The notes beneath the pieces were generated by a model, which saw only the letters and a program-made list of their open reading frames with translations, was not told the DNA's origin and ran no database searches. The translations under genes and the position numbers were made by a program. 34,354 nucleotides of DNA, from positions 1-34,354 of the forward strand of contig JAILEI010000131.1 in assembly GCA_024688225.1 (NCBI GenBank), read 5' to 3'. This document shows positions 1 to 34,354 of the stretch, piece by piece. Source of the stretch: Succinivibrionaceae bacterium (lineage in GTDB: Bacteria > Pseudomonadota > Gammaproteobacteria > Enterobacterales > Succinivibrionaceae). Numbering within the stretch: position 1 is the stretch's first letter; the number at the start of each line of letters is the position of its first letter.

Positions 1-884
1 GCGGCCTCGGCGCGAAGGCGCGCGGCGAGGGCGCGCACCGCCGCCTCGGAGAAGGCGGGCGGCTGCCCCCCGGGCAGGCCCTCCTGCCTGGAGAGCAGGG
101 CCATGAACTGCTCGCGGTAGTCTGCCCCGCCTGACATGGAGAGGGGCAGCAGCAGCCACAGCGGGGCGATGAGGATCGCGTCGGCGAGCGGCGCGAGATC
201 GTGGGCATTGGCCACCACGTTGCCCATGCCGCCAAAGAGGCGCGCCGCCTCCTCCTCGCCCGTAAGCAGGAAGCGGGGGGTGAGGCGGGTGACCGTGCCC
301 TCGCCCTCGATGGGCAGGGCGTGCAGCGCCACCCCGGAGGGGGTCTCGATGGTGATGAAGGGCTGCTCGTCGATGAGGTGGTGGCGCTGCCATTCCCCAA
401 ACAGGCCCTCGGTGGCGAGGAGGGCGCGGCTGCGGCCGGCCGCCCAGATTTCCACGCCCCGCCCGCGCTGCAGCAAGGTGCCCAGGCGGAGATCCTCCCC
501 GATGGGGGTGCCGGGCGCAAGGCCGAGGAAGTCATCCTCGGCGGGGGGCAGCCAGGCGGGGACCAGCGCCTCGCGCTCGCGCGGCGGGAGATCCTGGCGC
601 GCCATGGCGGCGGCGGGGTCGGCGACCCCCAGCAGGGCGGCGAGGGTGGCGGGATCGTCCATGAGGTAGGCCTCATGGGGCTGACCGCCCACCTCCATGC
701 GCAGATGGGCGGCCCCGCGCAGATCCTCCTCGTAGCATTCCCTCAGGCCGAGGGCGCCGCCAGGGGCGCGGGGCAGGGCGGAGGGGAAGGTGAGCGCGCC
801 CCGCCCGTCCTCGGTGGAGTGGAGGGTGGCGGAGGGCAGCAGCGCCACCTGGCGGCGCAACTTGGGGAGCGGTGCATTGTCCAT
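1..884 (-). CDS. Hypothetical protein, 5' part, cut by window edge
   Basis: An open frame on the minus strand runs without a stop from an ATG at 884 to the window edge, giving 294 codons. A weak ribosome-binding site (TAGGA) lies about 8 bases upstream. The protein starts MDNAPLPKLRRQVALLPSAT and has no signal peptide. It is rich in Ala, Leu, Pro and Glu, and has one hydrophobic stretch around residues 230-245 (LADAILIAPLWLLLPLS) that could be a buried helix rather than a membrane segment. The codon use matches its neighbours (strong G/C at third positions), so I take it as the real gene and the two plus-strand frames opposite as shadows. A TATACT hexamer at 920-925 on the minus strand could be its -10. 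I do not recognise the family and cannot assign a function. Confidence 0.6.
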   Translation of the reverse strand, partial: MDNAPLPKLRRQVALLPSATLHSTEDGRGALTFPSALPRAPGGALGLRECYEEDLRGAAHLRMEVGGQPHEAYLMDDPATLAALLGVADPAAAMARQDLPPREREALVPAWLPPAEDDFLGLAPGTPIGEDLRLGTLLQRGRGVEIWAAGRSRALLATEGLFGEWQRHHLIDEQPFITIETPSGVALHALPIEGEGTVTRLTPRFLLTGEEEAARLFGGMGNVVANAHDLAPLADAILIAPLWLLLPLSMSGGADYREQFMALLSRQEGLPGGQPPAFSEAAVRALAARLRAEA

Positions 885-948
885 GGGGCGGATCCTAGGC
901 TTTGGGGGTGGGGTAAAAAAGTATAGCATCAAGCCCCCCCGGCCATTT

Positions 949-1009
949 TGTGACCCGGGGCATAAATCGGGGGGCTGGCGCGGCCCCGCGGCCATGGGCT
1001 TGCTATCAT
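949..1009 (+). promoter_or_regulatory. Promoter of the GH28 gene: TGTGA box plus extended -10
   Basis: A TGTGA half-site at 949-953 starts exactly 55 bases before a -10 hexamer TATCAT (1004-1009), which is preceded by TG at 1001-1002 (extended -10). No -35-like hexamer sits 17 bases upstream. The centre of a CRP-sized site would be about -60 from the expected start near 1016. The second half of the box (GCATA) matches CRP poorly. Four other promoters in the window share this layout. Transcript start and activator identity are inferred. Confidence 0.5.
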
Positions 1010-1050
1010 GCCCCGTGGCTTTTTTTTCGCTTTTTTAGGAGAGACCTGAC

Positions 1051-3141
1051 GTGAAGAAACTGATGCCCGCGCTGCTTGCCTGCTGTGTTGCCGCCTATGC
1101 CGGCTCCGCCCTGGCTGGCGATGACTACTGGAATGCCGACCTCTACAGCTCGATTGAGAAGAAGGTCAAGGCGAGCGAGCCCTCCTTCCCCAATGCCACC
1201 TTCAAGGTGCTGGACAAGAAGTATGCCGGCCTGGTCTCTGACATGTACGAGGAGTACTTCGTCAGCGACGGCAAGGATGGCCACAAGAAGATGACCCAGA
1301 AGGTCCAGGACTACACCCTCGCCATCCAGACCGCGATTGACGACGCCAACAAGGCCGGCGGCGGCACCGTGGTGGTCCCGGCGCAGCAGGGCGCCACCCG
1401 CGACCAGCCGACCGTCTACTACACCGGCTCCCTTGAGATTAAGAGCAACGTCAACCTCCACCTCGAGGAAGGCGTGGAGCTGCGCTTTGTCCGCAACATC
1501 TCCAACAAGTACTACCCGATGGTGCTGACCTCCTTCGAGGGCCTCGACACCTACAACTACGCCTCCCCGATCCGCGCCTTCCACGCCAAGAACATCGCGC
1601 TGACCGGCAAGGGCACCCTCAACCCCCAGGCCGACGCCTACAACTGGCAGGGCTGGAAGAAGGGCACCTTCGGCTTTGAGAAGCAGTCCGACGTGGTCGA
1701 CGTGCTGGTCAAGCAGTGGAGCGACCAGGCGGTCCCGGTGGAGCGCCGCCTGCTCACCGACGGCGTGACCCCGGTCCCCGAGAGGATCCCCACCATGAAG
1801 GTGGACTTTGACAACATCGAGCAGGTCACCTACGTGGACGCCCCCAAGGACGTCAAGCCGCTGCGCTCGCTGCTGCGCCCCTGCACCGTGGAGACCTACG
1901 CCTGCGAGAACGTGCTCATCGAGGGGGTGAGGATCATCAACTCCCCGATGTGGGAGGTCCACCCGCTGCGCAGCCGCAACATCTGGGTGCGCAACCTGGA
2001 GATCGACTCCCACGGCCACAACAACGACGGCGTGAACCCCGAGTCCTGCCAGTACGTGCTGATTGAGAACAGCTCCTTCAGCACCGGCGACGACTGCATC
2101 GCCATCAAGTCCGGCAAGAACCGTGACGGCTACAACCGCGGCAAGGTGGGCGGCGAGCCCTGCGGCAACATCATCATCCGCAACAACGTCTTCGCCGACG
2201 GCCACGGCGGCGTGACCATGGGCTCGGAGTGCACCGGCGGCATCAGCAACGTCTTCGCCCACGACAACCACTTCGACAGCCTGGAGCTCCAGCAGGTGCT
2301 CCGCTTCAAGACCAACTCCTACCGCGGCGGCCTCATCGAGAACATCTACTTCAAGGACAACACGGTGGCGACCTGCTCCAACGCCCTGATGTACGGCGAG
2401 ACCCAGTACACCCTGGGCTCGGCGCAGGACAAGGAGGGCGACCTCGGGCCCTACACCCCGCAGCTGCGCGACGTGTACATGTCCAACATCACCGCCGGCA
2501 AGCCCGACTCCCCGGTGAAGGCCAAGAACGCCATCCTCTGGAAGGCCTATGAGCGCGCCCCGATGACCGACATCAACGTCAGGGACGTCACCGTCTATGG
2601 CGTGAAGAACGCGATCACCCTGCAGAACGTCAAGGACTTCACCCTCGAGAACGTGAGGATCAGCCTCGAGGACACCCCGGCCGACCTCGTGACCTACAAC
2701 ACCGTGGAGATTGACCTCGACGACGTCAAGCTCACCGCGGCGGGCAAGGACTACGAGCTCGAGGAGGACGAGACCCTCACCATGCCCGACGGCTTTGACA
2801 AGCAAAAGGACGTGGTGATCTCCGGCACCCTCGAGACCGAGGACAGCGCCTTCGCCGAGGGCAAGGGCACGGTCAACGCCTTCCTCGACCGCGGCATCCT
2901 CGAGCCCGGCAGCAAGGCCCCGGTGATCAAGCCCTACCCCGCCGAGGTCAAGTCCCTGGGCAATGGCAAGTACAGCTTCACGGTCAGCGTGCCGCTCACC
3001 GACAAGCCTGACTACCAGTACGCCTACCGCCCGGACACCGAGGCGGAGAACATGAAGCCGGGGAACCACATCCTCTCGCTGGTGGCGACCGGCCTCACCC
3101 ATGACCAGAACACCTGGAACTACCGCGTGATCTGCAAGTAG
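1051..3141 (+). CDS. Secreted polygalacturonase, glycoside hydrolase family 28
   Basis: Hydrolyses alpha-1,4-galacturonan (pectin) outside the cytoplasm. The 696-residue protein opens with a clear signal peptide (MKKLMPALLACCVAAYAGSALA, cleavage expected after Ala22). The GH28 signature is complete: the N-x-D-G motif at 324-327 (Asp326), GDD at 346-348 (Asp347, Asp348 with Asp326 as catalytic acids), GHG around His385, and RFK at 418-420 in place of the usual R-I-K. It has a long N-terminal extension before the beta-helix and about 130 extra C-terminal residues of unknown role, so it is longer than simple endo-enzymes. An exo-acting enzyme similar to PehX is plausible but not proven. The start is GTG, chosen because AGGAGAG sits 7 bases upstream and the signal peptide begins there. 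It is followed by its own terminator, so it is monocistronic. Confidence 0.9.
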   Translation: MKKLMPALLACCVAAYAGSALAGDDYWNADLYSSIEKKVKASEPSFPNATFKVLDKKYAGLVSDMYEEYFVSDGKDGHKKMTQKVQDYTLAIQTAIDDANKAGGGTVVVPAQQGATRDQPTVYYTGSLEIKSNVNLHLEEGVELRFVRNISNKYYPMVLTSFEGLDTYNYASPIRAFHAKNIALTGKGTLNPQADAYNWQGWKKGTFGFEKQSDVVDVLVKQWSDQAVPVERRLLTDGVTPVPERIPTMKVDFDNIEQVTYVDAPKDVKPLRSLLRPCTVETYACENVLIEGVRIINSPMWEVHPLRSRNIWVRNLEIDSHGHNNDGVNPESCQYVLIENSSFSTGDDCIAIKSGKNRDGYNRGKVGGEPCGNIIIRNNVFADGHGGVTMGSECTGGISNVFAHDNHFDSLELQQVLRFKTNSYRGGLIENIYFKDNTVATCSNALMYGETQYTLGSAQDKEGDLGPYTPQLRDVYMSNITAGKPDSPVKAKNAILWKAYERAPMTDINVRDVTVYGVKNAITLQNVKDFTLENVRISLEDTPADLVTYNTVEIDLDDVKLTAAGKDYELEEDETLTMPDGFDKQKDVVISGTLETEDSAFAEGKGTVNAFLDRGILEPGSKAPVIKPYPAEVKSLGNGKYSFTVSVPLTDKPDYQYAYRPDTEAENMKPGNHILSLVATGLTHDQNTWNYRVICK

Positions 3142-3169
3142 CGCCTCCCCCCAGGGCGGGGGGACGGCA

Positions 3170-3211
3170 CCGGGCCCGGGGCGCCGCAAGGCGCGCCGGG
3201 CCCGGTTTTTT
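3170..3211 (+). terminator. Rho-independent terminator of the GH28 gene
   Basis: CCGGGCCCGG at 3170-3179 pairs with CCGGGCCCGG at 3196-3205. The inner arms GCGCC/GGCGC close on a GCAA tetraloop (3186-3189), with one G-G mismatch in the stem. Six T follow (3206-3211). It lies 28 bases after the GH28 stop codon. Confidence 0.92.
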
Positions 3212-3230
3212 CCCGGTTGCCCAAACATGG

Positions 3231-3259
3231 TTGAAAAGGGCGCGGAAACCACCTAAACT
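3231..3259 (+). promoter_or_regulatory. Sigma-70 promoter of the orphan binding protein
   Basis: TTGAAA (3231-3236) and TAAACT (3254-3259) are separated by exactly 17 bases, matching sigma-70 consensus in 5 and 4 of 6 positions. The expected start is near 3266, giving a short leader before the ATG at 3293. Unlike several other promoters here it has a proper -35 and no TGTGA box. Confidence 0.75.
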
Positions 3260-3292
3260 TACGCATTCCCTAACATTGCGAGGTTTCCCGCC

Positions 3293-4300
3293 ATGCTCCG
3301 CACCCTAGCGATTGCCGCCCTGTGCCTGCTGGCCGCCCTGCCCGCCGGGGCCGCCCAGATCAAGGTCTTCCTCCACGATCTCAAGGATGACTTCACCAGG
3401 GCCTGCGCCGAGGAGTTCGAGGCGCAGGCGCGGGCCAACCCACGGCGCCACGGGGTGCAGGTCATCGACGCGGGGCATGACGCGGAGCGGCAGCTGCGGC
3501 TGGCCCTCAAGGCCATGGATGAGCACCCGGAGGTGCCGATCATCATCCGCCCGGTGGACAGCACGGTCGCCGAGATGGTGGCGGATCGCTCGCTCTCCAG
3601 CAGCACCCCGGTGATCTTCTTTGGCCGCAGCCCCGGGCACGATGAGGTGGACCGCTCCGACGGGATCTGGTACGTCGACTCCGACGCCCACCTCGCCGGG
3701 ATCCTGCAGGCGCAGGAGCTCATGGAGGCGATGGCGGAGCGCCCGCTCGAGGATCTCGAGGCGCAGGGCCAGGAGGTGGGCCTGGTGCTGCTCGCCGGCC
3801 CCCATGATGTCGCCCACACCGAGATCCGCTCCAAGTCCTTCAAGCGGGCGCTCAACCTCAACCACGTCCCGTACCGCATGCTCGCCGAGGTCAGCTGCAA
3901 CTGGGACGAGCGCTGCGGGCACGATGAGGCCGAGCGCCTCATCAGGCGCTATGGCAAGGAGATTTACGCCTTTGTCTCCAACAACGACGCGATGGCCCTC
4001 GGGGCGCTTGCCGCCATGGAGGAGTACCGCGGCGCGCTGCCCACCGAGGTGCACGTGCTCGGGGTGGACGGCCTCGACCGGGCCGTGGAGGCGGTCGCCG
4101 CGGGGCGGATGCTGATGACGGTGGGGCAGAACAAGCAGCTGATGGTCAGGGTGGCCCTCGAGCTCGCCGACTCGCTGACCCCGAACGGGAAGATCGGCAA
4201 GACCGTGGCGGGCATCCCCCGCGACGAGAACACCCACGTCTTCTCGGTGCCGATGACGGTCATCGACCAAAGGCGCGCCCAGTCCCTGCTCGCTCGCTAG
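3293..4300 (+). CDS. Orphan periplasmic sugar-binding protein (RbsB/MglB type)
   Basis: A 335-residue member of the type 1 periplasmic binding protein fold used by ABC sugar transporters. A signal peptide covers residues 1-21 (cleaved before QIKVF). The body follows the RbsB/MglB pattern, including a segment NNDAMALGALAAMEE and then VLGVDGLDRAVEAV, equivalent to the MglB hinge and ligand region. GCGAGG lies 9 bases before the ATG. There are no ABC permease or ATPase genes beside it: it has its own promoter upstream, and 174 bases including a GC hairpin separate it from uxuA. It may supply ligand to a transporter encoded elsewhere, or act as a receptor for chemotaxis or a sensor kinase. The ligand is unknown; a sugar or uronate is suggested by position only. 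Confidence 0.82.
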   Translation: MLRTLAIAALCLLAALPAGAAQIKVFLHDLKDDFTRACAEEFEAQARANPRRHGVQVIDAGHDAERQLRLALKAMDEHPEVPIIIRPVDSTVAEMVADRSLSSSTPVIFFGRSPGHDEVDRSDGIWYVDSDAHLAGILQAQELMEAMAERPLEDLEAQGQEVGLVLLAGPHDVAHTEIRSKSFKRALNLNHVPYRMLAEVSCNWDERCGHDEAERLIRRYGKEIYAFVSNNDAMALGALAAMEEYRGALPTEVHVLGVDGLDRAVEAVAAGRMLMTVGQNKQLMVRVALELADSLTPNGKIGKTVAGIPRDENTHVFSVPMTVIDQRRAQSLLAR

Positions 4301-4308
4301 CCCCCCCT

Positions 4309-4330
4309 GGCCCCGCCGCCCGGCGGGGCC
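4309..4330. terminator. GC hairpin after the binding protein, weak terminator
   Basis: A perfect 10-bp stem GGCCCCGCCG/CGGCGGGGCC closes on a CC loop, 8 bases after the stop codon. It is followed by CTAAAAAG rather than a T run, so on the plus strand it would be a poor intrinsic terminator. It may protect the 3' end or give partial read-through into uxuA. Confidence 0.4.
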
Positions 4331-4338
4331 CTAAAAAG

Positions 4339-4399
4339 TGTGATCAACTTCCCAAAAACTGCAAGACGAGCGCTTCTCCCCAAACTGATATACTAGAAT
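4339..4399 (+). promoter_or_regulatory. uxuA promoter with CRP-like site
   Basis: TGTGA at 4339-4343, spacer TCAACT, then TCCCA at 4350-4354 (4 of 5 to the CRP half TCACA). Two possible -10 hexamers overlap: TATACT (4389-4394) and TAGAAT (4394-4399). The second starts 55 bases after the TGTGA box, the spacing seen at other promoters in this window. No good -35 is visible. The stretch CTGATATACTAG (4385-4396) is a near-palindrome over the -10 and resembles the TATAC core of E. coli UxuR/ExuR operators, so the GntR regulator encoded in the operon could bind there. Both assignments are inference. Confidence 0.55.
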
Positions 4400-4474
4400 A
4401 CATGTAACGTCAGATCGGGCAGAAAACCCCAGATTTACGGCATCTTTCCCCACCTATACAGGAGTATTTAAGCC

Positions 4475-5590
4475 ATGATGCACATGTCTTTGCGTTGGTA
4501 CGGCCCCAATGGCCAGGACAGCGTTTCCCTCGAGCAGATCCGCCAGATCCCCGGGGTGGAGGGCGTGATCACCGCCCTGCATGAGATCCCCGCTGGCGAG
4601 CCCTGGCCGGTGGAGAAGGTCCGCGAGCGCCAGGCCCTGATCGAGTCCAAGGGCCTGAAAATGCTGGGCGTGGAGAGCATCAACGTCCACGAGGACATCA
4701 AGTACGGCGCCAACACCCGCGACAAGTACATCGAGAACTACATCAAGTCGCTCGAGGCCATCGGCCAGTGCGGCATCCGCCTCGTCTGCTACAACTTCAT
4801 GCCGGTCTTTGACTGGACCCGCACCGACCTCGCCATGCCGCTGCCGGACGGCTCGCACGCCATGTCCTTTGACGGCAGCATCATGAAGGGCCTCACCCCC
4901 GAGCAGATGTTCGACTTCATCGCCAACAACTCCAACGGCTTTGAGATGCCCGGCTGGGAGCTCAACCGCCGCGATGAGATCACCTCCGAGATCCACAAGT
5001 TCCAGGAGCTCACCGGCGACGACCTGCGCGCCCACTACAAGTACTTCATCGACGCGATCATGCCGACCCTCGAGAAGTACCAGATCCACATGGCGGTGCA
5101 CGCCGACGATCCCTCCTACGACCTCTTCGGGCTGCCGCGCATCACCAAGTGCGAGTCCGACCTCGAGAAGATCGCCGACATGAACCCCAACCCGCTGCAC
5201 GGCTTCACCCTCTGCACCGGCTCCCTCGGCTCCAACCCGGCGAACGACCTGCCCAAGATCATCCGCAACCCCAAGGTCGCGCCGCGCATCCACTTCGCCC
5301 ACGTGCGCAACGTCAAGCACACCGGCCCGATGCAGTTCCACGAGAGCGCCCACGTCTCGCACACCGGCTCCCTCGACCTCTACGAGATCATGAAGGCGCT
5401 CATCGAGGTGGGCTTCAACGGGGTGATCCGCCCGGATCACGGCCGCGAGATCTGGGACGAGGTGGCCCGCCCGGGCTACGGCCTCTTCGACCGCGCCCTC
5501 GGCGCCACCTACCTCATCGGCCTTGAGGAGGCGATCCGCAAGGATCGCGGCGAGGCCTACCCCAACGCCAAGGACAGCATCAACGGCTAG
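4475..5590 (+). CDS. uxuA: Mannonate dehydratase UxuA
   Basis: Dehydrates D-mannonate to 2-keto-3-deoxygluconate in the cytoplasm (glucuronate branch of hexuronate catabolism). At 371 residues it belongs to the shorter UxuA type, with the family start MSLRWYGP and the segment CYNFMPVFDWTR. Metal-site residues expected for the family are present: Cys247 in LCTGS, His276 in HFAHVRN, Asp321 and His322 in RPDHGR. AGGAG lies 10 bases before the first of three nearby ATGs (4475, 4478, 4484); the first is chosen for spacing. It is the first gene of uxuA-uxuB-gntK-gntR. The 2-keto-3-deoxygluconate kinase and aldolase needed to finish the pathway are not in this window. Confidence 0.95.
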   Translation: MMHMSLRWYGPNGQDSVSLEQIRQIPGVEGVITALHEIPAGEPWPVEKVRERQALIESKGLKMLGVESINVHEDIKYGANTRDKYIENYIKSLEAIGQCGIRLVCYNFMPVFDWTRTDLAMPLPDGSHAMSFDGSIMKGLTPEQMFDFIANNSNGFEMPGWELNRRDEITSEIHKFQELTGDDLRAHYKYFIDAIMPTLEKYQIHMAVHADDPSYDLFGLPRITKCESDLEKIADMNPNPLHGFTLCTGSLGSNPANDLPKIIRNPKVAPRIHFAHVRNVKHTGPMQFHESAHVSHTGSLDLYEIMKALIEVGFNGVIRPDHGREIWDEVARPGYGLFDRALGATYLIGLEEAIRKDRGEAYPNAKDSING

Positions 5591-5596
5591 CGACAG

Positions 5597-5621
5597 GGCG
5601 GGGCGGCGCGGCCGCCCCGCC
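5597..5621 (+). promoter_or_regulatory. Intercistronic hairpin between uxuA and uxuB
   Basis: GGCGGGGCGGC (5597-5607) and GCCGCCCCGCC (5611-5621) form a perfect 11-bp all-GC stem with a GCG loop in the 45-base gap. No T run follows; the uxuB ribosome-binding site GGAGAG (5622-5627) begins directly after the stem. It could block 3'-to-5' decay of uxuA mRNA, limit uxuB translation, or cause partial termination. Confidence 0.6.
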
Positions 5622-5635
5622 GGAGAGACAGGAAA

Positions 5636-7252
5636 ATGCAAGTCAACATCAAGTCAATCACCGAGAACGCCGCGGAGTTCGGGCGCCTCGGCATCCGCCT
5701 TCCCCAGTACGACGTGGCCAAGGTCCAGGCCCATACCGCCGCGCACCCCGTGTGGGCGCACTGCGGCGCGGGCAACATCTTCCGCGGCTTCGTGGGCTCG
5801 CTGCAGCAGCGCCTCATCGAGATGGGCGAGCAGCAGTCGGGCATCATCCCGGTGGGCAACTGGGATCCGGAGGTCAGCACCCTGGTGGGCAAGCCCCACG
5901 ACTTCCTGACCGTGAACGTCACCCTGCTGCCCAACAAGGACGTGGAGCTCGAGATCCTCGGCTCGGTGGTCCCGGGCTGCTTCATCGATGGCTCGCGCCC
6001 CGAGGACGAGGAGCGCCTCAAGGCGGTGTTCCGCGACCCCGGGCTGCAGGTCTACTCCTTCACCATCACCGAGAAGGGCTACGCGCTCACCGACGCCCAG
6101 GGCGAGCTGACCGCGGGCGCGAAGGCTGACTTTGAGGCCGGCCCCGCGGGCGCGCGCGGCGCGATGGCGCAGACCGCCGCGCTGCTCTACGAGCGCTACA
6201 AGGCGGGCGCCATGCCGATGGCGGTGCTCTCCATGGACAACTGCTCGCACAATGGCGACAAGGTCAAGCAGGCGGTGCTCGAGGTGGCGAGGCAGTGGAT
6301 CTCCCGCGGCCTGGTGGAGCAGGGCTTCCTTGACTACCTCATGGACGGCAAGCGGATTTCCTTCCCGTGGTCGATGATCGACAAGATCACCCCGCGCCCG
6401 GATCAGGAGATCGCCGACCGCCTCAAGGCCATGGGCCTCGAGGGCATGGATCCGATCAAGACCGCCAAGGGCTCCTTCAGCGCCCCCTTCGTCAACGCCG
6501 AGAAGCCGCAGTACCTGGTGATCGAGGATGACTTCCCCAACGGCCGCCCGCCGCTGGAGAAGGTCGGGGTGCTCTTCGCCGACCGCGCGGGCGTGGACCT
6601 GTGCGAGCGCATGAAGGTCACCACCTGCCTCAACCCGCTGCACACCGCGCTCGCCGTCTACGGCTGCCTGCTGGGCTACACCCGCATCTACGCCGAGATG
6701 GACGATCAGGATCTGGTGCGCCTCATCAGCAAGCTCGGCTACGACGAGGGCCTCAGGGTGGTGGACGATCCGAAGATCCTCTCCCCGCGCGCCTTCATCG
6801 ACGAGGTCATCAAGGTGCGCCTGCCCAACCGCTGCCTGCCGGACGCGCCGCAGCGCATCGCCACCGACACCTCGCTCAAGGTGCCCATCCGCTTTGGCGA
6901 GACGGTCAAGAACTACGGCCGCAAGGGCCTCTCCACCGCCTCGCTGGTGGCGCTGCCCCTGACCCTCGCCGGCTGGCTGCGCTACGCGCTGGCCGTGGAT
7001 GACCAGGGCCAGGCCTTCGAGCCCTCCTCGGACCCGCAGCTGCCCTACCTCCGCGAGCAGCTCAAGGGCATCACCCTCGGGCACCCGGAGAGCGTGGGCG
7101 ACAGCCTCGACGGCCTGCTCTCCAACGCCGAGATCTTCGGCGTGGACCTGGTCGCCGCCGGCCTCGCGCCCAAGGTGAAGGATCTGCTCCGCGAGCTGCT
7201 GGCCGGCCCGGGCGCGGTCCGCGCCACGCTGCGCCGCCACCTTGGCGAGTAG
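5636..7252 (+). CDS. uxuB: Fructuronate reductase UxuB, mannitol dehydrogenase family
   Basis: A 538-residue long-chain polyol dehydrogenase predicted to reduce D-fructuronate to D-mannonate with NAD(P)H, supplying UxuA. The catalytic signature K-x5-N-x2-H is visible as Lys327, Asn333 and His336 in MKVTTCLNPLHTALAVYG. The N-terminal half holds the Rossmann region, starting near HCGAGNIFRGF, similar to GxGxxxR. It is about 50 residues longer than E. coli UxuB. GGAGAG lies 8 bases before the ATG. Adjacency to uxuA is the main reason for choosing fructuronate reductase; tagaturonate or mannitol as substrate cannot be excluded from sequence alone. Confidence 0.88.
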   Translation: MQVNIKSITENAAEFGRLGIRLPQYDVAKVQAHTAAHPVWAHCGAGNIFRGFVGSLQQRLIEMGEQQSGIIPVGNWDPEVSTLVGKPHDFLTVNVTLLPNKDVELEILGSVVPGCFIDGSRPEDEERLKAVFRDPGLQVYSFTITEKGYALTDAQGELTAGAKADFEAGPAGARGAMAQTAALLYERYKAGAMPMAVLSMDNCSHNGDKVKQAVLEVARQWISRGLVEQGFLDYLMDGKRISFPWSMIDKITPRPDQEIADRLKAMGLEGMDPIKTAKGSFSAPFVNAEKPQYLVIEDDFPNGRPPLEKVGVLFADRAGVDLCERMKVTTCLNPLHTALAVYGCLLGYTRIYAEMDDQDLVRLISKLGYDEGLRVVDDPKILSPRAFIDEVIKVRLPNRCLPDAPQRIATDTSLKVPIRFGETVKNYGRKGLSTASLVALPLTLAGWLRYALAVDDQGQAFEPSSDPQLPYLREQLKGITLGHPESVGDSLDGLLSNAEIFGVDLVAAGLAPKVKDLLRELLAGPGAVRATLRRHLGE

Positions 7253-7256
7253 CGCC

Positions 7257-7763
7257 ATGGCCGCGGGCGGCATCGTGGTGATGGGGGTGAGCGGCGTGGG
7301 CAAGTCCTCAGTGGGCGAGGCCCTCGCCGCCGCCCTCGGCGGCACCTTCATCGACGGCGATGACCTGCACCCCCGCGCCAACATCGACAAGATGGGGCGC
7401 GGGGAGCCGCTCACCGACGCCGATCGGGCCCCCTGGCTCGAGCGGGTGGGGGACGCGCTCTACGCGCTCTCGCGCCGCAACCGCCTGGGGGTGATTGCCT
7501 GCTCGGCGCTGCGCCGCAGCTACCGCGAGCGGATCCTCGCCGCCTGCCCCACGGCGCGCTTCATCTTCCTGGACGCGCCGGAGCAGGAGGTGCTGAGCCG
7601 CATCCGCGCCCGCAAGGGCCACTTCATGGGCGAGTCAATGCTGCGCTCGCAGTACGAGGCGCTCGAGGCGCCGACTGCCGAGGAGCGTTCGGTGCTGCGG
7701 GTTGACGCCACGCGGCCGCGCCCCGAGGTGGTCGCGCAGGCGCTCGCGCTTTTGGGGGGATGA
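7257..7763 (+). CDS. gntK: Gluconokinase
   Basis: Phosphorylates D-gluconate to 6-phosphogluconate with ATP. The 168-residue protein matches GntK (about 175 in E. coli): Walker A GVSGVGKS at 10-17, then FIDGDDLHP, the substrate segment, and ACSALRRSYRERI. It starts 4 bases after the uxuB stop; a TTG at 7242 overlapping uxuB is possible, but the ATG fits the family start better. Its stop overlaps the start of the gntR-type gene (ATGA). Its product would feed the gnd gene encoded convergently next door, or an Entner-Doudoroff route. The kinase expected in a glucuronate pathway is KdgK, which is a different fold, so this gene adds a gluconate branch rather than completing the uronate one. Confidence 0.9.
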   Translation: MAAGGIVVMGVSGVGKSSVGEALAAALGGTFIDGDDLHPRANIDKMGRGEPLTDADRAPWLERVGDALYALSRRNRLGVIACSALRRSYRERILAACPTARFIFLDAPEQEVLSRIRARKGHFMGESMLRSQYEALEAPTAEERSVLRVDATRPRPEVVAQALALLGG

Positions 7764-8488
7764 TGCCCGCGACCCCGCATGCCAGGATCCCGCCCCACGA
7801 GTTCTCGCCGGGGCGGCCCCTCAACCTGCAGGCCTACGACCTGCTGCGCTCCCTCATCGTCAACGCCACCCTCCCGCCCGGCATCGCCTTCACCGCCAAC
7901 GAGGTCTCCGCACAGCTGGGGATCTCGCGGCAGCCGGTGCGCGACGCGCTGATGCGCCTCTCGCGCGACGGCCTCGTGGAGGTGGTGCCCCAGAGCGGGT
8001 GCCAGGTGGCTCGGATCTCGGTGGGGAACATCGCCCCGGTGTGCTTCATCCGCAGCGCCATCGAGTGCGCCTGCGCCCGCGCGGCGGGGCGCCTTGGCGC
8101 GGCGGAGCGGGAGGGGATTGAGGGGCAGATGGGGAAGTGCCTTATGCTGCAGCGCGAGGCGGCGGCGCAGGGGGAGGCGGGTCACGCGGCGTTCTCGGCG
8201 CAGGATGACCGCTTCCACGAGCTGCTGTGCTCGCTCTCCGGGCACACCCGGCCCTGGGAGGAGATCCAGGATCTCAAGGCCAACGTCGACCGCATCCGCT
8301 ACCTCGCCATGGGGCGCTACCCGACCCTCGGGGCGCTTGCCGACGAGCACGCGGCCATCCTCGCGGCGCTGCGCGAAGGTGAGGTGGAGCGCTGCTGCAC
8401 CCTCATCGAGGCGCACGATCGCGCCCTCGAGATCACCTACGTCGGCATCCGCGCCGACCACCCGGGCTGGTTCCTGGGCGGGGACTGA
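7760..8488 (+). CDS. GntR-family regulator, FadR subfamily (FCD domain)
   Basis: A 242-residue transcription factor. The winged helix-turn-helix spans about residues 25-88, with the recognition segment VSAQLGISRQPVRDALMRL. An FCD ligand domain follows (about 95-225), with the Asp and His residues that bind metal in many members (DDRFHELL, EHAAIL). It is translationally coupled to gntK by a 4-base overlap. Close E. coli relatives by role would be UxuR and ExuR, which respond to hexuronates, so a uronate or aldonate-sensing local repressor is the likely job. Which operator it binds is not shown; the near-palindrome at the uxuA -10 is one candidate. Confidence 0.88.
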   Translation: MMPATPHARIPPHEFSPGRPLNLQAYDLLRSLIVNATLPPGIAFTANEVSAQLGISRQPVRDALMRLSRDGLVEVVPQSGCQVARISVGNIAPVCFIRSAIECACARAAGRLGAAEREGIEGQMGKCLMLQREAAAQGEAGHAAFSAQDDRFHELLCSLSGHTRPWEEIQDLKANVDRIRYLAMGRYPTLGALADEHAAILAALREGEVERCCTLIEAHDRALEITYVGIRADHPGWFLGGD

Positions 8489-8497
8489 TCCCCGCCC
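8476..8497. terminator. Hairpin shared by converging gntR-type gene and gnd
   Basis: GGGCGGGGA (8476-8484) pairs with TCCCCGCCC (8489-8497) around a CTGA loop. The stem covers the stop codon of the regulator and lies 6 bases beyond the end of gnd. No T run follows on either strand, so it may be a bidirectional weak terminator or an mRNA 3' stabiliser. Confidence 0.45.
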
Positions 8498-8503
8498 TGG
8501 CCC

Positions 8504-9919
8504 CTACGCCTTGGCCTGCCCCCACTCATGGTGGAGCGGGCCCTCCCCATCCACGGTCATGAAGGTATGCGCGCCAAAGCGGTCGCGCATGGCCTGGATG
8601 AGGTTCGCCCCCACCCGCGGGGCGCGCAGCGCGTCGAGGTAGGAGATGGCGCTCGAGAGCGCCGGCACCGGGATGCCGTGGGTGATCGCCTGGGCGACCA
8701 CCTGCCGCGCCACCGGCAGCGAGGCGTTGATCCGCTGGGCAAAGAGCGGCGCCTCGAGCAGGCCCTCGAGATCGGGGCGCTCGCGGTAGGAGGCGGCAAT
8801 GTCGCGCAGCAGGTCGGCCTGGATGATGCAGCCGCCGCGGAAGATGGAGGCGATGACGCAGGGATCGAGATCCCAGCCATAGCGCCGTGAGGCGGCCTGG
8901 TAGAGGTCAAAGCCCTGGGCGTAGGCGGCGATCTTGCCGAGGTGCAGGGTGCGCTCCACATCCTTGGCGAGGCTGGCAAGGTCGAGGCCGCGCGGGGTGG
9001 CGGGGGGCACCAGGCGCGAGGCGACGCGCTCGCGCCGCGCCAGGGCGGCGGAGGAGAAGCGGGCGTTGCAGGCCGCGTCAATCACCCCGAGGTTGGTCAG
9101 CTCCTCAAAGCCGGTGACCGCGGTCCACTTGCCGGTGCCCTTCTGCCCGGCGCTGTCGAGGATGCGGTCCACCAGGGCGCCGCCGGTCACCGGGTCGCGC
9201 TCCTCGAGCACCTCGGCGGCGATGCGGATCAGGTAGCCGCGCAGGGGGCCCTCGGCGTAGCCGCGGAAGATGGAGGCGATCGCGGCGGCGTCCGCGCCGC
9301 CCAGGGTGCCGAGGATGAGGTAGGCCTCGGCGATGAGCTGCAGGTCCGCGTACTCAATGCCGTTGTGCACCATCTTCACGAAGTGGCCCGAGCCGCCGGG
9401 CCCGAGGTAGGCGCAGCAGGGGCTGCCATCCTCGGCGCGCGCGGCGATGCTCTCGAGGATCGGGCCGACCTCGGGGTAGGCGTCGCGCGGGCCGCCGGGC
9501 ATGATGGCGGGGCCCAGGCGGGCGCCCTCGGCGCCGCCCGAGACCCCGGTGCCGAAGAAGGTGATGCCCCGCGTGGCCAGTGACCTGGCGCGGCGCTCGG
9601 TGTCATGGAAGTTGGAGTTGCCGAGGTCGGTGACGATGTCGCCCTTGCTCAGCAGCGGGGCGAGCGCCTCGATGGTGGAGTCCACCGCCGGTCCGGCGGT
9701 GACCATGATGAAGACGCGCCGCGGGGTGGCGAGCGAGGCCACGCACTCCCCGAGGGTGTCATAGGGATGGGCATTGGGGTGGGGGCACTCGCGCCTGAAG
9801 TCGGCGATGAGGTCGGGGGTATAGTTCCACAGCGCCACGCTGTGGCCGTGGTCGGCGAGGTTGAGGGCCAGGTTGCGGCCCATGACCCCCAGTCCGATGA
9901 GCGCCAGGCTGTTGCTCAT
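8504..9919 (-). CDS. gnd: 6-phosphogluconate dehydrogenase, decarboxylating
   Basis: Oxidises and decarboxylates 6-phosphogluconate to ribulose 5-phosphate. 471 residues, normal for the family. The GLGVMGRN nucleotide motif is at 9-16, the substrate motif GTGVSGGAEG at 123-132, and the catalytic segment KMVHNGIEY at 182-190 (Lys182, Asn186, Glu189). The residues that usually hold the NADP 2'-phosphate, Asn-Arg-(Ser/Thr) at 32-34, read Asn-Tyr-Thr here, and the usual MVKAG reads MVTAG (Thr74), so the cofactor may be NAD. The start at 9919 is chosen because AAGGAG lies 7 bases upstream; the frame opens 14 codons earlier without support. It is convergent with gntK-gntR and functionally downstream of GntK. 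Upstream on the same strand is the DctP gene, 99 bases away. Confidence 0.93.
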   Translation of the reverse strand: MSNSLALIGLGVMGRNLALNLADHGHSVALWNYTPDLIADFRRECPHPNAHPYDTLGECVASLATPRRVFIMVTAGPAVDSTIEALAPLLSKGDIVTDLGNSNFHDTERRARSLATRGITFFGTGVSGGAEGARLGPAIMPGGPRDAYPEVGPILESIAARAEDGSPCCAYLGPGGSGHFVKMVHNGIEYADLQLIAEAYLILGTLGGADAAAIASIFRGYAEGPLRGYLIRIAAEVLEERDPVTGGALVDRILDSAGQKGTGKWTAVTGFEELTNLGVIDAACNARFSSAALARRERVASRLVPPATPRGLDLASLAKDVERTLHLGKIAAYAQGFDLYQAASRRYGWDLDPCVIASIFRGGCIIQADLLRDIAASYRERPDLEGLLEAPLFAQRINASLPVARQVVAQAITHGIPVPALSSAISYLDALRAPRVGANLIQAMRDRFGAHTFMTVDGEGPLHHEWGQAKA

Positions 9920-10018
9920 GATCAGCTCCTTTTGTGCTTGGGAATGCAATGAGCATATCACAAAGGCCTGGGCCAGAATGCTACACGGGTATCATTTTTA
10001 GGCGCTTGGCAGCAATGG

Positions 10019-11035
10019 CTAGTTGAGGCGGTAGGAACTGGCGCTGCGCCCGGTGGCCCGCTCGCACAGGGAGATGAACTCCCCGGACTGGGGCAGGTCC
10101 TTGGCCAGGCGCGCGAAGGCCGGGCCGAGGCGGTTGATCATCTCGAGGCGCATGGCGTCCGGGAGGGCGGCCTCCATGAGCCCGTAGTGGGTGAGGCGGC
10201 GCAGCGCGTCCTCGTTGGAGCGCCGGCCCTCCTGCCAGCCCAGGGACAGCGCGGTGGCCGCGGCGCGGCGCAGCTTCCTCTCGCCCTCGGGGCCGAGGGA
10301 GTCGAGGAAGCTGCGGGAGGCCACCAGCGGCGCCACCGAGAAGATGTGGCGGGTGTTGTAGGCATAGCGCTGCTCGAGGTAGAGGGTGTTGTAGAGGATG
10401 GTGGGCGGGGTGCTGGCGAGCCCGTCCGCCTCGTGGCCCACCAGGGCCCCCGGGATCTCGGGGATGTCGAAGATCACCGCCTTGAAGCCCATGGCCTTGG
10501 CGAGGGTCTCATAGGTGGAGTTGTTGGGGACCCGCATGCGGAAGTCCTCAAGGTCGTCGGGGCTGTCGAGGCGGCGGTTGGAGGTGATGACGCGAAAGCC
10601 CCGGGGCACCAGCCCAAGCGGCACCAGCCCGGAGCGCTCCTCAAGATCCCCGGCGAGCAGCGCCATGCCCTCATCGCCGAAGACGCGCTGCGCCTCGTCC
10701 CAGGTGGAGAGCATGAAGGGGATGGCGGAGAGCCGGAAGCCCGGGGCGATGAACTCGAGGTGCTCGCTGAGGATGGCGATATCCACCTTGCCATCGCGCA
10801 GCATCTGCACCACCTGCCGCTCGTCGCCATAGCGGTAGCCCTGGAGGTGGTTGACCCCGATCTCCCCGGAGAACTCGCGCTCGAGGGCGCGGATGAGGTG
10901 CCTTGAGACCTTGTGCACCGAGTCGCCGGACACCGCGAGGTCCACGTAGTTGGCGCTGACAAATTCGGCGGACGCGGGCAGCGGCGCGCCCAGGAACAGG
11001 AACGCAAGCAAGGCCGCCAGGAACCTAATCGCCAC
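10019..11035 (-). CDS. Orphan TRAP transporter receptor, DctP family
   Basis: A periplasmic solute receptor for a TRAP carboxylate transporter; members bind dicarboxylates, uronates or other organic acids through an Arg. The conserved segment is RMRVPNNSTYETLAKAMG, with Arg168 the likely carboxylate ligand. The chosen GTG start at 11035 gives a compact signal peptide of about 23 residues ending in ASA and has GGGAGG just upstream (spacing rather short, 3 bases). An ATG at 11080 would add 15 Arg-rich residues, has no clear ribosome-binding site, and overlaps a TAAAAT hexamer that may be the -10. No DctQ or DctM membrane genes are nearby, so it either serves a distant TRAP transporter or acts as a sensor partner. 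Ligand unknown; the uronate neighbourhood makes an aldonate or uronate plausible. Confidence 0.85.
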   Translation of the reverse strand: MAIRFLAALLAFLFLGAPLPASAEFVSANYVDLAVSGDSVHKVSRHLIRALEREFSGEIGVNHLQGYRYGDERQVVQMLRDGKVDIAILSEHLEFIAPGFRLSAIPFMLSTWDEAQRVFGDEGMALLAGDLEERSGLVPLGLVPRGFRVITSNRRLDSPDDLEDFRMRVPNNSTYETLAKAMGFKAVIFDIPEIPGALVGHEADGLASTPPTILYNTLYLEQRYAYNTRHIFSVAPLVASRSFLDSLGPEGERKLRRAAATALSLGWQEGRRSNEDALRRLTHYGLMEAALPDAMRLEMINRLGPAFARLAKDLPQSGEFISLCERATGRSASSYRLN

Positions 11036-11077
11036 TTTCCTCCCCCTGCGCGCTGGGCGCGCCACAAAAAACCTAGT

Positions 11078-11109
11078 CATTTTATCACCGGGCGGGGCAT
11101 TTGATCACC
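11078..11109 (-). promoter_or_regulatory. Two 12-base direct repeats upstream of the DctP gene
   Basis: On the minus strand GGTGATCAAATG (11109-11098) and GGTGATAAAATG (11089-11078) match at 11 of 12 positions and are 20 bases apart start to start, close to two helical turns. The second copy contains TGATAAAAT, which reads as an extended -10. This looks like a tandem operator over the receptor promoter. The core GTGATCAA also occurs upstream of uxuA (4340-4347). Confidence 0.45.
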
Positions 11110-11128
11110 ACCGCCCGGCGCGGGCCGG

Positions 11129-11189
11129 GCGGGCATGGGTCACACTTTTGCCCACCCGCCCCACGGTCCGCGCCCCGTGCCGATATAAT
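11129..11189 (+). promoter_or_regulatory. Promoter of the GGDEF-like pair
   Basis: A perfect -10 TATAAT lies at 11184-11189. The hexamer 17 bases upstream (CCACGG) is not a -35. A CRP-type half TCACA (11140-11144, reading TGTGA on the other strand) is placed so that a full CRP window (11129-11144) would be centred 47.5 bases before the -10, the same distance as at the GH28, uxuA and helicase promoters. The other half is not conserved. The site also lies between this gene and the divergent DctP gene. Confidence 0.5.
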
Positions 11190-11211
11190 GGGGCAAAGAG
11201 GCGATTTTCCC

Positions 11212-12321
11212 ATGGATGAGGAAGCAATCTCCGACATTTTTGTGCTGGGTGAGCTCAGCGCCTTCGCGGCGCTGGTGCTGATCATCCTCCTTGCCTGCGC
11301 GGGCGGGGAGATGCGCGAGCGCGCGCGCACCCTGCGCCGCTGCCTGCTGCTCTCGCTGCTCATGGGCGCGGGCTGCCTTGCCAGTGAGTTCGGGACCCTG
11401 CTGGAGCGCCCGCAGCTGGGCTTTGTGGGACTCACCGCCATGATCAGCCTCGGGGAGCTGTGCGTGGGCCAGATCGCCGCCTCGCTCGCGCAGCGCGCGG
11501 GCCTTACCCGCCTGCTGCAGCCGCGCCTCGCGCTCGCGGTGTGCTTCCAGGCGCTGGTCCTGGGCAACGCCTGGCACGCCCTGCTGTTCGAGGTGGTGCC
11601 TGACGGCCCCCTGGTCCGCGGCCCGCTGTTCTTCCTGGCCCCGGCCATGATCCTCTGCTACGCCGCCTTCTTCGCGGTGCTGACCTTCCTGCCCCACAGC
11701 GGGGAATGCCCCAACCCCGATGAGGAGGCCGTGCTCATCGAGACCGTCTGCCCGCTGCTCATCTGCGCCGCGCTGGTGGCCGAGATGCTCAGCGGCCTGC
11801 CGGTGGCGCTCATCGGCACCGCGCTGGCCTTCGCGGTCTTCTACCTCGCGCTGCAGGAGATCATGATTTTCTTCGACCCGGTGACCTGCCTGCACAACCG
11901 CCGCGCGATGCGCCTCTTCCTGCTGCGCCAGGGCGCCCCCGCGTTCGTCATCCTGGTGCGGGTCAAGGGCCTGCCCGAGGTGTCGCAGAACTTCGGGCGC
12001 ACCGAGTCGCTGTCGGTGGCGCGGCGCATCTCGGCGCTGCTCTTCCCGGACGGCCACCCGCCGCACTGGTTTGTGGTGCGCCTGGGGCGGGGGGAGTTCG
12101 TGATCATCGGCAACCCCGAGGACGATGAGGGGATGGGCCCGGCCACCGGGCTGGTGCGCGCCGCCATCGAGCGGGCCGTCGAGGGCCCGCTCGCCCCCTA
12201 TGAGCTCAGCTTCGGGGTGGGATCCGCGGCGCTGCCCGCCGGGCAGACCCTCGACGGCGCCATCCGCATCATCGATGGCATCTACCTGGTGCGCCTCGGG
12301 CGCCTGGCGGAGGGCGAGTAG
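11212..12321 (+). CDS. Membrane protein with degenerate GGDEF domain (first of pair)
   Basis: A 369-residue protein with about six hydrophobic segments over residues 1-220, followed by a diguanylate-cyclase-like domain. The domain entry motif is recognisable (FDPVTCLHNRRAM, with Asp222 in the place of the metal-binding Asp of D-x-LTGLxNR). The catalytic loop reads GRGEF at 292-296 instead of GGDEF: the second Gly and the central Asp are lost, so cyclase activity is not expected. It may bind GTP or a partner, or act as a sensor. The start at 11212 is chosen for AAGAGG 10 bases upstream and a perfect -10 beyond; the frame is open further upstream but without support. Its TAG stop abuts the ATG of the next gene. 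Confidence 0.75.
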   Translation: MDEEAISDIFVLGELSAFAALVLIILLACAGGEMRERARTLRRCLLLSLLMGAGCLASEFGTLLERPQLGFVGLTAMISLGELCVGQIAASLAQRAGLTRLLQPRLALAVCFQALVLGNAWHALLFEVVPDGPLVRGPLFFLAPAMILCYAAFFAVLTFLPHSGECPNPDEEAVLIETVCPLLICAALVAEMLSGLPVALIGTALAFAVFYLALQEIMIFFDPVTCLHNRRAMRLFLLRQGAPAFVILVRVKGLPEVSQNFGRTESLSVARRISALLFPDGHPPHWFVVRLGRGEFVIIGNPEDDEGMGPATGLVRAAIERAVEGPLAPYELSFGVGSAALPAGQTLDGAIRIIDGIYLVRLGRLAEGE

Positions 12322-13473
12322 ATGGACTGGAGGCTGCTTACCGCCATCCTCGAGTGCTCGTGCCTGGCCATGATCATGGGCCTGTGCCTGCTGCTGCGCC
12401 GCTACCATGACCAGCGCGCCTCAACCTACGTGGTGGTCGGCTACGCGGCGGCGCTGTTCGCGCTCTCCGACACCATGCACCATGCCCTGCTGTTCCTGGC
12501 CGAGGGCCAGGACACCATCCCGGGCTGGCTGGGGGCGCTGATCATGACCTGCTCGGCGCTCTACGACGTGACCCTGCTCAACATCGCCTTCACCGTGGCG
12601 ATCAGCAGCTGGCGCTTCTACTCCCCCATATCCTGGCAGATCCCCGTGCTGCGCGTGGGCTTCTGCGCCCTCTACGCGCTGCTGCAGCTGCTGGTGGCCA
12701 GCACCCCCTTCCATGGGCTGGTGGAGATCATCAACCTCGACGAGGGCTTCAACCCCGGTCCGCTGTTCTTCCTGCTGCCGCTGGGCTTCTTTGCCATGAT
12801 GCTGCTCGCGCTGTGGTTCCCGGTGGTGTCGCTGGGGGACTCGGGGCGCCAGCGGCGGCGCGCCGTGCATGAGAAGATCGTGACCGCGCTGTGCCTCATC
12901 CTGGTGATGCTCGCCGAGCTCATGGACCTCATGATCGACGAGACCCTGGTGCTGCCCATGTGCACGCTGCTCACCCTGATCTCGGCCATCCACTTCCAGC
13001 GCCGGCAGATCTCGCTGGACGGCCTCACCGGCCTGCGCAACCAGGAGAACCTCATCGCCCGCCTCAAGGTGCGCTACCGCATCCCCGGCGCCAACCAGCA
13101 CCTCTTCGTGGCGCTGTTCTCCCTGCCCTGGCTGACCCGGTACACCGAGCAGGCGGGCTACCGCAAGAGCTCGGAGCTCGCCATGGCCTTCGCCGAGATG
13201 ATGCGCTCCTGCACCCGCGAGCTGCGCTCCTGCGCGGTGCGCTACCGTGACGATGAGTTCCTGGTGCTGCTCGACCCGGTCTTCGAGGCCGACGCCGAGG
13301 ACTACGTGGGGCGGGTGGAGATCTCCTTCCTCGACCTCGCGCACCGCCACAACCTCCCCCAGGGCTTCACGCTGCGCACCGATCTCCTCGGCACCGACCG
13401 CAGCATGCAGTTCTCCCTCGACCTGGTGGACGCCATCGAGCACCGCCTCTACCTGCTCAGGGGCGATGAGTAG
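12322..13473 (+). CDS. Membrane protein with degenerate GGDEF domain (second of pair)
   Basis: 383 residues with the same plan as the preceding gene: about six or seven hydrophobic segments over residues 1-220, then a GGDEF-like domain beginning ISLDGLTGLRNQENL (Asp233). The signature loop reads RDDEF at 309-313, so both glycines are replaced while Asp311 and Glu312 remain. The glycines are needed to seat GTP, so activity is doubtful though less clearly lost than in its neighbour. It begins at the base after the upstream stop codon, which implies translational coupling and probably joint function, perhaps a heterodimer. The two proteins are only distantly alike outside the motifs. No EAL or PilZ genes are adjacent. 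Confidence 0.75.
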   Translation: MDWRLLTAILECSCLAMIMGLCLLLRRYHDQRASTYVVVGYAAALFALSDTMHHALLFLAEGQDTIPGWLGALIMTCSALYDVTLLNIAFTVAISSWRFYSPISWQIPVLRVGFCALYALLQLLVASTPFHGLVEIINLDEGFNPGPLFFLLPLGFFAMMLLALWFPVVSLGDSGRQRRRAVHEKIVTALCLILVMLAELMDLMIDETLVLPMCTLLTLISAIHFQRRQISLDGLTGLRNQENLIARLKVRYRIPGANQHLFVALFSLPWLTRYTEQAGYRKSSELAMAFAEMMRSCTRELRSCAVRYRDDEFLVLLDPVFEADAEDYVGRVEISFLDLAHRHNLPQGFTLRTDLLGTDRSMQFSLDLVDAIEHRLYLLRGDE

Positions 13474-13493
13474 CCGCCATGGGGGCTGATCCC

Positions 13494-13535
13494 AAAAAGC
13501 AAGGGGCGGGCCCATCCTGAGGATGGGCCCGCCCC
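13494..13535 (-). terminator. Terminator of purB, possibly bidirectional
   Basis: GGGGCGGGCCCATCC (13503-13517) and GGATGGGCCCGCCCC (13521-13535) form a perfect 15-bp stem with a 3-base loop. On the minus strand it is followed by TTGCTTTTT, fitting termination of purB, whose stop codon begins 16 bases away. It also lies 30 bases after the end of the GGDEF-like pair. Confidence 0.9.
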
Positions 13536-13548
13536 TGCCCGTGGCTGG

Positions 13549-15601
<2,053 letters not shown>

Positions 15602-15614
<13 letters not shown>

Positions 15615-16747
15615 GTCTGCTCCTTTAGCGCCTGCTCGATGACCGCCCCCCCAAGGCACTCCTCACCTAGGTAGAAGACCACGGACTGGCCGGGCGCCAC
15701 CGCCGCCACGGGACCGTCGAATGCCACCCCCAGCGCCTGGTTGCCAAGATCATGGATCGTACACCCGACATCAGCCTGGCGGTAGCGGATTTTGCAGGTG
15801 CAGTGCAATGGCAGGGGGGGCTGGCCCGCGATGAAGGCGGGGTTGCTGGCAATGAGCGCCTTGGAGAGCAGTGCCTCATGGTCGCTGCCCTGCGCCACGA
15901 TGAGGGTGTTTTTTTCAAGATCCTTGCCCACCACGTACCAGGGGCGGCCGTCGCCGTCCTGCCGCCCGCCGATGCTGAGCCCATGGCGCTGGCCGATGGT
16001 GAGGAAGGCCAGGCCGTCATGCTCGCCCACCTGGTGCCCCGCAGTGTCGACGATGGGTCCCCTTTTCTGGGGCAAATAGCGTCCTAGGAACTCCTTGAAG
16101 TGGCGCTCGCCGATAAAGCAGATCCCGGTGGAGTCGCGCTTTTGGGCGGTGGGGAGCCGCAGCTCCTCGGCCAGGGGGCGCACCTCCTCGCGCTTGAGCA
16201 TCCCGCCGATGGGGAAGATGGTGCGCGAAAGAGCCGCGCCGCTGATGGCATGGAGGAAGTAGCTCTGATCCTTGCCCGGATCCACCCCGCGCAAGAGGCG
16301 GGTGGGCCCCTCGCCGTAGGTGCGGCGGCAGTAGTGGCCGGTGGCGATGAGGTCGGCGCCGAGGGCTGAGGTGGCGTAGTCGAGGAAGGCGCGGAACTTT
16401 ATCTCGCTGTTGCAGAGGATGTCGGGGTTGGGGGTGCGGCCGCGGCCGTACTCACTGAGGAAGCGCTCGAAGACCTGGTCCCAGTACTCGGCGGCGAAGT
16501 TGATGGTCTCAAGCCTGATGCCCAGGAGGTCACAGACCTGTTGCGCGTCCTCGCGATCCTCGGCGGCGGCGCAGTGGGAGGGGGTGTCGTCCTCCTCCCA
16601 GTTCTTCATGAACAAGGCGGTGACCTCAAGGCCGTGGCGCTTGAGGAGGGCGGCGCTCACCGAGGAGTCGACCCCGCCTGAGAGCCCGACCACCACGCGG
16701 CGGCCGCGCAGCTCATCCCAGGGGATGGGCGCAGAGTCCACGGCCAT
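15602..16747 (-). CDS. mnmA: tRNA 2-thiouridylase MnmA
   Basis: Adds the 2-thio group to wobble U34 of tRNA for Lys, Glu and Gln, using sulfur relayed through TusE. The 381-residue protein has the PP-loop GLSGGVDSS (21-29) and the two catalytic cysteines, Cys112 in NPDILCN and Cys210 in [10 protein letters not shown]. The start at 16747 lies 2 bases after the nudJ stop, so coupling is likely; the open frame further upstream overlaps nudJ and is not used. It is the only complete intact gene here that ends in TAA. Confidence 0.97.
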
Positions 16748-16749
16748 GC

Positions 16750-17217
16750 CTAGGGCACCAGCTTGGTGATGAGGGAGAGGGGGTGGCGGCTGCCCTTGAG
16801 GTAGTCGTCCATGCACATGCCCACCAGGCGGGTGCGCCACTCCCCGCGGCGCGCGTAAATTTCCTCGCGGCCCATCCACCTGGCCCCGAGGATCTCATGG
16901 TCGGGATCGTCGGGGATGGGGCAGGCTGTGGGATCCACGAGCGCCGCGGCAAAGCAGATCCTGATGATGGTCTCGCTTTCCTTTACGTAGTCGTAGATGC
17001 CGGTGATGGCGGTGAGCTCGACCTCACAGCCGGTCTCCTCGCGCGCCTCGCGCCGCGCCGCCTCCACGATGCCCTCGCGCGCCTCGACGTGCCCTGCGGG
17101 CATGCCGAAGACGTGGCGGTTGTCCTGATCCTCGTTGAGTTCCTCCACCATGAGGTAGCGGCCCTCACGCTCGATGATGATGGCCACGGTCAGGTGGGGC
17201 CGAAAACGCTCGCCCAT
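16750..17217 (-). CDS. nudJ: Nudix phosphatase NudJ
   Basis: A 155-residue Nudix hydrolase. In E. coli, NudJ acts on HMP-PP and nucleoside tri- and diphosphates. The Nudix box G-x5-E-x7-RExxEETG is complete from Gly42 (start of GHVEAREG) to about residue 63. The opening RPHLTVA is the NudJ hallmark, and the position directly upstream of mnmA is the conserved one. AGGAG lies 6 bases before the ATG. It is the first gene of the operon. Confidence 0.93.
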
Positions 17218-17247
17218 GCTGGTCTCCTAGTCTTGGTGCAGGTGCAG

Positions 17248-17276
17248 ATCTTACAGGACTTTTGGGAAGTTGTCGC
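17248..17276 (-). promoter_or_regulatory. Promoter of nudJ-mnmA-hflD-purB
   Basis: On the minus strand GCGACA (17276-17271) and TAAGAT (17253-17248) are 17 bases apart, matching sigma-70 in 4 and 5 of 6 positions. The expected start is near 17241, giving a leader of about 24 bases. It has no TGTGA box. Confidence 0.5.
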
Positions 17277-17598
17277 AGGGCTGGACCTAAGGACGGGGAC
17301 TGGCGCTGCCTGCAGGCGGTGCGGCGGGCTGCCCGTGTGGGGCGTCACCCCGGCAGGGGGGGCAGGTGCTGGGGGCCTTGCGGCTGCACCAAGGGGCAAG
17401 CCATGAAAATACTTGGATCAAGAATGTGACCGCGCTCACGGTGCAACTTGCTGAACTTAAATAAGAAGATGTCCCTTGCGGCAAAATTCGACCCAAGAGG
17501 CGATCCCCATGCCCCAAGGCGGCGGGACGCGAGGGCGTGCCCTGGCGACAGGGCGGCCCCATGCCTTCACGCCGGCAGGTTTTGTCACTGGCCCATAA
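17277..17598. other. Gap holding remains of a promoter region and short frames
   Basis: No supported gene. From 17425 it contains a CRP-type site and a possible -10. AAGAGG (17495-17500) then precedes an ATG at 17509 that opens a 29-codon frame ending at TAA 17596-17598. That frame is in register with the autotransporter remnant downstream, so it may be the scarred 5' end of the same gene. The GC-rich part 17281-17400 shows only short inverted repeats and nothing I can name. Confidence 0.4.
17425..17440 (+). promoter_or_regulatory. CRP-type palindrome upstream of the autotransporter remnant
   Basis: TGTGA (17425-17429), six-base spacer, TCACG (17436-17440): 9 of 10 key CRP positions. A CAAAAT hexamer at 17482-17487 starts 57 bases after the TGTGA, the spacing found at the E. 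coli lac promoter. It looks like an intact CRP-dependent promoter in front of a broken gene. Confidence 0.65.
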
Positions 17599-18108
17599 GC
17601 AGGTCTTAATCATGAAGACGGCAGGTACACCCGCACCGGGCTTGAGACCAAGTACGACTCCAAGGCCACCTACTATGGCCTCTCCCTCGGCGGGGACCGG
17701 TTCAATGTGGGCGACGCCCTCGCGCTCACCCCGTATGCCCGCTACACCCTCACCCACCCCGGCTCGGACACCGTCTCGCTCCAGGGGCTCACCAGCCGCC
17801 TGCACCTTGACCCGGTGAGCGCCCACACCCTGCGCGCGGGGGTGGACGCCAAGTGGAGGCTCAGCAACACCGCCGCGCTCACCTGCGGCCTTGCGGAGGA
17901 GAGGATCTGGAGGGGCAGGGCTGAGTCGCAGCTGGGGGGCATCGACCTTAAGGCGCCCTCGCTATCGGGCACCTCGGGCATCATTGACGTGGGCGTGACC
18001 CTCACCCCGGAGGCGGTGAAGGGACTCTCGCTCAGCCTCGGGGCCTCGGGCCGCGTGGGCGACGTGCGCGGCGCCACCGGCACGCTCAGGGTGGCCTACG
18101 CCTTCTAG
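17599..18108 (+). pseudogene. Autotransporter beta-barrel remnant (C-terminal part)
   Basis: The frame 17599-18108 (169 codons) has no start codon before a GTG at 17707 and is closed upstream by TAA at 17596. Its sequence fits the last half of an autotransporter outer-membrane barrel: LETKYDSKATYYGLSLG near the front, then repeated strands with alternating residues, and an end GDVRGATGTLRVAYAF with the C-terminal Phe used by the BAM complex. No passenger domain, linker helix or signal peptide is present. I read it as a gene that lost its 5' part, probably by deletion, with a CRP-type promoter still upstream in the same orientation. A very short GTG-started protein of 133 residues would lack half of the barrel. 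A good terminator follows. Confidence 0.7.
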
Positions 18109-18127
18109 CAAAAGTTCATGGCACTTA

Positions 18128-18159
18128 GGGGGGACTCAGCGCAGTCCCCCCCTTTTTTT
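18128..18159 (+). terminator. Rho-independent terminator after the autotransporter remnant
   Basis: GGGGGGACT (18128-18136) pairs with AGTCCCCCC (18143-18151) around a CAGCGC loop; one C then seven T follow (18153-18159). Confidence 0.93.
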
Positions 18160-18179
18160 GGTTCTATCCCATACAGTGT

Positions 18180-18264
18180 TGTGGCATCGGGACAAGGATC
18201 CCAAAAATGAAGGCCCTATTCCATATTGTGTGGCATCGGGAGATTGGCAAAAGAAATGAAGGCC
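18180..18264 (+). repeat. Tandem direct repeat, 49-base period
   Basis: TGTGGCATCGGGA occurs at 18180-18192 and 18229-18241, and AAATGAAGGCC at 18205-18215 and 18254-18264, both with an offset of exactly 49. The 12 bases between the two blocks have diverged. The period is not a multiple of three, so it is not a protein repeat. The local base composition is less GC-rich than the rest of the window. Origin unknown; a relic of a mobile element or a binding-site array is possible. Confidence 0.6.
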
Positions 18265-18688
18265 GCCTAGTTTTGGAGACTTGTCGTGGGGACCAGGCGT
18301 GGAAGCCGTGGGTGGGATATAAGGCTAGCATGAAATCCTGGCATGCCAGGTTATACGATGGGGCTGCCGCCGCTGGGCGCGCCCAATGGCTGGCTGAGCG
18401 CTTGGGCCAGGGCACCTGACTCGCAAACTGGGGGCCCTGACCTTGAAAGGAAAAAACTCAGGCGCGGGAAGTGAGTGTACACCGGGATCCGCTGGGTACC
18501 ATTCAAGGAGGCAGGGCAAAACGCGGCGCTTGCCCTTTGCCCATTAGCATGGGGGTTGCCCAGGGACGGTCCCGCCCCAGGGAGGCTGCCCGCGCGTGGG
18601 CATCGCCTGCGACCGCTTTTTGGCCGGCGCGGGACCTGCTCCCCCCAGGCCGCCCGCCCCCGGGATCTGAGTGCCCAGCCACTGCCCA
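18265..18688. other. Non-coding gap of about 420 bases
   Basis: No gene I can support. It contains a perfect 14-base palindrome CCTGGCATGCCAGG (18337-18350). A plus-strand frame 18207-18419 (70 codons) and an overlapping minus-strand frame have no ribosome-binding site and no recognisable family. I searched by eye for tRNA, 4.5S, RNase P and 6S signatures and saw none. The region looks like decayed sequence between two converging terminators. Confidence 0.5.
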
Positions 18689-18723
18689 GAAAAAGGAAAA
18701 CCCGGTCCCCCAGGGGAACCGGG
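18689..18723 (-). terminator. Terminator of the macA-to-OM-lipoprotein operon
   Basis: On the minus strand CCCGGTTCCCC pairs with GGGGACCGGG (18723-18713 with 18710-18701, one bulge), followed by TTTTCCTTTTT (18700-18690). It lies about 30 bases after the last stop codon of the operon. Confidence 0.9.
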
Positions 18724-18753
18724 ATCCTCACTCATTGCCCGGGAGGCGCGCGG

Positions 18754-20214
18754 CTAGGGCTGCGCGGTGGCCGCAGTGGCGGCCGGGGCGGCCTTGGCCT
18801 GCTGGGCCTGGTGCTCGGCAGGATCCATGACCTTCTCCATCACCGTGGGATCGGTGGAGTCGCCGCCGATGGCCGCCATCAGCGCCATCCTCGCGCCAAG
18901 GCCGTCACGGCGGATCTCCAGGAGGCCCAGGGAGGCGCTGCGCAGGTTGTCCGCGGCGTCGAGCAGGTCGTTGATCGGGGTCACGCCGGTGGAGTAGCGC
19001 TCGAAGTAGCGCGAGTAGTTGTTGCGGGCGAGCTCGAGCTCCTGCTTCTTGAGGCGGGTCTGCCGCTCATAGAGCCCCACCGTGGTCAGGCAGTCATAGA
19101 CGTCCTGCACCGCAGAGATGTAGGTCTTCACAAAGGCCAGCTGCGCGATCTCGTAGTCCTTGAGCGCGCTCTCCTCCTTCTTGGAGAGCTCGTTGTAGTT
19201 GAGGAACGGCAGCGTGATTGCCGCGCCGATGCTGCCGATCGGATCGGCGAGGAAGCGCGCCAGGGTCGAGGCCGAGCCGGTGGTGAGGCCGGCGTTGATG
19301 GTGAAGGTCGGGAAGAAGGCCAGGCGGGCGCTGTCATAGCCAGAGAGCGCGGAGCGCAGCTTGGCCTCGGCGCCCATCAGGTCCGGGCGGCGCTCGAGCA
19401 GCTGCGCGGGGATGCCCAGCGAGAAGTCCGGGGCAGTGGCGTCCTCGAGCTTGCCCACGTCCTCGTCATGGTCGGCGGTCTGCCCGAGCAGGGTGTTGAG
19501 CGCGGTGCGGGCCTTGTCGCGGGCGGCCTCGCGGGAGGCCAGCTGCTCGAGCACCTTGACGTGGTTGAGGCGCGCGGTGTCGACCTCGAGGAGGTCCACC
19601 GAGCCCACGCTGTACTTGCCCTCGATGGTGTTGAGGCGGGTCTTGGAGTCCGCGACCTCCTGCTCGCCGAGGCGGCAGGCCTCCTGGGCGTAGGAGTACT
19701 GCCAGTAGGCGCTCGCCGTGGTGGAGATGAGCGAGAGGCGCGTGGCGAGGTAGTCGAGCGCGGTGGCGCGCAGGGTCTGGTAGGCAGCCTCACGGTCAGC
19801 CGAGATGCGCCCCATGAAGTCCACCTCCCACGAGAGGCTGAAGCCGGTGGTCGAGGCGTTGGTGGTGGTGCCGTTCTCAAAGTTCTTCTTGCGCGAGGCG
19901 GCAATGCTCTCCGAGAGGGTCGGGTGCAGCGCGCTCTCCGCGATGCCCAGCTGGGCGCGGGCCTTGTCAAGGCTCAGCAGCGCGGTCCGAAGGTCGAGGT
20001 TGCGCTCGAGCACCCGCTCGATGATCGCGTTGAGGCGCTGGTCCTGGAAGGCCTCCCAGAACTTGCCCATCAGATCCTGCCCCTGGAACTTGTCCTCGGC
20101 GGGGAAGGCGGCCACCTGCTCGAGCGCCGGGCGCTCATAGGGGGTGTGGAAATGAGTGCAGGCGCACAGCAGCGCCAATGGCGCCACCAGCAGCGCCGTG
20201 GAAACTCTCTTCAT
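18754..20214 (-). CDS. Outer-membrane efflux lipoprotein, TolC/OprM (NodT) family
   Basis: 486 residues. It starts with a lipoprotein signal (lipobox Leu16-Cys17-Ala18-Cys19, so acylation at Cys19) and then shows the paired OEP domains of OprM-like channels. These are two long helical-hairpin repeats, recognisable around FWEAFQDQRLNAIIERVLE and again near FPTFTINAGLTTG. The C-terminal tail is Ala/Gln-rich. AAGGAG lies 6 bases before the ATG. It is the last gene of the operon led by macA and macB, so it most likely forms the outer-membrane exit of a MacAB tripartite pump for macrolides, lipopeptides or small peptides. The substrate is unknown. Confidence 0.92.
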   Translation of the reverse strand: MKRVSTALLVAPLALLCACTHFHTPYERPALEQVAAFPAEDKFQGQDLMGKFWEAFQDQRLNAIIERVLERNLDLRTALLSLDKARAQLGIAESALHPTLSESIAASRKKNFENGTTTNASTTGFSLSWEVDFMGRISADREAAYQTLRATALDYLATRLSLISTTASAYWQYSYAQEACRLGEQEVADSKTRLNTIEGKYSVGSVDLLEVDTARLNHVKVLEQLASREAARDKARTALNTLLGQTADHDEDVGKLEDATAPDFSLGIPAQLLERRPDLMGAEAKLRSALSGYDSARLAFFPTFTINAGLTTGSASTLARFLADPIGSIGAAITLPFLNYNELSKKEESALKDYEIAQLAFVKTYISAVQDVYDCLTTVGLYERQTRLKKQELELARNNYSRYFERYSTGVTPINDLLDAADNLRSASLGLLEIRRDGLGARMALMAAIGGDSTDPTVMEKVMDPAEHQAQQAKAAPAATAATAQP

Positions 20215-20246
20215 GTTCTCTCCTTAAGGTATGAATCTGGCAACGC

Positions 20247-21131
20247 CTACTCCCCCGCGGCCTCCAAGGTCTCGCGCAGGAAGTCCGTGGCATGGGGCAT
20301 GGACAGGCCAAAGTCGCGCTCGGCCTTAAGGCAGGACAGGCGCGAGTCCGCGGGGCGCGGCGCGGCGGCCGCAAATTCCTGGGAGCTGATGCGCTCCACC
20401 CTCGGCACCGTGCGCAGCAGGCCAAAGCCCTTGGCCTGCCTGGTGATGAGCTCGGCAAAGTCCGCCCAGCTCATGGCATCCCGCCCGGCAAAATGGTAGA
20501 TCCCGCAGGCCCCGCGGTCGGGAATGGCACGGGCAAGCATCGCCCCGATGCCCTGCGCGAGGGCGCGCGCCGGGGTGGGGCAGCCCACCTGGTCGCTCAC
20601 CACCCTCAGCACCGGCCGCGAGCGCGCGGCACGCAAAATGGACTTGGGGAAGCACTTGCCGTAGCGGCCAAAGACCCAGGCGGTGCGCACGATGAGGTAC
20701 TGGCAGCCGCTCGCCGCCACCAGCCGCTCGCCCTCGAGCTTGCTCTCGGCGTACACCCCCACCGCGTGGGGCTCCTCATCCTCCACGTGCGGGCTGCCGG
20801 TCGGCATCCCCAGCACATAGTCTGTTGAGACATGCACCAGCGGGACCCCGAGCTCCGCCGCGCACTGCGCAAGCAGGCCCGGCGCAGTGGCATTGAGGGC
20901 GAAGGCCGCCTCGCGGTCTGACTCCGCCTGGTCCACCGCGGTGTAGGCCGCGGCATTGACCACCGCCTCGGGGCGCAGCGCGAGGATCGCCTCGCGCGCC
21001 CCCGCGCCGGTGATGTCCAGCTCCTGGTGCGAGGGGGCGAGCAACTCCGCCCCCAGGCCCGGCAGGCACCCTGCCAGCTCCCGTCCGAGGAGGCCGGTGC
21101 CCCCCACCAGCAAAACCCGGGGTCCGCTCAT
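20247..21131 (-). CDS. rfbD: dTDP-4-dehydrorhamnose reductase family protein
   Basis: A 294-residue extended short-chain reductase, by family the last step of dTDP-rhamnose synthesis. The nucleotide motif GGTGLLG is at 10-16, then VNAAAYTAVDQAE. STDYV precedes the catalytic Y-x3-K of YAESKLEGE. The family usually reads STDYVFDG; here it is STDYVLGM, a small deviation near the active site. It overlaps the end of pepT by 4 bases (ATGA) and sits 32 bases before the efflux lipoprotein gene. rfbA, rfbB and rfbC are not in the window, so the partner enzymes must be elsewhere, or this copy acts on another nucleotide sugar. Confidence 0.85.
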   Translation of the reverse strand: MSGPRVLLVGGTGLLGRELAGCLPGLGAELLAPSHQELDITGAGAREAILALRPEAVVNAAAYTAVDQAESDREAAFALNATAPGLLAQCAAELGVPLVHVSTDYVLGMPTGSPHVEDEEPHAVGVYAESKLEGERLVAASGCQYLIVRTAWVFGRYGKCFPKSILRAARSRPVLRVVSDQVGCPTPARALAQGIGAMLARAIPDRGACGIYHFAGRDAMSWADFAELITRQAKGFGLLRTVPRVERISSQEFAAAAPRPADSRLSCLKAERDFGLSMPHATDFLRETLEAAGE

Positions 21132-22408
21132 TTCCCTTCCCCTGCAAGGCCCAGGACAATCGCCCGGGCCACCTCGTAAGACTTAACCATCCCCTCCACG
21201 CTCAGGCACTCCATCGGGCCATGGAAGTTCATGCCCCCGGTGAAGAGGTTCGGGCAGGGCACCTTGGCGTCGGCAAACTTCGAGCCGTCGGTGCCGCCGC
21301 GCACCCGCACCTCGCGGCACTCCACCCCGCACTGCGCGAAGGCGCGCCGGCAGAGGTCCATGAAGCCGCCGTGGCGGGCGATGACCGCCTCCATATTGCC
21401 ATACTGGCGGCGGAGTGTAAGCCCGCAGCTGCCCGCGCCGTGACGCGCCTCAACCAGCGCCGCCGCCTGCCTGAGGTAGGCCAGGCGCCGCCCCATCCCC
21501 TCCTCGCTGAAGTCGCGCACGATGAGGGCAAGGCGCGCCTCGGTGCTGTTGCCTGAGAGGGAGGTGAGGTGGTAAAAGCCCTCGTCCCCCTGGGTGGACT
21601 CAGGGCGCTCCGCGGCGGGCAGCAGGGCCATGAAGTCCTGCGCCACCACCAGCGCGTTCACCAGGCGGCGGTAGCCGCTCCCGGGGTGGATGGCGCGCCC
21701 GTGGCACTCGAGCACCGCCTCCTGCGCGTTGAAGGTGGCAAAGTTTATCTCACCAATGGCCCCGCCGTCCACTGTCAGCGCGTAGGGGGTGTCACAGGGC
21801 GCCCCGCCATGGGTGAAGGAGGCGCCAGTCTCCTCGTCCACCGAGAAGGTCACCGCCACGCGGCCGTGCGCCGGGGCGCCCTCCTTGGAGAGTTCCTTCA
21901 GCAGGTGCAGCAGCACCGCCACCCCCGCCTTGTCATCGGCGCCGAGCAGGGTGCGGCCGTTGCCCACCACCAGGCTGTGGTGCAGGCAGAGCCTAAGATC
22001 GGGGGTGTTTTCCACATTGAGCGTGATCCCGGACTCAAGGGCGATGTCCCCGCCCTGGTAGTCGGTGACCAGCGAGGGGCGCACGTTGGCGCCGGTGAAC
22101 TCGGGGGAGGTGTCAAGGTGCGCCACCAGGGTGATGCCCGGCACCGCCTCCAGGCCCGGGGTGGCCGGCAGCTCGGCGCGCACGTAGCCGTTGCCATCCT
22201 GCGTGGCGGCGATGCCCCACTTGCTCAGCAGCGAGAGCAGGTAGGCCCCGAGGCGCAGCTGCCCGGCGCTCGAGGGCACGGTCTGGGAGGCGGGGTCTGA
22301 GGCGCTCTCATAGGAGATGAGCTTGACAAACAGCGCGAGCAGCGGCCAGCCGGCGCAGTGCGCCGCCAGCTCCTCCACGCTGCCCCGTTGCACCGTGTTC
22401 CCTTGCAT
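21128..22408 (-). CDS. pepT: Peptidase T (tripeptidase)
   Basis: A 426-residue M20-family metallo-aminopeptidase that releases the N-terminal residue of tripeptides in the cytoplasm. The dizinc ligands are visible: His in LVAHLDTSPE, Asp in GADDKAG, Glu in DEETG, Asp in VDGGAIGE and the C-terminal His in GMNFHGPMECLS. It begins 3 bases after the macB stop and overlaps the start of rfbD. Its place inside an efflux operon is unusual; in enterobacteria pepT stands alone and responds to oxygen through FNR. Confidence 0.93.
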   Translation of the reverse strand: MQGNTVQRGSVEELAAHCAGWPLLALFVKLISYESASDPASQTVPSSAGQLRLGAYLLSLLSKWGIAATQDGNGYVRAELPATPGLEAVPGITLVAHLDTSPEFTGANVRPSLVTDYQGGDIALESGITLNVENTPDLRLCLHHSLVVGNGRTLLGADDKAGVAVLLHLLKELSKEGAPAHGRVAVTFSVDEETGASFTHGGAPCDTPYALTVDGGAIGEINFATFNAQEAVLECHGRAIHPGSGYRRLVNALVVAQDFMALLPAAERPESTQGDEGFYHLTSLSGNSTEARLALIVRDFSEEGMGRRLAYLRQAAALVEARHGAGSCGLTLRRQYGNMEAVIARHGGFMDLCRRAFAQCGVECREVRVRGGTDGSKFADAKVPCPNLFTGGMNFHGPMECLSVEGMVKSYEVARAIVLGLAGEGK

Positions 22409-22411
22409 TCG

Positions 22412-24382
22412 CTACTCCCTGGCCAGTGCCTCGATGGGGTTGAGCCGCGCCGCCGAGCGCGCCGGCATGAAGCCAAAGGCGATGCCAATCAGCGAGGAGG
22501 TCACCACCGCGGCCACGATTGAGAAAACCGAGAAGGACATGGCGATCCCCGGCGCCAAGTAGCCAAGGGCCTGCCCCATGAGGAATGATAGCACCACTCC
22601 CAGGAATCCGCCCATCAGGCAGACCAGCACCGACTCGATGAGGAACTGCGCCATGATGTCGGCCTGCCGCGCCCCCACCGCCATGCGGATGCCGATCTCG
22701 CGGGTGCGCTCGGTCACCGAGACCAGCATGATGTTCATCACCCCGATGCCGCCCACCAAAAGCGAGATCACCGCGATCGCCGAGATGAGCAGGGTGAAGG
22801 TCTGGGTGGTCTCGTTGATGGAGCGCATGATGGTGTCCGAGGACATCACGAAGAAGTCCACGCGCCCGTGGCGGGTGGTGAGCAGCGCCTTGAGGCTCTT
22901 CTCCGCCACCGCCGCCGAGAACCCGTCCTTGATGCGCAGCACGATCGAGGAGAGGTAGTTCTGGTTCATGAGCCGCGACATCACCGAGGTGTAGGGCAGG
23001 TAGACCATCAGCTGCCCCTCGCGCATGAAGGGCGAGTCGGTCTTCTTGAGCACCCCCACCACGGTCACGGGCAGGGTGTTGAGCAGCAGCTTGCGCCCCA
23101 CCGGGCTGGTGGCGCCAAAGAGCGAGCTCGCGGTGTTGCTGTCGATGACCGCCACCTGCGAGCGCTCGCGCTCCTCGCGCTCGTTGAACAGGCGCCCCGC
23201 CTCGATCTCCATGCCATAGACGCGGAAGTAGTTGGTGGTCACCCCGTAGGCGGTGCCGTCGCTCTCCTTGTTGCCCTGGCGGATCAGCACCGAGCGGGTC
23301 AGGGTCGAGGTCGCCGAGTCCACGAAGGGCTGGCCCTCGAGCACCTGCAGGTCCCTAACCGTGAGGGTGCGGTGCTTCCCCGAGCGCACGTCGCCCATGT
23401 GGGTGCCCGGGTAGACGGTCAGGGTGTTGGTGCCCAGGGCGCTGATGTTGGAGATGATCCGCTCCGAGGCCCCCCGCCCCAGCGCCACCACCGAGACCAC
23501 CGCCATGATGCCGATGATGATGCCGAGCATGGTCAGCAGGGTGCGCAGGCGGTTGGAGCGCATCGCCCGCGAGGCCATCACGAAGGCCTCATAGAACCGG
23601 TCAGCGAGGCTGCGCCAGGTGTGCGCCCAGGAGTTGTTGATCACCGCCTCCGCGCCCCCCGGCGCCGCGGGGGCGGCCTTTGGGGCCTCAGGGTTTTGCT
23701 CGTCGGAGACCACCGTGCCGTCGCGGATGGTGATGATGCGCCGCGCGCAGCGGGCGATGCGCGGGTCGTGGGTGACGATGATGACCGTGTGCCCCTCGGC
23801 GTTGAGCTCGGAGAGGATGCGCATCACCTCCTCGCCGCTCTTGGTGTCGAGGGCGCCGGTGGGCTCGTCGGCGAGGATGATCTGCCCGCCGTTCATCAGC
23901 GCCCGGGCAATGGAGACGCGCTGCTGCTGGCCGCCCGAGAGCTGGCTGGGCCGGTAGCCCTCGCGCTCGGAGAGCCCCAGGCGCCCGAGGAGATCCGAGG
24001 CGCGCGCGGCGCGCCTTTGCGGGCGCACCCCGGCATAGATGGAGGGGACCTGCACGTTCTCGCTGGCGCTCAGGTGCCCGAGCAGGTGGTAGCGCTGGAA
24101 GATGAAGCCAAAGAAGTCGCGGCGCAGCTGCGCGAGCTCGTCGGGGAGCATGGCGCTGGTGTCCTGCCCGCCCACCTCGTAGCTGCCCCCGGTCGGGGCG
24201 TCAAGGCAGCCGATGATGTTCATCAGGGTCGACTTGCCCGAGCCCGAGGGGCCGATGATCGCCACCATCTCGCCGCGGCGGATCTCAAGGTCGATGCCGT
24301 GCAGCACCTCCACCTCGCCATCCCCCGAGGGATAGGAGCGCCGCACCCCGCGCAGGGTGAGGAGGGTCTCCGCCGCCCCCAT
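22412..24382 (-). CDS. macB: MacB, ABC-type efflux ATPase/permease
   Basis: 656 residues. The N-terminal ABC domain has Walker A GPSGSGKST (44-52), the signature LSGGQQQRVSIARAL and Walker B ILADEPTGALD. It is followed by one transmembrane helix, a large periplasmic domain and three C-terminal helices (FtsX-type), the mechanotransmission layout of MacB. Its ATG overlaps the macA stop by one base (TGATG). With MacA and the OM lipoprotein encoded three genes downstream it would form a complete pump. Confidence 0.97.
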   Translation of the reverse strand: MGAAETLLTLRGVRRSYPSGDGEVEVLHGIDLEIRRGEMVAIIGPSGSGKSTLMNIIGCLDAPTGGSYEVGGQDTSAMLPDELAQLRRDFFGFIFQRYHLLGHLSASENVQVPSIYAGVRPQRRAARASDLLGRLGLSEREGYRPSQLSGGQQQRVSIARALMNGGQIILADEPTGALDTKSGEEVMRILSELNAEGHTVIIVTHDPRIARCARRIITIRDGTVVSDEQNPEAPKAAPAAPGGAEAVINNSWAHTWRSLADRFYEAFVMASRAMRSNRLRTLLTMLGIIIGIMAVVSVVALGRGASERIISNISALGTNTLTVYPGTHMGDVRSGKHRTLTVRDLQVLEGQPFVDSATSTLTRSVLIRQGNKESDGTAYGVTTNYFRVYGMEIEAGRLFNEREERERSQVAVIDSNTASSLFGATSPVGRKLLLNTLPVTVVGVLKKTDSPFMREGQLMVYLPYTSVMSRLMNQNYLSSIVLRIKDGFSAAVAEKSLKALLTTRHGRVDFFVMSSDTIMRSINETTQTFTLLISAIAVISLLVGGIGVMNIMLVSVTERTREIGIRMAVGARQADIMAQFLIESVLVCLMGGFLGVVLSFLMGQALGYLAPGIAMSFSVFSIVAAVVTSSLIGIAFGFMPARSAARLNPIEALARE

Positions 24383-25581
24383 CAGAACGGCCCCCGGTGG
24401 CGGCGCTTGTTCTCCTCAAGGGCCTGCGCCTCGGTGCTGCGCACGTCATCCCCGAGCACGATGCGATCCCCCTCCTCAAGCCCTTCCTTAATCTCCACGT
24501 AGCGGTCGTCGCGGATCCCGGCGAGGCACTCGCGGCGGTCCACCGCCCCGCCCTCCCCGAGCACATAGACCGTGACCTTGCCCGCGCCGTCGCTGCGCAG
24601 CGCGGTAAGCGGCACCGCCAGCGCATCCTTGGCGCTCGCGATGTCGATGGTGACGTCGGCGGTCATGTCAATGCGCAGGATCCCCTCGCTGTTGTCCACG
24701 TCGAGGAGGGCGTTGTAGTAGATCGCCGAGGAGGTCGAGGAGGAGCTTGAGGAGCTGCTGCTCGAGGTCTCGTCGGCGCTGCTCGGCGCGAGCTTGATCT
24801 CGCGCAGCGTGGCCGAGAAGCGGCGCTCCGGCAGGCCGAGGATGGTGAAGTAGCAGGGCATGCCCTCGGTGACCTTGACCACGTCCGCCTCGGAGATCTC
24901 GGCCTTGACGGTCATGGTGTCGAGGACCGCCAGGCGCAGGATGGTCGGGGTGGTCTGGTTGGCGTTGACCGTCTGCCCCTCCTCAACCGGGACCCCGTAG
25001 ACCGTGCCGTCCATCGGCGCCACGATCTTGGTGTAGCCGAGGTTGGTCTCGGCGGTCGCGACCTCGATCTCGGCCTGCTCGCACTGCGCCTGAAGGCTAT
25101 CGAGGGCGGCCTTGGCCATCTCGTACTCGGCCTCGGAGGTCTCAAAGTCCTGCTGCGAGGTGGCGCGCAGCGACAGCAGCTTGCGGTCGCGCTCGTAGGT
25201 GGCCTTCTTTTTCTTGAGGTCGGCGCTCTTGGAGTGCATCTCCGCGGCGATGCGCTTGAGCTCCGCGCGCGCCTTGCGGAGGTTGTTCTCCTGCAGGTCG
25301 GGGTCAATCTCGGCGAGCAGGTCGCCCTTCTTGACCCGGTCGCCGGTGCCCACGTGCAGCTTGACGATCTTCCCCGAGACCTGGGCGCCCACGTCCACCT
25401 CCACCCGCCCCTCGAGGGTGCCGGTGGCAAAGACCTGGCTGGTGATGTCCCGCCGCTCCGCGGGCACCGTCATGTAGGTCGGCGCCGGCTCGCGGGGGTA
25501 GAAGTAGTAGCCGCATCCCACGGCGGCGGCCAGCAGCAAGGCGAGCGCGGCCATCCTGGACTTGCGGGGGCGCTGGGACAT
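24382..25581 (-). CDS. macA: MacA, periplasmic adaptor of the MacAB pump
   Basis: A 399-residue membrane-fusion protein: an N-terminal hydrophobic anchor (about 13-30, with a Cys that is a weak lipobox), lipoyl and beta-barrel domains (VDVGAQVSGKI, then GDRVKKGDLLAEIDP), a helical hairpin and a membrane-proximal domain. The start MSQRPRK at 25581 is chosen for GGAGG 8 bases upstream; an ATG 15 bases earlier is less well supported. A run of ten serines, then TSS, occupies residues 273-285, in a loop before AIYYNALLDV. It uses mixed Ser codons, so it is not a simple slippage tract. First gene of the five-gene operon. Confidence 0.93.
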   Translation of the reverse strand: MSQRPRKSRMAALALLLAAAVGCGYYFYPREPAPTYMTVPAERRDITSQVFATGTLEGRVEVDVGAQVSGKIVKLHVGTGDRVKKGDLLAEIDPDLQENNLRKARAELKRIAAEMHSKSADLKKKKATYERDRKLLSLRATSQQDFETSEAEYEMAKAALDSLQAQCEQAEIEVATAETNLGYTKIVAPMDGTVYGVPVEEGQTVNANQTTPTILRLAVLDTMTVKAEISEADVVKVTEGMPCYFTILGLPERRFSATLREIKLAPSSADETSSSSSSSSSSTSSAIYYNALLDVDNSEGILRIDMTADVTIDIASAKDALAVPLTALRSDGAGKVTVYVLGEGGAVDRRECLAGIRDDRYVEIKEGLEEGDRIVLGDDVRSTEAQALEENKRRHRGPF

Positions 25582-25693
25582 GATCTGATCCTCCATGGCT
25601 GTTCCTGCTGGCCATTGTGCCCGGCCGGGAGTTAGCGAAGAATTAGCGGCTTGGTGCCGGGACCGCCATTTTACACCCCGCGCGCCCCTCCCC

Positions 25694-25727
25694 CCCGGCC
25701 CTGCCCCAGGGCGGTGCCGGGTTTTTT
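25694..25727 (+). terminator. Orphan terminator in the macA-rlmI intergenic region
   Basis: CCCGGC (25694-25699) pairs with GCCGGG (25716-25721), with inner GCCC/GGGC pairs and a small internal mismatch; six T follow (25722-25727). It points in the plus direction, but the genes on both sides are transcribed away from it (macA minus, rlmI further downstream). It may end antisense RNA or a small RNA starting within or before 25600-25690. Confidence 0.7.
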
Positions 25728-25779
25728 GCCCCCGCCTTCTGGGCCAAATTCCCCGCCCCCGTGCCAAAGCCCCGCAAAG

Positions 25780-25795
25780 TGTGATATAAATCACA
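25780..25795 (+). promoter_or_regulatory. Perfect CRP-type palindrome upstream of rlmI
   Basis: TGTGATATAAATCACA is a perfect TGTGA-N6-TCACA inverted repeat, 52 bases from its centre to the rlmI ATG and about 207 from the macA start. The core TGATATAAA also reads as an extended -10, so a bound protein could block a promoter there. FNR is less likely since its half-site is TTGAT. The -10 spacing seen at other TGTGA promoters in the window is not met in either direction. Confidence 0.7.
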
Positions 25796-25839
25796 GCATT
25801 GTGCGTCTGTCCCGCCCCGTCCCTTGGAGGTATCGCGCC

Positions 25840-27045
25840 ATGACCTTTTCCTTTCCCTACGCCCGGGTGTTCCTCAATGAGGGGCGCGAGCGCGCCTCGC
25901 TGCGCCACCACCCCTGGGTCTTCTCCCAGGCCATCGCCCGCACCGAGGGCGAGCCGCACAGCGGCGATCCGGTGACCCTGCTCGACGCGGCGGGGAACTT
26001 CCTTGGCTACGGCATCTACAGCGAGAAGTCGCAGATCCGGGTGCGCCTGCTCTCCTTCCGCGAGGAGGAGCGCCTCGAGGACGGGCTCATCGCCTCGCGC
26101 GTGGCCCGGGCGGTGATGGCCCGCGAGCCGCTGCGCGCGCGCGGCAACGACGGCCTGCGCCTCATCGCCTCCGAGGGCGACTTCCTCCCGGGCCTCATCG
26201 TCGACCAGTACAACCAGTACCTGGTGGTCTCCTACTCCTCCCACGCCATGGAGGCCTTCCGCAAGCCCATCACCGCGGCCCTTTCCGAGCTGTTCCCCGA
26301 CTCCCCCATCTATGAGCGCTCGGACGCAAGGTCGCGCCTCAAGGAGGGCCTGCCGGTGCGCAACGGCCCGGTGCGCGGCGATCCCCCGCCCGAGCTCATC
26401 TACGTGCGCGAGAACCAGGAGATCCTGCTGCCCGTGGAGATCCGCGGCGGCCACAAGACCGGCACCTACCTCGACCAGCGCGAGAACCGCCGCCTCGCCT
26501 CCACCCTCGCCCGCGGCGCCAAGGTGCTCAACTGCTTCTCCTACACCGGCGGCTTTGGCCTGTGGTGCCTGCTCGGCGGCGCCCGCATGGTCCACAACGT
26601 CGACATCTCCGGGCCGGTGCTGCAGGTGGCCAAGGCGGCCGTGGCGCACAACCACCTCGACCCCGGCCACTGCCGCTTCATCAAGGACGACGTCTTTGAG
26701 TACCTGCGCACCGCCCGTGAGCAGGGCGAGTCCTACGATCTCGTGATCCTCGACCCGCCCAAGTTCGCCGAGAGCGCCGCCCACCTCAAGAGCGCCTGCC
26801 GCGGCTACCAGGACATCAACCGCCTCGCCCTCTCGCTGGTGCGCCCGGGCGGCACCCTGCTCACCTTCTCCTGCTCCGGGCTCATCAGCCCCGAGCTGTT
26901 CCAGAAAATCGTCGCCGACGCCGCCCTCGAGGCCGGGGTCGACGGCCGCTTCACCCGCGCCCTGCGCCAGGACGAGGACCACCCGGTCGCCCTGCCCTGC
27001 CCCGAGGGACTGTACCTCAAGGGCTTTGAGGTCACCGTGGGCTGA
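25840..27045 (+). CDS. rlmI: 23S rRNA m5C1962 methyltransferase RlmI
   Basis: Methylates C1962 of 23S rRNA using S-adenosylmethionine. 401 residues against 396 in E. coli: an N-terminal PUA domain (about 1-75), an EEHEE-type linker domain and a C-terminal Rossmann methyltransferase. Motif IV is LDPPKF at 304-309, and the catalytic Cys345 lies in TFSCSG, both typical of RlmI. GGAGG lies 9 bases before the ATG. The stop is 23 bases before the pyrophosphatase gene, so they are probably cotranscribed. Confidence 0.95.
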   Translation: MTFSFPYARVFLNEGRERASLRHHPWVFSQAIARTEGEPHSGDPVTLLDAAGNFLGYGIYSEKSQIRVRLLSFREEERLEDGLIASRVARAVMAREPLRARGNDGLRLIASEGDFLPGLIVDQYNQYLVVSYSSHAMEAFRKPITAALSELFPDSPIYERSDARSRLKEGLPVRNGPVRGDPPPELIYVRENQEILLPVEIRGGHKTGTYLDQRENRRLASTLARGAKVLNCFSYTGGFGLWCLLGGARMVHNVDISGPVLQVAKAAVAHNHLDPGHCRFIKDDVFEYLRTAREQGESYDLVILDPPKFAESAAHLKSACRGYQDINRLALSLVRPGGTLLTFSCSGLISPELFQKIVADAALEAGVDGRFTRALRQDEDHPVALPCPEGLYLKGFEVTVG

Positions 27046-27068
27046 GCAAGCAACAGGAGCACCATCAG

Positions 27069-28055
27069 ATGAAAACCAAGCACCTCGCACTGGCGCTGCT
27101 CGCGCTGCCCCTCGCCGCGCTCGCCAGCCCCGCCCTGGTCTTCGGGCACAAGAGCCCGGACACCGACACCATCGCGGGCGCCATCGGTGCCTCGGCCTAC
27201 TACAACGCCCGCGGCCTTGAGACCGTGCCCGCCGCGCAGGGCGCCCCCAACCCCGAGACCCGCTACCTGCTCAGGCGCTTTGGCCTGCCTGACCCCAAGG
27301 TCATCGACAGCGTGGGCCAGGACGGCTTCTACATCGTCGACTTCTCGGACACCGCCCTCGCCCCCCGCGACTTCAGCCCCAAGGGGCTGCGCGGCATCAT
27401 CGACCACCACAAGCTCGGCGACGCCACCTCCGCGGCGCCGATCGAGTGCGTGATCATGCCCTACGGCAGCGCCTGCACCATCATCTATGAGCTGTTCACC
27501 CAGCGCGGCCTTGAGATAAGGAAGGACATCGCCGGCATGCTGCTCGGCGCGGTGCTCTCCGACACCCTCAACCTCACCAGCGAGACCACCGTGGACGCCG
27601 ACCGCGCGGCCGTGGCGGCGCTCGCCAGGATTGCGGGCGTGGAGGATCCCTCCGCCCTCTTCTCCGAGATGTTCCGCGCCAAGGCCAGCCTTGACGACAC
27701 CCCGGCCAACCTCCTGCACCGCGACTACAAGGAGTTTGACATCAACGGCCACCAGGTGGGCATCGGCCAGCTCGACCTCCTCGAGATGAAGGACTTTGGC
27801 GATGATCTCAAGGCCAAGATCACCGCCGAGATGGAGCGCGCCGTAAAGGAGGATGGCCTTGAGGTGGTGATGCTCTCGCTCAACTCCTTCAACGAGAAGC
27901 AGAATGCCCTGCTGCTGCGCGCCCGGGATCCCAGGCTGCGCGCCGCGATCGCCGCCCACTTCAAGGTTCAGGATGACGACAGCCTCACGAGGCTTGAGGG
28001 CCTGGCCTCGCGCAAGAAGCACCTCGTGCCCCCGCTCTACGACCTCATCAAGTAG
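27069..28055 (+). CDS. ppaC: Family II (DHH) inorganic pyrophosphatase with signal peptide
   Basis: Hydrolyses pyrophosphate with Mn2+ or Co2+. The 328-residue protein has the family II plan. The metal site shows HKSPDTD (His27, Asp31, Asp33), Asp91 in IVDFSD (the family usually reads VDHNE) and DHH at 112-114. A further Asp lies in VLSDTLNLTS, and the DHHA2 motif SRKKHLVPPL is at the C-terminus. Before the first strand lies MKTKHLALALLALPLAALA, a convincing signal peptide; family II enzymes normally start within a few residues of that strand and are cytoplasmic. AGGAG is 9 bases upstream of this ATG and no other start lies near the domain, so the extension appears real. Export to the periplasm is therefore predicted. 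Confidence 0.88.
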   Translation: MKTKHLALALLALPLAALASPALVFGHKSPDTDTIAGAIGASAYYNARGLETVPAAQGAPNPETRYLLRRFGLPDPKVIDSVGQDGFYIVDFSDTALAPRDFSPKGLRGIIDHHKLGDATSAAPIECVIMPYGSACTIIYELFTQRGLEIRKDIAGMLLGAVLSDTLNLTSETTVDADRAAVAALARIAGVEDPSALFSEMFRAKASLDDTPANLLHRDYKEFDINGHQVGIGQLDLLEMKDFGDDLKAKITAEMERAVKEDGLEVVMLSLNSFNEKQNALLLRARDPRLRAAIAAHFKVQDDDSLTRLEGLASRKKHLVPPLYDLIK

Positions 28056-28072
28056 CGCCCCCCACGGCGCAG

Positions 28073-28108
28073 GGGCCCGGGCAGGCCAAGCGATCGCCCG
28101 GGCCCTTT
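28073..28108 (+). terminator. Terminator of rlmI-ppaC
   Basis: GGGCCCGGGC (28073-28082) and GCCCGGGCCC (28096-28105) form a perfect 10-bp stem with a 13-base loop, followed by TTTCCTTA. It lies 18 bases after the ppaC stop. Confidence 0.8.
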
Positions 28109-28240
28109 CCTTATCCGGTTTTTAAATTATCGTTCCGTAGGATGGACCAAGGCGGCGCTAGCATGGGAGTGTGGGCAGGGGCCGCCGGGGCGTCCCCACC
28201 GCCCCCAGCCTAAACTAAACGCAAGCAAAGGAGCACGGAT

Positions 28241-28522
28241 ATGGAAAAACTGGGTTCTTTCCTCCTGGGCACGGTGGTCGGCGCCGCGGCCCTGGGCGCC
28301 ATCGCCTGGAAGCTCGCCGAGGATGACGATGACGGCAGCGTCAGCGACCACGAGCTCGACGGCATCATCAAGGACTGCGACCACCGCGAGCAGCGCCTCT
28401 CGGAGATCGACGCCGAAATGCAGGATCTTGCCAAGCGCAACGAGGAGGCCAAGGATCTCGGGGAGCTCGCGGAGATCTCCCGCAAGCAGGGCAAGCTGCT
28501 CGATGAGGCCACCTCCCTGTAG
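28241..28522 (+). CDS. Small membrane protein with coiled coil, unknown function
   Basis: 93 residues. A single hydrophobic helix (about 5-23, with glycine and alanine small-residue packing, GTVVGAAALGAIAWK) is followed by an acidic stretch EDDDDG and a charged heptad-like region (about 35-88) that should form a coiled coil. This resembles YtxH-like small proteins only in plan. AAGGAG lies 7 bases before the ATG. It has a strong terminator after it and one before it, so it is a single-gene unit. TAAACT at 28211-28216 might be its -10, but the -35 is unclear. No function can be given. Confidence 0.8.
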   Translation: MEKLGSFLLGTVVGAAALGAIAWKLAEDDDDGSVSDHELDGIIKDCDHREQRLSEIDAEMQDLAKRNEEAKDLGELAEISRKQGKLLDEATSL

Positions 28523-28560
28523 GGACGCCGCCAACCTAACACCATGGTGCTGTAGTGGTG

Positions 28561-28598
28561 GGGGGCGGGCCGCCTGGCGGCCCGCCCCCCCCTCTTTT
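28561..28598 (+). terminator. Terminator of the 93-residue protein gene
   Basis: GGGGGCGGGCCGCC (28561-28574) and GGCGGCCCGCCCCC (28576-28589) form an exceptionally stable all-GC stem, followed by CCCTCTTTT. Confidence 0.85.
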
Positions 28599-28615
28599 GC
28601 AAAGGGCCGGGCAGT

Positions 28616-28676
28616 TGTGATCCAATTCATGGATTTACAAGGGGAAAGGGGCAGCGCCACGGCCGGTTGCTATAAT
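28616..28676 (+). promoter_or_regulatory. Promoter of the SF1 helicase: TGTGA box plus extended -10
   Basis: TGTGA (28616-28620), spacer TCCAAT, then TCATG (3 of 5 to TCACA). A perfect TATAAT lies at 28671-28676, preceded by TG at 28668-28669 (extended -10). The distance from TGTGA to -10 is 55 bases, identical to the GH28 and uxuA promoters. The position expected for a -35 reads GGGGCA. Confidence 0.65.
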
Positions 28677-28719
28677 CGGTTGGTTTCCGCCCCATCCCCC
28701 CAACGCAAGGATTCCCACC

Positions 28720-31700
28720 ATGAAATGCCGCTACCTCATCACCAAGGAACTCCAGAAGGACCTCACCCCCCGGCGGATTGACGCCAACGTGAGGAAGGAC
28801 TTCGAGGACTTCTGCAAGGCCACCGAGGAGATGGAATCCAAGCTGACCCACATCTTCAACAACGCCTACTCAAGGCGCTACAACTCCGGGGCGCGGGCCA
28901 TCTGGCTGCGCCAGCAGCGGGGGGAGGCGGTGGTCTATGTGCTCCGGGTCTTCTACCCGCAGCACGACCTCTACAAGGACGGGACATGGGATACCGGGCG
29001 GTGGATGGAAAAGTACTCCTGCTACACCGAGGGCGAGCAGGCGGAGATTGACGCCCTGCTCGATGAGCTCAACCGCCCGGAGGAAGATGAGGCGCGGGTG
29101 CTCCCGGAGCTCAGCCATTGCGAGCGCGCGTACATCGAGGGGGCGCGCAACACCACCTCGCACGCCATCTTCGATGAGGCCATCTACGAGACCGCGGGCT
29201 GGCTCGCCACCGTCAGGGCGCCCGGGTTCATTGAGTTTGACTCCGTGGCCGACCCCCTGCTCGACTACATTTTCGAGAACTGCAACCAGGACCAGTACGG
29301 GCCCTTCAGGGTGCCGCTCGACTTCGACAAGTCCCGCTGCGTGTTCGGGTACCGCGCGCACCGCCAGGGCAAGGACGGGCAGGCCCTCGGCAGCGTCTGG
29401 ATCCTGCGGGGCATCACCAAAAAGGACAGCGGGCAGACGGAGGAGGAGCTGCAAAGGCCCCGTCCCAGCGAATGCCGCCGCGCCTACCCCTACACCATCC
29501 TCGAGAACAAGGATCTGTGGCGGGAGATGGAGACCGATCCCAACAGCAACTTCATCCTCTCCGACGAGGAGGTGGGGGTGGTGGCCCCGGAGCGCGACCA
29601 TGACTACCCGCTGTTCATCAGCGGCCGCGCCGGCAGCGGCAAGTCCACGGTGCTGCAGTACATGTTCGCCGATGAGATCCTGCGCTACCTGAAGAGCCGC
29701 GGGGACGGGACCACCCTGCTCCCCCCCATCTACCTCTCCTACAGCCCCAACCTGGTTGGCAAGGCCCGGGAGCTCTCCCACAGCCTGTTTGAGAAAAACC
29801 ACATCTACAGCGAGGAGCTCGAGCGGCTGCACATCGGCGACATCGGCGACCTCAAGCCCGGCATCGATGACTACTTCATGGTGTTCAAGGAGCTGGCCAC
29901 GCAGATGATCGCCGAGGCGGTGCCACACGCCATCCGCGACCGCTTCAAGCCCAGTGAATACATCACCTACAGCGTGTTCCACCACAAGTGGATGCAGCGC
30001 TTTGGCAAGGAGCACGAGGCGGTCCGTGAGTACGGCCCGGACATCTCCTGGCACGTAATCCGCACCTACATCAAGGGCTGGGACAGCGAGTCGCTCCTCA
30101 CCCCGGGCCAGTACCGCGGCATCGGCCGCAGCAACCAGGACGTCTCGCCCGAAACCTACGACCTCGTCTACAGCCGGGTCTGGTGCGACTGGTACTCCAA
30201 GCTTGAGGGCGCCTGGGACGACCAGGACCTGGTCCGCTACTGCCTGCGCCCCGACGACGGGGCGGCCCCCTCCTGCGTCCACGAGCGCTTCTCCGCGGTG
30301 TTCTGCGATGAGGCGCAGGACTTCACCCGCACTGAGGTGGACTTCATCCTCCGCATCTCCTCCTTCTCCAACCGGCGCTACCAGATGCCCCGCGACCTCT
30401 CACGCCTGCCCTTCGTCTTCGCCGGCGATGAGTTCCAGACCCTCAACCCCACCGGGTTCTCCTGGAACTCGCTGCGCTCCTACCTCACCAAGCGCCTGGC
30501 CGAGATCAGCGGGTTTGACGAGAACGACATTTCCCAGGCCGACCCCGTGCCCCTGGTGCGCAACTACCGCTCCACCGACCACATCGTGCGCCTCGGGAAC
30601 CGCATCCAGCTGCTGCGCGAGGCCCGCTTCCTCCAGCCCTCTGATCCCCAGGAGCCCCACTTCTCCACCGAGGGCGGGTCCATATTCTGCCTCGACCCGC
30701 ATGACAAGTCGGTCTGGGACCGCCTGAAGAAGGCCAAGGCCACCCTCATCGTGCCAGCCCAGGATGGCCAGGACATCAAGGACTACATCCGCTCCCTGGG
30801 CATCCCTGATGGCTGCGTGACCTTCAATGAGGATGGCGCCGCGCAGTTCCTCACCATCCTCAACCCCTCCCAGGCCAAGGGCCTGGAGTTTGACAACCTG
30901 GCCGTGCTCGGGTTCCGCTGCGACGGCCCCATGGAGGGACTGAGCCTCGCCAGCCTCCTCGAGTGGATGGAAAGCGGCAGCCACCACCCCGACACCATGG
31001 ACGAGAACCACGAGATTGGCCTGCGCTACCAAATCAACAACGCCTATGTGGCGGTGACCCGCGCCAAGAAGAAGCTGTTCATCCTCGATGACTGGAACGA
31101 AAAGTCCTTCTGGGCCTTCGCCTGTGCCTTCGCGGAAACCTCGAAGAGCCTGTGGGACCGGGTGGAGCGCCTTGAGGATCTCATGCACGGCCGGCTGAAC
31201 GAAAACCGCAAGCGGGTGTGGGAGAGCACCCCCCTGGGACTGATCCGCAGGGGCGAGGTTGACGACATCAGTGGCGAAAACCTCGAGGACTCCAAGGAAA
31301 ACAGCCAGCAGCTCGAGCAGCGCGCCCAGTTCCGCAGGGACTCCGGGCTCTTTTACCAGGCCGCGGCCCGCTACAAGGAGCAGGGCGATGACAAGAAGCA
31401 CTTTGAGTGCAAGGCCTACGCGGCCCTCTATGACCCGGTGCCCAACCACACCGCCGCCGCCGAGCTGTTCAAGCGGGCCGGGCTCAATGACAAGGCGGAG
31501 GAAGCATACTGGCACGCCGCGGCAATTGCCGGGAACTGGGAAAGGATGGAGCCGCTGCTCACCAAGATTGCCAGCCTGACCAACCGCCGCAACAGCATCA
31601 CCTTCAAGGCCTGCCAGCTGGTGACCGGTGACCTCATCGAGCCCTGGGCGGTGTTCGACCTCATGGACCAGTTCTGCCTCGAGTACTCGGCAGACGGGAA

Positions 31701-33267
31701 GAAACTGCCCCAGGGGCTCACCGCCTGGCAGCGCCTCATGGACCAGGCCCTGTCGCGCGCGGAGCGCCAGCAGACCGATCCCCGCACCCTCGAGAACCTG
31801 CTGGAGCTGCGGCCGAGGCTGCGCGACCTGGGCATCATCATCGACCCGTTGCCCCTCATCCGCATTGCCGGCCGCCTCGGATCCCACGACGCGGTGCTCG
31901 AGCTGTGCGAGGGCCTCGACTCCCGCGCCCGCCCGCGCGAGTACTACCTCGCCATGTTCAGCAAGAGCGAGTACCCAGAGCGGATCAACTACCTGCGGGG
32001 CACCGAGGACTCGCAGTGGGCCAGCAAGGTCGTTGAGGAGTTCCTGAGGCACCCAGGGGTGCCGCTGCCCGAGCGCGAGAAGATGCTGGTGGCAAGGTGC
32101 GCCCTGGACATCGCCCGCTACGACGTGGCCACCCCGCTCTTCCCCTGGCTGCTCTCAAGGTGCCAGGGCATGGGCGAGGCCCAGGAGGCCGTGGAGAAGG
32201 CCGCCGACCGGATCAACTTCAACGCCAAGGCCATGAACGCGCTCATCCTGGCGCGCTACAACTCCCTGGCGGGCTTCGCGCGCACCGACAATGGCAGCGA
32301 TCCGCTGGGCGTGAGGGAACTGATGGAGATCGTCGCCACGGTGACCTCGCTCCAGGGCGAGTCCGCCATCTCCAGCCTCCGGGACATGCTGCGCACCCCC
32401 CGCCGGCTGCGGTCCTACCTCGACGATCGCTTCGGGCGCTTTGCCCGCCAGCCCTTTGTGCCCATCCTGCTGTTGCAGCTGGGAGTGCTGATGGAGCGCA
32501 TCGGCAACCACAACTTCGCCGCCCGTTACTACGACTGGGCCTGGGCCCAGACCGATGATGCCCATGCCAAGCGGCAGATCGAGCTGCGCCTGCTGGCCTG
32601 CAACCGCCGCTACTCGGAAATCAACAGCGATCCAGTGCTGCTGCAGGAGGTCCTGCAACTGCAGGCCAGGCTGCACGTGGACGCGGAGACCAAGCTGCCC
32701 ACCTCCCCAGATCCCGCCACCTTCTGTGACTGGGAGGCCATGTACCGGGAGGCGGTGCGCCTAGGGTCGGAGCGGCAGCGCCGCAATGAGCAGCCGCGCC
32801 CTGCCGAGCCGCGGCGGAACGACCGGGGCAGGCACGACCGGCCGGTCGCCAAGAACCCCGTTGCCGAGGCCATCCAGGTCAGCTCCGGGCCCAAGGCCTT
32901 CTCGACCGCCCCGGCCCTGAGCCAGCACCATGGGGAGATTAAGGAATCACCTGCGGCCAGCAGCGCCCCCCAGGCACCGTCCAAGCCCAGCGGGACCTGG
33001 TCCAAGCTGCTCAGGATCGGCAACTTCAAGCTGCGCTACCGCACCTCCGGCCGTGAGCTGGACATCTGCTACGATGATGATGAAAGCTACCTGCACACCA
33101 GCTGCAGGAATGGCAAGATCGAGGACGGCGAGGACTTTGCCCTCGCCCCTGACGGGACGCTGGTGCGCGCGGACGGGACCAGCACCCCGCTGGTGATCAG
33201 GCAGGAAGGCGACCACGTGGTGATCACCGAGCCTGGCAGCGGCGAGCGCCACGTCCTCGGCGACTAG
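28720..33267 (+). CDS. Giant SF1 helicase with helical-repeat and C-terminal domains
   Basis: A 1515-residue protein with a complete UvrD/Rep-type SF1 motor: Walker A GRAGSGKST (302-310), Walker B DEAQD (530-534), motif III GDEFQ (569-573), motif IV VRNYRST (613-619), motif V QAKGLEFD (718-725), and motif VI VAVTRAKKK (777-785). The N-terminal 300 residues include ARAIWL...GEAVVYVLRVFYPQHDLYKD. This follows the strand pattern of RelE/ParE-type domains found fused to SF1 helicases; the assignment is tentative. Residues about 860-1340 are all-helical with TPR-like pairs (AARYKEQGDDKKHFECKAYA, AAELFKRAGLNDKAEEAYWH). About 1348-1425 is a charged, Pro/Ser-rich linker, and 1426-1515 a beta-rich domain I do not recognise. 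No nuclease motif is evident. AAGGA lies 8 bases before the ATG. Fourteen bases separate it from the downstream hydrolase. The overall plan recalls TRANK1-like helicases; an RNA-surveillance or anti-phage role is speculation. Confidence 0.88.
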   Translation: MKCRYLITKELQKDLTPRRIDANVRKDFEDFCKATEEMESKLTHIFNNAYSRRYNSGARAIWLRQQRGEAVVYVLRVFYPQHDLYKDGTWDTGRWMEKYSCYTEGEQAEIDALLDELNRPEEDEARVLPELSHCERAYIEGARNTTSHAIFDEAIYETAGWLATVRAPGFIEFDSVADPLLDYIFENCNQDQYGPFRVPLDFDKSRCVFGYRAHRQGKDGQALGSVWILRGITKKDSGQTEEELQRPRPSECRRAYPYTILENKDLWREMETDPNSNFILSDEEVGVVAPERDHDYPLFISGRAGSGKSTVLQYMFADEILRYLKSRGDGTTLLPPIYLSYSPNLVGKARELSHSLFEKNHIYSEELERLHIGDIGDLKPGIDDYFMVFKELATQMIAEAVPHAIRDRFKPSEYITYSVFHHKWMQRFGKEHEAVREYGPDISWHVIRTYIKGWDSESLLTPGQYRGIGRSNQDVSPETYDLVYSRVWCDWYSKLEGAWDDQDLVRYCLRPDDGAAPSCVHERFSAVFCDEAQDFTRTEVDFILRISSFSNRRYQMPRDLSRLPFVFAGDEFQTLNPTGFSWNSLRSYLTKRLAEISGFDENDISQADPVPLVRNYRSTDHIVRLGNRIQLLREARFLQPSDPQEPHFSTEGGSIFCLDPHDKSVWDRLKKAKATLIVPAQDGQDIKDYIRSLGIPDGCVTFNEDGAAQFLTILNPSQAKGLEFDNLAVLGFRCDGPMEGLSLASLLEWMESGSHHPDTMDENHEIGLRYQINNAYVAVTRAKKKLFILDDWNEKSFWAFACAFAETSKSLWDRVERLEDLMHGRLNENRKRVWESTPLGLIRRGEVDDISGENLEDSKENSQQLEQRAQFRRDSGLFYQAAARYKEQGDDKKHFECKAYAALYDPVPNHTAAAELFKRAGLNDKAEEAYWHAAAIAGNWERMEPLLTKIASLTNRRNSITFKACQLVTGDLIEPWAVFDLMDQFCLEYSADGKKLPQGLTAWQRLMDQALSRAERQQTDPRTLENLLELRPRLRDLGIIIDPLPLIRIAGRLGSHDAVLELCEGLDSRARPREYYLAMFSKSEYPERINYLRGTEDSQWASKVVEEFLRHPGVPLPEREKMLVARCALDIARYDVATPLFPWLLSRCQGMGEAQEAVEKAADRINFNAKAMNALILARYNSLAGFARTDNGSDPLGVRELMEIVATVTSLQGESAISSLRDMLRTPRRLRSYLDDRFGRFARQPFVPILLLQLGVLMERIGNHNFAARYYDWAWAQTDDAHAKRQIELRLLACNRRYSEINSDPVLLQEVLQLQARLHVDAETKLPTSPDPATFCDWEAMYREAVRLGSERQRRNEQPRPAEPRRNDRGRHDRPVAKNPVAEAIQVSSGPKAFSTAPALSQHHGEIKESPAASSAPQAPSKPSGTWSKLLRIGNFKLRYRTSGRELDICYDDDESYLHTSCRNGKIEDGEDFALAPDGTLVRADGTSTPLVIRQEGDHVVITEPGSGERHVLGD

Positions 33268-33281
33268 CAAGGAGAGCAGAC

Positions 33282-33914
33282 ATGAAGCACAGAATCGCGG
33301 TGGTGCCGGTCACCCCCTACATCCAGAACTGCCGCCTCATCCTCGACGAGGGGGCGAAGGCGGCCACGGTGCTCGACCCAGGCGGCAAGGCCGAGCTCAT
33401 CTGCGGCATGCTCAAGGGCTCGGGCTACCGCCTCGAGGCCATCCTGCTCACCCATGGGCACCTGGACCACATCGCGGACACCGGCAAGCTGCACCGCCTG
33501 ATGGGCGGACGGATCATCGGCCCCGCCGAGGGCGACCGCTTCCTCATCGAGGGCCTTGAGGGCCAGTCCTCAATGCTGGGGCTGCCGGGCGGCGAGCCCT
33601 TCACCCCCGAGTACGTCGCGGACGGTGAGGCCATCGAGCCCATGCCCGGCCTTAGGCTCAAGGTGCTCGCCACCCCCGGCCACACCCCGGGCTCGGTGTG
33701 CTTCCTCAGCGAGGAGGAGGGCTACCTGCTCTCCGGGGACACCCTCTTCCAGGGCTCAGTGGGCCGCACCGACTTCCCGGGCGGCAGCACCGAGGATCTC
33801 CTCACCTCCATCAAGGAGAAGATCCTCACCCTCGATGACCAGGTGCGGGTGATGCCCGGCCACGGCCTCGACACCACCGTGGGGGCCGAGCGCGAGGGCA
33901 ACCCCTTCCTCTGA
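33282..33914 (+). CDS. ycbL: Metallo-beta-lactamase-fold hydrolase, YcbL/glyoxalase II type
   Basis: 210 residues; family members hydrolyse S-D-lactoylglutathione or related thioesters. Metal motifs: THGHLDH (His58, His60, Asp62, His63), the His of ATPGHTPGS, Asp in SGDTLF and the His of MPGHG. The segments PVTPYIQNC, FQGSVGRTDFPGG and the end EREGNPFL match the E. coli/Salmonella YcbL pattern, and the length is that of YcbL rather than the longer GloB with its C-terminal domain. AAGGAG lies 7 bases upstream. It is only 14 bases after the helicase stop, so the two genes are probably cotranscribed, though a functional link is not evident. Confidence 0.9.
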   Translation: MKHRIAVVPVTPYIQNCRLILDEGAKAATVLDPGGKAELICGMLKGSGYRLEAILLTHGHLDHIADTGKLHRLMGGRIIGPAEGDRFLIEGLEGQSSMLGLPGGEPFTPEYVADGEAIEPMPGLRLKVLATPGHTPGSVCFLSEEEGYLLSGDTLFQGSVGRTDFPGGSTEDLLTSIKEKILTLDDQVRVMPGHGLDTTVGAEREGNPFL

Positions 33915-34174
33915 CCCCTCCCCCAGGGCTGGCGGCGCCGTCCCTGCGGCCGCCAAGTGCGCCGGGCAGGCCTGCCCCTGTCCCCACCTTGCCCTGCCCA
34001 CCCAGGTGCCGCAGGGCTGCCTTGCCACCCCCAGGGCGGCTCCAGCATCCCCAAAATGGGGCCTGATCCGTCCCTGGGATCTGGCGGTTGCCATGTGCCG
34101 CCCCTGCGCCACGGGCGCCAGGCAGCGCAGCCGCCGCGCCCGCCGCCCCACCATGGGGAATCCCCTTGCAAAAG
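33915..34174. other. Non-coding gap before the last gene
   Basis: No gene seen. It holds several GC inverted repeats, for example TGGCGGC/GCCGCCA near 33934-33957 and GGGCAGGCCTGCCC near 33964-33977, but none has a T run, so no clear terminator for the hydrolase gene is visible. GGGGAATCCCC (34155-34165) lies just before the TGTGA box of the next promoter. Confidence 0.4.
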
Positions 34175-34236
34175 TGTGATCCTAGCCGCGCCCCGCGCAG
34201 CCTGCGCCATGGGCCCGGGGCACGGGATGGCATAAT
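34175..34236 (+). promoter_or_regulatory. Promoter of the last gene: TGTGA box plus -10
   Basis: AAAAGTGTGATC contains TGTGA at 34175-34179. CATAAT (34231-34236) lies 56 bases after it, one more than at the other promoters of this type. The second half-site is not conserved (CCGCG) and no -35 is seen. The expected start is near 34243. Confidence 0.5.
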
Positions 34237-34278
34237 CAGCCAAGGGCCGTGGTGCGGCCTTGTGGATGAGGCAATGCC

Positions 34279-34354
34279 ATGGACAAGAGACTTTCCATCA
34301 CCATAGACTGCGATCCCGGCCTGCCCGGGGGGATGGTGCCCTACGCCATCAGGG
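34279..34354 (+). CDS. Partial gene, possible nucleoside-hydrolase-like protein
   Basis: An ATG at 34279, with GAGG about 8 bases upstream, opens a frame that runs off the window after 25 codons (MDKRLSITIDCDPGLPGGMV and on). The start resembles the inosine-uridine nucleoside hydrolase opening, where D-x-D-P-G-x-D-D-A binds calcium. Here the second Asp pair is replaced by Pro-Gly (DCDPGLPGG), so either it is a divergent or inactive member or the likeness is chance. The sequence is too short to decide. Confidence 0.4.
   Translation, partial: MDKRLSITIDCDPGLPGGMVPYAIR

What the first reader, a model, noticed from the sequence alone, without database searches (positions are those of the whole stretch)
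28720..33267. Giant multi-domain SF1 helicase, a candidate for an undescribed defence or RNA-surveillance system
The 1515-residue protein has all SF1 motor motifs. To these it adds a possible RelE/ParE-like N-terminus, some 480 residues of helical repeats, a disordered linker and an unrecognised C-terminal beta domain. Large single-protein helicases of this kind are often immune or surveillance factors. It is flanked by housekeeping genes rather than phage or toxin genes, and shares its promoter layout with sugar genes, so it could equally be a regulated cellular factor. The motor is seen in sequence; the N-terminal fold and the role are inference.
Basis: partly seen in the sequence, partly recalled or inferred. 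Interest (0 to 1): 0.75.

Follow-up and report, generated by a model that had tools for sequence, protein, structure and literature searches.

The report
Rare multi-domain bacterial helicase, probably immune
A gut-type bacterium carries a rare 1515-residue motor protein that joins a DNA/RNA helicase to a probable RNA-cutting-toxin-like front end, a protein-binding repeat coil and an unknown tail domain; its scattered distribution and one relative inside an anti-virus gene cluster suggest an immunity factor, but no function is proven.

Summary
The gene is real (28720-33267, +, 1515 aa). Full-length relatives of the same architecture occur in a second Succinivibrionaceae genus (34% identity), another family of the same order, another class of the phylum and one IMG/VR contig. 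All six SF1A (UvrD-like) motor motifs are intact. Residues 858-1134 form a TPR solenoid; 1358-1425 are disordered; 1426-1515 are a modest-confidence beta domain. The N-terminus is probably RelE/ParE-like: supported by weak profile scores and by ~900-1050 aa cousins in five phyla whose N-terminal domains resemble YoeB/HigB/ParE toxins; structure prediction did not confirm it. It is not a core gene: 3 of 57 family genomes, no shared neighbours. In the window it sits between ordinary genes, but one relative lies in an operon of D12 methyltransferase, HerA, NurA, UvrD, PD-(D/E)XK nuclease and type III methyltransferase; another shares a contig with AbiEi/AbiEii; a third abuts prophage genes. Best reading: an accessory anti-mobile-element factor, helicase-gated, with a RelE-like effector or ribosome-binding module (confidence about 0.5). 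No library searched has a model for the full architecture. A new variant of a known kind, untested.

The parts
28720..33267 (+). giant SF1A helicase gene, 1515 aa (P0001)
   Evidence: ORF and translation; full-length homologues
28720..28989 (+). residues 1-90, probable RelE/ParE-like domain
   Evidence: cousin-profile score 9.7 bits, above 2000 of 2000 shuffles; cousins hit ParE_like, YoeB, HigB weakly; not confirmed by structure model
29095..29475 (+). residues 126-252, alpha/beta region of unknown fold between N-domain and motor, absent from most short cousins
   Evidence: alignment, model secondary structure, Walker A positions of cousins, no Pfam hit
29623..29649 (+). helicase motif I / Walker A GRAGSGKST (302-310)
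   Evidence: K308 invariant
30052..30078 (+). family motif HVIRTYIKG (445-453)
30214..30237 (+). family motif WDDQDLVR (499-506)
30304..30324 (+). helicase motif II CDEAQDF (529-535)
30418..30459 (+). helicase motif III FAGDEFQTLNPTGF (567-580)
30562..30573 (+). helicase motif IV NYRS (615-618)
30874..30891 (+). helicase motif V AKGLEF (719-724)
31045..31065 (+). helicase motif VI YVAVTRA (776-782)
31291..32121 (+). TPR-type helical solenoid, residues 858-1134
   Evidence: AlphaFold2 pLDDT mostly 70-93; Foldseek hits are TPR proteins, E 2.7e-5 to 1e-3
32122..32790 (+). second helical region, residues 1135-1357 (part of it low confidence)
32791..32994 (+). disordered linker, residues 1358-1425
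   Evidence: pLDDT below 50 over nearly all of the stretch
32995..33264 (+). C-terminal beta domain, residues 1426-1515
   Evidence: eight strands, pLDDT about 50-72; conserved in L006 and as a C-terminal piece in G016; no Pfam hit
28560..28590 (+). perfect 14-bp GC hairpin followed by T-rich tail: probable terminator separating the gene from upstream genes
28668..28676 (+). extended -10-like TGCTATAAT, candidate promoter of the gene
   Evidence: read in sequence; not found by the consensus scan
33282..33914 (+). metallo-beta-lactamase-fold hydrolase, 14 nt downstream, possibly co-transcribed
   Evidence: its relatives in the family are not beside a helicase

Best explanation
An accessory immunity factor against mobile genetic elements, working as one large protein. 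SHOWN: intact UvrD-type motor motifs, TPR solenoid (model), disordered linker and C-terminal beta domain (model), patchy distribution, variable neighbourhoods, one full-length relative inside a defence operon. PROBABLE: the N-terminus has the RelE/ParE fold. INFERRED: the TPR solenoid and the C-terminal domain recognise an invader-linked protein or nucleic-acid state; ATP-driven translocation on single-stranded DNA or RNA is then coupled to the RelE-like domain, which either cleaves mRNA on ribosomes or docks the machine on them, shutting down translation in the infected cell or clearing foreign nucleic acid.
For: Present in only 3 of 57 family genomes and 3 of 14 genera, and in few of the several hundred genomes sampled in order, class and phylum, although the flanking gene families are in 52 of 57. 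The G092 relative lies in a same-strand gene run, several members overlapping by 4-8 bp: D12 methyltransferase, HerA, NurA, UvrD, PD-(D/E)XK nuclease, this helicase, type III Mod. The G026 relative shares a 23-kb contig with AbiEi/AbiEii, about 12 kb away. The L091 relative abuts a transposase and prophage terminase genes. Short cousins lie on plasmids and genomic islands: on a plasmid with cas1/cas2 and VapC, near DUF262/DUF3696, near GmrSD, and in E. coli in 111 of 5426 genomes, in island regions, one with CbtA/CbeA, antirestriction and CDI genes. RelE-like folds fused to SF1 helicases have a published precedent in CoCoNuT CnuH (PMC11090510).
Against: In the window itself the neighbours are ordinary genes, and the G016 and G758 relatives are not in evident defence islands (G758 has a diguanylate cyclase beside it and a PIN-domain gene about 4 kb away). 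The HerA-NurA-methyltransferase core occurs without the giant helicase, so it is not an obligate part. PADLOC gives only weak GajB matches confined to motor motifs. The RelE fold is not confirmed by structure. No phage or plasmid record carries a full-length copy. No activity data. G092 is a 670-contig assembly, so its contig could be misassigned.
Confidence: 0.5

Rival explanations
1. A cellular RNA-surveillance or ribosome-rescue factor: the RelE-like domain binds stalled ribosomes and the motor strips or unwinds mRNA, with no role against invaders.
For: RelE-family toxins act in the ribosomal A site (background cited in PMC11090510); the TPR solenoid's top structural neighbour is a subunit of the Ski RNA-decay complex, though many unrelated TPR proteins score alike; ordinary neighbours in the window and in G016 and G758.
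Against: Not found in 54 of 57 family genomes; the motor is UvrD-type rather than UPF1-type by profile; one relative in a defence operon.
Confidence: 0.17
2. An accessory DNA-repair or recombination helicase, the RelE-like domain being a dead relic used for protein contacts.
For: UvrD/PcrA-type motor; the G092 relative sits with HerA, NurA and a second UvrD with a PD-(D/E)XK nuclease, all DNA-processing proteins.
Against: Rare and scattered, unlike repair helicases; the methyltransferases in the G092 operon point to restriction rather than repair; large TPR and disordered parts are unusual for repair motors.
Confidence: 0.18
3. Selfish cargo of mobile elements: a maintenance or inter-element competition protein with a toxin-like domain, benefiting plasmids and islands rather than the host.
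For: Cousins lie on plasmids beside ParA genes and on E. coli islands; one relative lies at a prophage/transposase boundary.
Against: No antitoxin partner gene was recognised beside any full-length copy; the window copy is on a chromosome-like contig between ordinary genes.
Confidence: 0.1

Closest known systems
UvrD/Rep/PcrA SF1A helicases
   Same: All six motor motifs with catalytic residues; best Pfam and NCBIfam matches are UvrD_C and PcrA
   Different: All scores are below curated cut-offs; only about 100 residues separate motifs IV and V, too few for a 2B domain by my knowledge of UvrD; extra N-terminal, TPR and C-terminal parts
CoCoNuT CnuH helicases (PMC11090510)
   Same: SF1 helicase in one chain with an N-terminal RelE/Colicin D-like domain, predicted to act in RNA-targeting immunity
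   Different: CnuH is UPF1-like with OB/stalk domains and a McrBC-type partner operon; this one is UvrD-like with a TPR solenoid and has no such partners
Gabija GajB
   Same: UvrD-type helicase in anti-phage defence; PADLOC's best, weak match
   Different: GajB models are mostly about 500-600 aa and GajB is paired with GajA; no GajA-like gene beside this one, and similarity is confined to motor motifs
RelE/ParE toxin superfamily (YoeB, HigB)
   Same: N-terminal domain of cousins matches these families weakly; the window N-terminus fits the cousins' profile
   Different: Fused to a helicase, no antitoxin partner; the histidine of the cousins' 'NHAY' motif is kept in the window protein (PQHDLY) but not in its nearest full-length relatives
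[quoted passage not shown]
   Same: Single very large protein joining an RNase-type toxin domain to an SF1 helicase, proposed to act without modification subunits against invaders
   Different: Different RNase fold, and carries peptidase, DNase and wHTH domains not seen here

Membership tests
SF1A (UvrD/Rep) helicases | Motifs I-VI with Walker A Lys, Walker B Asp-Glu, motif III Gln, motif IV and VI Arg | tested here: met
   Motifs located; K308, D530, E531, Q573, R617, R781 invariant in five proteins
SF1A (UvrD/Rep) helicases | Score above curated family cut-off | tested here: not met
   UvrD_C 21.9 against 25.6; UvrD-helicase 16.1 against 23 bits; a relative, L108, does pass UvrD_C at 33.1 bits
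RelE/ParE superfamily | Sequence-profile match of the N-terminal domain | tested here: inconclusive
   No direct Pfam match; indirect through cousins: 9.7 bits, 0 of 2000 shuffles as high; hhalign of the clade gives low probability
RelE/ParE superfamily | RelE fold in a structure model | tested here: inconclusive
   pLDDT 65.6 from 3 sequences; no Foldseek match below 0.001
RelE/ParE superfamily | Ribosome-dependent mRNA cleavage or gyrase inhibition | not testable with these tools
   needs biochemistry
TPR proteins | Superhelix of antiparallel helix pairs | tested here: met
   858-1134 helical hairpins, mostly pLDDT 70-93; Foldseek top hits are TPR proteins with probability mostly above 0.9; sequence alone gives no Pfam TPR hit
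Gabija | GajA (OLD-type nuclease) gene adjacent to the helicase | tested here: not met
   Neighbours are a pyrophosphatase and a metallo-beta-lactamase-fold hydrolase; none seen in relatives' loci
CoCoNuT (CnuH) | UPF1-like SF1 motor and CnuB/CnuC (McrBC) partners | tested here: not met
   UvrD-type matches; no McrBC gene recognised beside any full-length copy
HerA-NurA-methyltransferase defence operon | Fixed association with HerA, NurA and methyltransferase genes | tested here: not met
   True for 1 of 5 full-length copies; the operon core lacks the helicase elsewhere
Eukaryotic TRANK1-type UvrD/TPR/ankyrin proteins | Homology to TRANK1 | not tested
   Recalled lead only; no eukaryotic sequence collection at hand and no paper found

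The most novel reading that the evidence does not exclude
A widespread, unnamed class of single-protein immune helicases in which a RelE-fold toxin is built into a UvrD-type motor with TPR or ankyrin sensors: the motor's engagement with invader nucleic acid licenses mRNA cleavage, a toxin needing no antitoxin. The window protein is a giant branch of a group seen in Pseudomonadota, Cyanobacteriota, Bacillota, Fusobacteriota and Deinococcota.
Probability: 0.27. Interest if true: 0.75.

Novelty: new variant of a known kind. Interest (0 to 1): 0.5.

Why it matters
If the reading holds, it links the RelE toxin fold to UvrD-type helicases in one chain, a second and independent case beside the UPF1-like CnuH of CoCoNuTs, and suggests that helicase-gated ribosome-acting toxins are a recurrent immune design. 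The E. coli cousins, in about 2% of complete genomes, make it testable in laboratory strains.

Tried and rejected
Viral scans with three alignments and two motif sub-alignments gave one full-length relative only; the other hits are phage helicases of about 490 aa without the extra domains. Conserved synteny with pyrophosphatase or hydrolase: rejected, they are unlinked in relatives. The 28127-28660 and 28323-28781 ORFs were set aside as overlapping the likelier 93-aa ORF 28241-28522, which has GC3 0.88. Spurious haemagglutinin hits of the N-terminal profile were discarded. Foldseek hits of the N-terminal model (PAS/LOV, epimerase) were discarded as non-significant. Rfam: nothing. Giant helicase as a core part of HerA-NurA systems: rejected. 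Gabija and CoCoNuT membership: rejected. Literature searches found no description of a RelE-UvrD fusion, but the library holds only open-licence papers. Shigella virulence-plasmid hits of the short cousin were returned by the search and not pursued; an E. coli copy was used instead.

Full report
WHAT IS THERE. The window is contig C162 of a 208-contig, 2.05-Mb genome. Its family has 57 held genomes; the public record of the nearest full-length homologue is titled Succinivibrionaceae bacterium UBA3769. The ORF at 28720-33267 encodes 1515 residues. Its codon-position GC (GC3 0.91) is like the neighbours', so there is no compositional sign of recent import. A 14-bp perfect GC hairpin with a T-rich tail at 28560-28590 separates it from the genes upstream; a TGCTATAAT element at 28668-28676 and AAGGA 8 nt before the ATG are read directly in the sequence. 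The next gene begins 14 nt after its stop.

HOMOLOGUES. Full-length relatives: L006/G026 (Succinivibrionaceae, 34% identity), L026/L109 from G092 (another family of the order), L108 from G758 (another class), and L091 in an IMG/VR contig. A C-terminal piece at a contig end occurs in G016. Within the family 3 of 57 genomes and 3 of 14 genera have it; samples of 395 genomes of the order, 274 of the class and 398 of the phylum added only single full-length cases. By contrast the flanking pyrophosphatase and hydrolase families are found in 52 of 57.

DOMAINS. The motor is SF1A: motifs I-VI at 302-310, 529-535, 567-580, 615-618, 719-724 and 776-782, catalytic residues invariant in five proteins. 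It is divergent: Pfam UvrD scores fall below the curated cut-offs and phmmer finds no PDB chain. Identity between the two family members falls from about 50% in the motor to 20-25% in the N-terminus, repeats and tail. AlphaFold2 from three sequences shows a helical solenoid at 858-1134, mostly pLDDT 70-93, a less certain helical part to 1357, a disordered linker and an eight-stranded C-terminal domain at modest confidence; Foldseek assigns the solenoid to TPR proteins. The N-terminal model is poor (pLDDT 65.6) and matches nothing. The RelE idea rests on cousins: proteins of about 900-1050 residues from cyanobacterial, Paraclostridium, Cetobacterium, Deinococcus and E. coli plasmids and from Pseudomonadota genomes have, before the same kind of motor, a domain of about 85-105 residues. 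Of ten scanned, individual members score weakly against ParE_like (1.6e-5), YoeB (1e-3) and HigB (2.3e-3), and their profile finds YoeB chains weakly in the PDB. A profile of ten cousin domains aligns to residues 6-84 of the window protein at 9.7 bits; none of 2000 shuffles reaches this, and five real segments score higher, which I take from their labels and scores to be the cousins' own domains. The other giant relatives score lower and profile-profile comparison is not significant, so I call the fold probable, not shown.

CONTEXT. In G092 the helicase is the sixth gene of a same-strand run: D12 methyltransferase, HerA (DUF87), NurA, UvrD helicase, PD-(D/E)XK nuclease, giant helicase, type III methyltransferase, several with overlapping ends. 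In G026 an AbiEi/AbiEii pair lies about 12 kb away on the same 23-kb contig and a sub-threshold zeta-toxin-like kinase about 8 kb away. L091 is followed by a transposase and prophage terminase, ParB/methyltransferase and HNH genes (these identities are my reading of the translations). G758 and G016 lie among ordinary genes. The methyltransferase-HerA-NurA core occurs in Halorarius and Deferribacter plasmids without the helicase, so the association is optional. Short cousins are mobile: plasmids with ParA, one about 8 kb from cas1/cas2 and near VapC, one near DUF262/DUF3696, one near GmrSD, and in E. coli 111 of 5426 genomes in island regions, one with toxin-antitoxin, antirestriction and CDI genes. 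These associations were read locus by locus; no enrichment statistic was computed.

MECHANISM. The economical reading is a conditional effector: TPR and tail domains sense, the motor transduces, and a RelE-like domain acts at the ribosome. Sensing, coupling and cleavage are inference. Published analogues exist for the design: CoCoNuT CnuH, a UPF1-like SF1 helicase with a RelE/Colicin D-like domain whose activity is likewise unproven (PMC11090510), and giant HEPN/SF-I helicase fusions proposed to act alone (PMC3710099). A repair or RNA-surveillance role is not excluded.

VERDICT. Observation confirmed, with the N-terminal fold only probable; interpretation partly supported. It is a rare architecture, undescribed in what I could search, built from known parts: a new variant of a known kind, interest 0.5.

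Noticed in passing
27069-28055: The manganese-dependent inorganic pyrophosphatase begins with a signal-peptide-like stretch (MKTKHLALALLALPLAALA-SPALVFGHKSPDTD), whereas the ordinary form starts almost directly at the GHKNPDTD motif; the genome has a second copy on C38, and G070 also has an extended hydrophobic N-terminus. It suggests a secreted paralogue.
   Followed up: partly
28241-28522: A 93-aa ORF with an N-terminal hydrophobic segment and a charged helical tail, GC3 0.88, lies just upstream of the helicase; no Pfam match. An unrelated-looking small membrane protein also lies beside the G026 helicase (L006:5819-6292).
   Followed up: partly
24382-27090 (-): The 902-aa ORF annotated by its HlyD domain matches only at residues 555-770; its first half has no Pfam match and is probably an over-extended start or an unrecognised domain.
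   Followed up: no
L109 (G092:C226) 1-13266: An operon of D12 methyltransferase, HerA, NurA, UvrD, PD-(D/E)XK, giant helicase and type III Mod; the methyltransferase-HerA-NurA core recurs in archaeal and bacterial plasmids. It may be a defence system worth its own study.
   Followed up: partly
L007:9515-12403, L008:9530-12442, L131:8068-11217, L132:8488-11349, L133: A wider group of RelE-like + UvrD + TPR or ankyrin proteins on plasmids and islands of at least five phyla; in E. coli in 111 of 5426 complete genomes, including strain EC958.
   Followed up: partly
L126 (G004:C46): A shorter RelE-like/UvrD cousin exists in another Succinivibrionaceae genome, so the family holds both branches.
   Followed up: no
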